DNA from: Leuctra nigra
Taxonomy: Eukaryota > Arthropoda > Insecta > Plecoptera > Leuctridae
Assembly: GCA_934045905.1 (NCBI GenBank)
Contig: OW203767.1
Coordinates: 23,191,073 to 23,255,072 of the forward strand
Reading direction: 5' to 3'
Length of the DNA: 64,000 nucleotides
Notes under the pieces: model-generated
Seen by the model: the letters and a program-made list of their open reading frames with translations, nothing else
Database searches by the model: none
What the model was told of the DNA's origin: nothing
Translations under genes and position numbers: made by a program
Shown: one piece after another, positions 1 to 64,000 of the stretch
How positions within the stretch are numbered: the first letter of the stretch is position 1
Layout of the letters: every line of letters starts with the position of its first letter

Positions 1-277
1 CGAATGATGCGGATGGACGTATTCTTCGCCATACATATCCCGTGTTATAGCTAAATTCTTCAAGAACACTTTCTCATAAATGAACATTGCATAAAGAATT
101 CTCTCGTCAGACATTCTTTGTTGAACAGTTACTTCTTCAAATAAATCTTGCCAGATTGATACAGGAATGTTTTCGCGAAGAAAATCTTGCATCTTCTGGA
201 CGGTTTCTTTACAACCCTTGACGTCATAGTGCAATCTCATCCAGCAAGGATACTGTTCTTCTATCTTCTTGCAAGTA
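1..277 (-). CDS. Partial exon of an unrecognised protein
   Basis: The minus strand is open for 92 codons from a good acceptor (TTAGTTCTCAG, ending at 278) to the window edge. The exon starts with one base completing a codon and then reads TCKKIEEQYPCW near its start and VTVQQRMSDERILYAMF in the middle. The composition is that of a real soluble, charged, probably helical protein, with no signal or membrane segment. I do not recognise the family. The rest of the gene lies left of the window; any upstream exons to the right were not found. Evidence is the acceptor plus coding character only. Confidence 0.5.
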
Positions 278-1969
278 CTGAGAACTAAATTGCTTGTGGC
301 AGACAGCGAAAGAGAAAAAAGTGATTCTACTGGCTTGTGTTGTGGCATTGTGGAGGTTTACTTCATATTATACGGTTAATTTTACTGGATGTCGGCCTAA
401 AATGAATTGTGTGTATATATTGAAAACCAACGTTACATCTTCAACAGTGAACATTAGACAATGTTGTGCAACGCACTGTTGAATTAACAGTGTTACAATG
501 TTATAAACAGTGTAAACTGACATTGTTTTGAGTGATTATAGCACATATGTATGGGATGTGAACGGTCAAATACGTTTTTGGTCAAATGACAGGTCAATTG
601 ACGGTCAAATACTATTTTTGCTAAAAACTTGGACAACGCTCGCTGTAACGCGTTGAAGAGTGAGCACCGTTACGCGCAATATCACGAACTGGAAACTGAC
701 GGTTACGTCAAATTTTCCCAAAAAACCAAAGTCTCCCCAAGGCTCATTATTTACTCCACTGTTATGAAACTTTGGGAGGTAGTTTTGATACCCATTTTAT
801 CGTTATACTATTGAGAAAATGTAAGAAATATTTAAAGAATAAAAAGTTTTATTTTTCACATATTTCATGAAAAAATATGAAAAAAAAACTTTTTTGTTTG
901 AAGTATTTCTTATATTTTCTCAATAGTATTGCGAGAAAATGGGTATTAAGGAGGGATGCCCAAGTAGATTTTCCAATAATATTTTTTGTTGAAATTTACA
1001 ATTTTTATGAATTTTTTCAACATTTCAACTATATTTTTAGGTAAAAGTTTCATCAGATGTCTTGAAACTTGTACCTCTCGATTTATATTGAGTTTTCAAT
1101 ATGATGTCTTCAGAGTATGAGGAAATTTTAACAGTAGGTATAGGCACCGAGTGTTGACTCTCTTTTGTTTCTGAAAATGAGAGACAGCGCGATGGGTGGA
1201 AGAAATTAGCAACTCTTGGTATGATCCTCATACCCTTAGTTGCAGCAGTTAGTAAACATTGCTCATTGTATGCATTCTTACAATAATACGCCAAATGATA
1301 TTTCGCTGTGCAAAATGTATTAAGTGTAAACAATTCCACTGAATCTGATAAAATTATTAGTTTGATCCTCTCTTTTACCATTTCTGAGCTATTTTGAGTT
1401 ATCTGTTGGTTTTTATCGGTTGCTATGGACACGGCCAATGAGAGATTATAAAATTGCTGATTCTTCGCCTCACATTTTTGCCGATTTCTCTCGCCAGTGG
1501 CACTGGGAGTATGAACACTCGGTGCGTATAGGAAAATTATTTAGAATTTGGCGTCTAACTTTTAAAAACGTACGGCTAGGTGTATATTTAAAAATCTTAA
1601 TAAATGCCATAATGTCTAATGCACATAATATTAGTTTTTGGAAAAAATCTATCGGCGGAAAATAGTTTAAATCTAATATTTACAAGGAAAATTACTGTGT
1701 TTTATCGACGTCCCATGTTAAAGATAGGGCTAAATCAAATTTATAAAGTGATATATCTTGGAAATTAGTTCGGCTACCCCACTTTTTCTTGCGTTTATAT
1801 GGTGCACAAGGACATTATCTATTAAATAAGCAAATTTAATCAGATATCTATCGGAGACCTCTACTTGGGCATCCCCCCTTAATATTACCTCCCAAAGTTT
1901 CATAACAGTGGAGAAAATAATAAGCCTTGGGGAGACTTTGGTATTTTGGGAAAATTTTAAACAACCCAA

Positions 1970-2473
1970 AATTTTTGAGTAATTTGACAGCCAACACGCA
2001 AAATGTCCGTAAAATGTCAATAACTTTTGGATTTAAACACAGATAAGTCTGAAAATTTTCAAAAATACAGATAATGTTGGTCTTAATGACCATGCAAAGT
2101 TTTAAGTTGATCGGTCATACGGTTCTAGCTTAAATTTCAAAAATCATATGAAAGATTTTTTTTAAATTTTAACCAATGGGAGGATTTGGCTGAAACTTTG
2201 TATGATTGGGTACAATGTTGGTCGTAATAACTTGTCAAAATTTCAAATTGCTCGGAACAACCAATCAAAAGATATTTTTTTTAAATTTGAACCAATCACA
2301 TGAGCCCGTTCAAAAACGATCCCAGGGACCGCATAGATTACGTTAGTATATGTGCAAAATTTCAGATCGATTGATTGTGCCGTTTGACCTGGGCTGTGAA
2401 CACAAAAAAAAAAAAACACACACAGAGAAAGTGCCATAAGTGTACCGTGGTGACGCTCGCTACGCTCGCTCAA
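1970..2473 (-). repeat. CTAG-family repeat, 5' half
   Basis: This reads as the reverse complement of the start of the 52195-53094 copy: TTGAGCGAGCG, GTACACTTATGG, a poly-T run, then phrases like GATCGATCTGAAATTTTG repeated at intervals. The 3' part with the CTAG end is missing here. Internal poly-A run at about 2402-2415. Non-coding. Confidence 0.7.
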
Positions 2474-2484
2474 TGAGTGGTCCC

Positions 2485-2749
2485 AGGTATATTTTTTGAA
2501 GTAGATCCTGTGATTTTTGAAAATTAACAAGGAAACGTTCAATCATAAAGGTTCAATCGATCAACTTAAAACTTTGCATGGTTCTTTGGACCAATATTTT
2601 AGGAATTTTTTGAGATTTTTATACAAGTCTGTGACGAAATTCTAGAATTATTGGCTTTTAATGACATTTTCGATAGACAGAATTTCGGTTCGAGGTGTTG
2701 CGCGTATCCGTGCTCGCTCATCAACGCGTTACTCAGAGCGTTTTCCTAG
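2485..2749 (+). repeat. CTAG-family repeat, 3' half
   Basis: Forward-oriented 3' portion of the same family, ending TTTTCCTAG at 2749 and followed by T. With the inverted 5' half just upstream it forms a head-to-head pair of fragments. Confidence 0.7.
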
Positions 2750-2870
2750 TTCTAAATTTCCTTGTCGTCTCGTATCAATCGACACGGCGTCACTACCGAG
2801 TTAAATAGATAGCACTCCAGTGTGCAGTGAGCCCGTATCACGTGAAACGAGACGACAAGGGAATTTAGAA
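2750..2870. repeat. Hairpin MITE-like repeat
   Basis: Inverted ends of about 24 bp (TTCTAAATTTCCTTGTCGTC at the left; its complement with one mismatch at the right) enclose about 73 bp. It abuts the CTAG end of the previous repeat. No clear target duplication. Part of its loop (ATAGATAGCACTCCA) recurs near 37848. Confidence 0.5.
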
Positions 2871-3214
2871 TAACCCCCAAAAGGAGATTCTGGGATGATA
2901 AACTTATAATTTGGTATAATGAATACTGAATAAGTGGTCAGACTGCTCGAGTGGGGAGATACTCCCCTCCCCCCTTCCTACGCGCCTGCCTCGTACAGAG
3001 TGCTACCTTGGCTTCATGGTGCTACCGCTCTTGTTAGCCCGGCGGAGTGAAAAGTGGTTGGTTTCAACGTGCAGCCGTGAAATGAGTGATAAAACTCTCT
3101 TTTGAACGAGCCTCCTTGTCTTGCCCTGAGTTTTAGTTCTTCTGGCAACATCGTTGGGGTATCTGGTCTTCGATGTGTATGTTAACGTGTTTTATGCGTC
3201 TTCGATGTTGCTCG

Positions 3215-3220
3215 GATGAG
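3215..3220. repeat. Target-site duplication GATGAG (left)
   Basis: GATGAG lies immediately outside the left arm, and the same six bases lie immediately outside the right arm (17936-17941). Six-base duplications are characteristic of Polinton/Maverick integration. Confidence 0.85.
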
Positions 3221-3299
3221 AGTAGTAGATATATGCCGCTTCTGAAACACCGATTCCAGGGGCAAAAAGGGGCAAATCTCGGCCACGAGTGCGAGGCTG

Positions 3300-3650
3300 T
3301 TTTATGACGTCATACCTTGTTTTGGCGCCATTTTTAAACAAGTTTCCGGTTCTCATACTCTAGTCCGAGCTTATTTTAAACATTTCCGGCATTTTCCGCC
3401 CCTCCCTCACACCACTTTTCACCCTTTTTTCAAAATTTTTACGTCATACCTTCAATTATCATCGTTTGTAAATGTGTTTTCTGTTCCCTACTCTAGTCTG
3501 AGATTATTTTAATCATTTACCCAACTTTCCACTCCTCCCTTCAGTCTTTTTACCCCTTTTTTCATAATTTATGATGAATCACCTTGACTTGACGCAATTT
3601 TTTTTACATTTTTCTTGTTCCCACACTCTAGCATGATACTTTTTTAAAAC
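3300..3650 (+). repeat. Three subterminal ~135-bp repeats
   Basis: Three degenerate units start near 3305, 3441 and 3573. Each has an ACGTCATACCTT-like head, a TTCCC/TTCTC block, then ACTCTAG, then a TTTTAAA stretch. The same units lie inverted at the right end (about 17506-17856). The motif also recurs in the central spacer. Position and iteration suggest protein-binding sites for replication or integration; this is inference. Confidence 0.6.
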
Positions 3651-5233
3651 ATTTTCCCTGTGTGTATTCTTTGACAACTGTCACATACACTAACACAATG
3701 ACAATCTTATATATAAATGAAAAAAAAAAGGGATGAGAGCGGAATAATTATTTCAAGGCGCGAAATATATTTGAATTATCATCACAACACATGATTATAG
3801 AAAATTATAAGTTTTTGTCACTTTTTGAACCTTTTTGCAAAATTTCATCACTTCTTTTACTTTCTGTTACTTTCTTCAAGTTTTTGCGAGTTTTTTTCAA
3901 GAAAAACAAAAAAAAATATTGTTAGCATACACATAGAATGTTCTAGAAAATAATTTTTTAAAAGTGAAGACTGAATTTGATATTTTATCTATAAGAAAAA
4001 TTTGAATTATAATTTAATTACATTTTACGACATCCTATTAACTACATAAAAACGAATGTGCATATTTTTTGCATTGGTTTGCCACGTATCATCCTCTGGT
4101 GAATAAAAATCAATAGATATTTTAAACTGTTCTAGTCGGTTCTAGACTCACACTATACAAATATTTCAGTACGACGATCAAGAAAATAAGATCACTGCTA
4201 AGACAATGAGCGGGTGACGTTATCAATCAAAATGAAACGTATTGAAACTCGTTTAGATTAATAATTATAAGAGAGAAAATTGTGTCATCATTTTTAGAAG
4301 CAATAAACTAATGCTAGTTTTATTTAACACCGTCAGCATAATATAGATACAAATATAAAATGAACATGATAGTAATGAAATGTAGAAAACGTCAAAAAAT
4401 TAACATTCATATTCATACGAAACCATGAGCAGGATACCTATATACATTTATAAGAATATATCAAAATTTCAAACCAACGAGGATTTCTCTCCTGATCAAC
4501 ATCTTTTGTTTACACTTCTATTTTTCAGTATTTTCTTTATAATTGCTTCTTTTTTATTTACTTTTGTTTGTTTGTTTGTTTGTTTGTTTGTTTGTTTGTT
4601 TGTTTGCAGAAAAATTATTTGTTAAAATAAATATATCTTAAATTATAAAATTAGCAAAATACAGAATAAATGAAACCGACACACACTACTTTTTAAACAC
4701 TCTTAATCATTTTATTGTAACCCTAAATAAGAATTTAGTTCACACTCTGATGACGTAACATTACTGAACTATTACATCAGCAGAAATATATTTTATTCAA
4801 AATTAATAGCGGTTTTGTAGGAGAAATAGTTTATAATACTACATTTTAACTTTTATCATCAGTTGACATCGAGCATCTGGCAAGATTGTTTCGTAAGTGC
4901 ATGCATAAATAATAAATATTCATCAAATGTTGAAGTTAAGAAATATTTGTTTTATATAATTTAACATTTTAGTTTTGCTGTCAGTTGTCACCATGGCATC
5001 AGATCCGTTCGTTTCGATGCATCAGTACATTGACACCTAAGACGCAATTAATTGAACTTTGGACTCGACACTCGCGGAACAGAAGCTGCATTGTTTTATA
5101 TATTATTGTGATCGGATTGCTTGAATCAGTTGTCATTCGTCATCGGTCGCGTTCAGTTCGTTTACTCAGCAGAATATTTCGGCAGAAGTGTGTATAGTGT
5201 TTATGACATTGCGATCTTATTACCGGCGTCGCA

Positions 5234-8200
5234 ATGGAGAACATTAAAAATGTGAAATCTTTTGAGTGCGAGATTTGCTCTGCATCTTTTGGGAGGAAAT
5301 ATCATTTAATGAGACATAAACAATCAGTTCATGGAAATCAACATCCTACTGCATTGAATGTGTGTAATATTTGCGGTGTGATATTCTCTCGCGCGGACAA
5401 TTTAAAGACTCATGTTAAATTAGATCATGCATTCAAGTGTTTTATTTGTGATAAACAGTTTAACGCTAAAGTGAATTTATTCAACCATCTGAAAACTCAC
5501 AATCAAATCGGAAATGGAGAGACTGCTAATAAAAATATGTCGACACAAGAAGAAGAAACTCCATCAACATCAACCGATATTACCGACTCAGCATGCGATC
5601 AAAGTGATTGTGATTTTACTGAGGCTCTTGATTCCACTGTTAAAATCTACAAGTTCAAAGGGTGTTACATTCGAGATCCATATATGCACTATCAAGATGT
5701 GCTGAAGTTTCTCAGTGACCAACAAGAGATAGTCAAGACAAAATTAGACAAAGAATTATCAAGATTGAAAGCATTGAAATGGTTCATCTGCATTCAAGTT
5801 GAATTATCGCGGAAGTCTGGAGATGAAGAAATTGTAACAACTCCATATTTTAGAAGTAAATGCCAAATTTTACTTGAAGACACGTCAGAATTTGATGTAC
5901 AGTTCAATTTAGCATTTGCAACGATTTCAACCGCTTGTGGAAATTTTCAGCGTCAAGGAAGTGACTGGGTTGTGAACAAAGTGAACTTTTTAGAATTAAA
6001 AACAGCAAAGTATGTACCTCTCGCTGCAAGTAGCTACATGACACTCCCTGACAAACTGAAAAACACCAAAGCCATCGTGAATATCAAAAATCTCGATCAG
6101 AAGTGTTTACTGTGGGCAATACTTGCGCATCTACATCCTCAATCTAACAACCCACATCGAGTCTCAAATAACATCGAATACGAAGCAGAACTCAACATGA
6201 ATGGAATTGAGTATCCAGTAAAAATTCCAAAAATCGATATCTTTGAGAGACAAAACAACATCTCTGTGAATGTATATGGCTATGAAGACGGTGTTTACCC
6301 TCTTAGAATCACCAAAGTTGATTGTGTGCAACATGTGAATTTATTACTTTTGTCAAATGAAGAAAATAATCATTACTTTTTGATAAAAGATTTCAATCGT
6401 CTTCTTTACTCGCTAACAAAACACGGACACCGAGCATATTATTGTGTACGATGCTTGCACAGATTTTGCACTGAAAAACTGCTGAAATGTCATCATACTT
6501 TATGTGAGAAACATGAGCCTCAAAAAATCAAGATGCCAACAGCAGACAAGAACACCATGTCATACAAGGAAAAAGGATTTTCGTTCAAGACACCATACGT
6601 GATCTATGCAGATTTCGAGTGTTTTGTTCGACCAATCAGTGGTTGCGAGTCAAGTGACGTCACAACATCAACACGCAAAACAGCGCAACACGATCCGAGC
6701 GGCTATGCATTCATCATCGTGGACGAAGACGGCAAACCAACTGGACCACCTCAAGTCTATCGGGGAGAGAACGTCGTCGATACGTTTTTGAATGCTCTGC
6801 TTTTGGAAGAAGAGAAGCTTACTGCTAAAATGAAAGTGCAAATTCCCTTAGTTATGTCAAAAGAAGACCAGATTAATTTCAATCAAGCCACCTCATGTAA
6901 CATTTGTAACAAACCCCTTGGTGAAAAACGTGTACGCGACCACTCCCACATGACTGGTCGTTTCAGGGGTAGTGCACACAATGAGTGTAATATTAATTGT
7001 AAACAAGCAAAATTCATCCCAGTTGTGTTCCACAATCTTTGCGGATATGATTCTCATTTAATTATGCAAGGAATAGGTAAAATCAAAAATCAAAAAATTT
7101 CAGCAGTTCCAAATAACATGGAAAATTACAAGTCTTTCTCTTTAGGCAATTTGAGATTCATAGATTCGTTTCAGTTCATGAGCACATCATTGGAGTCATT
7201 AGTCAACAATCTTGCGAAAGATGGTTCAAGTAAATTCACTTTGTTGAAAGAATTTTTTGACTCAGATTCCCTCCCTCTGCTGTTACGCAAAGGGGTCTTC
7301 CCTTACAGCTATGTGGACTCGGAACACAAGCTGATGGAAGATTGCCTGCCCCCTAAGTCAGCATTTAGAAACGATCTCACTGGAGATGATATCTCCGATG
7401 CTGATTATGAGCACGCTCTAAAAGTCTGGAGGAAATTCAACATGTCAAACATTGGTGAATATCAAGATTTGTACATTACCACCGATATTCTTTTGTTAGC
7501 TGATGTGTTTGAGAGTTTCCGTAGTTTATGTTTAGAATACTATCACATCGATCCTTGTCATACAATCTCAGCTCCAGGATTAGCTTGGCAAAGTTTTTTG
7601 AAAATGACTGACGTTTGTTTAGAACTCATTACTGATCTAGATATGTACTTATTCATAGAGGAAGGAATCCGTGGAGGTGTAGCAATGATATCTCATCGTT
7701 TCTCTGAAGCAAACAATAAGTATATGGCTGAATTTGATCCTAGCAAACCATCAACATACATCGTGTATTTAGATTGTAACAATCTCTACGGGGTGGCAAT
7801 GAGTGATTTCTTACCTCATAAAGATTTCAAATGGCTGTCTTCAGAAGAAATTGAAGCAATTGACTTTGAGAACGTCCCCGATGACAACGATAAGGGTTAC
7901 TTTTTGGAGGTCAATATCACATATCCAGAGAGCATACATGAAAAACACGTAGATTACCCATTGTGTCCAGAAAAAATGTCAATCACACGTGATATGCTCT
8001 CTCCATACGCGATTCAGCTTTTAGATGATTTGAAAATGAACAATAGCAAAATTGAAAAGCTTACTCCAAATCTGAACAATAAAGAAAATTACATCATTCA
8101 TTACAAAAATTTAAAACAATGCACCTCTCTTGGTATGAAGTTAACAAAAGTACATCGAGTCATCGAATTCACACAGAGTAAGTGGTTGAAGCCATACATA

Positions 8201-8422
8201 GACTTTAACACAGCACAGCGAATCAAAGCACGGAATGAATTTGAGAAAGATTTTTTTAAGCTTATGAATAACGCTGTTTTTGGCAAAACAATGGAGAACG
8301 TAAGGAAGAGGGCGAATATCACTCTCACCAATGATAAAAAAACAACTCAGAAAACTAATTGCCTCTCCTGCGTTTCAAAATTTCGAAATCTTTTCAAACA
8401 GTCTTGTTGGTGTGGAGAGTAA
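5234..8422 (+). CDS. Zinc-finger family-B DNA polymerase, main frame (left arm)
   Basis: This 1062-codon frame has three C2H2 fingers at residues 9-90, a further C2H2-like unit near 402-425, and an exonuclease motif IYADFEC near 455. A zinc/HNH module like endonuclease VII follows at about 554-590 (CNICNKPLGEK, VRDHSH). Then come FHNLCGYD near 600, YITTD near 746, polymerase motif A YLDCNNLYG near 845 and motif B NNAVFG near 1012. This is the organisation of protein-primed PolB enzymes of Polintons and related virus-like elements. The catalytic motif C is not in this frame; it follows in an overlapping frame after a one-base shift at the A7 run 8336-8342. It should copy the element's own DNA in the nucleus, using a terminal protein; no terminal protein is seen. 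Confidence 0.85.
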   Translation: MENIKNVKSFECEICSASFGRKYHLMRHKQSVHGNQHPTALNVCNICGVIFSRADNLKTHVKLDHAFKCFICDKQFNAKVNLFNHLKTHNQIGNGETANKNMSTQEEETPSTSTDITDSACDQSDCDFTEALDSTVKIYKFKGCYIRDPYMHYQDVLKFLSDQQEIVKTKLDKELSRLKALKWFICIQVELSRKSGDEEIVTTPYFRSKCQILLEDTSEFDVQFNLAFATISTACGNFQRQGSDWVVNKVNFLELKTAKYVPLAASSYMTLPDKLKNTKAIVNIKNLDQKCLLWAILAHLHPQSNNPHRVSNNIEYEAELNMNGIEYPVKIPKIDIFERQNNISVNVYGYEDGVYPLRITKVDCVQHVNLLLLSNEENNHYFLIKDFNRLLYSLTKHGHRAYYCVRCLHRFCTEKLLKCHHTLCEKHEPQKIKMPTADKNTMSYKEKGFSFKTPYVIYADFECFVRPISGCESSDVTTSTRKTAQHDPSGYAFIIVDEDGKPTGPPQVYRGENVVDTFLNALLLEEEKLTAKMKVQIPLVMSKEDQINFNQATSCNICNKPLGEKRVRDHSHMTGRFRGSAHNECNINCKQAKFIPVVFHNLCGYDSHLIMQGIGKIKNQKISAVPNNMENYKSFSLGNLRFIDSFQFMSTSLESLVNNLAKDGSSKFTLLKEFFDSDSLPLLLRKGVFPYSYVDSEHKLMEDCLPPKSAFRNDLTGDDISDADYEHALKVWRKFNMSNIGEYQDLYITTDILLLADVFESFRSLCLEYYHIDPCHTISAPGLAWQSFLKMTDVCLELITDLDMYLFIEEGIRGGVAMISHRFSEANNKYMAEFDPSKPSTYIVYLDCNNLYGVAMSDFLPHKDFKWLSSEEIEAIDFENVPDDNDKGYFLEVNITYPESIHEKHVDYPLCPEKMSITRDMLSPYAIQLLDDLKMNNSKIEKLTPNLNNKENYIIHYKNLKQCTSLGMKLTKVHRVIEFTQSKWLKPYIDFNTAQRIKARNEFEKDFFKLMNNAVFGKTMENVRKRANITLTNDKKTTQKTNCLSCVSKFRNLFKQSCWCGE

Positions 8423-9035
8423 ACGTGCATCTCTTGTACTAGATCGACCGATCTATGCAGGATTTGCAATTCTTGATCTTAGCAAAACAGTTATGTATCA
8501 TTTCCACTATAACTATATCAAAAATAAATACAACGAGAAAGCTCGACTTTGTTTCACAGATACAGATTCATTGTGTTATCAAATTGAAACAGATGATTTG
8601 TATCAAGACATGGAAAAAGACATCAACCTTTTTGACACATCAAACATGTCAAGTGATCATTTTCTGTACAGTGATAAAAATAAAAAAGTTTTAGGCAAGT
8701 TCAAAGATGAGATGGATGGTCGAATTGTAAAAGAGTTTGTTGGATTAAGAGCAAAAATGTATAGTCTATTAGAAGCTGATGGAAGATGTAAAAAAGTAGG
8801 TAAGGGTATTATTAAACATGTGCTTAAAAAGAGAGTTAAACATCAAAACTATAAAGATTGTTTATTCAAGAGAAATGTACAGAGGGAAAAAATGCCTTCT
8901 ATAAGGAGTTTTAAACATGAAGTGTATACAATCAATCAAACCAAGATCACATTATCACCTTTTGATGACAAACGGTATTTGCTTGATGATGGTGTAAGCA
9001 CCTTGCCATATGGTCACTATAGAATTAAGAAGTAG
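8331..9035 (+). CDS. DNA polymerase C-terminal part in a shifted frame (left arm)
   Basis: This frame overlaps the main one by about 90 bases and continues the polymerase. It has motif C (CFTDTDSL) near residue 75, a palm/thumb segment with GKFKDE and VGLRAKMYSL, and a stop at 9033-9035. The first methionine is probably not a real start; the segment belongs to the preceding frame across the A7 run. Either a single-base insertion inactivates the enzyme or a +1 ribosomal shift joins the parts. The break is identical in both arms. Residue 174 or so is Tyr here and Ser in the other arm. Confidence 0.75.
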   Translation: MIKKQLRKLIASPAFQNFEIFSNSLVGVESKRASLVLDRPIYAGFAILDLSKTVMYHFHYNYIKNKYNEKARLCFTDTDSLCYQIETDDLYQDMEKDINLFDTSNMSSDHFLYSDKNKKVLGKFKDEMDGRIVKEFVGLRAKMYSLLEADGRCKKVGKGIIKHVLKKRVKHQNYKDCLFKRNVQREKMPSIRSFKHEVYTINQTKITLSPFDDKRYLLDDGVSTLPYGHYRIKK

Positions 9036-10221
9036 GAACATGTAATCTTTTTCATTAATTTTGTTTATTGTAGATGAAGCAAAATGGATAATTGTAAATA
9101 TTTCTGAAACTGAAATAATACTGTTATTAAATGTATATGACATTAAAAGTGGGTATCTTTAAAACATATCAATGTATTTATATTACCCCAATTCCTTCTC
9201 TTCCCATCCTATTCAAGTAAGTGTTATTTTCTTAAAATTAGTTTACGTGTTCACCGCTTAAAAATGAAAATCAATACATTGGATTATTTGATTGTTGTAA
9301 ATTATTTGAGTGAGAAAAAAATAATCACAATATTATGTTTTACAGATATGTATAGCAGTATAATGAACGACTTGTGTTTGTTTTAAACAGCAATCGAAAT
9401 AAAATTACACAATAATTATGTAGATACACGAATGAAAAAATTTAAAGAAGTACAATCACAGTCAAATAAAATTTAAACTATTCTACGAATGAAAATAGAC
9501 ATTTCTTGTATTCAACAAAATATTAGCTGGTGAGAGTCATTTGTTTATTCCCTCCTCAAAAAATATAAATCATCTAGAACATTCTATTCAAGTTTGTCTT
9601 AATTTCTCGGTATTTCTTTTACTTGGTCGTTTTTTTTTTATTCATAAATGAAATCTATTTTCAGCTAATAGCAAATTTGTCTCTTCCCAAAATTCAAAAT
9701 CATACATTGAAAGATTGGAGAGTATAAATAATTCAGTTCCATTTGTATTATGAAATTGATAAATGTAATTAATAAAATAAAGAATCAAAGTTACCTTCAA
9801 GTTTACCGTAGGTATATATTTTTTTCTATAATCATATAAAAATTTGCTATGGAAGAATAATATCATACTGAAGTTTAGAATACATTGATTCGAATATACT
9901 TTGCTATATGCTTCATTTACTCATAGAGATATATTACTGAATCTCTCAGATTTACTTTAAATATATTTTCATGATTATTAAGTCAATTCATTTTAAAAAC
10001 ATTGTCCATCATAAAAAATAGTTAGAAACGAGAATCTATTCTAAATTTTCTTCATGTTAATTAGTTCAACAAATTTATATAATACATTTGCGGAAAATTC
10101 CATTCAAAACTGAAGGGTGATAAGAACAGAATCTGTTTTTTCATGAAGTGGGTAATAATTTTGTTTTTAATACCTATTCAGAATAAGGATAATTTACAAT
10201 TCATATTCAATAAAAAATAAT

Positions 10222-10933
10222 GTGTTTTTATAGATGGAAAAAAAAATCTTTATTTAATTAAATCTCATAATAATTAATATTATTGCTAATTTCATGCTTA
10301 TAATTTTCTTCTAACAACTCATTATTTTTAAGACACAACCAATTTGAACAATGTCAAAAAAATTCTCAAATCAGTGGCTTTTATTGATTGACTTGAAAGT
10401 CCAAGGTCTTGTAATTTGGTGTTATGTTACACATCCGTTCTGATTAATTGTGATTCAAGTGCTTCGCTAGTAGACGAGTATAAAAATAAACCCATACGAT
10501 GTTATCTAGAATTTGAAATATGAGAAAAATGTTTGGAAAGAAACACATGGACACTCGAAAAATGATTTAACAAATGATAAATAAAACAGTCAAAAATTAC
10601 AAAATAAAAATCTTGCATTAGAGTACAACATGGGTATAAAGACCCCTCAAATGTTGACTGTTTAACAGACTCGTAAAAAATAATGGTCAAATTTGTAAAA
10701 CAGTCAAAAATTAAAAAAAAAATCGTACTCGAGTGCTACATCAGTATAAAAATAGCCAAAAAATCAAAAATTCAAATCTCGCACTAGAGTGTGGCATTGG
10801 TATAAAAATTTTCAAAAATTTTAAAATTAAAATCTCGCACTAGAGAGTGACAGCTCACACTAGAGTGTGACATTGGTAAAAAGACCCCCTCAAATGTAGG
10901 CTGTGTTAGGTTTGGTACAAATACGTGAACGTG
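10222..10933. repeat. Unique central spacer with iterated motif
   Basis: This is the only asymmetric part of the element. Its right half (about 10575-10905) holds four or five imperfect repeats with ACTAGAGTG followed by CATTGGTATAAA-like sequence: near 10619, 10728, 10783, 10838 and 10859. The same ACTAGAGT core occurs in the subterminal repeats, in the orientation of the right arm. No gene is visible; a 62-codon frame on the minus strand across the repeats looks fortuitous. Confidence 0.7.
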
Positions 10934-12120
10934 ATTATTTTTTATTGAATATGAATTGTAAATTATCCTTATTCTGAATAGGTATTAAAAACAAAATTAT
11001 TACCCACTTCATGAAAAAACAGATTCTGTTCTTATCACCCTTCAGTTTTGAATGGAATTTTCCGCAAATGTATTATATAAATTTGTTGAACTAATTAACA
11101 TGAAGAAAATTTAGAATAGATTCTCGTTTCTAACTATTTTTTATGATGGACAATGTTTTTAAAATGAATTGACTTAATAATCATGAAAATATATTTAAAG
11201 TAAATCTGAGAGATTCAGTAATATATCTCTATGAGTAAATGAAGCATATAGCAAAGTATATTCGAATCAATGTATTCTAAACTTCAGTATGATATTATTC
11301 TTCCATAGCAAATTTTTATATGATTATAGAAAAAAATATATACCTACGGTAAACTTGAAGGTAACTTTGATTCTTTATTTTATTAATTACATTTATCAAT
11401 TTCATAATACAAATGGAACTGAATTATTTATACTCTCCAATCTTTCAATGTATGATTTTGAATTTTGGGAAGAGACAAATTTGCTATTAGCTGAAAATAG
11501 ATTTCATTTATGAATAAAAAAAAAAACGACCAAGTAAAAGAAATACCGAGAAATTAAGACAAACTTGAATAGAATGTTCTAGATGATTTATATTTTTTGA
11601 GGAGGGAATAAACAAATGACTCTCACCAGCTAATATTTTGTTGAATACAAGAAATGTCTATTTTCATTCGTAGAATAGTTTAAATTTTATTTGACTGTGA
11701 TTGTACTTCTTTAAATTTTTTCATTCGTGTATCTACATAATTATTGTGTAATTTTATTTCGATTGCTGTTTAAAACAAACACAAGTCGTTCATTATACTG
11801 CTATACATATCTGTAAAACATAATATTGTGATTATTTTTTTCTCACTCAAATAATTTACAACAATCAAATAATCCAATGTATTGATTTTCATTTTTAAGC
11901 GGTGAACACGTAAACTAATTTTAAGAAAATAACACTTACTTGAATAGGATGGGAAGAGAAGGAATTGGGGTAATATAAATACATTGATATGTTTTAAAGA
12001 TACCCACTTTTAATGTCATATACATTTAATAACAGTATTATTTCAGTTTCAGAAATATTTACAATTATCCATTTTGCTTCATCTACAATAAACAAAATTA
12101 ATGAAAAAGATTACATGTTC

Positions 12121-12825
12121 CTACTTCTTAATTCTATAGTGACCATATGGCAAGGTGCTTACACCATCATCAAGCAAATACCGTTTGTCATCAAAAGGTG
12201 ATAATGTGATCTTGGTTTGATTGATTGTATACACTTCATGTTTAAAACTCCTTATAGAAGGCATTTTTTCCCTCTGTACATTTCTCTTGAATAAACAATC
12301 TTTAGAGTTTTGATGTTTAACTCTCTTTTTAAGCACATGTTTAATAATACCCTTACCTACTTTTTTACATCTTCCATCAGCTTCTAATAGACTATACATT
12401 TTTGCTCTTAATCCAACAAACTCTTTTACAATTCGACCATCCATCTCATCTTTGAACTTGCCTAAAACTTTTTTATTTTTATCACTGTACAGAAAATGAT
12501 CACTTGACATGTTTGATGTGTCAAAAAGGTTGATGTCTTTTTCCATGTCTTGATACAAATCATCTGTTTCAATTTGATAACACAATGAATCTGTATCTGT
12601 GAAACAAAGTCGAGCTTTCTCGTTGTATTTATTTTTGATATAGTTATAGTGGAAATGATACATAACTGTTTTGCTAAGATCAAGAATTGCAAATCCTGCA
12701 TAGATCGGTCGATCTAGTACAAGAGATGCACGTTTACTCTCCACACCAACAAGACTGTTTGAAAAGATTTCGAAATTTTGAAACGCAGGAGAGGCAATTA
12801 GTTTTCTGAGTTGTTTTTTTATCAT
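12121..12825 (-). CDS. DNA polymerase C-terminal part in a shifted frame (right arm)
   Basis: Mirror copy of the left-arm segment with motif C TDTDSL and the same stop. One replacement was seen (TCT serine at 12304-12306 instead of TAT tyrosine). It overlaps the main frame at the A7/T7 run 12814-12820. Same two readings: inactivating insertion or +1 frameshift. Confidence 0.75.
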   Translation of the reverse strand: MIKKQLRKLIASPAFQNFEIFSNSLVGVESKRASLVLDRPIYAGFAILDLSKTVMYHFHYNYIKNKYNEKARLCFTDTDSLCYQIETDDLYQDMEKDINLFDTSNMSSDHFLYSDKNKKVLGKFKDEMDGRIVKEFVGLRAKMYSLLEADGRCKKVGKGIIKHVLKKRVKHQNSKDCLFKRNVQREKMPSIRSFKHEVYTINQTKITLSPFDDKRYLLDDGVSTLPYGHYRIKK

Positions 12826-15800
12826 TGGTGAGAGTGATATTCGCCCTCTTCCTTACGTTCTCCATTGTTTTGCCAAAAACAGCGTTATTCATAAGCTTAA
12901 AAAAATCTTTCTCAAATTCATTCCGTGCTTTGATTCGCTGTGCTGTGTTAAAGTCTATGTATGGCTTCAACCACTTACTCTGTGTGAATTCGATGACTCG
13001 ATGTACTTTTGTTAACTTCATACCAAGAGAGGTGCATTGTTTTAAATTTTTGTAATGAATGATGTAATTTTCTTTATTGTTCAGATTTGGAGTAAGCTTT
13101 TCAATTTTGCTATTGTTCATTTTCAAATCATCTAAAAGCTGAATCGCGTATGGAGAGAGCATATCACGTGTGATTGACATTTTTTCTGGACACAATGGGT
13201 AATCTACGTGTTTTTCATGTATGCTCTCTGGATATGTGATATTGACCTCCAAAAAGTAACCCTTATCGTTGTCATCGGGGACGTTCTCAAAGTCAATTGC
13301 TTCAATTTCTTCTGAAGACAGCCATTTGAAATCTTTATGAGGTAAGAAATCACTCATTGCCACCCCGTAGAGATTGTTACAATCTAAATACACGATGTAT
13401 GTTGATGGTTTGCTAGGATCAAATTCAGCCATATACTTATTGTTTGCTTCAGAGAAACGATGAGATATCATTGCTACACCTCCACGGATTCCTTCCTCTA
13501 TGAATAAGTACATATCTAGATCAGTAATGAGTTCTAAACAAACGTCAGTCATTTTCAAAAAACTTTGCCAAGCTAATCCTGGAGCTGAGATTGTATGACA
13601 AGGATCGATGTGATAGTATTCTAAACATAAACTACGGAAACTCTCAAACACATCAGCTAACAAAAGAATATCGGTGGTAATGTACAAATCTTGATATTCA
13701 CCAATGTTTGACATGTTGAATTTCCTCCAGACTTTTAGAGCGTGCTCATAATCAGCATCGGAGATATCATCTCCAGTGAGATCGTTTCTAAATGCTGACT
13801 TAGGGGGCAGGCAATCTTCCATCAGCTTGTGTTCCGAGTCCACATAGCTGTAAGGGAAGACCCCTTTGCGTAACAGCAGAGGGAGGGAATCTGAGTCAAA
13901 AAATTCTTTCAACAAAGTGAATTTACTTGAACCATCTTTCGCAAGATTGTTGACTAATGACTCCAATGATGTGCTCATGAACTGAAACGAATCTATGAAT
14001 CTCAAATTGCCTAAAGAGAAAGACTTGTAATTTTCCATGTTATTTGGAACTGCTGAAATTTTTTGATTTTTGATTTTACCTATTCCTTGCATAATTAAAT
14101 GAGAATCATATCCGCAAAGATTGTGGAACACAACTGGGATGAATTTTGCTTGTTTACAATTAATATTACACTCATTGTGTGCACTACCCCTGAAACGACC
14201 AGTCATGTGGGAGTGGTCGCGTACACGTTTTTCACCAAGGGGTTTGTTACAAATGTTACATGAGGTGGCTTGATTGAAATTAATCTGGTCTTCTTTTGAC
14301 ATAACTAAGGGAATTTGCACTTTCATTTTAGCAGTAAGCTTCTCTTCTTCCAAAAGCAGAGCATTCAAAAACGTATCGACGACGTTCTCTCCCCGATAGA
14401 CTTGAGGTGGTCCAGTTGGTTTGCCGTCTTCGTCCACGATGATGAATGCATAGCCGCTCGGATCGTGTTGCGCTGTTTTGCGTGTTGATGTTGTGACGTC
14501 ACTTGACTCGCAACCACTGATTGGTCGAACAAAACACTCGAAATCTGCATAGATCACGTATGGTGTCTTGAACGAAAATCCTTTTTCCTTGTATGACATG
14601 GTGTTCTTGTCTGCTGTTGGCATCTTGATTTTTTGAGGCTCATGTTTCTCACATAAAGTATGATGACATTTCAGCAGTTTTTCAGTGCAAAATCTGTGCA
14701 AGCATCGTACACAATAATATGCTCGGTGTCCGTGTTTTGTTAGCGAGTAAAGAAGACGATTGAAATCTTTTATCAAAAAGTAATGATTATTTTCTTCATT
14801 TGACAAAAGTAATAAATTCACATGTTGCACACAATCAACTTTGGTGATTCTAAGAGGGTAAACACCGTCTTCATAGCCATATACATTCACAGAGATGTTG
14901 TTTTGTCTCTCAAAGATATCGATTTTTGGAATTTTTACTGGATACTCAATTCCATTCATGTTGAGTTCTGCTTCGTATTCGATGTTATTTGAGACTCGAT
15001 GTGGGTTGTTAGATTGAGGATGTAGATGCGCAAGTATTGCCCACAGTAAACACTTCTGATCGAGATTTTTGATATTCACGATGGCTTTGGTGTTTTTCAG
15101 TTTGTCAGGGAGTGTCATGTAGCTACTTGCAGCGAGAGGTACATACTTTGCTGTTTTTAATTCTAAAAAGTTCACTTTGTTCACAACCCAGTCACTTCCT
15201 TGACGCTGAAAATTTCCACAAGCGGTTGAAATCGTTGCAAATGCTAAATTGAACTGTACATCAAATTCTGACGTGTCTTCAAGTAAAATTTGGCATTTAC
15301 TTCTAAAATATGGAGTTGTTACAATTTCTTCATCTCCAGACTTCCGCGATAATTCAACTTGAATGCAGATGAACCATTTCAATGCTTTCAATCTTGATAA
15401 TTCTTTGTCTAATTTTGTCTTGACTATCTCTTGTTGGTCACTGAGAAACTTCAGCACATCTTGATAGTGCATATATGGATCTCGAATGTAACACCCTTTG
15501 AACTTGTAGATTTTAACAGTGGAATCAAGAGCCTCAGTAAAATCACAATCACTTTGATCGCATGCTGAGTCGGTAATATCGGTTGATGTTGATGGAGTTT
15601 CTTCTTCTTGTGTCGACATATTTTTATTAGCAGTCTCTCCATTTCCGATTTGATTGTGAGTTTTCAGATGGTTGAATAAATTCACTTTAGCGTTAAACTG
15701 TTTATCACAAATAAAACACTTGAATGCATGATCTAATTTAACATGAGTCTTTAAATTGTCCGCGCGAGAGAATATCACACCGCAAATATTACACACATTC

Positions 15801-15922
15801 AATGCAGTAGGATGTTGATTTCCATGAACTGATTGTTTATGTCTCATTAAATGATATTTCCTCCCAAAAGATGCAGAGCAAATCTCGCACTCAAAAGATT
15901 TCACATTTTTAATGTTCTCCAT
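12734..15922 (-). CDS. Zinc-finger family-B DNA polymerase, main frame (right arm)
   Basis: Same length (1062 codons) and the same protein sequence as the left-arm frame: three N-terminal C2H2 fingers, exonuclease motifs, endonuclease-VII-like zinc module, and motifs A and B. The two polymerase genes point towards the centre of the element (left copy plus strand, right copy minus strand). The start ATG follows the same 5' leader as in the left arm, so both copies would have the same promoter. Confidence 0.85.
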   Translation of the reverse strand: MENIKNVKSFECEICSASFGRKYHLMRHKQSVHGNQHPTALNVCNICGVIFSRADNLKTHVKLDHAFKCFICDKQFNAKVNLFNHLKTHNQIGNGETANKNMSTQEEETPSTSTDITDSACDQSDCDFTEALDSTVKIYKFKGCYIRDPYMHYQDVLKFLSDQQEIVKTKLDKELSRLKALKWFICIQVELSRKSGDEEIVTTPYFRSKCQILLEDTSEFDVQFNLAFATISTACGNFQRQGSDWVVNKVNFLELKTAKYVPLAASSYMTLPDKLKNTKAIVNIKNLDQKCLLWAILAHLHPQSNNPHRVSNNIEYEAELNMNGIEYPVKIPKIDIFERQNNISVNVYGYEDGVYPLRITKVDCVQHVNLLLLSNEENNHYFLIKDFNRLLYSLTKHGHRAYYCVRCLHRFCTEKLLKCHHTLCEKHEPQKIKMPTADKNTMSYKEKGFSFKTPYVIYADFECFVRPISGCESSDVTTSTRKTAQHDPSGYAFIIVDEDGKPTGPPQVYRGENVVDTFLNALLLEEEKLTAKMKVQIPLVMSKEDQINFNQATSCNICNKPLGEKRVRDHSHMTGRFRGSAHNECNINCKQAKFIPVVFHNLCGYDSHLIMQGIGKIKNQKISAVPNNMENYKSFSLGNLRFIDSFQFMSTSLESLVNNLAKDGSSKFTLLKEFFDSDSLPLLLRKGVFPYSYVDSEHKLMEDCLPPKSAFRNDLTGDDISDADYEHALKVWRKFNMSNIGEYQDLYITTDILLLADVFESFRSLCLEYYHIDPCHTISAPGLAWQSFLKMTDVCLELITDLDMYLFIEEGIRGGVAMISHRFSEANNKYMAEFDPSKPSTYIVYLDCNNLYGVAMSDFLPHKDFKWLSSEEIEAIDFENVPDDNDKGYFLEVNITYPESIHEKHVDYPLCPEKMSITRDMLSPYAIQLLDDLKMNNSKIEKLTPNLNNKENYIIHYKNLKQCTSLGMKLTKVHRVIEFTQSKWLKPYIDFNTAQRIKARNEFEKDFFKLMNNAVFGKTMENVRKRANITLTNDKKTTQKTNCLSCVSKFRNLFKQSCWCGE

Positions 15923-17935
15923 TGCGACGCCGGTAATAAGATCGCAATGTCATAAACACTATACACACTTCTGCCGAAATATTCTGCTGAGTAAACGAAC
16001 TGAACGCGACCGATGACGAATGACAACTGATTCAAGCAATCCGATCACAATAATATATAAAACAATGCAGCTTCTGTTCCGCGAGTGTCGAGTCCAAAGT
16101 TCAATTAATTGCGTCTTAGGTGTCAATGTACTGATGCATCGAAACGAACGGATCTGATGCCATGGTGACAACTGACAGCAAAACTAAAATGTTAAATTAT
16201 ATAAAACAAATATTTCTTAACTTCAACATTTGATGAATATTTATTATTTATGCATGCACTTACGAAACAATCTTGCCAGATGCTCGATGTCAACTGATGA
16301 TAAAAGTTAAAATGTAGTATTATAAACTATTTCTCCTACAAAACCGCTATTAATTTTGAATAAAATATATTTCTGCTGATGTAATAGTTCAGTAATGTTA
16401 CGTCATCAGAGTGTGAACTAAATTCTTATTTAGGGTTACAATAAAATGATTAAGAGTGTTTAAAAAGTAGTGTGTGTCGGTTTCATTTATTCTGTATTTT
16501 GCTAATTTTATAATTTAAGATATATTTATTTTAACAAATAATTTTTCTGCAAACAAACAAACAAACAAACAAACAAACAAACAAACAAACAAAAGTAAAT
16601 AAAAAAGAAGCAATTATAAAGAAAATACTGAAAAATAGAAGTGTAAACAAAAGATGTTGATCAGGAGAGAAATCCTCGTTGGTTTGAAATTTTGATATAT
16701 TCTTATAAATGTATATAGGTATCCTGCTCATGGTTTCGTATGAATATGAATGTTAATTTTTTGACGTTTTCTACATTTCATTACTATCATGTTCATTTTA
16801 TATTTGTATCTATATTATGCTGACGGTGTTAAATAAAACTAGCATTAGTTTATTGCTTCTAAAAATGATGACACAATTTTCTCTCTTATAATTATTAATC
16901 TAAACGAGTTTCAATACGTTTCATTTTGATTGATAACGTCACCCGCTCATTGTCTTAGCAGTGATCTTATTTTCTTGATCGTCGTACTGAAATATTTGTA
17001 TAGTGTGAGTCTAGAACCGACTAGAACAGTTTAAAATATCTATTGATTTTTATTCACCAGAGGATGATACGTGGCAAACCAATGCAAAAAATATGCACAT
17101 TCGTTTTTATGTAGTTAATAGGATGTCGTAAAATGTAATTAAATTATAATTCAAATTTTTCTTATAGATAAAATATCAAATTCAGTCTTCACTTTTAAAA
17201 AATTATTTTCTAGAACATTCTATGTGTATGCTAACAATATTTTTTTTTGTTTTTCTTGAAAAAAACTCGCAAAAACTTGAAGAAAGTAACAGAAAGTAAA
17301 AGAAGTGATGAAATTTTGCAAAAAGGTTCAAAAAGTGACAAAAACTTATAATTTTCTATAATCATGTGTTGTGATGATAATTCAAATATATTTCGCGCCT
17401 TGAAATAATTATTCCGCTCTCATCCCTTTTTTTTTTCATTTATATATAAGATTGTCATTGTGTTAGTGTATGTGACAGTTGTCAAAGAATACACACAGGG
17501 AAAATGTTTTAAAAAAGTATCATGCTAGAGTGTGGGAACAAGAAAAATGTAAAAAAAATTGCGTCAAGTCAAGGTGATTCATCATAAATTATGAAAAAAG
17601 GGGTAAAAAGACTGAAGGGAGGAGTGGAAAGTTGGGTAAATGATTAAAATAATCTCAGACTAGAGTAGGGAACAGAAAACACATTTACAAACGATGATAA
17701 TTGAAGGTATGACGTAAAAATTTTGAAAAAAGGGTATAAAGTGGTGTGAGGGAGGGGCGGAAAATGCCGGAAATGTTTAAAATAAGCTCGGACTAGAGTA
17801 TGAGAACCGGAAACTTGTTTAAAAATGGCGCCAAAACAAGGTATGACGTCATAAAACAGCCTCGCACTCGTGGCCGAGATTTGCCCCTTTTTGCCCCTGG
17901 AATCGGTGTTTCAGAAGCGGCATATATCTACTACT

Positions 17936-17941
17936 GATGAG
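17936..17941. repeat. Target-site duplication GATGAG (right)
   Basis: Exact match to 3215-3220, directly after the arm terminus ATCTACTACT. Confidence 0.85.
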
Positions 17942-18603
17942 TTTTAATGGACCTCGTTTCCTCTCATGATTTAGATGTGACGAAAGAAATCGAATTCGAC
18001 AATTTATGATGGCATTTTTATCAACTTTGAGAATGTTGATTTGAGAGTCTGTGATCTGTGCTACGAACATAATCTATTTTCAATCCTGCAATGTGTGGCA
18101 AAACTAATGATTAGATTACGGGTAAGATTTTGTTTGCTATTCGGTACTTCCCAAATATTTAAAATTATTAGAACCAAGAAAATTGTGTACGAGATAATTG
18201 TGTGTGTAAATTGTGTAATAATATGAGTTTAAATTATTTTTGGACTAGTAGATTGTGAGATTTTCCTCACAATCCCTGAAAGGGTAAGATATCATCAGAT
18301 ATCTGTCATAGTCATCGTCAGATGCGTCGCAGCTGTGCATTCTTTCGGCATAGCTACAACTACCCGTTTCAGGGCCAAATGCACATTCAACCCTTGCAGT
18401 TTAAACCGAAGAATCGCATACAACTGATAAATGTTTGAAATAAAAGTATCAAAACAAGAACAGAAAAGCCAATAATAGGCAATACACAATTAACAATAAA
18501 GACAGTGAAAATAATAACTGATAATGATAATTTGAAGAAAGTAACAAAAACAATACCTATTGTTATTGAGTTTTTTATTCAAAATTTGTATCCGTATAAT
18601 TCT

Positions 18604-18741
18604 GGGGCCAGATTCACAAAAAGTATTATCTGCTAATACGTATTATCTTTTGATTTCATACCAAAAGCACAATGTTAAATGAAAGATATTACCAAAGATA
18701 GTACGTATTAGGAGATAATACTTTTTTGTGAATCTGGCCCC
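18604..18741. mobile_element. 138-bp MITE
   Basis: Terminal inverted repeats of about 28 bp begin GGGGCCAGATTCACAAAAAG and end with the complement. The interior also folds (TACGTATTA near both ends). No clear target duplication, so no superfamily assigned. Confidence 0.7.
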
Positions 18742-19851
18742 TGGCTGAAGAAATATTATAAGCATTTACAGTGTACATGCTCATATCTTTTAGTACTACT
18801 AAAATTGATTATTGAGCTTTGAAAATAATAACAATTGACAAATATAATGCGCGAGAGATAAATCACGCGAAAAGTCTGGAAGGAGTTTGGTAAGTTTTGG
18901 CAATCCCATCCCCGCCTGACTTGTTGATACGTTGATGAACACTACTATTATATCGCCTGCGTCTGGTGGAATTGGTTCGCGATGTATTTAACAGTGTCTA
19001 TATAGTAATCAAGCAGCTTCTATATACACTTGAACACAAGCCACCAATAAAACCAGCAGTGTTAACCAAAGATCTATATATTCTCCTCCTTGACTGCATT
19101 GCCATGGACACTTCCATCATCCCAGTGACGTGCTAGAACTAGAAGTAGAGTTGGCTCCGTAGAACCAGGGATGGGATGTATAGGCAGACGATATGGTGGG
19201 TTAGACTCAAATAAATTGTAAAAGATATTCAACTTTAATTTTAAATGATAAGTTGTTGAGTGGATCCGAACCAATGCCTCTTATATTTCAACTCTGGCGA
19301 GTATAAAATTTGTTATTTTAGATATATACCTCTCCATATTTTTTACACTGCTTGCTTTAAAAATATTAATGACAAAAATGAGAGATTACCAAGGAATGAA
19401 ATTAATTTTGTCATTTGATAATGATATAAATGAAGGGTACAGGGGAAGAACGCTATAAGTCACATTCGGATGAAACTGAGATAAACGAAGTTTTATGTTA
19501 AAACTTGTATCTATCTTACAAATCGATATTTCAATTACGTTTTTCAAAGACTTTGTGGCAATACTTTCTAAAAACCGATGGTATATTCTGAAAGCTCATA
19601 AATATCGCTCATAAATTGACTTGCGTTCTTTCCGTGTACCCTTCAAATCTTTATCTTTATATCCATGGTATGTTATTTATGTTAATATAAACGTCATTCT
19701 AAATCAAATTTATTTCGATAAAAGATACAAATTCCATATTGTCCAAAATGAAAAGTGTAAAAATATTTTTAAAAAAAATATAAGAGTTGCAGTAACTACC
19801 AAATAAATTACAAGAAAACGATTCAAGAAAATCAATTAACATTTTTGGAAA

Positions 19852-20130
19852 GTCGACGTGGCTCAGTCAGTAGAGCATTATACTCACCCAACGTCCACGG
19901 GTTCAAAATCCACTCCGTCAACCAAAACCAAACTAAAACGTCTCTTTCCTACCGAACACACTATAGCGACATTTAAAAGTTCTCCAAAGCACATAAACAA
20001 TTGTCGAAATGATGAGCCAGGCATCTAGACATCTGGAATGACACGTAAATGAAGCTCATTTCCAACTATAAAATGTAAACTTCCACACATTTAGAAGACG
20101 GTTGAGCGTTAAACGCCTCAGTAATAAAAC
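19852..20130 (+). mobile_element. tRNA-derived SINE
   Basis: The head has a pol III A-box-like TGGCTCAGTCAGTAGAG and a B-box-like GGGTTCAAAATCC about 30 bp later. An unrelated body ends GAGCGTTAAACGCCTCAG and then TAATAAAA. It differs from the other SINE family in this window in its body, but shares the GCGTTAAAC-type 3' end. Confidence 0.6.
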
Positions 20131-21253
20131 TCGTGGAGAATTCTCTGTTTGTTATTCCAAGATAGGTTGAACAGTGATCATGTCACAGAGTTTTAGTAAC
20201 CAGGACTTTAAGTTAAGTTAAACATGAATCTTATTGCCTATGTCTATATGTAACAAGTAGGATGGAGTTTAAAACTAACCCATGGTTAATTAACTACGTG
20301 TTTTCTCGATGTTTAGTTAAAGGGAGTTAATGTGGTGTGTTAAAAGAGCAGATGAATGGTGGTGATTTAAAAATATATTTGTTGATGATGAATGCGAGGT
20401 TTTTGGTGTAATTAAATGGGAATGAAAATAACATTTTGATAGATTTAAGATTCAGATTATGGATATATTAGGACATTTTTAAATTAGAGATGTTTGGTTT
20501 TGGATACCGGCCATTATCACCAAAATCTTTAAATAATGCTAACATATTTATATAAGTATTATTGCAGTAATAATTATTAATAGACTGTCAAAAACTATTT
20601 TATTAATTCAAATGCAATATTTCGCTCAAAATTCCCCGAGCTTCCTCAGGCACTTGATAAAAAATAACAATAATTATTACTGGATTAATCAAAACTAACT
20701 AATTGAGAAGAATTTACAAAGTATTATTGTTTTGTTAATGAGTGTCGGCAAAATGAATAATGCTTTAATTTAATGATTAATGATATTAATGATTTAATAA
20801 CCCATAAAATCCAATGATTGAGTAAGAATACCTACTATCTGTAGATTCAAGGAATGTGAATGGAATCTGCACAAAAAGGTCAAAATTCTTACAAAGGTAT
20901 AATTTTTCGGATGTTATTTCCTCAAAAGAGCAATTAGCAGCATAAAAGTTAAACTGGCCAGATACACCGGACTTTCTTCACAGTGTAGTTGTTATGTGGA
21001 TTCATAACTACCAGGCAATGGAGCTTATTGATGTAGATTATAGTTTTATATAGTTTCGAATCTTTCTTCGATTGTATAGCTTTTTAGTTGTCAAAAGGAC
21101 ACCCAAACAGTCAAAGCTAAGACATAATCGGGATCACTTGATTTTGCAGTATATTTTGAAAATTAATCAAATTTTGTAATACTCTTACTTATTCATTAAA
21201 TTGAGATTTTTTGGGGATTCTTTTCCCCTACTCTAATGGTACGTATAACAATA

Positions 21254-22172
21254 CTAGGAAAACGCTCTGTATAACGCGTTGATGAGCGAGCACGGACACG
21301 CGCAACACCTCGAACCGACAATATGCCGATCGAAAATATCATTAAAAGCCAATAATTCTTGTAATTCGTCAGACTTGTAGGTATAAAAATCTTCAAATAT
21401 TCCTAAAGTATTAGTTCCAAAAGCCATGCAAAGTTTTAAGTTGATCGATTGAACCTTTATGATTAAAATGTTCCTTGTTAAAATTCAAAAATCATAAGAT
21501 ATATTTAAAAAAATATACCTGGGACCACTCATATGATAAAAGTGTGTGTAGTTACACAATATTAGACGATCTGTTGAACGGTCATATCAGTTTCATACGT
21601 TTGAAAGTTTCTGCTCTAACTACCTTGGAACTATAAAGAGTCGAAGAAGCCGTGATCAACATTTTCGAGAAATTTGACAGATAACACGCAAAATGTCAGT
21701 AAAATGTCAATAACTTTTGGATTTAAACACAGATAAGTCTGAAAATTGTCAAAAATACAGATAATGTTAGTCCCAATGACCATGCAAAGTTTTAAGTTGA
21801 TCGGTCGTACGGTTCTAGTTTAAATTTCAAAAATCATATGAAAGATTTTTTTAAATTTTAACCAATGGGAGGATTTGGCTGAAACTTTGTATGATTGGGT
21901 AAAATGTTAGTGGTAATGACTTGTCAAAATTTCAAATTGATAAAACAAACCAATCGAAAGATAATTTTTTAAAAATATGAACCAATCACGGGATCCCGTT
22001 CAAAAACGATCCCAGGGACCGCATAGAGTACGTTAGTATGTGTACAAAATTTCAGATTGATTGCTTGAGCGGTTTGACCTGGGGTGTGACCACAAAAAAA
22101 ATACAAACAAAAAAAAACACACAGAGAAAGTGCCATAAGAGTACCGTGGTGACGCTCGCTACGCTCGCTCAA
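21254..22172 (-). mobile_element. CTAG-family repeat, full-length copy
   Basis: Reverse-oriented 919-bp copy. Its start (TTGAGCGAGCGTAGCGAGCG) is at 22172 and its CTAG end at 21254, with T beyond. Internal imperfect repeats of about 140 bp carry phrases such as GTTGATCGGTCGTACGG and AATGACCATGCAAAG. Non-coding. The end has a CGCTC/GAGCG stem a few bases before CTAG, as in Helitrons, but the start lacks the usual TC. Confidence 0.6.
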
Positions 22173-22191
22173 AAAACCATAAATTAATATA

Positions 22192-22260
22192 CTAGGAAAA
22201 CGCTCGGTGTAACGCGTTGATGAGCGAGCACCGACACGCACGACATCGCCAATCATAGCA
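22192..22260 (-). repeat. CTAG-family end fragment
   Basis: Only the CTAG end and about 60 bp (AACGCGTTGATGAGCGAGCA) are present, adjacent to the previous copy. Confidence 0.6.
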
Positions 22261-22689
22261 CGATCCATTCAATCAAAGATAACTTACTATACATTATTTA
22301 TTACCAATTTTCCTTGCAACTTTTCATAAACACTCTGGATCAATTAAATAACAGATTATTGTACTGATATTTTTCCATCAATCTCTTTGGACAGATATTC
22401 AAACACTTAAAACAGCAATAAGTCTGTAAATTCTTGACCGATTGTGCTGGAAATGTGTAAAATATGATGTTATCTAGTCAAAACGTCGTTTTTCATAACT
22501 GTGAAACACAATCCATATCGTAAAATAAATTATTTTAGATAAGGTATACCTATACCTATGTATATGAAATACCTACATTACATTTTAACTACATTATGTA
22601 TTGCAATATGATCAACTAAGAAAAGAATCTGTCTTACTTGATATTGAGAATAGCCATCTATAAACTTTGCTTTGCTACATAGAGCAACC

Positions 22690-23650
22690 CAGAATGCAGT
22701 GGAATTTCTGTTTTGAAATGTCATTTCTGACAGTTATTAAAACTGTCAATAAGTGCATCTATGTTCTTGACTGGTAGGGCTGAAAATTTGTAAAATAAGA
22801 GACAATGTTGGTCTGAACGACCAAGCAAAATATGAGTTTGATTGATCAGATTAATCGAAGACCATTTGATAGGTCAAATGGTGGCGTGGCTATAGGCCGT
22901 TTTAAATTAAGTATACAAATGAAAAATATTGGTGCCAATCCTTGCTAAGTTTTAAGTTGCCAATCCTTGCTAAGTTTTAAGTTGATCGATTAAACCTTTA
23001 TGATTGAACGGTTCCTGGTTAATTTTCAAAAATCACAGGATTTCGTTCAAAAAATATACCTGGGACCACCCATATGATATGATATGTAGTGTGTGTACAC
23101 AATATCAGATCAATCTGTTGAACGGTCATTATTAGTTTCATATCGTTTAAACTTTCTGCTCTAACTACCTTGCCTTGTAGATTCGAAGTCGCCGTGAATT
23201 TGACAGCCAACACGCAAAATGTCCCTAAAATGACAAAACTTTTGAAAATAACGACAGATTAGACTGAAAATTGGCAAAAATACCTAAAATGTTGGTACCA
23301 ATGACCACGCGAAGTTTTAAGTTGATCGGTCAATCTGTTCTAGTTTAAATGTCAAAAATCACATGAAAAATGGGTTTAAATTTGAACCAATAGGAGGATT
23401 TGGCTGAAACTTTTTATGATTGGGTACAATGTTGGTTGCAATGTTTTTGCTAAATTTCAAATTGATCGAAGCAACCAATCGAAAGATAATTTTAAAAAAA
23501 ATTGAACCAATCACGGGAGCCCGTTCAAAAACGATCCCAGGGACCGCATAGATTACGTAAGTATGTGTACAAAATTTCAGATCGATTGCTAGAGCGGTTT
23601 GACCTGGGCTGTGACCACAAAAAAAAAAAAAAAAAAACACACGATCAGAT
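22690..23650 (-). repeat. Degenerate CTAG-family copy
   Basis: It shares the internal phrases and the GATCCCAGGGACCGCATAG block and ends in a poly-A run near 23620, but lacks both canonical termini. A 24-bp duplication (CTTGCTAAGTTTTAAGTTG) lies at about 22942-22985. Confidence 0.55.
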
Positions 23651-23704
23651 TTCCGATATTGTTATTTATTTCAGTATAGAGGTATAGTAAAAGATCGTGA
23701 AATA

Positions 23705-23979
23705 TGAGAATCTAGTGGAGCGGTCGCTCCACGCCAGCCAAGTCGTACGGCGCGCGCACACACTCATTTAAAAAGGCTGGAGCAAACCCACTTTTACTGT
23801 AAGCATCAAAGTGGCATTTTCGGCCTACTGGATCTTAAAATTGGAAAATCTCACATTGTTGCGATATATCTTAATTTCGAGCTATGGCCCACCCTACAAC
23901 ATATACCAAATTTGGGAACAATAGGTTACGCCCTTTGCGCGCTAGAGGACCGTGAAAACAGTGTTTTAGGGCGGTTTTC

Positions 23980-24011
<32 letters not shown>

Positions 24012-25602
24012 CTCAGTAGTAGTAGTAGTAGTAGTCTCCTGGAATTTAAATCCGGTAAACAGGCCACAGCCTAAACGGCTGAACCGATTGATCCCACATT
24101 TTTACCACGTGTGCACTTTTGGCGTCTGATTTAACCTTCACCCCATGAATTTTTTGTGCCGCCATTTTGAAACCGGAAGTGACGTCATATCTCGTCAACA
24201 GCTGGACTGATTGGAACGAAAATTGCGCCAAACGATCCAGACGGTCATCTATATGCATGATCAGTAGCAAAAGACTAAACATTATGTTAAAGAAACCGGA
24301 AATGACGTAATGAAATTTGAAATACATCGATTGGCTTTTTGGCAACAAAGGTTGATCCGATTATTTTGATATTTATGTAACGTATGTACTTTTGACGTCT
24401 ATGTGACTTGTTATAAAACCAACCGGAAGCCGCCATTTTGAAACCGGAAGTGACATTATATCTCAATAACGGCTAAATAGATTTCAACGAAACCAGCGCA
24501 AAACAATTTAGACTGTCAACTTTATGTATTATCATCAATAATATTTGCAGTTTCCCATACCTAAACCGGAAATGACGTCACACATTTTAATAATCTTACA
24601 AATTTTTATTTTGATGCAATAAATATACTATTTGAGACAGCTTATAAAATTGTAATCATGTTTCAAATATACTTCAAGGGGTCAGAGATTTCAGCAGCTA
24701 TTTTTAAACCGGAAGTAACGTCATATCTCAAAAACTGGTAGACAAATCGGTATGAAACTAGCGCCAAATTCGGAAGGCCATCTCTATGGAATATGAACAG
24801 TACAAATAGAATTTTCCTATTTATGAGACCGGAAATGACGTCATTCAAATGTATAAATTATTATAATTCCCTCCTATACAATAAATACATATTCAGAAAG
24901 CTTAAAATGATACACATCATTTATAGAAATAAATTCTATGTGGCATTGCAGAAAGCTCAGCAGCCATTTTGAAAACCGAAGTGTTGCCATATCTCGGAAC
25001 TGGGTTGACTGATTGGAATGAAACCTTTGCTATTCTTCGTGAAAGATCATTTAAAGCAATTATTTAGGACCATACGCTGCTATTCATTAGTGGTAACGAA
25101 ATTGTAAAGGGTGATGATTTTTTAAAAGAATTTAGTAATTGTTCATTTCATATGTGTCACAAGTTGTTAGAATAAACTAAAAAAAGGAGTGATATCCCCA
25201 TAAAAAACACTTCGTGTAAAAATACCAGCCAAGTCTCTTCTACTAAAAAAAAATATATGAAATCTAAAAATTCTGCACTGAAAAGTAATGATATCAAAAA
25301 ATTTGCCAAGTCAAAACTTTATTTGAAAATCAAAAAATACTTGGCGCATCGATGTTTTAGGGCATTTTAGGTATACTATTATATGTTTGTATATTTTATG
25401 TATATTTTAAATCTGGCCTATACTTCTAAGCTATTAATATACACGATGCGCCAAGTATTTTTTGATTTTCAAATAAAGTTTTGACTTGGCAAATTTTTTG
25501 ATATCATTACTTTTCAGTGCAGAATTTTTAGATTTCATATATTTTTTTTTTAGTAGAAGAGACTTGGCTGGTATTTTTACACGAAGTGTTTTTTATGGGG
25601 AT
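23705..25602 (+). mobile_element. GGAGCG-family repeat, copy A
   Basis: Begins CTAGTGGAGCGGTCGCTCCAC, containing an 8-bp palindrome around GT. Then come a conserved 250-bp head, ATA and AGT microsatellites (23982-24035) and several degenerate units with AAACCGGAAGTGACGTCAT. It finishes with a foldback structure at 25194-25602. No protein. Relatives: 28543-29510, 31546-33890, 40905-41875 (reverse), and a fragment near 39685. Confidence 0.65.
25194..25602. repeat. Foldback tail of copy A
   Basis: Arms 25194-25351 and 25444-25602 are almost perfect complements (158 bp) around a 92-bp loop. Arm ends are ATCCCCATAAAAAACAC outside and GGCGCATCG inside. Confidence 0.85.
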
Positions 25603-26349
25603 TTAATCTACAGAAAAATCTCAAACGCTCTTTTTCTAATGGTATTATTCATTTAAAAATTTAATTTTTTAAAAGTCCATTAGGTAGTTTTGGATGAGCA
25701 AACTTTTTATCAAAATATCGTTTATATTGGCACAACTTACCTACTGACCTCCAATTCCAAGTAATGAGCCAGACCTGCACTAAAACTATATTCTCCAAAG
25801 TGTTTCACACTGAAATTATTAAAATGTCATAAAAAAATTTACCTAATACCCTCTAAATTTACACAAACTAAGCAGAGCATACAAATTACATAAACTTTTA
25901 ATCAAAATATCGTTTATATTGGCACACTTACTGACCTCCCATTCAAAGTAATGAGCCAGACCAGTGTACTAAAGCTATAATGATTCTCCAAAGTGTTACA
26001 TAATCTCCACATATAGCCCGTTGCCTGGCAACCTCCGGCTCATCTGCCAAACACTCTCAAGAGCGCTTACAGTTCAGTGGTCAGAAGTTCAGAACCCCAA
26101 GGGGCTGATCACAATTGCTGATTGTAAGTGTTGTTCCATTCTTGAATAATCTCATCACAGCTGTTTAGAAGAGCCGCAAAGTGCGTTCTCAAAGTTTTAT
26201 TTTCGTCCCGACACACTTGATCATTCGGCCTCTTCATGCTTTTGGGGATGAGGAGCAGGGCCCTTGAGTTGAGAGGTCAATGATTTGAGTTAGGGTCGAA
26301 CTCGTGTCACTCCACTTGGTTGCACCGAGTACATGTGGATGATAGGAAA
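25603..26349. other. Gene-free stretch
   Basis: Contains a direct duplication of about 100 bp: AATATCGTTTATATTGGCAC at about 25711 and 25905, each followed by ACTGACCTCC and AGTAATGAGCCAGACC. No gene seen. Confidence 0.5.
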
Positions 26350-26640
26350 GAGTTGGAACAGGTTTGGCTCAGAGGTAACGCTCTGAACTTGTATTCCGGA
26401 GGTCAGGGGTTCGATCTCTCGGTCGTCCTTCCTGACTGTTTTTTTCCGTGGTATTTCCTCAGTCGACAGGCAAGTACTGGGAAGGTACCCTACTAATAGG
26501 CCACGGCCGCCTCCTTCCAACCTTACCTACTCTTCATCATCATCTCCCAATCATCATCATAATCATTCATCCGTCGCCAATAGCCTCGCTGCAGAACAGT
26601 GCGACGTTAAACACTACTAAAAAAGCTCTTTGAATTGACA
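26350..26640 (+). mobile_element. tRNA-derived SINE (main family)
   Basis: A-box-like TGGCTCAGAGGTAACG and B-box-like GGGTTCGATCTC head the element. A body with GGCCACGGCCGCCTCCTTCC follows, and the 3' end is CAGAACAGTGCGACGTTAAAC. Other copies: 50820-51075, a 3' piece at 37752-37815 (minus) and a copy cut by the gap (54744-54835). The body resembles a SINE core that I recall as widespread in insects; that recollection is untested. Confidence 0.75.
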
Positions 26641-26939
26641 TTTTGACTAATATCAACAAATGCATGAGGTATTCTCTTACAAAATGAGCAATATATTACA
26701 CATTATAAAATTGATTGGATGAAGGAAAAATCACTATGTAGTTTTTTTAGCTCGCCTCAAGAATCAATGAAATTGACTTCCGGCCTTCTACCTCTGAGGT
26801 AGGTACAGATGTTATTTTGTAAGTTTTTTATTATTAACTTTGGAAAAATGCATTTGGGGTGCTCAATGCGTACTATATTTTGGTTAAAAAAGGGGTTGAA
26901 CACTTGTGTAATGAAAGGCGATAATATAAATATATTTAA

Positions 26940-27095
26940 GGCCGGGTAGGACCAACTTTGGATTAGCTAACTATCGATAGTAAGTGGCCAGTTAACCAAT
27001 GAATCAAGTTGGCGCGAATTCCACAGCCAATAGGATTCACTAAATTCAACTAACCATCGATAATTAACTTAATCCAAAGTTGGTCCTACCCGGCC
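26940..27095. mobile_element. 156-bp PIF/Harbinger-type MITE
   Basis: Perfect terminal inverted repeats of at least 25 bp starting GGCCGGGTAGGACCAACTTT. TAA stands on both sides (26937-26939 and 27096-27098), matching the 3-bp duplications of PIF/Harbinger elements. Confidence 0.8.
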
Positions 27096-27098
27096 TAA

Positions 27099-28542
27099 AC
27101 GTAAAGCCAACCTAAATGCTCTTGCTTATTCTTAATTTATGTTTAAAATCCTGGATTGATTAAGGATGTGATCCCCCCCCCCCTCCCCCTCCTTCCTACT
27201 CATTACCACAGCTCCCAGCAACCATGTGCCTATCGGGGCATTGAATAAATAAATAGCAATCAAACATAATATTGGTGAGAGTGACGCAAAGAGATGCTCA
27301 AATGCGTAGATTTTAGATTTTAGAGCCAGGTTTGGAACCCTATCCCAGATTGAGAGCCAGAATTTGCAAAAATGCCCTGATCAGGCACTAGATCTGGACC
27401 AGGTCCCAGATGCAGCCATAACTGGACATTCTGGAGTCAGGTATAGGTATGGGTGATGAGGTAGTCAGCTATGAGTCAGGTCTGATTTGATCCGGGGATG
27501 TTCAATTTATTGATGTAAGGTCGCATTTGGTCTGGAAATTTAACATAAAAACACATAAGGGTTTATATTTGAAAGTTTTAAAAATATCACTGTTGTAGGA
27601 AGATGTTACATCAGTTCGAAATTGGTTGTTGAAATGTCGATTATCCGGAGCTGGCCCAGGAACGATGGGATGGGACACTTTATTATTAAAAATTACTGAC
27701 GATTATACTGAAAATTTCAAATTTTATTCACAAGTAAACATTTCAATTAAAAAGTTATAGTATCTTTAAGTTGAGCGGAAAAACACAAAATATTTGAGAA
27801 ATATGTTATCAAATTTTATTGCACACAATAAATATAGAAGTGAAATTCGGCAAATTTAAGAAAAATTTGAAATTACGCGATGTTTTTCAAGAAGAATGAA
27901 CAAATTATTGTCTTGTGGCGCGCATTCTATTCCATTTGTCTCTATGAAGAAGTGAAATTATGTCGTATCTTACTTTAATAAAATTCGTGTACATTAAATT
28001 GAAAATTCGAAAAATACAATTTATATCAATTTCACATTTATCCTTAATTTTCACAAAAAAAATCCTTATTAACGTAAAGACAACATTTTACAAACTTAAA
28101 TTAATTTTAAATATAAACGGAACATAGAAATTTATTTATACCTAATTTAAATCTATGTACCTATGTGACAGATACATTTTATGTGATTTAAAAAAGTATC
28201 TAGTTAGTAGTATACGTTGTTTCTATAGATATTTAAAATGTGCACTTTTATACAAATAAAAAGAGTATATTTTACAACACTGTAATTAGTGCAAATGTTT
28301 ACATTTGGTGTAACGAGGAAGACATCAAACACTTGACCACACAACAACTATATATACCTAACATAAAATGTAAGAATTATAATAATAATTAATACAAATT
28401 AGTAATTAATTAATTAGTTTAGTTATATTAATTTTATCAATTATAATTAACCAAATTAAATTAAATAACAATACAAGGTTGAGGTAACCGCATGCCTTTT
28501 CTATCACATTTGAAAACGCACGGGACGTATAAACATTTAGAG
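27099..28542. other. Gene-free AT-rich stretch
   Basis: Starts with a C-rich tract (about 27172-27200), then very AT-rich sequence. No gene, RNA or clear repeat seen. Confidence 0.5.
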
Positions 28543-29510
28543 AAGCGGTCGCTCCACTCAGCCAAGTTGTTCAGTGCGCCACTCTCTTACAACATACCGT
28601 TAAAATTGATACAAAAAAGCTGAGGAGATTACAATTACCCCCTTTACACCAAGCATCCAAATGGCATTGTTGGCCTACAAATCTGTAAAATCTCACATTG
28701 TTGCAAAATATCGTAATTTCGAGCTATCCCACCACATGTTTTTAGGTTTACCTCTATGGTTATGCCGTTTGCGAGCTAATAGAGGGCCTTGAAAATAGTA
28801 AAATTATAACCCCCGTTCTAAAGGCTATATCTTGATCTGTGATGATGATGATGATGATGACGATTCATCATCAGGAAACGTTGCTTTTACGGCCACAGCG
28901 TAACCTCCTCAGACCCAGACATATTTTTTTTGCCCGGAATTTGGTGAAGTTTTTTTTCCTAGAGAAAATAACTTGAAAAAAATTTGAAAAAAATATAAAA
29001 AATATCAATTTTTTTTCAATGTTTTTATGTTTTAATTTTTTTTTGACCTATTAAAAAGTCATTGTTACGGTGTAATAATTGTTAAAAAATATTTTAAAAT
29101 ATAATCTATGCTGTTTTGTTATGGCACTGAAGCAAGAAAACGTGTATTTTTTTTATTCCATAATGAATAATTACAATTTTATTAAATTACTGTAAAATGG
29201 GTTTTGCAATGGCGGCCATTTTTTGGGGGTAGCTAATATTCAGATGATTGTCACAGCGTCGACCAATAACATACAATCTTCAAAAAAATTGTGTTGGGTG
29301 CTTCAATCTATGTTACATCTAAAAATACTGATCTCAAGTCCCTACGACTTCGGTGGCTCAGCCAATAAATACCGAAGTCGGTCACTTTTTGTGTATCCTA
29401 CAGGATACAAGGGGTCTGAGGAGGGTAAACGGCTGAACCGATTAATCTGACATTTTTACCACATGTGCATTTTTGACGTCTGATGATACCTTGCTCTGAC
29501 GTTCGAAATG
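28543..29510 (+). repeat. GGAGCG-family repeat, copy B (truncated)
   Basis: The head with AGCGGTCGCTCCACTCAGCC is present, followed by a GAT microsatellite (28840-28860) and the GGCTGAACCGATTAATC phrase. It stops about 30 bp before the stop codon of the WSC receptor, and so forms that gene's 3' flank. Confidence 0.55.
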
Positions 29511-29541
29511 TTCGAATTTCTCTTATTTAGATTCGCAGAAT

Positions 29542-31358
29542 TTAGCATAACTTTTGCTTCCAAACGGTATACACTTCTTTGTCAAGAACGACGAAGAAGA
29601 GTGCTAATATAGATATATGAGATGATGCAGTCATAATAAATAAATATTCATACAGAAAGTCACTGCGGATGACTTTGACTTCTGAGAGAAAATGAAAAAA
29701 CCAAGTAAAACCAAACACAAAGAATATAAACATTCCAGATCCTATTTTCTTCATTTGCATGTCTCGACTATTCTCAATGTTGCGCCGTATTCTTGGCTCT
29801 TTACCAATAAGTATAAACTCAAATATATGATTCAAGACGTACAAATAAATAAGAATATTGAGGATGAAAACTGCTCCAGAAGGAGTCAGGACAGTGAGTA
29901 TGAAAGCAATTTCTCCAGGATAGCAGGATCCACTACCCTCAGATGTAGCCTTGTAGATGTTCTTGCTTATGGCAAACAGAATTCCTACTGGTATCAATGG
30001 CAAACCCCAGGCGAACACAGAAACCTTCAACACCAGATGGGTGATGGTTTTAACTCCTGAGACAGTCGTCAGCCGCTTCACTTGCAATCCTGACAGTGCG
30101 AAGAACCAACAAAACATCGCCAGGAAGGTGTAATGTCGAATAGCGCCGAGAGCTATGCACAGCCCGCTGGATGTGTCCAGCTGAACAGTTAGGTCAAGGA
30201 ATCCCAGAATCAAGTTCACTGCCAAGGCGGTGACCATGTGCAGGAGAATCTTGTGACCGACATCTTCACTCCACTTCTCGCAGAATACCGGAGTGAAATA
30301 GATCAGCAATAAGCTGACCAGTGACAGGGAGCCGCTCACAATCATCACTGTTTTGTAGTTAGTGTTCCTTGCGAGATAGTCACTGAACGTAGGATTGTGG
30401 TAGTAGATGTTGAAGAACGCACGGGTGGTTCCATTGCTGTTGTCCAGACGACTGCATCGGAACACGTCAAGACCGCTGCGACGTGTTCTGAGTGGATTGC
30501 AGTTCAACAAGGACCATGATTCAGAGGAGACGTCCCAAGAGGCGCAAGTACGATGGGAGTTGGGATACAGTGAGGTGTTATTTACCCACACATCGACATA
30601 GTCTGACGAGGAGAACGATGATGGCAATCCGTTATAGAACGTGACTTGAATAACATACCGATGCAATCCATGGCTTCTATAATCTCGGAACGAAGATGTC
30701 TTAAAGTCAACAAAGAACGTCATTCCAAGTCGCTGATTGGCTCCGTTGAGAGCATCACAAGCTGTGACCTTGATGTCTGTTCCTGCCGGCGCGTCGATGA
30801 TGGCTTGTGTTGTTTCAAAATCCATGTGATTAACTCTTCCTTTGCGAAGAATTCCCTGGACTCCTACAGTGTCTTTACCATCACGCAATTCTACTACAAT
30901 CATTGCATTGTACTTCCCCTGACCGAACACAAGTTGCTTCTCAGTATGATCAACAATCAGTTTTCCAAGCATGGATTCCATTATTGGCAGGATCCTGTAG
31001 TTCATTATCAAAGCGTCGAGCTCCTCCTCTCCTATCCTTGCAAAGTATTCGTAATAATGCAACATCGTATCATCTACTATGACACTTGTCTTGGCGAGGC
31101 TGCGACTGGTGACATTGATGGAAGACCTGTTGAGCAGCACGAGTGCCAGGTAATCGGCCTCGCCTATGTAGTTCTCGAGGTCAGACATGAATAACGTGAG
31201 GTCATGTTGCGCGTCATCGTCGTTGCATGACTGCCACGTCACAGTGAAGTACTCGACGTCCAGCCATTGTCCGTCTCTCACAGATGTGTAATTGTTCAGC
31301 ACGCATTTGCGGTCAGCGATTTCGTTGGTGCCCGGAACAGTTTGAGATCGAATTGTCT
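29542..31358 (-). CDS. WSC adhesion-type GPCR, last exon (7TM)
   Basis: This exon encodes the stalk and seven-helix part of a class-B2 (adhesion) GPCR, a plasma-membrane receptor. Numbered from the 586-codon piece ending at the stop, the last extracellular segment has a GPS-like region (CASWDVSSESWSLLNC, near 253-268). Helices follow near 317-336, 352-373, 391-408, 422-445, 466-490, 521-539 and 554-573, with cysteines in loops 1 and 2. The GPS lacks the HL-T/S cleavage triplet; only DVFRCSRLDN is found. The protein is therefore probably not autoproteolysed. The acceptor is TTAATTTTCAG ending at 31359, and the phase fits the preceding exon. The cytoplasmic tail is very short (KQKLC). Confidence 0.85.
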
Positions 31359-31545
31359 CTGAAAATTAAATATCATATACCGGGTGGCGAAAAAAATCAC
31401 CCTGTTTGCGAGGTCACAACATTAAAACTATAAAAGATAAAAGGGCTGAAACTTTCACATGTTATAAAACAAATATGAAAATGTAATATGTGTAATTTTC
31501 ATATTGAGATTGAGTTAGATCCAATGAAACTTATGGTATGTAAAG

Positions 31546-33890
31546 TAATCTAGTGGAGCGGTCGCTCCACCCAGCCAAGTCGTACCGTACACTCACACTC
31601 ACTCAACATACCGTAAATGACTAATAAACTGAGGAGCAGACCAACCACTTTTACTGTAAGCAACAACATGGCATTTTCGGCCTACTGGATCTTAAAATTG
31701 GAAAATCTCACATTGTTGCGATATATCTTAATTTCGAGCTATGGCCCACCCCACTACATATACCAAATTAGGGAACAATATGTTATGCCGTTTGCGAGCT
31801 AGAGGGCCGAGAAAACAGTGAAATTACACCACTTTCTGATTCTGATGATATCAGGAAACGTTGCTATCACCGCCACAGCCTAAACGGCTAAACCGATCGA
31901 CCTAAAACTTTTACCACATATGCACTTTTGGCGTCTGATGATACCTTGCCTCTTGTGATTTTTTGTGCCGCCATTTTTAAACCGGAAGTGACGTCATAAC
32001 TCAAAAACGTCTGGACCGATTAGAACGAAATTAGCGCCATTCGATTTAGATGGTCATCTTTATGAAGTATCAATAAAAAAAATATTATTTTCTTATTTTC
32101 TAAACCGGAAGTGACGTCATAAATACGCAATATTTAACTTATTTCAACAAATTATACTTAAAATACGTACATAATTAACTTACATTGTAACATAGACAAT
32201 ACAATTTATATATTCAAGGTAGCAGTGTTCTCGGCCGCCATTCCTGAAACCGGAAGTGACGTCATATATCTAAAACGCCTGTACCGATTGCAACTGAACT
32301 AGCTCCTGCGTATTCATTCTGCTATTTATTTGAAAAATCAATTGTGAAAAATGAATAAATAAATTAATGGTACCGGAAATGGCGGCAGGAACCACTAAAT
32401 GAAACCGGAAGTGACGTCATATATTACAAACGGCATGACCGATTTTACGGAAATATAGGGATTAGGAATTCAGATGGTCGTTCATGAAGGTATCAACTAG
32501 ATAAAACTAGATTGTTTTCTTATTACCTATACCGGAATTCGGCCGCTATTTCAAAACCGGAAGTGACGTCATGTATCGAAAACGGCTGGATCGATTATAA
32601 CGAAACTTAAGCTATTCTTCTTGGATAATCATTGTCATCTTATACCAAACGCAACTTTTCATAGTAACCAAATCGGTTGAGGCGTATTTTTTTAAAGAAA
32701 TTAGTCCCTGCTCGGACATGTGCTACAAGCTGTATGTATAAACTAACAAAAGAAGTGATATCCCAGAAAAAACACTCCGTGTAAAAATACCAGCCAAGTC
32801 TCTTTAACTATAAAAAAAAATAGAAGAAATCTAAAAATTCAGCACTGAAAAGGAGTGATATCAAAAAAGGAGCCAAGTCAACGAATTTTCCAAATTTTAA
32901 TCGTACCATTGAAATAAAAATATCAACCCCCGAGAAATACTTAAAAAAAGGACTTGGCGCATCGTTTTTTTAAAGACATTTTTCTATTCTTAAGCTTAAG
33001 CCACTCACATACTACGTAGTTCAGAAATGCCTAGAAAAATTGGGACAAAACTTTCAAATTAAATATTGAACATTCTGTAAAATATTTTAAATTTAAATAT
33101 AAGTACGCAAAGAAACAATAGCATTGTCTTACAAGCAATAAATACAGAACAGTTGTGTTTGTGATTGGTAGGTACCTATAGTTTTGTGGGTACATCAACA
33201 TACCTACTACAGCATTATACTTGGAACCTTCTCGCCGTGTAATTAATTGCTATTAATTAACATTTTATACCAAAAAAATTCATAAATTACATAACGTATT
33301 ACTTTAGATAAAAATCTAGTCAGTAATTATTTGAGCAGCATGGCTCAGTGCACTAGTCACTTATACAAATCTCATTGACGGCCTTCTTGTAATGAGCGCT
33401 TTCGCTATTTCCCTCAGTCACGATATTGAGAAGTATGATTGATTAATATGACCCTAGAAATAGTGGCAATAACGAATAGACTAGGCCGCTTCCGTTTATT
33501 CGTTATTCGTTTATCCGTTTATTTCCTCTGAATATTGACAAAATACCAAAACTGCCAGTAGGTAAGAGTACTAGTTATATTAAAACGTAGTATGATTCGT
33601 CGATAATGAATGTGATATACTCAGGAAAATATACTTGTAGAGTTCTTCCTATACTTTTAGGATAGAAAAGTGTCTTTAAAAAAACGATGCGCCAAGTCCT
33701 TTTTTTAAGTATTTCTCGGGGGTTGATATTTTTATTTCAATGGTACGATTAAAATTTGGAAAATTCGTTGACTTGGCTCCTTTTTTGATATCACTCCTTT
33801 TCAGTGCTGAATTTTTAGATTTCTTCTATTTTTTTTTATAGTTAAAGAGACTTGGCTGTTTTTTTTTACACGGAGTGTTTTTTCTGGGAT
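31546..33890 (+). mobile_element. GGAGCG-family repeat, copy C, filling an intron
   Basis: Begins TAGTGGAGCGGTCGCTCCAC; the body has six or so AAACCGGAAGTGACGTCAT units; the foldback tail has arms 32760-32988 and 33662-33890. It occupies 2.34 of 2.54 kb of the receptor intron 31359-33899 and stops 8 bp from the splice donor. Confidence 0.7.
32760..33890. repeat. Foldback tail of copy C
   Basis: Two nearly perfect complementary arms of about 229 bp around a 673-bp loop that contains unrelated sequence, including a possible tRNA-like head (CATGGCTCAGTGCACTAG) near 33341. Outer ends are ATCCCAGAAAAAACACTC. Confidence 0.85.
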
Positions 33891-33899
33891 CATTATTAC

Positions 33900-34395
33900 C
33901 TGGTCTCACTTCCAGCCACTTGAAAGAGTCTCCCGCGTCGTTCATCGTCGTGTCGTCCACACACACTCCAGCCTTCCACCATCTTGTCACATCAAATCCT
34001 TTGAACTGGGCTTCCTCCTCTTCTTGATAAAACACATACTCTATGACCCTGACGTGAATCACAGCCCGTTGGTTCGTGTCTATCGAAGAGTCCAGTACAC
34101 GAAGATGTGCCTCCTCGACTCTCAGAACCCGGACGACTTCTTGCATCGCCAACGCACTGTACTCCTTGGCGTTGCCATTAGACTGACTTGTCAAGATGAT
34201 ATTGTAGCCTGGCGTGTATCTCTCATTGTATTTCTGTGACCAAGATAACGTCAAGTAACTCTTGCTGAAGTTAGAGCGTTTGCAGACCACGCATTGGAAC
34301 AGGGCGTCAGTTAGATCCACGGTTGAGATTTCGCCCGATGTTAAGTTGATAGCAGAAGCGAGTTGCTCTTCTGAGTATTCTTCATATTGGTGTGT
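33900..34395 (-). CDS. WSC adhesion-type GPCR, extracellular exon
   Basis: Acceptor TTCTTATAG, phase 0 start (THQYEEYSEEQLAS), and phase 1 end before GTAATAATG. It encodes a region that probably leads into the GAIN-type fold, with a CVVC pair and WWKAGVCVDD. The last codon joins in phase to the 7TM exon. No recognisable domain motif beyond that. Confidence 0.75.
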
Positions 34396-34999
34396 CTATA
34401 AGAATACACGAATATTATCAATGTTCACGTATGACTTCATTTCTTTCTACGGGAGTGGATTGTAAATGTACTCACAACACAAATTCATTAACTCATCAAT
34501 AAATTCAAATTCCAGCGAACGTTTCACAAACTGTTCATTTATTCCTCATAGGTGTCCATTTCGAAATCCAAAACAGGAATCGACTAAACACTCGAGCACA
34601 AATCTTTATTCCTCTGTATGTGTAAATCAGCTTCAACAAAATTCGTTTATTTCAATTTATAACCACCTTGTTTATATGTTACACCTATCCCAGGTTCCCA
34701 GGTCCCAAGGTTTCACTGTGTAAATCAAAAAAATACATTCCACTACTAGCCAATGTCATTCTGGTATCAATACAAGCTGGATACTTGTAGTTTACATCAA
34801 ACAAGAGCCAATGTCGAAGGTTATTTTTCCACTTTTCGAATTATTCAATCAGTGGTGCAGTCCTGATAATATCTACGGGTAATCCAAAAAAAAATAGTGT
34901 AACTCGATGGAGCCCACAAGGAAATTTTCCTCAAGGTAATTCATTTTGGTGCATTTTAAAGACTACCAGTTGAATTGAATAATGTGATATGCAATTTAC

Positions 35000-35265
35000 C
35001 AATGTAGTCATGCCGTCCTGGTATTTATCATATGGCATATCAGTGAGGAGTACGTTGAAGGGCACCACACCACCGTCGCAGAGTTGTTTCTCTGACTCAA
35101 CAAGTGTGTCGTAGTCCCATATCATGTGGCAGTTGACGCAGGTGCTGTACAGGCAGAGTTTCAGTGATTCCAGCCACGAGCTCTCGAGTTCGGGACGGTA
35201 TTCGTAGGTTTCGCGCGAGTTGGCGATGGGTTCGATTGATGCGATGCAGGTGTTTTCCAGGGCAG
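35000..35265 (-). CDS. WSC adhesion-type GPCR, extracellular exon
   Basis: Cysteine-bearing segment (LYSTCVNCHMIWDYD) with donor GTAAATTGC. I chose the acceptor ACTCTAG at 35266-35267 because its phase fits the preceding exon. A better-looking acceptor (CATGTTCAG, at 35298) would extend the exon by 32 bases but breaks the frame. Confidence 0.65.
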
Positions 35266-35380
35266 CTAGAGTCAGTACATGGCGCATTTCAACGATTCTG
35301 AACATGGAGCATCAAGCGAAGGCATGCAGAAAGATGAATAGATTTTAATAGGGAGAAGAGAAATAAAAAATTGTGGCACT

Positions 35381-35460
35381 TACGGTAGGGGACAGGCAAA
35401 GATGAACCCACTTTAGCATTGCCAGGTATAGGCCGGCCCCTTTGCCTGTCCCCGACCGTA
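35381..35460. repeat. 80-bp hairpin repeat
   Basis: TACGGTAGGGGACAGGCAAA at the left and its near-perfect complement at the right, inside a receptor intron. Probably a small MITE; no duplication identified. Confidence 0.5.
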
Positions 35461-35838
35461 GTATGTTGTGTTTACGCAATCACATTTTGTCACATTATTA
35501 TTATATATCTCTATATTTTGTTATTACTTTTAATACATAAAAAATAAGTCATTATAAACATAATTGTAGGTGTAGTGGCAGTGTTTTTTGGATTCACATG
35601 ATGACTCGACCCATTTTTCAATATAATGACGATTTTTTAAATATTTATTTTTTCAGGAGAAAAGAATATTGGCTGTAGTTTTCACATTAAGGGAGACATA
35701 TCTGTGACTCTTCTACTTTTGCCGGTCTTATTGTTCAGACCCAACGGCAGGTATAAATTAGATACTACGGTACTCGTAAGATCACAGAGGCTACATCGCG
35801 ATTAATGGGAGCTAATTACTTCTCTTGCGTTATCTTAC

Positions 35839-35987
35839 TTGGAAATGGTTTGAGCTTCGACACGATGTAAAGATCCATGACCCAGTCCCCGCCACACGTC
35901 ACATTGCGTTGCCCAGGACACCTGTAGCGGCAACTGGAGGGGTCGAGGACCTCCGGAGGTACAATCCATCCGCAGTAGCACTCCCGT
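35839..35987 (-). CDS. WSC adhesion-type GPCR, second half of WSC domain 2
   Basis: Reads RECYCGWIVPPEV, then C..C and NVTCGGDWVMDLYIV, the typical second half of a WSC domain (CYCG, CGG, Y pattern). WSC domains have eight conserved cysteines and bind carbohydrate in several known proteins. Acceptor TTTCTTCCAG and donor GTAAGATAAC; phases fit both neighbours. Confidence 0.8.
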
Positions 35988-36117
35988 CTGGAAGAAACAC
36001 ACTATGCGTTCTACTTGTTACAACGAGTCAATACTTAATATATCTGCAACTCATAAGTTATAACGTATTCCCATGTTGACTCAATTACCGCACGTATATT
36101 TTTTATGTGCATAATAT

Positions 36118-36547
36118 CAGGGACGGCGCCAGGATTTTTTGTTGGACAATTATTTAGGGTGGGCATAACTTTTTTGTTTTTAGTTTTTTCTCTGAGAGGG
36201 TGTTATGTTAAAAGAAATCCATGCCCCATAGGGCGTTTTTCGGATTTTTAAATCAATATAAACGCATTTGGGACGCTGAAAATATTACATTTGGGGTAAA
36301 ATATGATTGAAAAATCATATAAAACAGGGGTGGCTTGTTAGGTTACCAAATAAGGGGTTGATCTACAACAGCCACGACTTCAATCGGTGTAATTTTAGAA
36401 AATTATTCCATCTGTTATTTTATTAGAATTAAAACTCGAAGACAATAATAAAAGAATCTTCGATTATTTTTGGGTGGGCAGAGGGTGGGCAGTAGACAAT
36501 TTTGGGTGGCGCGCACCCACCCGCGCATACCCCTGGCGCCGTCCCTG
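36118..36547. mobile_element. 430-bp hAT-type MITE
   Basis: Ends CAGGGACGGCGCCAGG and its near complement CCTGGCGCCGTCCCTG. It is flanked by the exact 8-bp duplication CATAATAT (36110-36117 and 36548-36555), as for hAT transposons. It lies in the receptor intron just downstream of WSC domain 2a. Confidence 0.9.
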
Positions 36548-36602
36548 CATAATATGAATGAAAGGAATTGAGATTCCGTCGCTTCAGTAAAGTGTAGCTT
36601 AC

Positions 36603-36695
36603 CTGTACTGGAGGCCTGCGTAATTATACCCATCACAGTAGTCGACACAGCTCTGCGGTGAGTTCTCCTCCAGGATGACAAAGTGCTTGAGATAT
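36603..36695 (-). CDS. WSC adhesion-type GPCR, WSC domain 2 first half (distal piece)
   Basis: Minus-strand reading gives YLKHFVILEENS, SCVDYC and YNYAGLQY, then donor GTAAGC. This is the C...C...Y.Y.G.. pattern of a WSC first half. It begins abruptly at the edge of the 2.3-kb insertion. Its missing N-terminal residues are found beyond the insertion at 38994-39050, and the pieces join in frame through the duplicated AT. Confidence 0.75.
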
Positions 36696-37751
36696 CCCAG
36701 CAAACAAGGTACATGCCAGGCACCTCCCTGGCACATCCCAGTTTGACCATTTGGGATATGGCATTTGGGAGCTCCCTGTTACATGGCGGGGACCTCCCAA
36801 ATGTTCAAACTACTTAAAAAATGAGTTTGAACATTTGGGATGTCCTCGCCATGTAACAGGGAGCTCCCAAATGTTCAAACCTTATCGAGAGGAATGTGGT
36901 GGCATTTGGGAGGTCCCTGTTACATGGCGAGGACCTCCCAAATGTTCAAACTCATTTTGTAAGTTAGTTTGAACATTTGGGAGGTGCCAGGGATGTGCCA
37001 GGCATGTGCCAGGGATGTGCCAGGCATATGCCAGTTTCATCCCAGGGAGCTGCCTGGCACATACCTGTTACATGGCGGGGACCTCCCAAATGTTCAAACT
37101 CATTTTGTAAGTTAGTTTGAACATTTGGGAGGTGCCAGGGATGTGCCAGGCATGTGCCAGGGATGTGCCAGGCATATGCCAGTTTCATCCCAGGGAGCTG
37201 CCTGGCACATCCCTGTTACATGGCGGGGACCTCCCAAATGTTCAAACTCATTTTGTAAGTTAGTTTGAACATTTGGGAGGTGCCAGGGATGTGCCAGGGA
37301 TGTGCCAGGCATGTGCCAGGGATGTGCCAGGCATATGCCAGTTTCATCCCAGGGAGCTGCCTGGCACATCCCTGTTACATGGCGGGGACCTCCCAAATGT
37401 TCAAACTCATTTTGTAAGTTAGTTTGAACATTTGGGAGGTCCCCGCCATGTAACAGGGATGTGCCAGGCAGCTCCCTGGGATGAAACTGGCATATGCCTG
37501 GCACATCCCTGGCACATGCCTGGCACATCCCTGGCACATGCCTGGCACATCCCTGTTACATGGCGGGGACCTCCCAAATGTTCAAACTCATTTTGTAAGT
37601 TAGTTTGAATATTTGTGAGGTACTGCCATACTATAGGTACTTGTTAAAATAACAAGTAGCTCTTATAGATAATTCTAAAATTAGTTTGCTATAAGAACTA
37701 AGCATAACCTAAACTTAATTAGGTAATACCTCGAACTTCAAGGTTTTATTT

Positions 37752-37815
37752 TTTTGCCTGGGGCTTAACGTCGCACTGTTCTGCAGCGAGGCTAATGGCG
37801 ACGGAAAAAAGGTTT
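37752..37815 (-). repeat. SINE 3'-end fragment
   Basis: Complement of the main SINE family's 3' end (CGCTGCAGAACAGTGCGACG), nested within the 2.3-kb insertion. Confidence 0.6.
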
Positions 37816-38409
37816 TATATATTTGCAAGGAAGGAAAATAGATAGGAGTAGATAGCACTCCATTGCACCATGGAGTCTTTTTCTGATTTCGTCGTGACCG
37901 GCGTAATTCATTCGGCGTGAATCTTATAATAGAAGTGAAATGAATTCGATCGCGAGGAGAGAAGTGTGGCGCTCCAGCTGGGGCCTATTCTCGAGTTGAT
38001 GCCGCATGTGAAAATGAGACTAGATGCGATACCAAGGGAAATCTTTTGTTTTATCAAAGATAAAGTAATGTGCTCATTTCCGCATGGTGAACATTTTCAA
38101 CAAACTCGAGATTAGGCACCCATTTTTACATAACATTCTTAAATTTTTATATATTATAATAACATAACTATAGTGAACTAGTAATGTTATTCCTTCGTCG
38201 TAATAGCCCAGTGTTTGTATTACTATAAGTATAGTGATAACACTAGAAGTGCCAATCCCAGGCATAACATTGATTTATTTAAAAATAATACATTTTAATT
38301 TGCCTATTAGTTTAACTTCATATTAATTTTGTGGATCAATTATTTACGTGAGCATAACAGCCGCAACCTATCTCCTTTCAAATGCTCGTTTCAACTACCT
38401 ATGTTTCAA

Positions 38410-38500
38410 CGCACCAAACCTTCAGCTGCCATCGTGGTCCCTTGGATAGCGCGTCTGCCTGCCACCTGGAGGTCCTGCCATCGAAATCACGTCTAATCCA
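38410..38500 (+). repeat. tRNA-like SINE head (degenerate)
   Basis: TGGTCCCTTGGATAGCGCGT resembles an A box region, and CCATCGAAATCACG resembles a B box, at about tRNA spacing. Weak support. Confidence 0.35.
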
Positions 38501-38993
38501 TTTGCGTTTTATTTCAGATTCTATTCGCAATTGTAATAATCTCTGTGAATATCTTGTCGTAATGTAATTATGATGAAAACCCGTGTAGATATCGCTATTA
38601 TAGTTTACTTTTTACAGTTTAAATTCAAAATAACCGTTAATTTTAGGCAGCTGAACTCGCTGGAATGTGCCAGAGATGTACCTGGGAGGTGCCAGGCAGC
38701 TCCCAGAGATGTGCCAGGCAGCTGCTGGGATTTGCCAGGCAGCTCCCAGAGATGTGCCAGGCAGCTGCTGGGATTTGCCAGGCAGCTCCCAGAGATGTGC
38801 CAGGCACCTGCTGGGATGTGCCAGGCAGCTCCCATGGACATGTGCCAGGCAGCTCCCAGACATGTGCCAGGCAGCTACCTTGGGAGGTGCCTGGCATCCC
38901 GTTGTCCAGTCGTAGTTACATGCCTGGCACCTCCCTGGCATGTAACTGGCAAATCTCATGGGAGCTGCCTGGCATGTAACAGTGTTTGCTGGG

Positions 38994-39050
38994 ATCTGTC
39001 CGGGATGTCTTGAAAGCAACCGAGGTGGACACCGCTGCCACTGTCAGGGT
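38994..39050 (-). CDS. WSC adhesion-type GPCR, WSC domain 2 first half (proximal piece)
   Basis: After acceptor CATTTGCAG the minus strand reads PDSGSGVHLGCFQDIPD, the usual WSC opening (GCFQD). It is then interrupted by the insertion. Read straight through, the element gives a stop (TGA) within about 14 codons of the junction, so this allele encodes a receptor only if the insertion is removed or spliced. Confidence 0.75.
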
Positions 39051-39122
39051 CTGCAAATGACAATGTAATACAAGTGTCCGATAGAACAAGTTATTAATTT
39101 CACACGGGAGTATTAGTATTGC

Positions 39123-39265
39123 CTTGAAACTCTTGCGGCACTTTGTAAACATCCAAAGCCAGGGCTCCTCCGCAGGTGTAAGTAGAGTTGCCCGGACATT
39201 CCTGATCACAGTTCATGCGGGGCAGAACAGTGCCGGGCAGAGCGTCGCCACAGTAGCATTCAGTA
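39123..39265 (-). CDS. WSC adhesion-type GPCR, second half of WSC domain 1
   Basis: Reads STECYCGDALPGTVL, then MNCDQECPG and YTCGGALALDVYKV, a complete WSC second half. Acceptor GATATCTCCAG. The phase-correct donor is AAG|GCAATA, a GC donor. The intron to the next exon would be only 72 bp. Confidence 0.75.
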
Positions 39266-39684
39266 CTGGAGATATCAAACAGATCAACGTACACAGACAG
39301 TAACATGTAGTCATACAATGATTTATATTTTAAACCAAGGAAGGTAAACTCTACTAGGTAGGCTTGTCAGCAGATACACGCATTTATACCCCGAGGCTCT
39401 AGTGACGTCATCGGCGGTGATATATGCACAAGTTGTGGTCAACTATTCACCCTGCGTTTGTTTACATAGCCAACTGATATAATGAACTGAATAATTCACT
39501 GCAACTTGTGCTTATCGCCGCCGCTGACGTGTCGCTAGAGCCTCGGGCATTGCTGATGAGCATACCTAGTATAGAATTGACGTTCCTTGATTTAAACATA
39601 ATACTTCAGATATGTATGGTCATAAATGCACATGAATTCAAGAGTGTATTAAAATGTATTTTGCTATAGATCTTTTCACCTGTT

Positions 39685-39720
39685 GGGTGGTCGCTCCACG
39701 CCAGCAAAGTCGTAAGGTGT
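39685..39720 (+). repeat. GGAGCG-family fragment
   Basis: GGTGGTCGCTCCACGCCAGC plus AAGTCGTAAGG matches the head of the family; the rest is absent. Confidence 0.5.
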
Positions 39721-39842
39721 TTTGACTTTTATGAGATTTGTAATGATACATTTCTGAATTTATCTTTAGTGTTTGTTTTCTTGATATCATCTTGTTGAAA
39801 AATTAAATTAACCTCATGGATTTGATATTTCAAATCTTATAA

Positions 39843-39992
39843 GGGCCGGCATTACCAACATGTTAATCTGAGCCAAACTAATTATTGGACTAAATTGGCG
39901 TCACAGCCAGATACCTCAAAATGATTGAAACAGTTGAATTTAATCCAATGGTTAATTTATCCAGAACAATCTAACTGTGGTAATACCGGGCC
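39843..39992. mobile_element. 150-bp MITE related to 26940-27095
   Basis: Ends GGGCCGGCATTACCA and, complemented, GGCCCGGTATTACCA. Layout and length resemble the Harbinger-type MITE at 26940, but the sequence is diverged and no duplication is clear. Confidence 0.55.
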
Positions 39993-40071
39993 GAAATAAA
40001 AGGCTTGATTAATCAAGATTACTTAGTGACTTAACCGCTTTGGCCTCTGACAGACCTATACAATGTTTCAC

Positions 40072-40213
40072 CTTGCTTCTACGCCTGCGTACACGTAACC
40101 TGCGCAGAGGGTTGCGCAGAGCTGAGGCGTGTTGATGGTTGAGACATCCTGACCGTTCCAGACATGCGCAGTGGTGTCCTGATAGCAGCCCACACTGCCG
40201 TTGATCGCGACGT
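40072..40213 (-). CDS. WSC adhesion-type GPCR, first half of WSC domain 1
   Basis: Between acceptor CTCTTCTCAG and donor GTGAAACATT the minus strand reads VAINGSVGCYQDTTAHVW, then LCATLCAGYVYAGVEA. This is the GCYQD...C...C.GY.YAG hallmark of a WSC first half. It starts with two bases completing a codon, so more exons (signal peptide at least) must lie upstream at higher coordinates; I could not identify them. Confidence 0.8.
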
Positions 40214-40317
40214 CTGAGAAGAGAGTCAAACATATCACAGATGAACACGTCATTCAGTTATATGGAATATGGCGCTGAAATCCAGGGAATTACATGTAAC
40301 GATTACAATTCGACGCC

Positions 40318-40860
40318 TGAAGTGTCCAGTGTATCAGTGTGTGGAGGCTGGAGAGAAATGCAAGGAATGAACTGGAGAAGGTGTGGGAAAGTCCAACTGA
40401 GATGATGAAGGAGCTGGGATGGGAGAGTCTGGAAAGTAGAAGAAGGATTACACGCCTGTGTAATTTGCTAAGAGTTAGAAAAGGGGAACCAGGGTGGAAA
40501 GAATTGGATGGTAAGATGAAGGGAGGAAATTGTAGAGGAAGAATCAAGAATGCATTAATTGAACCACGAGCACGGAAAGACATCGGAAGATTTTCATTTT
40601 TAAATAGAACAATAAGGGATTGGAATGAATTGGGTAAAGTGACAGAAGATTGGATGAAAACGGATGTAAGAAATGTAAGATATGAATTAACGAACCGAGG
40701 AGCAAGACAAGAACGAGAAGAGATGGATGATGATGTTATTATTTAGTTGTTAAGTATTTAGTGTTTAGTAGTAGTATTATTAGTTCCTTACCACCTGTCT
40801 GTGACAATCTGTAAGATGTAAATGAATAAATAAAATAAATAAATAAATATACTGTATTAT
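40318..40860 (+). mobile_element. 5'-truncated LINE, C-terminal coding end
   Basis: The plus frame reads ELGWESLESRRRITRLC and FSFLNRTIRDWNELG, the C-terminal tail typical of Jockey/CR1-like reverse-transcriptase proteins. It stops at 40746 and is followed by an AATAAATA-rich tail to about 40850. The 5' end is truncated. It lies upstream of, and antisense to, the known receptor exons. Confidence 0.75.
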
Positions 40861-40904
40861 ATTATTGTTATATAAAAAAATCATACAAAAAATATATTCC
40901 ATGA

Positions 40905-41875
40905 CGAATTACGAAAGTATCGTCCCAATCGGTCCAGCCATTTTCGAGAAATTGCATCACTTCCGGTTTTCAAAATGGCGGTTGAAATCACTATCTCATA
41001 GAATTCAGGCGCCTAGGAACTACTTTTGTCATGGGGGGGGGCTGAAACCCGCAGGGCGGTTTTTAGAATTTAAACCATTTAAAAGTGATTCTGGGGCTCT
41101 AAAATGCCCAAACTGAAGCAAGAAACCCTCCAATTGTTGCCCCGCAGGGCATTATTTTTAGAATTTAAACAATTTTTAAGTGATTTTTGGACACTAAACT
41201 TAATTTTGTATGGTGAATGGGGGGTCAGCCTGCTCGAGCAGGGGGGGGGGAATAATCCCCCCTTCCTACGCGCCTGATAGAATTTACATATTACCTATGT
41301 AAATCTAATGTATCCTTAAATTTGACATATTTATGACGTCACACATTTATATTTTGTCTATGGATATTCCATACAGATGACCGTCTGAATCGATTGACGT
41401 AAATGGGGCTCCGATCGGTGTAGCCGTTTTTCAGATATGATATCACTTCCAGTTTCAAAATAGCGGCATATAAACAGTCATAACAGAAATAACCTCCGAC
41501 GCCAAAAGTGCACATGTGGTAAACATTTCAGATCGACCCGTTCGGCTGTTTAGGCTCTGGCGATGATAGCGATGGTTTCTGAATCATCATCATCGTAAAC
41601 TGATGACGATAGGTTTGAAAAGGGGTGTAATTTCACGGTTTCACGGCCCTCTAGCTTGCTAAGGGCATAACGAAATTTGGTAAATGTGGTAGTTCGAAAT
41701 TAAGATATTTTGCAATAATGGGAGCTTTTCCAATTTTAAGATGCAGTAGGCCGAAAATGCCATGTTGTTGCTTACAGTAAAAGTGGTTGGTTATTAGGCA
41801 GTAACGGTATGTTGAGTGAGTGTGAGTGTATAATATGACTTGGCTAGGTGGAGCGACCGCCCCACTAGATGCAAT
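40905..41875 (-). repeat. GGAGCG-family repeat, copy D, with nested MITE
   Basis: Reverse-oriented: head TAGTGGGGCGGTCGCTCCAC near 41850-41870, then the family body, with ATCACTTCCGGTTTTCAAAA near its truncated far end. Interrupted by the hAT MITE 41006-41276. Confidence 0.6.
41006..41276. mobile_element. 271-bp hAT-type MITE, poly-G family
   Basis: Ends CAGGCGCCTAGGA and, complemented, CAGGCGCGTAGGA. Exact 8-bp duplication ATAGAATT on both sides (40998-41005, 41277-41284). It carries G tracts near both ends and two GCCCCGCAGGGCA-like blocks. A second copy is at 47249-47598. Confidence 0.9.
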
Positions 41876-41876
41876 T

Positions 41877-42814
41877 CAACTTGTAATCTCTGCTTACTGC
41901 ATAGCTGCCAGACTTTTAACATTGACATCAACTACTATCAACTATCAATTACTAGGTACTTGCGTGGGCCATCTGCAGAAGCCAGAGCATGCAAAATGCA
42001 GATTATGATGGAAGTCTTGAACCACATTCTTACGCAGCTTTCAAACAACACTTGTGTTCCCTACCTCAACAAGGCAAGACTGTCAATAACCCCCTGGTGT
42101 GGCCTGTTAATATCTAACAATTGTTCACCTTCAGTTGATTAACTGTCTGGCTGTAACGTCAGTATTATCTTAATAATATGCAAAGGTATATTCCAGGGCT
42201 GATATGAGCTGATAATAAGTTAATAACTTGGGCTAGGATGTTTAGTACCTATGAAACGTCCAAAAAGGCATGTAAAGTACCTTAAAACTATTAAAAAAGA
42301 CCACAAAATCCCGAAAAAGGACCAATGAAGTAATATTGGTCAAAATATTATCGATTTATCGGTTTAGGAGTTGGACTCGGTTAAGGACTTTTTTAATATT
42401 AAAATTAACTTAAATTATTATGGTATGAATGTGTCAATGTATCAATTATCAATTGTTGATGGACATCCAAATGGTGGATGGAAATTTGATGATTTATGGT
42501 CTAGACCAAAATTCATAAAATTGTTGTAGCTTGCAACAATCATTTCATATTATTTTCCACTATAATTTAAAAAAGTTCAAGACTTAAAATAGCAAGAAAA
42601 TGAATGAATTAATATTTTTTTTGCTAAATTGGCTAAATCATATTTTATTTGAAAATTATTTTTATCATACAAATTTCTTCAATAAATAAAAATAAATAAT
42701 AAAAATAATAAATCTTTGGATTGTTCTGAAACTTTTAAAACCGATCCCAATGTTATTGAACAATAATATCACTCTCAAATAAATTTTCCAAAATTAGTCC
42801 ACATTTCTGCTCTT
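41877..42814. other. Gene-free stretch
   Basis: A 100-codon plus-strand frame runs across 41840-42142 but starts inside the repeat and shows no family motif; I do not call it. The rest is AT-rich. Confidence 0.45.
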
Positions 42815-42815
42815 T

Positions 42816-45800
42816 ATTTCAATTTCAATTTCAATTTCAATTTATCTTTATTTGCACATTTATATACATACAAAAAGGCGACATTCAACATTATAATGAT
42901 CACATTTGTCATTGTTGATCTACCATGTAACCTGTTTAAAAAACAACTAAAACATATTATCTATTTAAGATAGTAGTCACACTGAACAATTTAACTACAT
43001 AAGAAGGCATACTTGCGAAAGTAATAGTCAAGATAGTTATAAAATAGTTAAAAGATAAAAAATTAATGAATTAATAAATACCATACCTATACTATAGGGT
43101 TACTACAAAGCGTAAGTTGAAACTCTAGCAGTACCTAATCAAAATAAGGTAGGTATGATAGCTACAAGATTAATTTAAAACAGATAAGTTTAAAGATAAG
43201 CTAAAGCTAAGTTACTATTGTACGGGAGTTCAGACCTGTTCCTTGTAACACCCAATTGCAAACAAGTGATTCTTTAACATTTTATTGAACACACCTACAC
43301 ATGAGTCTTTTAGCTTGGTTGGCACATCATTATAGGCTTTCGCCGAAGCGTAAGCGAAAGACGATTTATATTTCGATGTTTTGTGGGTTGCAATCGATAG
43401 GTCAGCTCGGTTTCTCGTATTCACTAAATGCAGTTCTCCTCTTCGCACGATCTTCCTAGCCAAGTAGGATGGCTGTCCTGTCGTGATTGCCTTATGCGTA
43501 ATGTTTAGGAGGTGGTGGAGACGGCGTTCATGCATTTTTAGCCAGCCGGCTTTCCTAATAGCTGGGGTGGTGTGGCATCTCCAAGGGAGGTTAAATGCAA
43601 AGCGGGCGCAAGCATTTTGGATAGTTTGTATACGGCTGCTATTCGCCTGAGTAATACATGGCCCATACACAGTGTCACAGTATGCTGGCGTCGAGAGAAC
43701 AAGAGCATCTGCAAGGAGCAGCTTGGTTGATGTCGGGAGCAGCGACTGTAGCTTGCGGAGTCGTCGAAGCTTGTTGAAGGATGTTCGTCGTAGCTGTGAT
43801 ACGTGCGAATTGAACGAGAGATGGCTGTCCAAAGTTACACCAAGACTTTTGGCTTCGTCGGATAATGGGATCGGCACGTTGTCGAGCAGGACTTCGAAGT
43901 TACTCAGAATTACCTTATCTCTTTGCTGTTTGGTGCCTATTAGCAGAGATACGGTTTTCGTGGGATTCAGGATGAGTGCGCGGTCACGTGCCCATGAAGA
44001 GATGGCAGAGAGGTCAGCATTCATATGATCTTTGGCACTCGCCGTGTCAGCCGGATCGAAAGACACATACAGTTGCGTGTCGTCAGCATATACATGTATC
44101 TGACAATGTGTGAGACTTTCATGAATGTCAGCCGTGTAGATGATGAACAAGAGGGGACCAAGAATTGATCCCTGTGGTACTCCCGTGTGGATGTTTACAG
44201 ACTTTGATGTTAAACGAGTGTTACCCTTCATCATTTGCACACACTGTGAGCGATTGCTAACATAACTGTAGAACCATTGAACAGCGCTTGCACTAAGACC
44301 AAGATGGCGGAGTTTGGCTACCAGAAGTTTATGGTTCAGAGTATCAAACGCTTTCGAGAAGTCTAATAAAACCAGGCTGGTAACTTTTCTGGTATCCATC
44401 GATCCAATTGCATCGTCAACCAAATCCAAGAGAGCTGTAGTAGTCCCTCTGAGCTTTCTGAATCCAGATTGCTTGTCGGGTAGAAGATTGCTGGTCTCGA
44501 CGTAGTTGGACAGCTGCTTGTAAACCACCTTCTCAAGAATTTTAGATATGGCAGGTAAGATTGTGATTGGCCGGAGATCTTTGAAAGTTTTTGGGTTGTG
44601 TATTTTTGGTACAGGAGTGACTAGTCCAACCTTCCAGGACGTTGGAAACTGGCTACATTTGATAGAAGTGTTGATAATATCAGTTATTGCGTCTAAGCAG
44701 TATGGCAAGCAAAGGTTGATCATTGTCAGAGAAATTCCATCACTTCCTTGGGCTTTAGTCTTAATCTTCCTGATGATGTCAGCAATGTCATCTCTATGGG
44801 CTTCTATAAGCTTAAATTTATCTGCGCCAGGTCCTCGTGCATATGTGTTGACGTCTAAGAGGAGTTCTGGATTTACGGTGGAGTGTCCCACGGACTCTAT
44901 GTAGTACTCGTTTAACTTATCTGGGTCGGCTAGATCAGGGGGAGTTGCAGGTGAATCCTTATTTCTGTTATGCATGTCCCATTTCCGCAATTTACTCCAG
45001 ACCATGTGCGAATTACCTTTGCAGCGTTTCAGTTCTTCTGATACGTAAGCTCGTTTTTCCCTGCGCACTGCGCCAGATAAGTAATTGCGCATTTGGGTAT
45101 AGTTTTCCCAATCGGCAGGATCTCTACGCTTTTTATAACGAGCAAGCGCCGCTTTCTTCTTGCTTATCATGGTTTTGATCGTTGATGTGAGCCAGGGCGT
45201 GTACGGCTTTTTAGTATTGACAGTTTTCAGTGGCGCAAAGACATCGGCAACCTCTCGGATGAAGGTACTGAGGAGGTCTACCTTTGCATCAAGATCTGTC
45301 GTAGTGCATATCATTTCCCAGTTCACGTCCTTAGCGTATGCTGCAAGGTCATCTTTGACGATGCGCGAGAAGTCTCGATATGAATGGGTTAGGGGGGATT
45401 TGGGAGGAAACTCATATTTGAGAACACAGGAAATCAGGTTGTGATCAGTGATCTTCCTTCCTCGGTCGTCCAGGATCTTCGAGGTGTCTTGAACCATGGA
45501 TGAGACAAGTGGGTTTAATTCTCTAACATAAATATGGTCAATAAGGCTTGATGACTCTGAAGTGTTTGTGGTCGCAATACGGGTAGGACTATCTATTATT
45601 TGCTTGAGACTATGACTGCGTAGGAATTTGGTAAGATATTTGCAATCAGGGTTGTTGGGTTCAAGTGTGTCAATGTTCATATCAGCTAAGAATATGGTAT
45701 TGTCAGCAGTTGCCTCTGCCTCCGCAAAAGCGTCGTCGAGGCTATCGATGATTGAATAACTTGTGTTAGGGGGTCTGTAGCCAACGCCCAATGCAATTGT

Positions 45801-46060
45801 TTGAGTTTTAAGCTTGAGGTACAACCACAGTTGTTCCATTGCAACATCCTCGGTGCGACTCGTTAAGAAAGGCTTGAAGCGAATGGAAGTCTTTACATAC
45901 AGCGCAACTCCACCGCCTCTAGTACCATTTAAAGTTGCCCTATCATTTCTGATGAGAGTATAGCCGGGAATGTTTACCTCTACTGTGGATACAGAAGATG
46001 TTAGCCAGGTTTCCGTCACCCCGACGGAAACCTTTACGGCTGGCAATATAGGCATCCTGC
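42816..46060 (-). mobile_element. Jockey/CR1-like LINE, nearly full coding length
   Basis: Minus-strand retrotransposon with one long intact frame (43230-46055) and about 400 bp of 3' region ending in a GAAATT microsatellite tail (42816-42843). The frame starts inside the endonuclease domain (VTETWL), so the 5' end is truncated. Intactness implies a fairly recent insertion. Target duplication not found. Confidence 0.8.
43230..46055 (-). CDS. LINE endonuclease / reverse transcriptase
   Basis: This 941-codon frame has no internal stop. The N-terminal part is an exonuclease-endonuclease-phosphatase fold lacking its first segment: ETWL, GGGVALYV, IFLADMNIDT, SLIDHIYV. The middle and C-terminal parts are the reverse transcriptase: DKQSGFRK, LDFSKAFDTL, GVPQGSILGPLLF, the catalytic YADDTQLY, and a tail with NDVPTKLKDS. 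It would copy its own RNA at a nicked chromosomal site. The CR1/Jockey group is inferred from these motifs; the exact clade needs a tree. The first methionine is probably not the original start. Confidence 0.85.
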   Translation of the reverse strand: MPILPAVKVSVGVTETWLTSSVSTVEVNIPGYTLIRNDRATLNGTRGGGVALYVKTSIRFKPFLTSRTEDVAMEQLWLYLKLKTQTIALGVGYRPPNTSYSIIDSLDDAFAEAEATADNTIFLADMNIDTLEPNNPDCKYLTKFLRSHSLKQIIDSPTRIATTNTSESSSLIDHIYVRELNPLVSSMVQDTSKILDDRGRKITDHNLISCVLKYEFPPKSPLTHSYRDFSRIVKDDLAAYAKDVNWEMICTTTDLDAKVDLLSTFIREVADVFAPLKTVNTKKPYTPWLTSTIKTMISKKKAALARYKKRRDPADWENYTQMRNYLSGAVRREKRAYVSEELKRCKGNSHMVWSKLRKWDMHNRNKDSPATPPDLADPDKLNEYYIESVGHSTVNPELLLDVNTYARGPGADKFKLIEAHRDDIADIIRKIKTKAQGSDGISLTMINLCLPYCLDAITDIINTSIKCSQFPTSWKVGLVTPVPKIHNPKTFKDLRPITILPAISKILEKVVYKQLSNYVETSNLLPDKQSGFRKLRGTTTALLDLVDDAIGSMDTRKVTSLVLLDFSKAFDTLNHKLLVAKLRHLGLSASAVQWFYSYVSNRSQCVQMMKGNTRLTSKSVNIHTGVPQGSILGPLLFIIYTADIHESLTHCQIHVYADDTQLYVSFDPADTASAKDHMNADLSAISSWARDRALILNPTKTVSLLIGTKQQRDKVILSNFEVLLDNVPIPLSDEAKSLGVTLDSHLSFNSHVSQLRRTSFNKLRRLRKLQSLLPTSTKLLLADALVLSTPAYCDTVYGPCITQANSSRIQTIQNACARFAFNLPWRCHTTPAIRKAGWLKMHERRLHHLLNITHKAITTGQPSYLARKIVRRGELHLVNTRNRADLSIATHKTSKYKSSFAYASAKAYNDVPTKLKDSCVGVFNKMLKNHLFAIGCYKEQV

Positions 46061-47248
46061 GTGAAAAGAGGTTGCCATAGTAACCTATATCAACGCCTAT
46101 ATAAAGCTATAGGACATAAACAAATCTGATAGCGGCTATCCAAAGTTCATACTTAGAGTGATTATTGAATGAAATATATTTACGTAAGTACATTTTTTTT
46201 ATTATCACATATTTATTTACATTTATAAACACTTAATTCCGCACTAGGTAGAGTGCATGATACGAAATGATAAGAAATATTTATCCATACACATTTTCAA
46301 GTTAAATATTCATCTGAGAATGATCTATTATTTATAGCTTTGACACATTCCCCCTACCCTCAGCCTCCATTTTTCTACCCTTGTGACGTTTTGTGCAGGA
46401 AGGCAATAGTACACTTTTTTGCCTCGACACTTGTAGTGGTAAAACATGCGAGAGTCAAAAAATTATGTCAAACTTTTGAACCCATAGAGAAAACTTATAA
46501 ATAGAATCACACGGTCTTCCGAGTCTCATAATTCTACACTTTGATTGTTGATTGTATTACCTAGATACAGGAAGGAAAGTTTACATCTTCTAGTACCCCT
46601 CTTCGAATCCCTGTCAGTGTAGAAATAAACCAAACAAACACTCTACTTTTATCCGATATTGATGGGGCATTTTGATTGTTTGTATAGAAATGATTTTTAT
46701 CTGATTAGCCGCTGAGAGGGCGCTATAAAGTGTGTATATATAATTTCTTATTATACATGAAGTGCTGGAATTGATGGAACAGATGTTTGTACTCAAAGGC
46801 TGTGGCTCATATTTAATACACTGTCTTCTGTAAACAAATTCTAGCCACATCCAGACATTATGTTACATCTCTGCACTTGCCTACTGTACCGGGTGGTACA
46901 TATTACACTACCACCATAGGGCATTTACAAGAATCTATCACAAATCAGAATGCATTGATTAGTGGTCAAATGAAATTATTATAAGCAATTCATACAAAAT
47001 GATTTTTGACTTGAGGGATTAAAATTTTACAGCATGTCTAATGGGTAATATTTTTATTACTCGGCTAAATTTTAAACAATTGATTAAGACTAAATTACTG
47101 TGGTAACAACCAATGGCATTCCATGAATGCCCGTTTAAACTTAACTTCTGGTTTTAGCAAAGCCTTGAAAAACTTAAAAAGTTAAGTCGCTGAAAAAAGT
47201 ACAGAATATGCTAGTATTATATATTATTGCTGTATAAAAGATTATACT
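46061..47248. other. Gene-free AT-rich stretch
   Basis: No supported exon, RNA gene or clear repeat. Short frames lack family features. Confidence 0.45.
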
Positions 47249-47598
47249 CAGGAGCATATAGGAGCTACTTTCATCATGGGGGAGGGGGGGGGGGGGGGGG
47301 GATTGCTACACCCAGAAAGGGGGTCTGGGGGCGAAGCCCCTATTTTTTTTTGCCCGCAGGGCGTTTATTAGAATTTAAACCAATTAAATTTGTGATTCTG
47401 GGGCTTTAAAATGCACAAACTGAAGCAAACAACCCTGCAATTGTTGCCCCGCAGGGCATTTTTTGCCTCACACAGCGTTTTTTTGGACACTAAACATAAT
47501 TTTGTATGGTGAATTCCATACAATGGAATTTGTCAGCCTGCTCGAGTGGGGTGGAGGGGGGGGGGGGGGGGCATAATCCCCCCCTTCCTACGCTCCTG
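47249..47598. mobile_element. 350-bp hAT-type MITE, poly-G family, second copy
   Basis: Same family as 41006-41276: shared TTCTGGGGCTTTAAAATGC and TTGTTGCCCCGCAGGGCATT blocks, with ends CAGGAGCATATAGGAGC and CCTACGCTCCTG. Long G tracts at about 47281-47301 and 47548-47570. The flanks ATTATACT/ATAATACC are only partly alike. Confidence 0.75.
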
Positions 47599-49479
47599 AT
47601 AATACCAACTTTGTATACTAAATAATCTTTTTTATCATGTATGTGATAATGATGTGATAAATGTTGGTCTAATTTTACACTGAACAACTTTTAATTATTT
47701 TTTATTCAAAGAAAGAAACTTGTGGAATTAGGCAAATTATTAGGCATATTCTTGGTGCAAAATTTGTGTACTGCGGTTACTTTTTACTTGCTTATAATTT
47801 CTACTTATGCACTGCACATTGGTTTGTTGAAAATAAAGAATAAATTATTTGAAATTAAAAATCATAAAGCCACTTACCGTCTTCGAGTGTTTAAAAAAAA
47901 GTCTTCTCTTCTTGTGTTAATAAATAATCATCTTTTAGTACTCTGGCTGTAGTTTTTAGGCGCGAATGAATGAAGACCACCCGCAGCAGTTCGAAACCTC
48001 TAAACATTCAAGAACTCGGATCTTTTGTTTACTTTAAAGATGAGAGATTTGACTGAGTGCCGACGGAATTATTACTGTAATTGGTACTCCAGTTTCTGAA
48101 ATGATACTCCAGCAAGTCCTTGTCGATTGATTATTTATATTGATATGGGTCAATCAGTCAGATGATGTGGAGAAACTGTTATGAAAGTATTGATGGCTGA
48201 GATGCGATTTATGTACAGCCATTATGTGAATTGTTGGTGTTGACATTTTATTCTTCCGATTATTGTGATGAGTTTTGAAGATAACAATACTTGGCAGGGA
48301 CTGTACTAAAATTAATTGTAATTTGACGTGTATCATTATAAACACAATTCATTATTTTGATGATTTTGTGAGAATTTCAATCTGTGAAAATTTACTGTGA
48401 ACTTTAAATTTAGTCTGTGAATTCGTATCTGTTATTTTATTTCAATATCAACCATTTATACTTATATCTTACTTCATTGATCATTATTTGATAGTTGTAG
48501 ACTTTTTCATTATTCAATCTTCCATATTATTAAACATGTTACATAATTTTCTATAATTGATTTGTATCCTGTGTATTTTGCAATTTGCATTTGCTGCAAA
48601 CAGAAAAAAAAATAGTGATTAATCATTGGAAACTATCAAATATGCACGAAAAGAGCTTAAGCAATACATTTAGTTACTTCTGTTTATGTCTGGAACTCTC
48701 TTTTTCAGGATAATGGAAATGTGTAGGTGGGTATTTTAATTACATTAAATTATTTCTATATCTGAGTTTAATAAGTCGTAATATTTACAATTGTACAGCA
48801 TAGATTTGTCATAATGTGAAACACGAATGATGCAGTATTTTTATGCATAAGTGCAAATAGTGCAATTGATTTGTTATGCACGAGTAACAACTATTTGTAC
48901 ATTAATATCATACATATTTTGGTATATCCTAGCCCCTGAATAGTACGAGTGCATCAACATTGAGTGCTAAAACAAATCAAATCCATCCTAATCCTTAGAC
49001 ACAACTCGAGTGATAAATCAAAATGTGCCAATCAATGTGCGTATTTTACAGGAACATGGTAATTCTTTATTTGCTTTAAAGAGAATACATTCGTTATTCT
49101 AACTTAGATGTTGTACTGAATTTCTGTATTATTTTTTAAATGCATTTACAACTAGTAAACATTTAACAATGCACAAAAAGCTATATTACGTGATGTTGCA
49201 AAACTGCAATAATCCATAGATAATTGAAATGTTTATGTCAAAAGACGATTGTTTGTGGTATTTTGTATTTATCATACTTAAATGTTTAGGACGGAGAAAA
49301 TGTAAGTTTTCACATTCTAATCTAAAATAATAATACTTTGACTAAATTTGTACAAAACAAAAATGCAATATTAAAATCCCTATAAATCGCTGATAGACAA
49401 TCAATGATCCAATATCAAGTTTATCATCATACACTCTGAACGTCTCTCCTCGACGACCTCATCTCTCCGTCGAACACAG
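47599..49479. other. Gene-free AT-rich stretch downstream of bap
   Basis: No exon or repeat recognised; probably intergenic DNA and possibly bap 3' flank. AATAAA-type signals are too common in this AT-rich DNA to be informative. Confidence 0.45.
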
Positions 49480-49484
49480 TCATA

Positions 49485-49880
49485 TTACATTGATGCGACG
49501 TCGGCGTCCATCCCGACCCTCTTGACGACGACCTGAACATTCCGTCAACCACATAACACTGTCATTACTGCTGCGACGTCGGCAACGTCTGAGTTCGACG
49601 CCGGACACAACAGAGGGTAGCGACGTCGGCGTCCTTCCGACCCTCTGGACGACGACCTCAACTTTCCGCCAACCACATAACACTGTCATTACTGCTGCGA
49701 CGTCGGCGACGCCACAACGCCGACGGACACATCAGAGGGTATCGACGTCGGCGTCCATCCGACCCTCTAAACGTCTCTCACAACGACCTCATCACTCCGT
49801 CGAACACGTAACACTCGCATTACTATGCTGCGACGTCGGCGACGCCGCCACGCCGGAACTCGACGGCGGACAGAGCAGAG
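49485..49880 (-). repeat. Tandem copies of the bap 3' end
   Basis: Three units at about 49490-49619, 49620-49741 and 49742-49880, with spacing about 122-135 bp. The last contains the final bap codons and stop. Shared markers on the plus strand are GACGTCGGCGTCC, CTGCTGCGACGTCGGC and CAGAGGGTA, each present in all units. The two downstream units are diverged copies of the coding end plus proximal 3' UTR. Confidence 0.8.
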
Positions 49881-50399
49881 GGTAGTAGTAGTACGGGAAC
49901 GGGAGCGGCATCGCATGGGGGAACATCGCCGACGTCTTCTGATGTCCGAACACCGGCTGGTCGTCGCGCACCAACACCTTGACGGCGACGCGCTTGGCCG
50001 CCGCGGCGCCGCTGCCCGACGACGTCATCAACGGCGTCTGCTCCTGGAGCTGGAGCTGCTTCCTCTTGGTCTTGTAGCGTCTGTTCTGGAACCAGATCTT
50101 GACCTGGGTCTCGGTGAGTTTGAGTCCGTGGGCGAGGTCCGCGCGCTCCGGACCCGAGAGATAACGCTGCTGGTTGAATCTACGCTCGAGCTCGTAGACT
50201 TGGGCGTGGGAGAATGCTGCACGGGAACGCTTCTTGCGTTGCGAGTTGCTGGGACTCATGTAGGCCGTGGACTGCTGTTGCTGTTGCTGTTGTTGTTGTT
50301 TGATGAGCTGGTGGTTGAGGTGGTGGTGAGACGGGTTGTTGAAGAGCAGGCTGGGTGATGGTGAGCCGTGGCGGGAGTAGCTTGAGTCGGAGTGGGCAT
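49792..50399 (-). CDS. bap: bagpipe / NK3 homeobox gene, homeodomain exon
   Basis: After acceptor TCTCTCTTTTCAG (ending at 50400) the exon has 46 codons with [14 protein letters not shown] and a glutamine run. The homeodomain follows ([10 protein letters not shown] ... [15 protein letters not shown], 60 residues). It has Tyr54 of the NK2/NK3 class and the RYLSGPER signature of Bagpipe/Nkx3. Downstream the [12 protein letters not shown] block fits bap/Nkx3 relatives. The exon ends CSTE and stop at 49792. Nuclear DNA-binding factor; in Drosophila bap specifies visceral mesoderm. The exon starts in phase 2, so an upstream exon lies at higher coordinates; I did not find it. Confidence 0.92.
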
Positions 50400-52194
50400 C
50401 TGAAAAGAGAGAAATACAACATTAGAATACACCGGAATAATTCATCTGAAATATACACTCTTTTGCATGGGTGCTGGGAGGCGTAGGGGGGGGGGGGGGG
50501 GAGGGGGCAAAGACGTTTGCTCTCCCCCCACCGGATGTCAGGAAAATTGATTTTGAAGTGTCAAAAAATCAAAAAGAGGCACACCATAAAGTGTCAATTG
50601 TTGTAAAATAAAATTGAAATTTTCAACAAAATGCACCTAAATTGTTTTAAACTTGTTTTTGAAGTGTCAAAGAAACGACTTGCGACTAAATAGTGTTTTT
50701 CTTGGTAATTGCCTCCCATCCTGACAGTAATCCTGCCGGTGCCCATGCTCTTTTATATTCGCTTTTTCCGCTATTGAATCAGGTAAAATTACTTCAGACG
50801 AACGTACATCGCAAGTTGGCTCTGGTAGGAATGATAACGTTTGGCCTCGCACTGGAGGTCCCGGGTTCATTTCCGTGGCCCTCTTTCGCATCTGAGACTG
50901 AAATAACTCAGTCTCAGTCCCTCAGTCGTTAGGTAAATTTGGAGAGTTTCTCTATTAATAGACCACGACCACCTCCTTCCCACCTCCATATCTCCCATTG
51001 CCACGATCATTCATCCAGCCTATTGGTTCAGTTGCAGAACAGTGCGACGTTAAAAAATTTAATAATATATTATTATTATTTCGAGAATCTCCATCCTCAA
51101 TTACTTATATTTTGAATAAATCGAACAATCCACATTCTGCACTTTGTTTTTCTTGACGCAAAGGAATTATATTCATACTATGCTTTGTTTCGCAAAGTAA
51201 AGTTATTTCAACAATTTATTCTATCGAAACCCGTCATGCATGTAAACTTCCTCACTGCTTTCAGTTTCACATCATTTGGTTAGATCGTAGGTTCAGTTTG
51301 ATTGGCTTGCTTGGAAAGGGGGGAGGGGAAGCTTTCAAAATGCAATTACCCAAGTAATGCATACAAATTCACTTGCACCTCCATCATAAACTGTATAGAC
51401 ACAATCTAAGGAGGAGCACATTAGTCTAAGTATAGACTTGTCTATAGTTGCATGCGTCTAAGTAATATTTTGATAGGAGCTTTTGTTACTTTTATATTAT
51501 TATATTGCGAGAAGGGTGTTACTGGCTGGTACAAAACTCTCATCGCTAAAAGCCTGCTTAAATTTAGAGCAATCATTTTAAAAGCATGAACCATCACTTT
51601 AGTCTGTAAAAGGCTATTGTAATTTGGGGAGAAATATACCTATACATTGTGATGTATTTCACTCTATTATGGAACTTTTTTCGGAGATTTAATGACATTG
51701 TTATGAATTTATTGTCAGCCTTTTAACATCAAGGATTCAAAGTATAGCATTAAAATAAAAAGTAGTTACACTGTGGAGAAAATTTTTGAAGCGAAGAAAG
51801 GCACTAACTTTTCGACTGGTAAATTTTATTTTATTTCACAAGTTCAGGAGAAATAGTGTTATGAAATATTATTGCAGCTTTCAATGTGTATTGTAAATTG
51901 TGGGTGCACTTGGCAAAAGTCAAAACGGTATTTGAATGAAACGGATTGGCTGGTGGTCAGGTTACTTGATAAACAATCCTTGTTATTATCAATAAAATCA
52001 TAGCTCATCTAGAGATAGAAGAGCGTTTTGCCATAGATGTTCGGATTGTTGATGCAATTTAATCTTTAGCAGTCCATCCGTTTCTTTCGAATAAGTACCG
52101 TTTTTACTTTGGTGAAGTATTATATTAGCTACTGAAAGTTGAACTACATTGCTGACAGAAAATTATGGAAGAGCTGAAGTAAAAAAAACATTAA
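50400..52194. other. Probable bap intron / upstream DNA
   Basis: Apart from a SINE (50820-51075) and a G tract (about 50487-50503) next to GGAGGCGTA, which echoes the poly-G MITE end, no gene is visible. Confidence 0.45.
50820..51075 (+). mobile_element. tRNA-derived SINE (main family), diverged
   Basis: Head GATAACGTTTGGCCTCGCAC ... GGGTTCATTTCC, body GACCACGACCACCTCCTTCC, end CAGAACAGTGCGACGTTAAA. Aligns over its length to 26350-26640. Confidence 0.65.
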
Positions 52195-52245
52195 TTGAGC
52201 GAGCGAAGCGAGCGTCTCCTTTTGGCTCTTTTGGCACGGACCTCT

Positions 52246-52277
<32 letters not shown>

Positions 52278-53094
52278 TTTTTGGCTGCTAATAGCCGATA
52301 CACAGGTCGCACCGTTTCACCGATCGATCTGAAATTTTGCACACATGTAAAACCAACCTTCTCTGTTTGCAGACCCTAATTTTTTTGAAATCCATTCATT
52401 GGTTGAAATTTAATTAAACATCTCCTGATAGGCTGAAAAATGAAAATGGACTTCGACAAATGCGATCGACCTTATATTTTGCATGGTCATTAGGACCAAC
52501 ATTGTCTCTTATTTTACAAATTTTCAGCCAAATCCTCCCATTGGTTAAAATTTAAAAAAATATTTCATGTGCTTTTTGAAATTTAATCCTGAACCGTTTG
52601 ACCGATCAACTTAAAATTTTGTATGGTCATCGGGTCCAACATTATATGTATTTTTGACAATTTTCAGACTAAACTGTGTTTAGATTCAAAAGTTATCGAC
52701 AGTTTACGGATATTTTGCGTGTTGGCTATCATATTTCTCGAATTTCATATTTCACGGAATCTTCGAATCTTCACTTCAAGGTTGTTAGAGCAGAAACTTT
52801 CAAACGTATTATGAAACTGATATGACCGTTTAACATTTTTTTGAACGATATCCTGTGATTTTTGGAAATTAACAAGGAATCGTTCAATCATAAAGGTTCA
52901 ATCGATCAACTTAAAACTTTGCGTGGTTATTGGGACCAATATTTTAGGAATTGTTGGAGATTTTCATACAAGTCTGTGACGAAATTCAAGAATTATTGGC
53001 TTTTAAGGACATTTTCGATAAACATAATTTCGGTTCGAGGTGTTGCGCGTATCTGTGCTCGCTCATCAACGCGTTACTCAGAGCGTTTTCCTAG
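52195..53094 (+). mobile_element. CTAG-family repeat, full-length copy
   Basis: Starts TTGAGCGAGCGAAGCGAGCG and ends AGAGCGTTTTCCTAG, followed by T. A T run lies at 52248-52275. Four internal units carry GATCAACTTAAAATTTTG and GGTCAT...CCAACATT phrases. Non-coding. It lies between the bap homeobox exon and the gap, possibly in a bap intron. Confidence 0.65.
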
Positions 53095-54543
53095 TTATTA
53101 TTAATATCAGAGCGACTTTGCTTGATGTTTAAATAATTTGAAATACTGTTAACATCGTATAAACTCACAAAAAATAAGCATTTTGTGTAGATTTTATTCC
53201 CCTTCTCTCGTGGTGCAAAGAAACAATTTCTTGGCTGTAACCTTTTATTATTTCCGTAAACCATTGTGGATTCATCAATTCTCAATACATCATTGTTACC
53301 ATTTGGTCTACGGTTTTGGGCTGAAGTAAAACTGTAATTAATTAATGAGATGATAGACTTCAAACATTAACAACACGTGTGCCCTAAAAAATCTAAAAAA
53401 CTCTGAACCATTCTCTAAATTGATATAACCAATAATTAATTACTAGGTTAAACACTCCTTTCACAGTTGATTCTTCTCAAGTGAATAATAATTTATATTT
53501 TATCATAAAAGAGTGACAGAGTTAGCTTCTTTGTGCCAATGTAATCGTGTGCAATTGTCCAAGACCTGCTTTGTGCCGTGAGTTTGTATTGTGTCAAGAT
53601 ATTGTTAGCACCACAAACAACTTGTCAAAAGAGCAGAGAACAATGCAAAACGTTTACTTGATTGTGTATACGATACAAGTATTTATATTTTAGTATTGAA
53701 ATGATTTTGTGAGAGAAATTAGGTCGCAGGAAACTCTTTTGTAAAGTCGTCTTCTTTAGGAATGTGTAGGTGGATTGGCAAAGGGCAGAAGTCAATTTAA
53801 AGATTGATTAGGAAGCTCAAAAGGGCTTTTAGAAGAAGTCTGACGGATATTTTTGTCAATAGACGAAAGACAGTTTTGATACGTGTTACAAACATTCTTC
53901 AGTCACTCGTTATTATTTTTCAATTTAATTTGTTAACGTCAGTCTTCATCAAATTGAGTAGACTCTAACAATGCTGACAGTAGTTCAGTAATACTGAACT
54001 GAAATACACTTTTGTCCTCATTGTTTTTAAATTACTTATGCAATATTTTATTCCTGGCGTGGTGGGCAGATTTAATATATTTGTATTTTATATTGCTTGT
54101 TTTTCAGGCTTAGTAGCCTTTGGCAATGTAAAAGTACCTTCTCTTGAGCCGAAACTGTCTATACACCATGACTCTTGCCCAGGGACAGACTATAGGCTAG
54201 ACCAATGAGGTGAGCCATTCTTGTGCAGGCACAGACTATAGGCAGTGACTCTTGCTCAGGGACAGGCTATAGGCACCGAGTGTTCGCCACGAGTGAGAGA
54301 AATTAGCAACATTTGTGGGAAGATCGTCAACTGTTTTATTTCTCATTGGCCGTGACCTAGCAACCGATCAGATGTCAACAAATGTACTCAAAATATTTCG
54401 GAATCAGAACTTAGTCGCGCAAATTAATATTGTGATCAGATTCAGTGAAATTGTGAACACTTTCTTGTTAATATTTTGTAGGCGAATAAACATTAGATAA
54501 ACTTGTGTAAATTTTAAGAATTGATAATGCGTAATATGTGCAG
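53095..54543. other. Gene-free stretch with a short tandem repeat
   Basis: At 54165-54270 three units share CAGGGACAGACTATAGGC (one reads CAGGCACAGACTATAGGC). The following GGCACCGAGTGTT matches a repeat near 1146. Otherwise AT-rich without recognised genes. Confidence 0.5.
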
Positions 54544-54743
54544 NNNNNNNNNNNNNNNNNNNNNNNNNNNNNNNNNNNNNNNNNNNNNNNNNNNNNNNNN
54601 NNNNNNNNNNNNNNNNNNNNNNNNNNNNNNNNNNNNNNNNNNNNNNNNNNNNNNNNNNNNNNNNNNNNNNNNNNNNNNNNNNNNNNNNNNNNNNNNNNNN
54701 NNNNNNNNNNNNNNNNNNNNNNNNNNNNNNNNNNNNNNNNNNN
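54544..54743. other. Scaffold gap (200 N)
   Basis: Exactly 200 unknown bases, a conventional placeholder, so true distance and content are unknown. Reading frames across it are meaningless. Confidence 0.99.
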
Positions 54744-54835
54744 GTTCGAATTCAGCTGCCGTCCATCTTGACTGAGAATTTTTGTGGTTTCCCGCAGTCG
54801 CGAGAGGCATACGCTGGGATGGTTAACAAAGTCTC
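54744..54835 (+). repeat. SINE piece cut by the gap
   Basis: GTTCGAATTC (B-box-like) directly after the gap, then TTGACTGAGAATTTTTGTGG and GCTGGGATGGTT. Corresponds to the region after the B box in the 26350 SINE. Confidence 0.5.
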
Positions 54836-56576
54836 TCATGTCATATCAACATCATTATTCCACAATCATCAAGTCATTATAATTCACCGATGTAAATAAT
54901 CCTTGCTGTAAAGACGTCGAAACACATTATAAAATGTATTCACTGTCCATCTAAATGTACGGAAAGGCTCCATTTTCATGGATGATATTTATTAATTTTT
55001 CCAATCTTTGTTTCGTCAAATGTCCATTAGCTCTTTTATCCGTCGTTGATTTTATTCAAATTAAAAGTAAATTTAGTCAAAACGCATACGTTTCCCAAGA
55101 AATGGAACCTTTTTGTGTGCATTCTATTCCATTCTCTCATGTGTCATTTTGTCAATCACGAAACACTCAGTCAACCTGTCAAAAAAACTCATCAAAACCA
55201 ATTCTCAATTTCAAACAAAAACCTTGAGAAAAAATCTGCATGGCGAACCACACAAAGAAAATTCTCAATCATCCAGGTTTGTTTGGCCGGATGCCGCGAC
55301 GTTGAACGTCGAGACGAGTGCTTTTAGCCGCGTCACTGATCCTTACAGCCTCCTTGAGATCTGACGCACTCAGAGAGCGCTCTCATCTCTGTGATTGGCA
55401 TGTTGATCAAGTGAGAGTATAAACGCAGCTTTCGATCTCTGGATTTGTACATGTGTTGCACACTTGTTTGGGAAGAGATCTGTGTGGATTGGTTTTTGAG
55501 GTGTTGCTGTATTTATTGAGATTTCCGGGGACTTGTGTTTTAGAAGCGGCTCTTTAATAGAGGATTGCTTCGGGGATGTTGGAGATAATTATAAATTGTT
55601 ACCAAAGTGTTGACTTTGAGGTGGATTGAGATTCCCTGAGGAGTAAATTACGTGGGTGAATAGTTTGAATGACGACGATGTAAACACGGTTTTCGTGAAA
55701 TTTCAACAAATTTGAAAAGTTATACGAATTTCTAGAAGATCGTTTCGCCAGACATTACAATTATTTTACGTGATAGAAGAGAAACTTCGAAATAAAGCAA
55801 AAGTCCTCATAAAGCTCCGAAAAACAACCCTGAACGTGTATTTAAAAATGTTAGAATAAAAATATTGCAACTGAATGAAAAACGAACTTTGAAGTGATGT
55901 CGAAAATAATTTGGCCATGATGTTTGGTAATTTTTCTTACCATATTTTCCATATGGTACGGAACACAAAATCTATTAATATCGATTTTTTTCCGATTGCT
56001 CATGACGAGTGAAAACTAAGACATGATTTTACTGAAATTTTTCAAAGAGATATTATGCAGTTTTTCTCAACGTTCGATTGCTCATAGCTCATGTCTTTTT
56101 TCATTTTATTTTATTTCAATCGTTAGTAGAAAATACTGTTCCTAATTGATAATAACATTAAATAAGTATAATGACAAAGATAATGTCTTCGAAAACGCCA
56201 CGCGAAGAAGGTGCTTCATATTGTTTTGCATGTTAATATATACACGCGTGAAAGTTGCTGCTCCACAATAGACATAAGGAAAATGATATCTGTAATAATT
56301 TTGTCTTTCAATTTCTTTGAATAAATTTGACAAATATTTCAAAACAATAAAACAAATTATTGATGCTGATTTCAATAATATCTCATTAATTTTTTTTTTT
56401 AAATTGGCTACATGGCCAATTATTGTGTAAAAAAGCACAGATGAAGATCTAAGCTATAACTCCTATCGATCAAGTACCAGATAAGATATCAAGTAGCTTT
56501 AACAAATATACTAATGCGTCGTTATCTAATCTTCACTTTCACATTTGTTCGTTCGTGTGTTTTAGTTAGTTACAAA
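54836..56576. other. Intergenic stretch with a possible promoter
   Basis: At about 55280-55450 the DNA is less AT-rich and has GAGAGTATAAACGCAG (TATA-like, 55422-55437). It could be a plus-strand promoter and 5' UTR, but no exon follows that I can support. The rest is AT-rich. Confidence 0.35.
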
Positions 56577-57053
56577 ATGGCATTAACTCAGAGTGAATCA
56601 CTAGTTTTGAGAGCAGCAACAGCAGTAACATGTACTGAATATTGTGGGTCTGAACGCATTGTTAAGAAATACTCGATAGATTGGAATCTTGACAGGAAAG
56701 TCGACAGAGATTCAACAATCATAAGATCACCTTCGTTTTCTCTTGGCAAGTTGGAAGCATGTTTCGACATTATGACTACGGAAGAAGTTAAGGGCACAAA
56801 GCGAAGGATGTTTTTCCTCCAGATTTTGTCGAGAGTTGATTCTATGCCAATGGGGAAAATGTCACTGAAGTACACTTCTACAGGTCAAATTGCTCATCAA
56901 ATATTGCTCGACTCAAGCACGTTTGTGCAAGATCGCGGTTTTGGAGTTATCGTACAGTTAGGATTTGATGATCGTATCAAGCAAGTATTTAATTGTACAA
57001 TCTGGCATATTGATGTTGACAAAAGGCTGCAACCGCCACCAGTTCACCTTCTT
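56577..57053 (+). CDS. MATH-BTB protein 1, exon 1 (MATH domain)
   Basis: Start at MALTQSESL, matching the paralogue's MATTQSESL; a further in-frame ATG 21 codons upstream is probably not used. The exon encodes a MATH-type substrate-binding fold with conserved spots KKYSIDWNLDRKV, LGKLEACFDI, FLQILS and TIWHIDVDKR. It ends in phase 0 before GTGAGT. With exons 57954-58253, 58425-58567 and 58651-58753 it gives about 340 residues, against 374 for human SPOP. By family, the product should be a nuclear or cytosolic substrate adaptor of Cullin-3 ubiquitin ligase. MATH similarity to SPOP is low; substrate unknown. Confidence 0.85.
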
Positions 57054-57097
57054 GTGAGTATTCCCATGCACTCATAATTTAATTTAGTTAATACATT

Positions 57098-57890
57098 CTT
57101 GAAGTAGAAGAATTTAAATATCTGGGAAGCATCGTTACCAGTGAGGCAAGAATGGATAGAGAAATTGATAGCAGAATTAAACTTGCAAACGGGTTTTACC
57201 AGCAGGTTCGAAAGCTTCTATGGAATGAACATTTTCTTCGGAGGATAAAGTTATTACTATATAATTTATATTATATCCCAATATTATCTTATGGATCGGT
57301 GACTTGGACGATGGGCTGGAAAGAGAGGAGTGAAGTACAGGCAGCGGAGATGAAGTTTGTGAGAAGTACTTTGGGAGTGAGTAAACTGGACAAGATTCGT
57401 AGTAGAGTGTTAAGAAAAGAATTGGGTGTTGAGAGATTGAACTTCAAAATTGGAAGAGCGAGGCTGCAGTGGTTCGAACAGTTAAGCAAAATGGATAAGG
57501 ACAGAATACCTAAGAAAGCATAGGATAAGGAGCATTTGAAAAGGAGGGTGGGTAGACCAAGGCAAAGATGGAAAGAACAGATAAGATTGGATGTTGAAGA
57601 GAGGGGGCAGAAATATGATATGGTTGAGCATGAAAGATGGTGGGAGGATGAAGAACGATGGCAGTTTTTCGTGAATAGTAAAGAAGAAGAAGATGATGAC
57701 GAAGAAGAAGATGATGACAAAGAAGAAGCAGAAAAAAAATAGGAGGAGGAAGCAGAATAAAAAGAATACTCTGTTTTATATAGAAACGTCTGGACTGACA
57801 TACCGGCGTTCCTAATGATTGTGTAACTTGCCCTTGAAATATGTAATCTTTACCTGATGGTTTAAATTGGAAAAGGAAATAAAGATATTA
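57098..57890 (+). mobile_element. 5'-truncated LINE 3' end in intron 1
   Basis: The plus frame reads EVEEFKYLGSIVTSEARMD, then YIPILSYGSVTWTM and KRRVGRPRQRWKEQ, the C-terminal segment of an RTE-like endonuclease/reverse-transcriptase protein. There is a single in-frame TAG at 57521. It then runs into a GAAGAAGATGATGAC-rich stretch and an AT-rich tail. Inserted in sense orientation in intron 1 of MATH-BTB gene 1. Confidence 0.75.
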
Positions 57891-57953
57891 TTTAATTATC
57901 AAAAACAGAATTAAAATTTAATTGTATTACAACCAATTGTATTTTCTTTTCAG

Positions 57954-58253
57954 ACCCTGTCATCAAACTTCCTCCAACTACTAAAGAACGAGGAGTTCTC
58001 TGACGTCACACTGAAAGTTGACGGTGAAGCTCTGAAAGTACACAAGCTCATCTTATCAAGTCGCAGTCCTGTCTTCGCCGCCATGTTGAAAGCTGACATG
58101 GCGGAGTCTAGGAGCGGAGAGATCGTGATCCAGGACATCGAGGTGGCGGTGATGAAGATGTTGTTGAGTTTCATCTACTCAGGACGAGTGAAGGAGGACG
58201 ACGAACCTCTTGACGAGGACACGGCGATGAAGCTGCTCAGAGCGGCGGACAAG
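57954..58253 (+). CDS. MATH-BTB protein 1, exon 2 (BTB)
   Basis: Acceptor TTTTCTTTTCAG, 100 codons in phase 0, donor GTAAAG. Encodes the BTB/POZ core: EEFSDVTLKVDG, HKLILSSRSPVFAAML, MLLSFIYSGRV. This mediates dimerisation and Cullin-3 binding. The last 196 bases (from about 58058) differ from paralogue 2 at only three sites. Confidence 0.9.
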
Positions 58254-58424
58254 GTAAAGTTCGAACAAGTCAGTGACATCTAGTCAAACATGTCCATACA
58301 GGTCGGTCAGTTTGGGAAATATCAAAAGAATAACCACCGCCAACTTTATGCCACTAACCTTATTAGAAATTCCACTTCATTGTATTTGAATCTTGGAGTA
58401 ATAAGTTGTATGATTCCTCCACAG

Positions 58425-58567
58425 TACGACATCCCCGATTTGAAGCTAATGTGTTCGGAGGCTTTGGCAAAAACGATGACAATCGAAAACGTTGCCCAAT
58501 TACTGAACGTCGCCATTCTATACGACGTCGACCAACTGAAATCACAGTCTATGCATTACATCCGCAA
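58425..58567 (+). CDS. MATH-BTB protein 1, exon 3
   Basis: Acceptor CCTCCACAG, reads YDIPDLKLMCSEALAKTM and LLNVAILYDVDQLKS, donor GTATGG. This is the BACK-like helical part after BTB in SPOP relatives. Ends in phase 2. Confidence 0.88.
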
Positions 58568-58650
58568 GTATGGATCAATCATATTATATTGTGTTAAGAG
58601 GTTCATGATGATGTATGGTAGTATGTTGATTTGTATGGAATTTCTTTCAG

Positions 58651-58753
58651 TAATGTGAGAAAGGTGTCGGACACTGAGAGCTGGCAGATATTGATGAAAT
58701 CGAATTCCGAAGCTGCGATGGAGCTTCTAAGATCTGCTATAGAACTGCTATGA
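58651..58753 (+). CDS. MATH-BTB protein 1, exon 4
   Basis: Acceptor TTTCTTTCAG, reads NVRKVSDTESWQILMKS and ends IELL, stop TGA at 58751-58753. No SPOP-like nuclear-localisation tail is visible. Confidence 0.85.
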
Positions 58754-59860
58754 ACTGTCATTGAATTGTTTATTGTTTACATTATATTATCTGACGGACA
58801 TCTGTATATACACACACAACAATGTTTTTACTGTACCTATGCGAAACCTTTATCTACAAAGAAATTATTACAATTGGCCTTCAAATGGTGAAGATAGCGA
58901 AGAGCAGCCAAACGTTCGAACCTGCAATAATGCCTTCCCAAGTCTCCAGGCAGCGTACTCTTAACTCAATGCTTGTGTATTCAAAACTCTTATCCTCTTT
59001 TAAATGTTCTATGACTGTTGTATAAATAATTTTGAATTTAATTCCGATCTGACTTATATCATGGCACCACTATTTTTATAATCTCTGCAATACCGAAAGG
59101 TTGCACTATTTATTTCACTTGCTTCCAGCCAATTGTTCCAATAAATAGACAGTGTTGGGGGGAACTAGTTCCTAGGTTTGGGCATAGACATTGTATAGTG
59201 TCTATGGTTTGGGGAACTCTTAGGGTAACTTAGTTCCTTTAATTTTAAAGGAACTTAGGAACTAAAAAGTTTCTTTTGTAATGAACATTGGAACTTATTT
59301 TATGTTATTTCTTAGTTCCTTTCGATTAGACATGTAGTATCTTATGAAATGATTTGCACAGAATTTAAAGTGAATAATGATGCATTTTTTGTGGCTACCT
59401 AAAATTACCTATGTTTTCTGAAAATATACTTGTTGGCTTTGCTCACTCAATTTAGAGACCCAGGTATTTAAAAAAAATAGCAAAAATTAGGAGAAAGTAA
59501 CTTAAAAGTAACTTAGTTCCTCTCTGAGAACTTTCCAGTTCCTTTATTCCTTTTATTGAGGAACATACCCAAAACTGTAAATAGACAATATCAGACAGAT
59601 TTACTGCTAAAAATGCTTCTAATAATTCAAAACATTGTTTCTTAATGCCTGTATATTAATTAACATGCATAACAATGTTACCTATTAGTTACACTGTTAG
59701 TCTGAATAGTTTCCCTAGATTCCACAATTTGAATTAGCCGCATAAAATAAAAACTTCGACCTCATTCAGATGCAATCCATCTCTACACAAATCTGTATCA
59801 TCCAACCATATACTTGACTGTATTGATAAAATTTACATGCAGTGTGTCACTAACCCATAA
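58754..59860. other. Intergenic DNA between the MATH-BTB genes
   Basis: Holds the 3' flank of gene 1, a hAT MITE (59150-59577) and about 280 bp upstream of gene 2 without a clear TATA box. Confidence 0.5.
59150..59577. mobile_element. 428-bp hAT-type MITE
   Basis: Ends CAGTGTTGGG and, complemented, CAGTTTTGGG. Exact 8-bp duplication TAAATAGA (59142-59149, 59578-59585). The interior has many TTAGTTCCTTT/AAAGGAACTTAG inverted motifs and a CATAGAC/GTCTATG hairpin near 59183. Confidence 0.88.
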
Positions 59861-60340
59861 ATGGCCACGACTCAAAGCGAATCTCTAATTGTCAAAGAAC
59901 CAACACTAGTAGTGTGTAAAGAATTTTGTAGCACGGAATGTGTGGTCAAGAAATACTCGATCATTTGGAGTTTTCATAGAAAAGTGGAGAGTGATTCCAT
60001 CAACATAAGATCTATCCCGTTTTATATCGGCAAGTTGGAAGCATGTTTCGATCTCTGGACTGTGGGAGAAGTGGAAGGCAAGAAACAGTGGAAATTTTTT
60101 CTGCAGATTTTGTCGACATTTGATTCCATCCCGAGGGGGAAAATGTCATTGAAACAAAGGCTTGATTTTAATCAGCGAGGACCTACAGAAATATTGCTCG
60201 ATTCCAATACGTTTACGCAAGATCGTGGATTTGGAATTGATATTGAGTTGGTGTTTGGGGATCGCTTACAGTTTGAATATGATTGCACAGTCTGGCATAT
60301 TGATGTAGACAAGAGAGTTCAACCACCAGTCCTCCTTCTT
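59861..60340 (+). CDS. MATH-BTB protein 2, exon 1 (MATH domain)
   Basis: Start MATTQSESL; the MATH fold is recognisable by CVVKKYSIIWSFHRKVES, IGKLEACFDLWTV, FLQILSTFDS and TVWHIDVDKR. Ends in phase 0 at LLL before GTAAGT. About half of the residues match paralogue 1. Full product about 337 residues with the three further exons. Expected role: Cullin-3 adaptor, with a different substrate range if the MATH divergence is functional. Confidence 0.87.
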
Positions 60341-60572
60341 GTAAGTATTTATCCTTACGTTCTATACCATAGACCTATTCAGGTCCTACGTCTATGGTAC
60401 TACCAAATGCAATTGTTAAAATGTTGCCCCAGACTAGCCGTTCTGGCTACGGGGCTTGGTTTGTAGAAAATTGTATTTTTATTTTGTGATTAATAAAGAA
60501 TATTCAAACTGAAACTGAATTAATTATAAGTTTTGCAGTGACATCAAATTATCTATTGGCACACATTTTCAG

Positions 60573-60872
60573 GCACTCTCATCAAACTACCTGCAGCTTC
60601 TCACTGACGGACAGTTCTCTGACGTCACACTGAAAGTTGACGGCGAATCTATGAAAGCTCACAAGAACATCCTGGCAAGTCGCAGCCCTGTCTTCGCCGC
60701 CATGTTGAAAGCTGACATGGCAGAGTCTAGGAGCGGTGAGATCGTGATCCAGGACATCGAGGTGGCGGTGATGAAGATGTTGTTGAGTTTCATCTACTCA
60801 GGACGAGTGAAGGAGGACGACGAACCTCTTGACGAGGACACGGCGATGAAGCTGCTCAGAGCGGCGGACAAG
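60573..60872 (+). CDS. MATH-BTB protein 2, exon 2 (BTB)
   Basis: Acceptor CACATTTTCAG; 100 codons; donor GTTAAG. The first third (ALSSNYLQLLTDGQFSDV) is diverged from paralogue 1, but from about 60677 onward the DNA is nearly identical. Same length as in paralogue 1. Confidence 0.9.
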
Positions 60873-61291
60873 GTTAAGGCGATTTACACTTATTAGTTCC
60901 GTAACCCTAGGCACCCCTATTGCAAAGATGAAATCCTTTTGTAGATAATGATGTGACTTTATTACAAAATATTTACTTCTGACTTTTCAATTTGGATTAC
61001 ATCACGCTAAAACAATGTACGGAAGCCAACTACACGTCATGAATAAAATTTCAACTGTTCAATTTATACTGACTAACAGCCTTTTGACGTAACGTATCGA
61101 CGTAATGAATGGAACGGGTATGTTGAATATAGGAAGTGTGGCCACAACACGGTGACGGAACGAAAAGAATGTTAAATTATCTGTGTTTCGACGCCTTTCT
61201 ACGTTTCTTGCCTTTACGTCAATTGTAAGTAAGTATACACCTTAATTTTTGTGACTTGCGTGTTTGAATTTTGTGTGTAATTTCTTCATAG

Positions 61292-61434
61292 TACGACATC
61301 CCCGATTTGAAAGTCATGTGCTCGGAGGCGTTGGCGAGAACCATGGCAGTGGAGAATGTTGCAGGTTTACTGAAAGTCGCCATTGTACACAACGTCGACC
61401 ACCTCAAATCAAAGACCATGCATTACATCCGCAG
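61292..61434 (+). CDS. MATH-BTB protein 2, exon 3
   Basis: Acceptor TTTCTTCATAG, reads YDIPDLKVMCSEALARTM and LLKVAIVHNVDHLKS, donor GTATGA, phase 2. About a quarter of its bases differ from paralogue 1, unlike exon 2. Confidence 0.88.
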
Positions 61435-61480
61435 GTATGATTTTATCACGTATCATGAGCAAGAGTACTTTCACCAATCA

Positions 61481-62608
61481 TTGAGCGAGCGTTAACACTA
61501 CGGTACTCTTGGCACTATCTCTGTGTGTTTTTTTGTTTATTTTAACTGCACTGCTCAGGTCAAACCTTACAACCAATCGACCTGAAATTTTGCACACATA
61601 ATAACGTAATCTAAGCGATCCTGTGATTGGTTCAAATTAAAAATATATATATATCTCGATTGGTAAGTCCGATCAATTTAAAATTTTGCAAAGTTATTGC
61701 AACCAACATTGTCCCCAATCTTACAAATTTTCATCCAACTTCCCAATTAAAACAATCTATCCTGTGATTTTTGAAATTTGAACAGAAACCGATTGACCGA
61801 TCAACTTAAGGTGATACTAGCGCTCGGCCGATTTAGAAAATTGTGAGAGAAAATTTGTTTCATAAGTGGGTGTAACTTTTACAGGATGTTCACATGATCA
61901 GTCTGATTGGATATTAGTAACACTTCTTCATTTTTGATTTATGCATCGTTAATTAGGCGCCGGTTATTCAACAAAACCGCGCAAAACTATGAAATTTGCG
62001 ATACGATTGGAAACCAAACCCGTGAACCAATTGATCTCAAATTTTAATCATGATGAGATGAAAGACAAACTTAGGGTTATCCCTTGGCACATTTTTTAAA
62101 TTTAATTTTATACGGCGCACAGGGAGACAAGAAAATAGGTAATTTTTCACCCAAAATACACTAATTATTACTAATTAACAAAACAAAAAATTAAAAATGT
62201 ACCAAGGGATAACCCTAAGTTTGTCTTTTATCTAATCACGATTAAAATTTCAAATAATTTGGTCTACCCATTTCGTCTCCAATCGTATCGCAAAAATTGT
62301 CTACAAAAAGCAGCAAAATCGCTCGCGCTTGCAGCACCTTAAACCTTTGCATGGTCATTGGGACCAACATTTTTGGTATTTTGCCAATTTTCAGAATAGT
62401 CTGTCGTTATCTTCAAATGCTATTGTCATTAGACATTGTGTTCTATAATCTTGAAATATGTCCAAAATGTATGCCAATGTATTATATCAGTGCTATCTTG
62501 ATGCTTCAGGTCCAAGGCCTGTATAGAGCAGACACTTGCAAACGCCTATCAAATCGCATACAATACGAATGCTCGCTTATCAACGCGGTAAACGGAGAGT
62601 TTTCCTAG
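61481..62608 (+). mobile_element. CTAG-family repeat in intron 3, with nested MITE
   Basis: Starts TTGAGCGAGCG, ends GAGTTTTCCTAG at 62608 (followed by A here), and is interrupted by the TTAA element 61810-62338. Without the insert it is about 595 bp, so it has an internal deletion relative to the 900-bp copies. Confidence 0.65.
61806..62342. mobile_element. TTAA-flanked MITE (piggyBac-type)
   Basis: TTAA at 61806-61809 and 62339-62342. Ends GGTGATACTAGCGCTCG and, complemented, GGTGCTGCAAGCGCGAGCG. It sits in a phrase (GATCAACTTAAAACTTTG) that is uninterrupted in other copies of the host repeat. An inner palindrome pairs GCGATACGATTGGA with TCCAATCGTATCGC and GACAAACTTAGGGTTATCCC with its complement. 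Confidence 0.85.
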
Positions 62609-62641
62609 AGTGTGCTCATTTGTATGTACATTTATTTTCAG

Positions 62642-62732
62642 TAATATGAGAAAGGTGTCAGAGACTGAAGGGTGGAAGCTGTTGAAGAAATCGCCCTCCG
62701 ACATCACCTTATTGTTCGAGGCGTATCACTGA
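62642..62732 (+). CDS. MATH-BTB protein 2, exon 4
   Basis: Acceptor TTATTTTCAG, reads NMRKVSETEGWKLLKKS and ends EAYH, stop TGA at 62730-62732. Joins exon 3 in phase 2. Confidence 0.85.
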
Positions 62733-63508
62733 TTGTCTGTAAAGACATCTCTGTAAAGAGAATGACGCCAGTTTGGCGACTCTCCTAAAATTTCACGTTC
62801 AAGACACAAAGCCCATTCTTCAACCATTTTATAAAATATTAAACTATAATGAATGAAATATTTAGTACTGAAATACTTGAAAATAAATAAATGTTCATCT
62901 ATCACATGATTACTTGACTACATATTGACAAGTAAGACAAGACTACTTACTGATGATGGGGCAAAGTCCATAATATCACACTATACAATTCAAATTTGAC
63001 AATTTCAATTGCGCACTGCAATGTAGGTACCTATAGTAGACACTGAAATAGCGTTTTGAGTGAAACTGAAATCTGAGATCTGCAACGAGAATGGAATGAA
63101 GGTTCTTAGTGAATTTTCAGTACGAACTGTCAGACAGCCGGTGCGCGGAGACCATAGTGTCGACATACTGAGTTTTATGGAAAACTCACAGTGGAGTAAG
63201 GATGATGAAGAGTACTATTCGATGAAGTAAGAGGTACCGAGTTCGAGCCCCGGTTCAGCCGTATATGTTTCGATTCGCATACTCCTTAATTCTGAATCAA
63301 CTGAAAGTTTTTTCATAAAACTCATGCATCTCACTAAAATTACAAATTTAATATAAGTAAATTTAAGTCGGCTGGGTAATGAGTTTGACCTTGAAGAGTT
63401 TTTAATCGATTTTTATCAATATCTTTTACCAATGTAATTGTTAACAAAATAAGGCTTTGTACGAGTATTCAGCCCAGTTCAATGAATATAAATTCCCTTT
63501 GCCATAAA
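62733..63508. other. Intergenic DNA downstream of MATH-BTB 2
   Basis: Contains a possible degenerate SINE head near 63228-63262 (GAGTTCGAGCCCCGGTTCAG, B-box-like) and the first copy of a direct repeat (63361-63490). No gene seen. Confidence 0.45.
63361..63490 (+). repeat. ~130-bp direct repeat, copy 1
   Basis: TTTAAGTCGGCTGGGTAATG through CCCAGTTCAATGAATATA. A second, similar copy is at 63632-63760. They bracket the broken MATH start. Confidence 0.8.
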
Positions 63509-63649
63509 ATGGCAGGTACTCAAAGTTAATCGCTGGTTTTATCAACACCAACTCGGGTAAAATGGCCACAATATTGTAACTCTGAATGTAAAGTTATGAA
63601 ATACTTTATTGTATGGGATATGGAAAGAAAAGTTAAGACGGCTGGGTAG
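63509..63649 (+). pseudogene. Broken third MATH-BTB copy (start of exon 1)
   Basis: ATG begins MAGTQS, then TAA at codon 7 (63527-63529), and the same frame continues SLVLSTP, SECKVMKYFIVWDMERKV. This matches the MATH starts of the two genes upstream. After RKV the sequence turns into the second direct repeat and stops. An early stop plus truncation indicates a pseudogene or relic of a third tandem copy. Confidence 0.75.
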
Positions 63650-63760
63650 TTAGTTTTACCTTGAAGAGTTTTTTAATCAATTTTTATCAATATCTTTTTC
63701 CAGTGCAATTGTTAACAAAATAGGGCTATGGACGTGAATTCAGAACAGTTCAATGAAAAT
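63632..63760 (+). repeat. ~130-bp direct repeat, copy 2
   Basis: GTTAAGACGGCTGGGTAGTT through AACAGTTCAATGAAAATA; its start coincides with the truncation point of the MATH relic. Confidence 0.8.
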
Positions 63761-64000
63761 AATTTCATAGCTTGGAATAAGTTATTAGTTTTATTTTGTC
63801 AAGCAGGCGTTTCGGGCGTTTAAAACCCGAAAATGTAGTAATTTTCGGGTTCTAAACGCCTGCTGGACAAAATAAAACTAATAACTTATTCCAAGCTATG
63901 AAATTATAAGTAAAATGTAGTAATTTTCGGGTTCTAAACGCCTGCTGGACAAAATAAAACTAATAACTTATTCCAAGCTATGAAATTATTTTCATTGAAC
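63748..64000. repeat. Foldback palindrome at the window end
   Basis: GTTCAATGAAAATAATTTCA at 63748 is answered by the exact complement at the window's last bases. The inner arms (GCTTGGAATAAGTTATTAG...) pair too, and a block containing CGGGTTCTAAACGCCTGCTG is present twice. It could be a complete foldback element or continue beyond the window. Confidence 0.75.

What the first reader, a model, noticed from the sequence alone, without database searches (positions are those of the whole stretch)
3215..17941. A giant palindromic Polinton-like element with exact ends
Seen: 7.0-kb near-perfect inverted arms, AG...CT termini, and an exact GATGAG duplication on both sides, which proves the whole palindrome behaves as one integrated unit. 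Known: Polinton/Maverick elements make 6-bp duplications and replicate with a protein-primed polymerase, but have far shorter terminal repeats. Inferred: a head-to-head dimer or snap-back replication product was integrated, or this is a distinct lineage whose normal form is palindromic.
Basis: partly seen in the sequence, partly recalled or inferred. Interest (0 to 1): 0.88.

Follow-up and report, generated by a model that had tools for sequence, protein, structure and literature searches.

The report
Palindromic virus-like transposon family
An insect-like genome carries a whole family of virus-derived jumping elements built as huge mirror-image palindromes with a DNA polymerase gene in each half, an unusual form that hints at how they copy themselves.

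Summary
It is not a one-off. The window's 536-Mb assembly holds nine near-identical two-ended copies (window included), a sister subfamily and a non-coding kind, all palindromic. Of 14 two-ended palindromes checked, 12 have a perfect 6-bp duplication, one 5 of 6 bases, one none. The full form is about 15.42 kb; the window copy has lost about 0.7 kb at its centre. The central loop is shared by both PolB subfamilies, so the palindrome predates their split. Each arm carries a C2H2-PolB gene, open in 18 of 18 other near-identical arms fetched and broken in both arms of the window copy; dN/dS between subfamilies is 0.13. Integrase, capsid, ATPase and protease genes were not found in it, but a 15,425-bp Maverick with related ends and an integrase lies in the same genome. 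Best reading: a stable palindromic Maverick-derived lineage that replicates with its own PolB through a self-complementary strand and is integrated by a helper's integrase. Structure and inheritance are shown; replication and helper steps are inferred.

The parts
3215..3220 (.). left copy of the 6-bp target-site duplication GATGAG
3221..10221 (+). left arm of the palindrome (7,001 bp), starting AGTAGTAG
3301..3648 (+). subterminal repeats (period 133-135 bp), with the ACTCTAGTNCGAG motif at 3357-3369 and 3490-3502
5234..8422 (+). first frame of the PolB gene: C2H2 fingers, exonuclease and polymerase motifs A and B (motifs named by eye)
8304..9035 (+). second frame of the PolB gene (polymerase motif C by eye); the gene is broken between the two frames
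10222..10933 (.). central 712 bp, single-copy here, present in both arms of most other near-identical copies; carries the subterminal motif in inverted orientation
10934..17935 (-). right arm of the palindrome (7,002 bp), ending CTACTACT
12121..12852 (-). second frame of the PolB gene, right arm
12734..15922 (-). first frame of the PolB gene, right arm
17936..17941 (.). right copy of the 6-bp target-site duplication GATGAG

Best explanation
This is one copy of a stable lineage of Maverick/Polinton-derived elements whose normal form is a giant palindrome. SHOWN: the polymerase end of a Maverick-type element (terminus, 2-kb leader, PolB read inward) is present twice, head to head, around a short asymmetric centre; the palindromic unit sits between 6-bp duplications, has multiplied recently, and was already palindromic before its two PolB subfamilies split; PolB evolves under purifying selection; and the two arms of a copy share mutations that no other fetched copy has. 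INFERRED: it replicates as a linear molecule by protein priming at its two identical ends; the displaced strand is self-complementary and folds into a 7.7-kb hairpin whose single duplex end is again an origin, so both arms are templated from one strand in each cycle; integrase, and possibly capsid, come in trans from complete Mavericks in the same genome that share its terminal sequences.
For: Inverted pairs of element ends and of PolB across the genome; the eight other near-identical pairs fetched are palindromic along the arm, two of them (C8, C1) with central deletions; 11 of 13 two-ended PolB palindromes with perfect, mutually different 6-bp duplications; homologous central loop in both subfamilies, score 74 against a maximum of 31 in 1000 shuffles; dN/dS 0.129 between subfamilies; PolB open in 18 of 18 other near-identical arms fetched and in both C7 arms; arms within a copy differ by 0-7 substitutions, and in 7 of 9 near-identical copies this is less than the smallest difference to any other copy; 22 private substitutions shared by both arms of one copy; arm pairs monophyletic for 9 of 11 copies; Phi29-type fold and adintovirus-like PolB; Maverick at C10 with rve-chromodomain integrase, related ends and the nearest complete-element PolB.
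Against: No free DNA, hairpin or terminal protein was observed; no helper action was observed. Pfam gives no polymerase family for PolB, and the Phi29 match is weak in TM-score (0.27 by query). C12a has no matching duplication and C1's arms differ more from each other (5) than the closest pair C1-C4c does (3). The non-coding stretch after PolB differs between subfamilies by only 4.5% at aligned sites, like the gene (4.9%), though with 418 gap columns, so only the leader (10.4%) shows a nucleotide-level contrast. Gene conversion in the chromosome could also contribute to arm identity. The C10 Maverick's own PolB lies in two overlapping frames, and the number of intact integrases in the genome is unknown.
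Confidence: 0.72

Rival explanations
1. One-off accident: a snap-back or head-to-head dimer of an ordinary Maverick end formed once and was integrated here as a dead defective genome.
For: The window copy's PolB is broken in both arms, and palindromic defective genomes of protein-primed replicons are known (adenovirus SYREC, yeast hairpin plasmid; recalled).
Against: Many palindromic copies, shared centre, selection on PolB and intact PolB frames in the other near-identical copies.
Confidence: 0.03
2. The arms are kept alike after insertion by gene conversion in the chromosome, not by replication through one strand.
For: Palindrome arms in chromosomes are known to convert each other (recalled); private mutations are shared between arms.
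Against: Older copies have diverged arms: d1 35 substitutions in 3,548 sites, C7 21 mismatches and 13 gap openings in 8,078 columns; 23 private substitutions lie in one arm only.
Confidence: 0.17
3. Palindromes form again and again from a single-armed Maverick relative, so the palindromic state is recurrent rather than inherited.
For: Snap-back is a plausible frequent event in protein-primed replication (recalled); several single PolB hits exist.
Against: Both PolB subfamilies share a homologous central loop; of the single hits I fetched, one is a deleted palindrome (C3), one a truncated arm (C101) and one a decayed PolB (C5). Five of the single PolB loci were not fetched.
Confidence: 0.06
4. 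Assembly artefact.
For: Palindromes are hard to assemble; C12c runs into an N gap and C12a lacks a matching duplication.
Against: Unrelated flanks, locus-specific duplications at 11 of 13 PolB palindromes, and copy-specific mutations.
Confidence: 0.02

Closest known systems
Maverick/Polinton elements (polintoviruses, adintoviruses)
   Same: PolB of the same family, AGT-repeat ends, 6-bp target-site duplications, total length near 15-16 kb, PolB near one end and read inward as in the C10 Maverick here.
   Different: Palindromic over almost the whole length (7.7-kb arms against terminal repeats of 46-1,447 bp in vertebrate Mavericks, PMC8097293, section 7); no integrase, capsid, ATPase or protease gene found; two PolB copies.
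Adenovirus symmetric recombinants (SYREC) and other left-end inverted-duplication defective genomes (recalled; one search found no paper on them)
   Same: Protein-primed replicon end doubled head to head into a palindrome that needs helper functions.
   Different: Those are laboratory defective genomes; this one is a multi-copy, integrated, selected lineage with its own polymerase.
Yeast hairpin plasmid derived from killer plasmid pGKL (Kikuchi et al. 1985; only its title seen, in the reference list of PMC4443254; content recalled)
   Same: Protein-primed linear replicon that exists as a perfect hairpin/palindrome.
   Different: Cytoplasmic plasmid, not integrated, not a Maverick.
Foldback and Galileo elements of Drosophila (abstract start of PMC3573991 seen; rest recalled)
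   Same: Transposable elements with very long inverted repeats.
   Different: Other transposase class (Galileo: P superfamily); none is found here, and ends and duplications here are Maverick-like.
Bidnaviruses (PMC4061559, passages seen)
   Same: Polinton-derived PolB and Polinton-like termini with a reduced Polinton gene set.
   Different: Parvovirus-derived helicase and capsid genes, segmented single-stranded genomes, not described there as palindromic.

Membership tests
[quoted passage not shown]
   Homologues include PF03175 members and annotated DNA polymerases; model of the first piece matches Phi29 polymerase (9 of 9 PDB hits at E<=0.001, TM by query 0.23-0.27) and adintovirus/bidnavirus PolB. 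Pfam itself gives no polymerase hit for either piece. Protein priming itself not tested.
Maverick/Polinton | 6-bp target-site duplication | tested here: met
   11 of 13 two-ended PolB palindromes perfect; d1 5 of 6 bases; C12a none.
Maverick/Polinton | (AGT)n end motif and terminal inverted repeats | tested here: met
   AGTAGTAG...CTACTACT; (AGT)2 ends in vertebrate Mavericks (PMC8097293, section 7). Repeat length is far outside the reported 46-1,447 bp.
Maverick/Polinton | retrovirus-like (rve) integrase gene | tested here: not met
   No match of the C10 Maverick integrase or eight other ORFs to the window element, the C11a stretch or the C7 stretch (tblastn E<=0.01); no ATG-started ORF of 120 aa or more besides PolB in the element.
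Maverick/Polinton | capsid, packaging ATPase and protease genes | tested here: not met
   Same search; the two ATPase pieces of C10 gave no match at E<=1.
Adintovirus | PolB with N-terminal OTU-like domain (PMC11071296, passage) | tested here: inconclusive
   Cys291 and His380 are invariant in the 42-sequence alignment and adintovirus PolB models match; the OTU fold was not tested on its own.
Maverick/Polinton | free linear DNA with terminal protein | not testable with these tools
   needs DNA from the animal
Foldback/Galileo elements | P-type transposase | tested here: not met
   PolB is the only gene seen by ORF; its pieces match no transposase family.

The most novel reading that the evidence does not exclude
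The palindromes are satellites of Maverick viruses held at virion genome length: doubling a half-genome into a palindrome fills the helper's capsid and gives two identical protein-priming ends, and even a gene-less palindrome is kept at this size. Typical full palindromes measure 15.42-15.43 kb (window subfamily), 15.94 kb (sister) and 16.12 kb (non-coding), against 15.43 and 16.16 kb for two Maverick-ended elements of the same genome, the first of them with a near-full gene set. This would be sequence evidence that Mavericks of animals replicate and are packaged as linear genomes that satellites can parasitise. Against it: copies with deletions (12.0, 14.6, 14.7 and 15.1 kb) exist, though these may have been deleted after insertion, and only two Maverick-ended elements were measured.
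Probability: 0.3. Interest if true: 0.93.

Novelty: new variant of a known kind. Interest (0 to 1): 0.86.

Why it matters
How Mavericks/Polintons of animals copy themselves, and whether they form particles, is largely inferred from their genes. A heritable palindromic lineage, with arms that change together and a selected polymerase but no integrase or capsid gene, makes three things testable: replication through a self-complementary strand, integration in trans by a helper, and a size limit that looks like packaging. It also shows that a palindrome of over 15 kb can be the normal, multi-copy state of a transposable element.

Tried and rejected
Rejected: assembly artefact; in-place inverted duplication after insertion (duplications sit at the outer ends and the centre is shared); ordinary complete Polinton (no integrase or capsid gene found); Foldback/Galileo type. 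My first impression that the host was a spider (BTB-like ORFs by eye, spider PolB hits; also written in notebook entry 1) was dropped: the NK3-type homeobox ORF has cockroach and stick-insect proteins as its nearest named hits, while the best hits are unnamed. The host is probably an insect, species unknown.

Led nowhere or weak: single-protein PolB scan of viral contigs (none confirmed); terminal pattern in viral contigs (0 matches); Rfam and tRNA scans of the window (none); GPCR-like ORF search (two weak hits). The PolB alignment found 2 viral contigs and 25 contigs from bacterial or archaeal genome bins. None of these 27 shows a long palindrome, but 20 of them are under 10 kb, so this says little. 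The C5 relative (75% nt) is a decayed PolB in two frames with no inverted partner in the next 9 kb and only a capsid-like scrap. C3 (L058) is an internally deleted derivative with inverted ends and one PolB. C6 34.699-34.709 Mb has Maverick-like ends but mirrored flanks, not a direct duplication. Not fetched: C4 6.2 Mb, C9 21.2 Mb, the C12 3.2-3.5 Mb loci and three of the four loci at 72-73%. The count of integrase copies did not complete.

Print: from listings only (20 of 24 listed; 33: 9 of 9; 39: 20 of 39; 45: 2 of 2; 51: 14 of 14; 90: 15 of 28; 102: 10 of 278; 115: 25 of 53) no title or abstract start described a palindromic Polinton. The library holds open-licence papers only; the original Polinton paper is not held.
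Full report
THE OBSERVATION. The window holds an element at 3221-17935 (14,715 bp) flanked by GATGAG on both sides. Its two arms, 7,001 and 7,002 bp, match at 6,998 of 7,002 alignment columns. The ends are AGTAGTAG...CTACTACT. Coordinates and claim are right.

GENES. Each arm has one long gene, split in the window copy into two frames (5234-8422 and 8304-9035; mirrored at 12734-15922 and 12121-12852). Pfam finds C2H2 fingers and a sub-threshold Endonuclease_7 match in the first piece and nothing in the second; no polymerase family is reported. A protein search gives 82 hits, among them PF03175 members and named proteins from a clam, spiders, Hydra and bugs. A model of the first piece (42 aligned sequences, mean pLDDT 80.4) matches Phi29 polymerase in 9 of 9 PDB hits at E<=0.001, including the complex with terminal protein (TM by query 0.23-0.27). 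Among viral models it matches densovirus-labelled PolB first and adintovirus PolB at ranks 4 and 6. Genes of the Maverick described below, searched with tblastn, have no match in the window element.

A FAMILY, NOT AN ACCIDENT. The window is part of a 536-Mb assembly of 144 contigs; the end of the element occurs as inverted pairs (40 of 255 candidates scored). With a 1-kb piece of the PolB gene there are 41 matches (40 of 103 candidates scored, so counts are lower bounds). Twenty at 100% (rounded) form nine inverted pairs, plus one arm whose partner runs into an N gap (C12c) and one truncated arm (C101). The other 21, at 72-96%, form six more inverted pairs and nine unpaired matches. I fetched the eight other near-identical pairs as separate stretches, plus C12c, C101 and one diverged pair, d1. 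All eight are palindromic along the arm; C8 and C1 have central deletions. The window's 712-bp middle is in both arms of 8 of the 10 near-identical copies where it is found (window and C8 have it once), around a short asymmetric loop (in one search, 35 of 35 candidates were scored). The full form is thus about 15.42-15.43 kb; the window copy lost about 0.7 kb. Shorter copies are C8 (14,557), C1 (15,064) and d1 (12,011). C4a carries an extra 704-bp piece of its left end inside the duplication.

INTEGRATION AS A UNIT. Of 13 two-ended PolB palindromes checked, 11 have perfect, mutually different duplications: GATGAG, AAGATT, AGTGAA, GTTGTG, TAGGCC, TGTATG, CTCTAT, CTAGTC, GCGCTA, GGTCAG, TTTGTT. 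The old copy d1 has 5 of 6 bases. C12a has none; its right flank ATAATA equals the left flank of C12c, next to the gap.

INHERITED AS A PALINDROME. A sister subfamily (C7 fetched as two stretches; C4d and C9 by their ends only) is 15.94 kb long. C7 is 91.8% identical to the window arm, palindromic at 99.5% over 8,078 columns, with an open PolB frame of 1,326 codons in both arms. Its central loop is homologous to that of the window family (score 74; highest of 1000 shuffles 31). The palindrome therefore existed before the subfamilies separated. Between them PolB differs with dN 0.024, dS 0.183, ratio 0.129, 1,214 of 1,275 residues identical. At nucleotide level the leader differs by 10.4%, the gene by 4.9% and the stretch after the gene by 4.5% of aligned sites with 418 gap columns, so the dN/dS ratio, not a general coding/non-coding contrast, carries the argument. 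PolB is open over 1,275 codons in 18 of 18 other near-identical arms fetched; the window copy is broken in both arms.

ARMS CHANGE TOGETHER. Within a near-identical copy the arms differ by 0-7 substitutions. In 7 of 9 copies this is less than the smallest difference to any other copy; the exceptions are C12a (0 to C12c) and C1 (5 within, 3 to C4c). Twenty-two substitutions are private to one copy and present in both its arms, 23 in one arm only. In a tree, arm pairs are monophyletic for 9 of 11 copies, support 0.71-1.0; C12a is not (C12c nests with it) and C7 cannot be judged (one of its arms was the root). Older copies have diverged arms: d1 35 substitutions in 3,548 sites, C7 21 mismatches and 13 gap openings in 8,078 columns. 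So arms look identical at birth and diverge afterwards. Replication through one self-complementary strand predicts this; conversion in place may add to it.

WHERE IT CAME FROM AND WHO MAY HELP. At C10 29268910-29284334 lies a Maverick of 15,425 bp with inverted repeats of about 0.8 kb (97%) and the duplication ATAACG. Pfam finds an rve integrase with a sub-threshold chromodomain match, and a BIR domain; seven of its other ORFs have no Pfam hit. Capsid-, protease- and ATPase-like ORFs are named by eye; tblastn matches them to Polinton-like contigs among L001-L027. Its C2H2-PolB is 53% and 66% identical to the palindrome PolB in two stretches, lies in two overlapping frames, starts about 2 kb from the terminus and reads inward, as in the palindrome arm. 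In a tree of 72 PolB pieces the palindromes group with a decayed C5 relative (0.996) and then with this Maverick (0.999). The motif ACTCTAGTNCGAG (up to 2 mismatches) starts at +137 and +270/272 in the palindromes and at +129 and +262/253 in the Maverick ends, and recurs inverted near the palindrome centre; three matches lie in 46 kb of flank. A second Maverick-ended element (C8, 16,160 bp, duplication TTGGAC) was seen by its ends only. Vertebrate Mavericks have (AGT)2 ends, 6-bp duplications and repeats of 46-1,447 bp (PMC8097293, passages and section 7).

NON-CODING PALINDROMES. The central sequence also lies in the middle of palindromes in which I found no PolB. At C4 about 10.96-10.98 Mb the arms are 99.96% alike over 5.5 kb. 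At C11 4175419-4191540 (16,122 bp, duplication GAGAAA) I saw the left arm, the palindromic centre and the right end, not the inner right arm; its left arm matches the C4 arms. No ORF of 120 aa was found in the three 8-kb stretches. Mobility therefore does not seem to need PolB in cis.

HOW IT PROBABLY WORKS. Shown: palindromic unit, exact 6-bp duplications, recent multiplication, selection on PolB, joint change of the arms. Inferred: protein priming at two identical ends; the displaced strand folds into a 7.7-kb hairpin whose duplex end is again an origin (the centre folds as single-stranded DNA with z -6.9, as an inverted repeat would); integrase, and perhaps capsid, come from complete Mavericks. 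The N-terminal part of Polinton PolB has been proposed to act as terminal protein (PMC4061559, passages). The founding event was probably a snap-back at a Maverick's polymerase end, as recalled for adenovirus SYREC genomes and the yeast hairpin plasmid.

NOVELTY. Search listings (open-licence library, several lists capped) showed no report of palindromic Polintons. I rate it a new variant of a known kind. The host is probably an insect.

Noticed in passing
G000:C11:4175419-4191540 (L079, L073, L080) and G000:C4 about 10.96-10.98 Mb (L077, L072, L078): Giant palindromes without any ORF of 120 aa or more in the fetched arms share the centre of the PolB palindromes; the C11 one is 16,122 bp with the 6-bp duplication GAGAAA.
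   Followed up: partly
L040:304-1030 (G000:C4:5099703-5100429): Copy C4a has its first 704 bp repeated in tandem at the left end, inside the target-site duplication; this looks like re-initiation or template switching at the terminus.
   Followed up: partly
L056:3203-3496 (-): The C10 Maverick encodes a protein with a BIR (inhibitor of apoptosis) domain.
   Followed up: no
G000:C6:34699129-34708655 (L069, L070): Maverick-like ends lie inside a larger inverted duplication that includes the flanks (99.7% over 691 bp).
   Followed up: partly
PolB first piece, residues 291 and 380: A Cys and a His in the N-terminal region are invariant in 42 aligned PolB proteins, as expected if an OTU-like protease domain is present; not tested further.
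   Followed up: no
G000:C12:22428548-22492346 (L044, L045, L052, L062): The left flank of C12c and the right flank of C12a carry the same 6 bases (ATAATA) 64 kb apart, with an N gap between; probably a scaffolding problem at a palindrome.
   Followed up: partly
window 56460-61448: Repeated paralogous ORFs that look like MATH/BTB proteins by eye; two of the ORFs had no Pfam hit.
   Followed up: no
window 32783-32993 and 33656-33866: A second, small inverted repeat: 211-bp arms at 98%, 662 bp apart.
   Followed up: no
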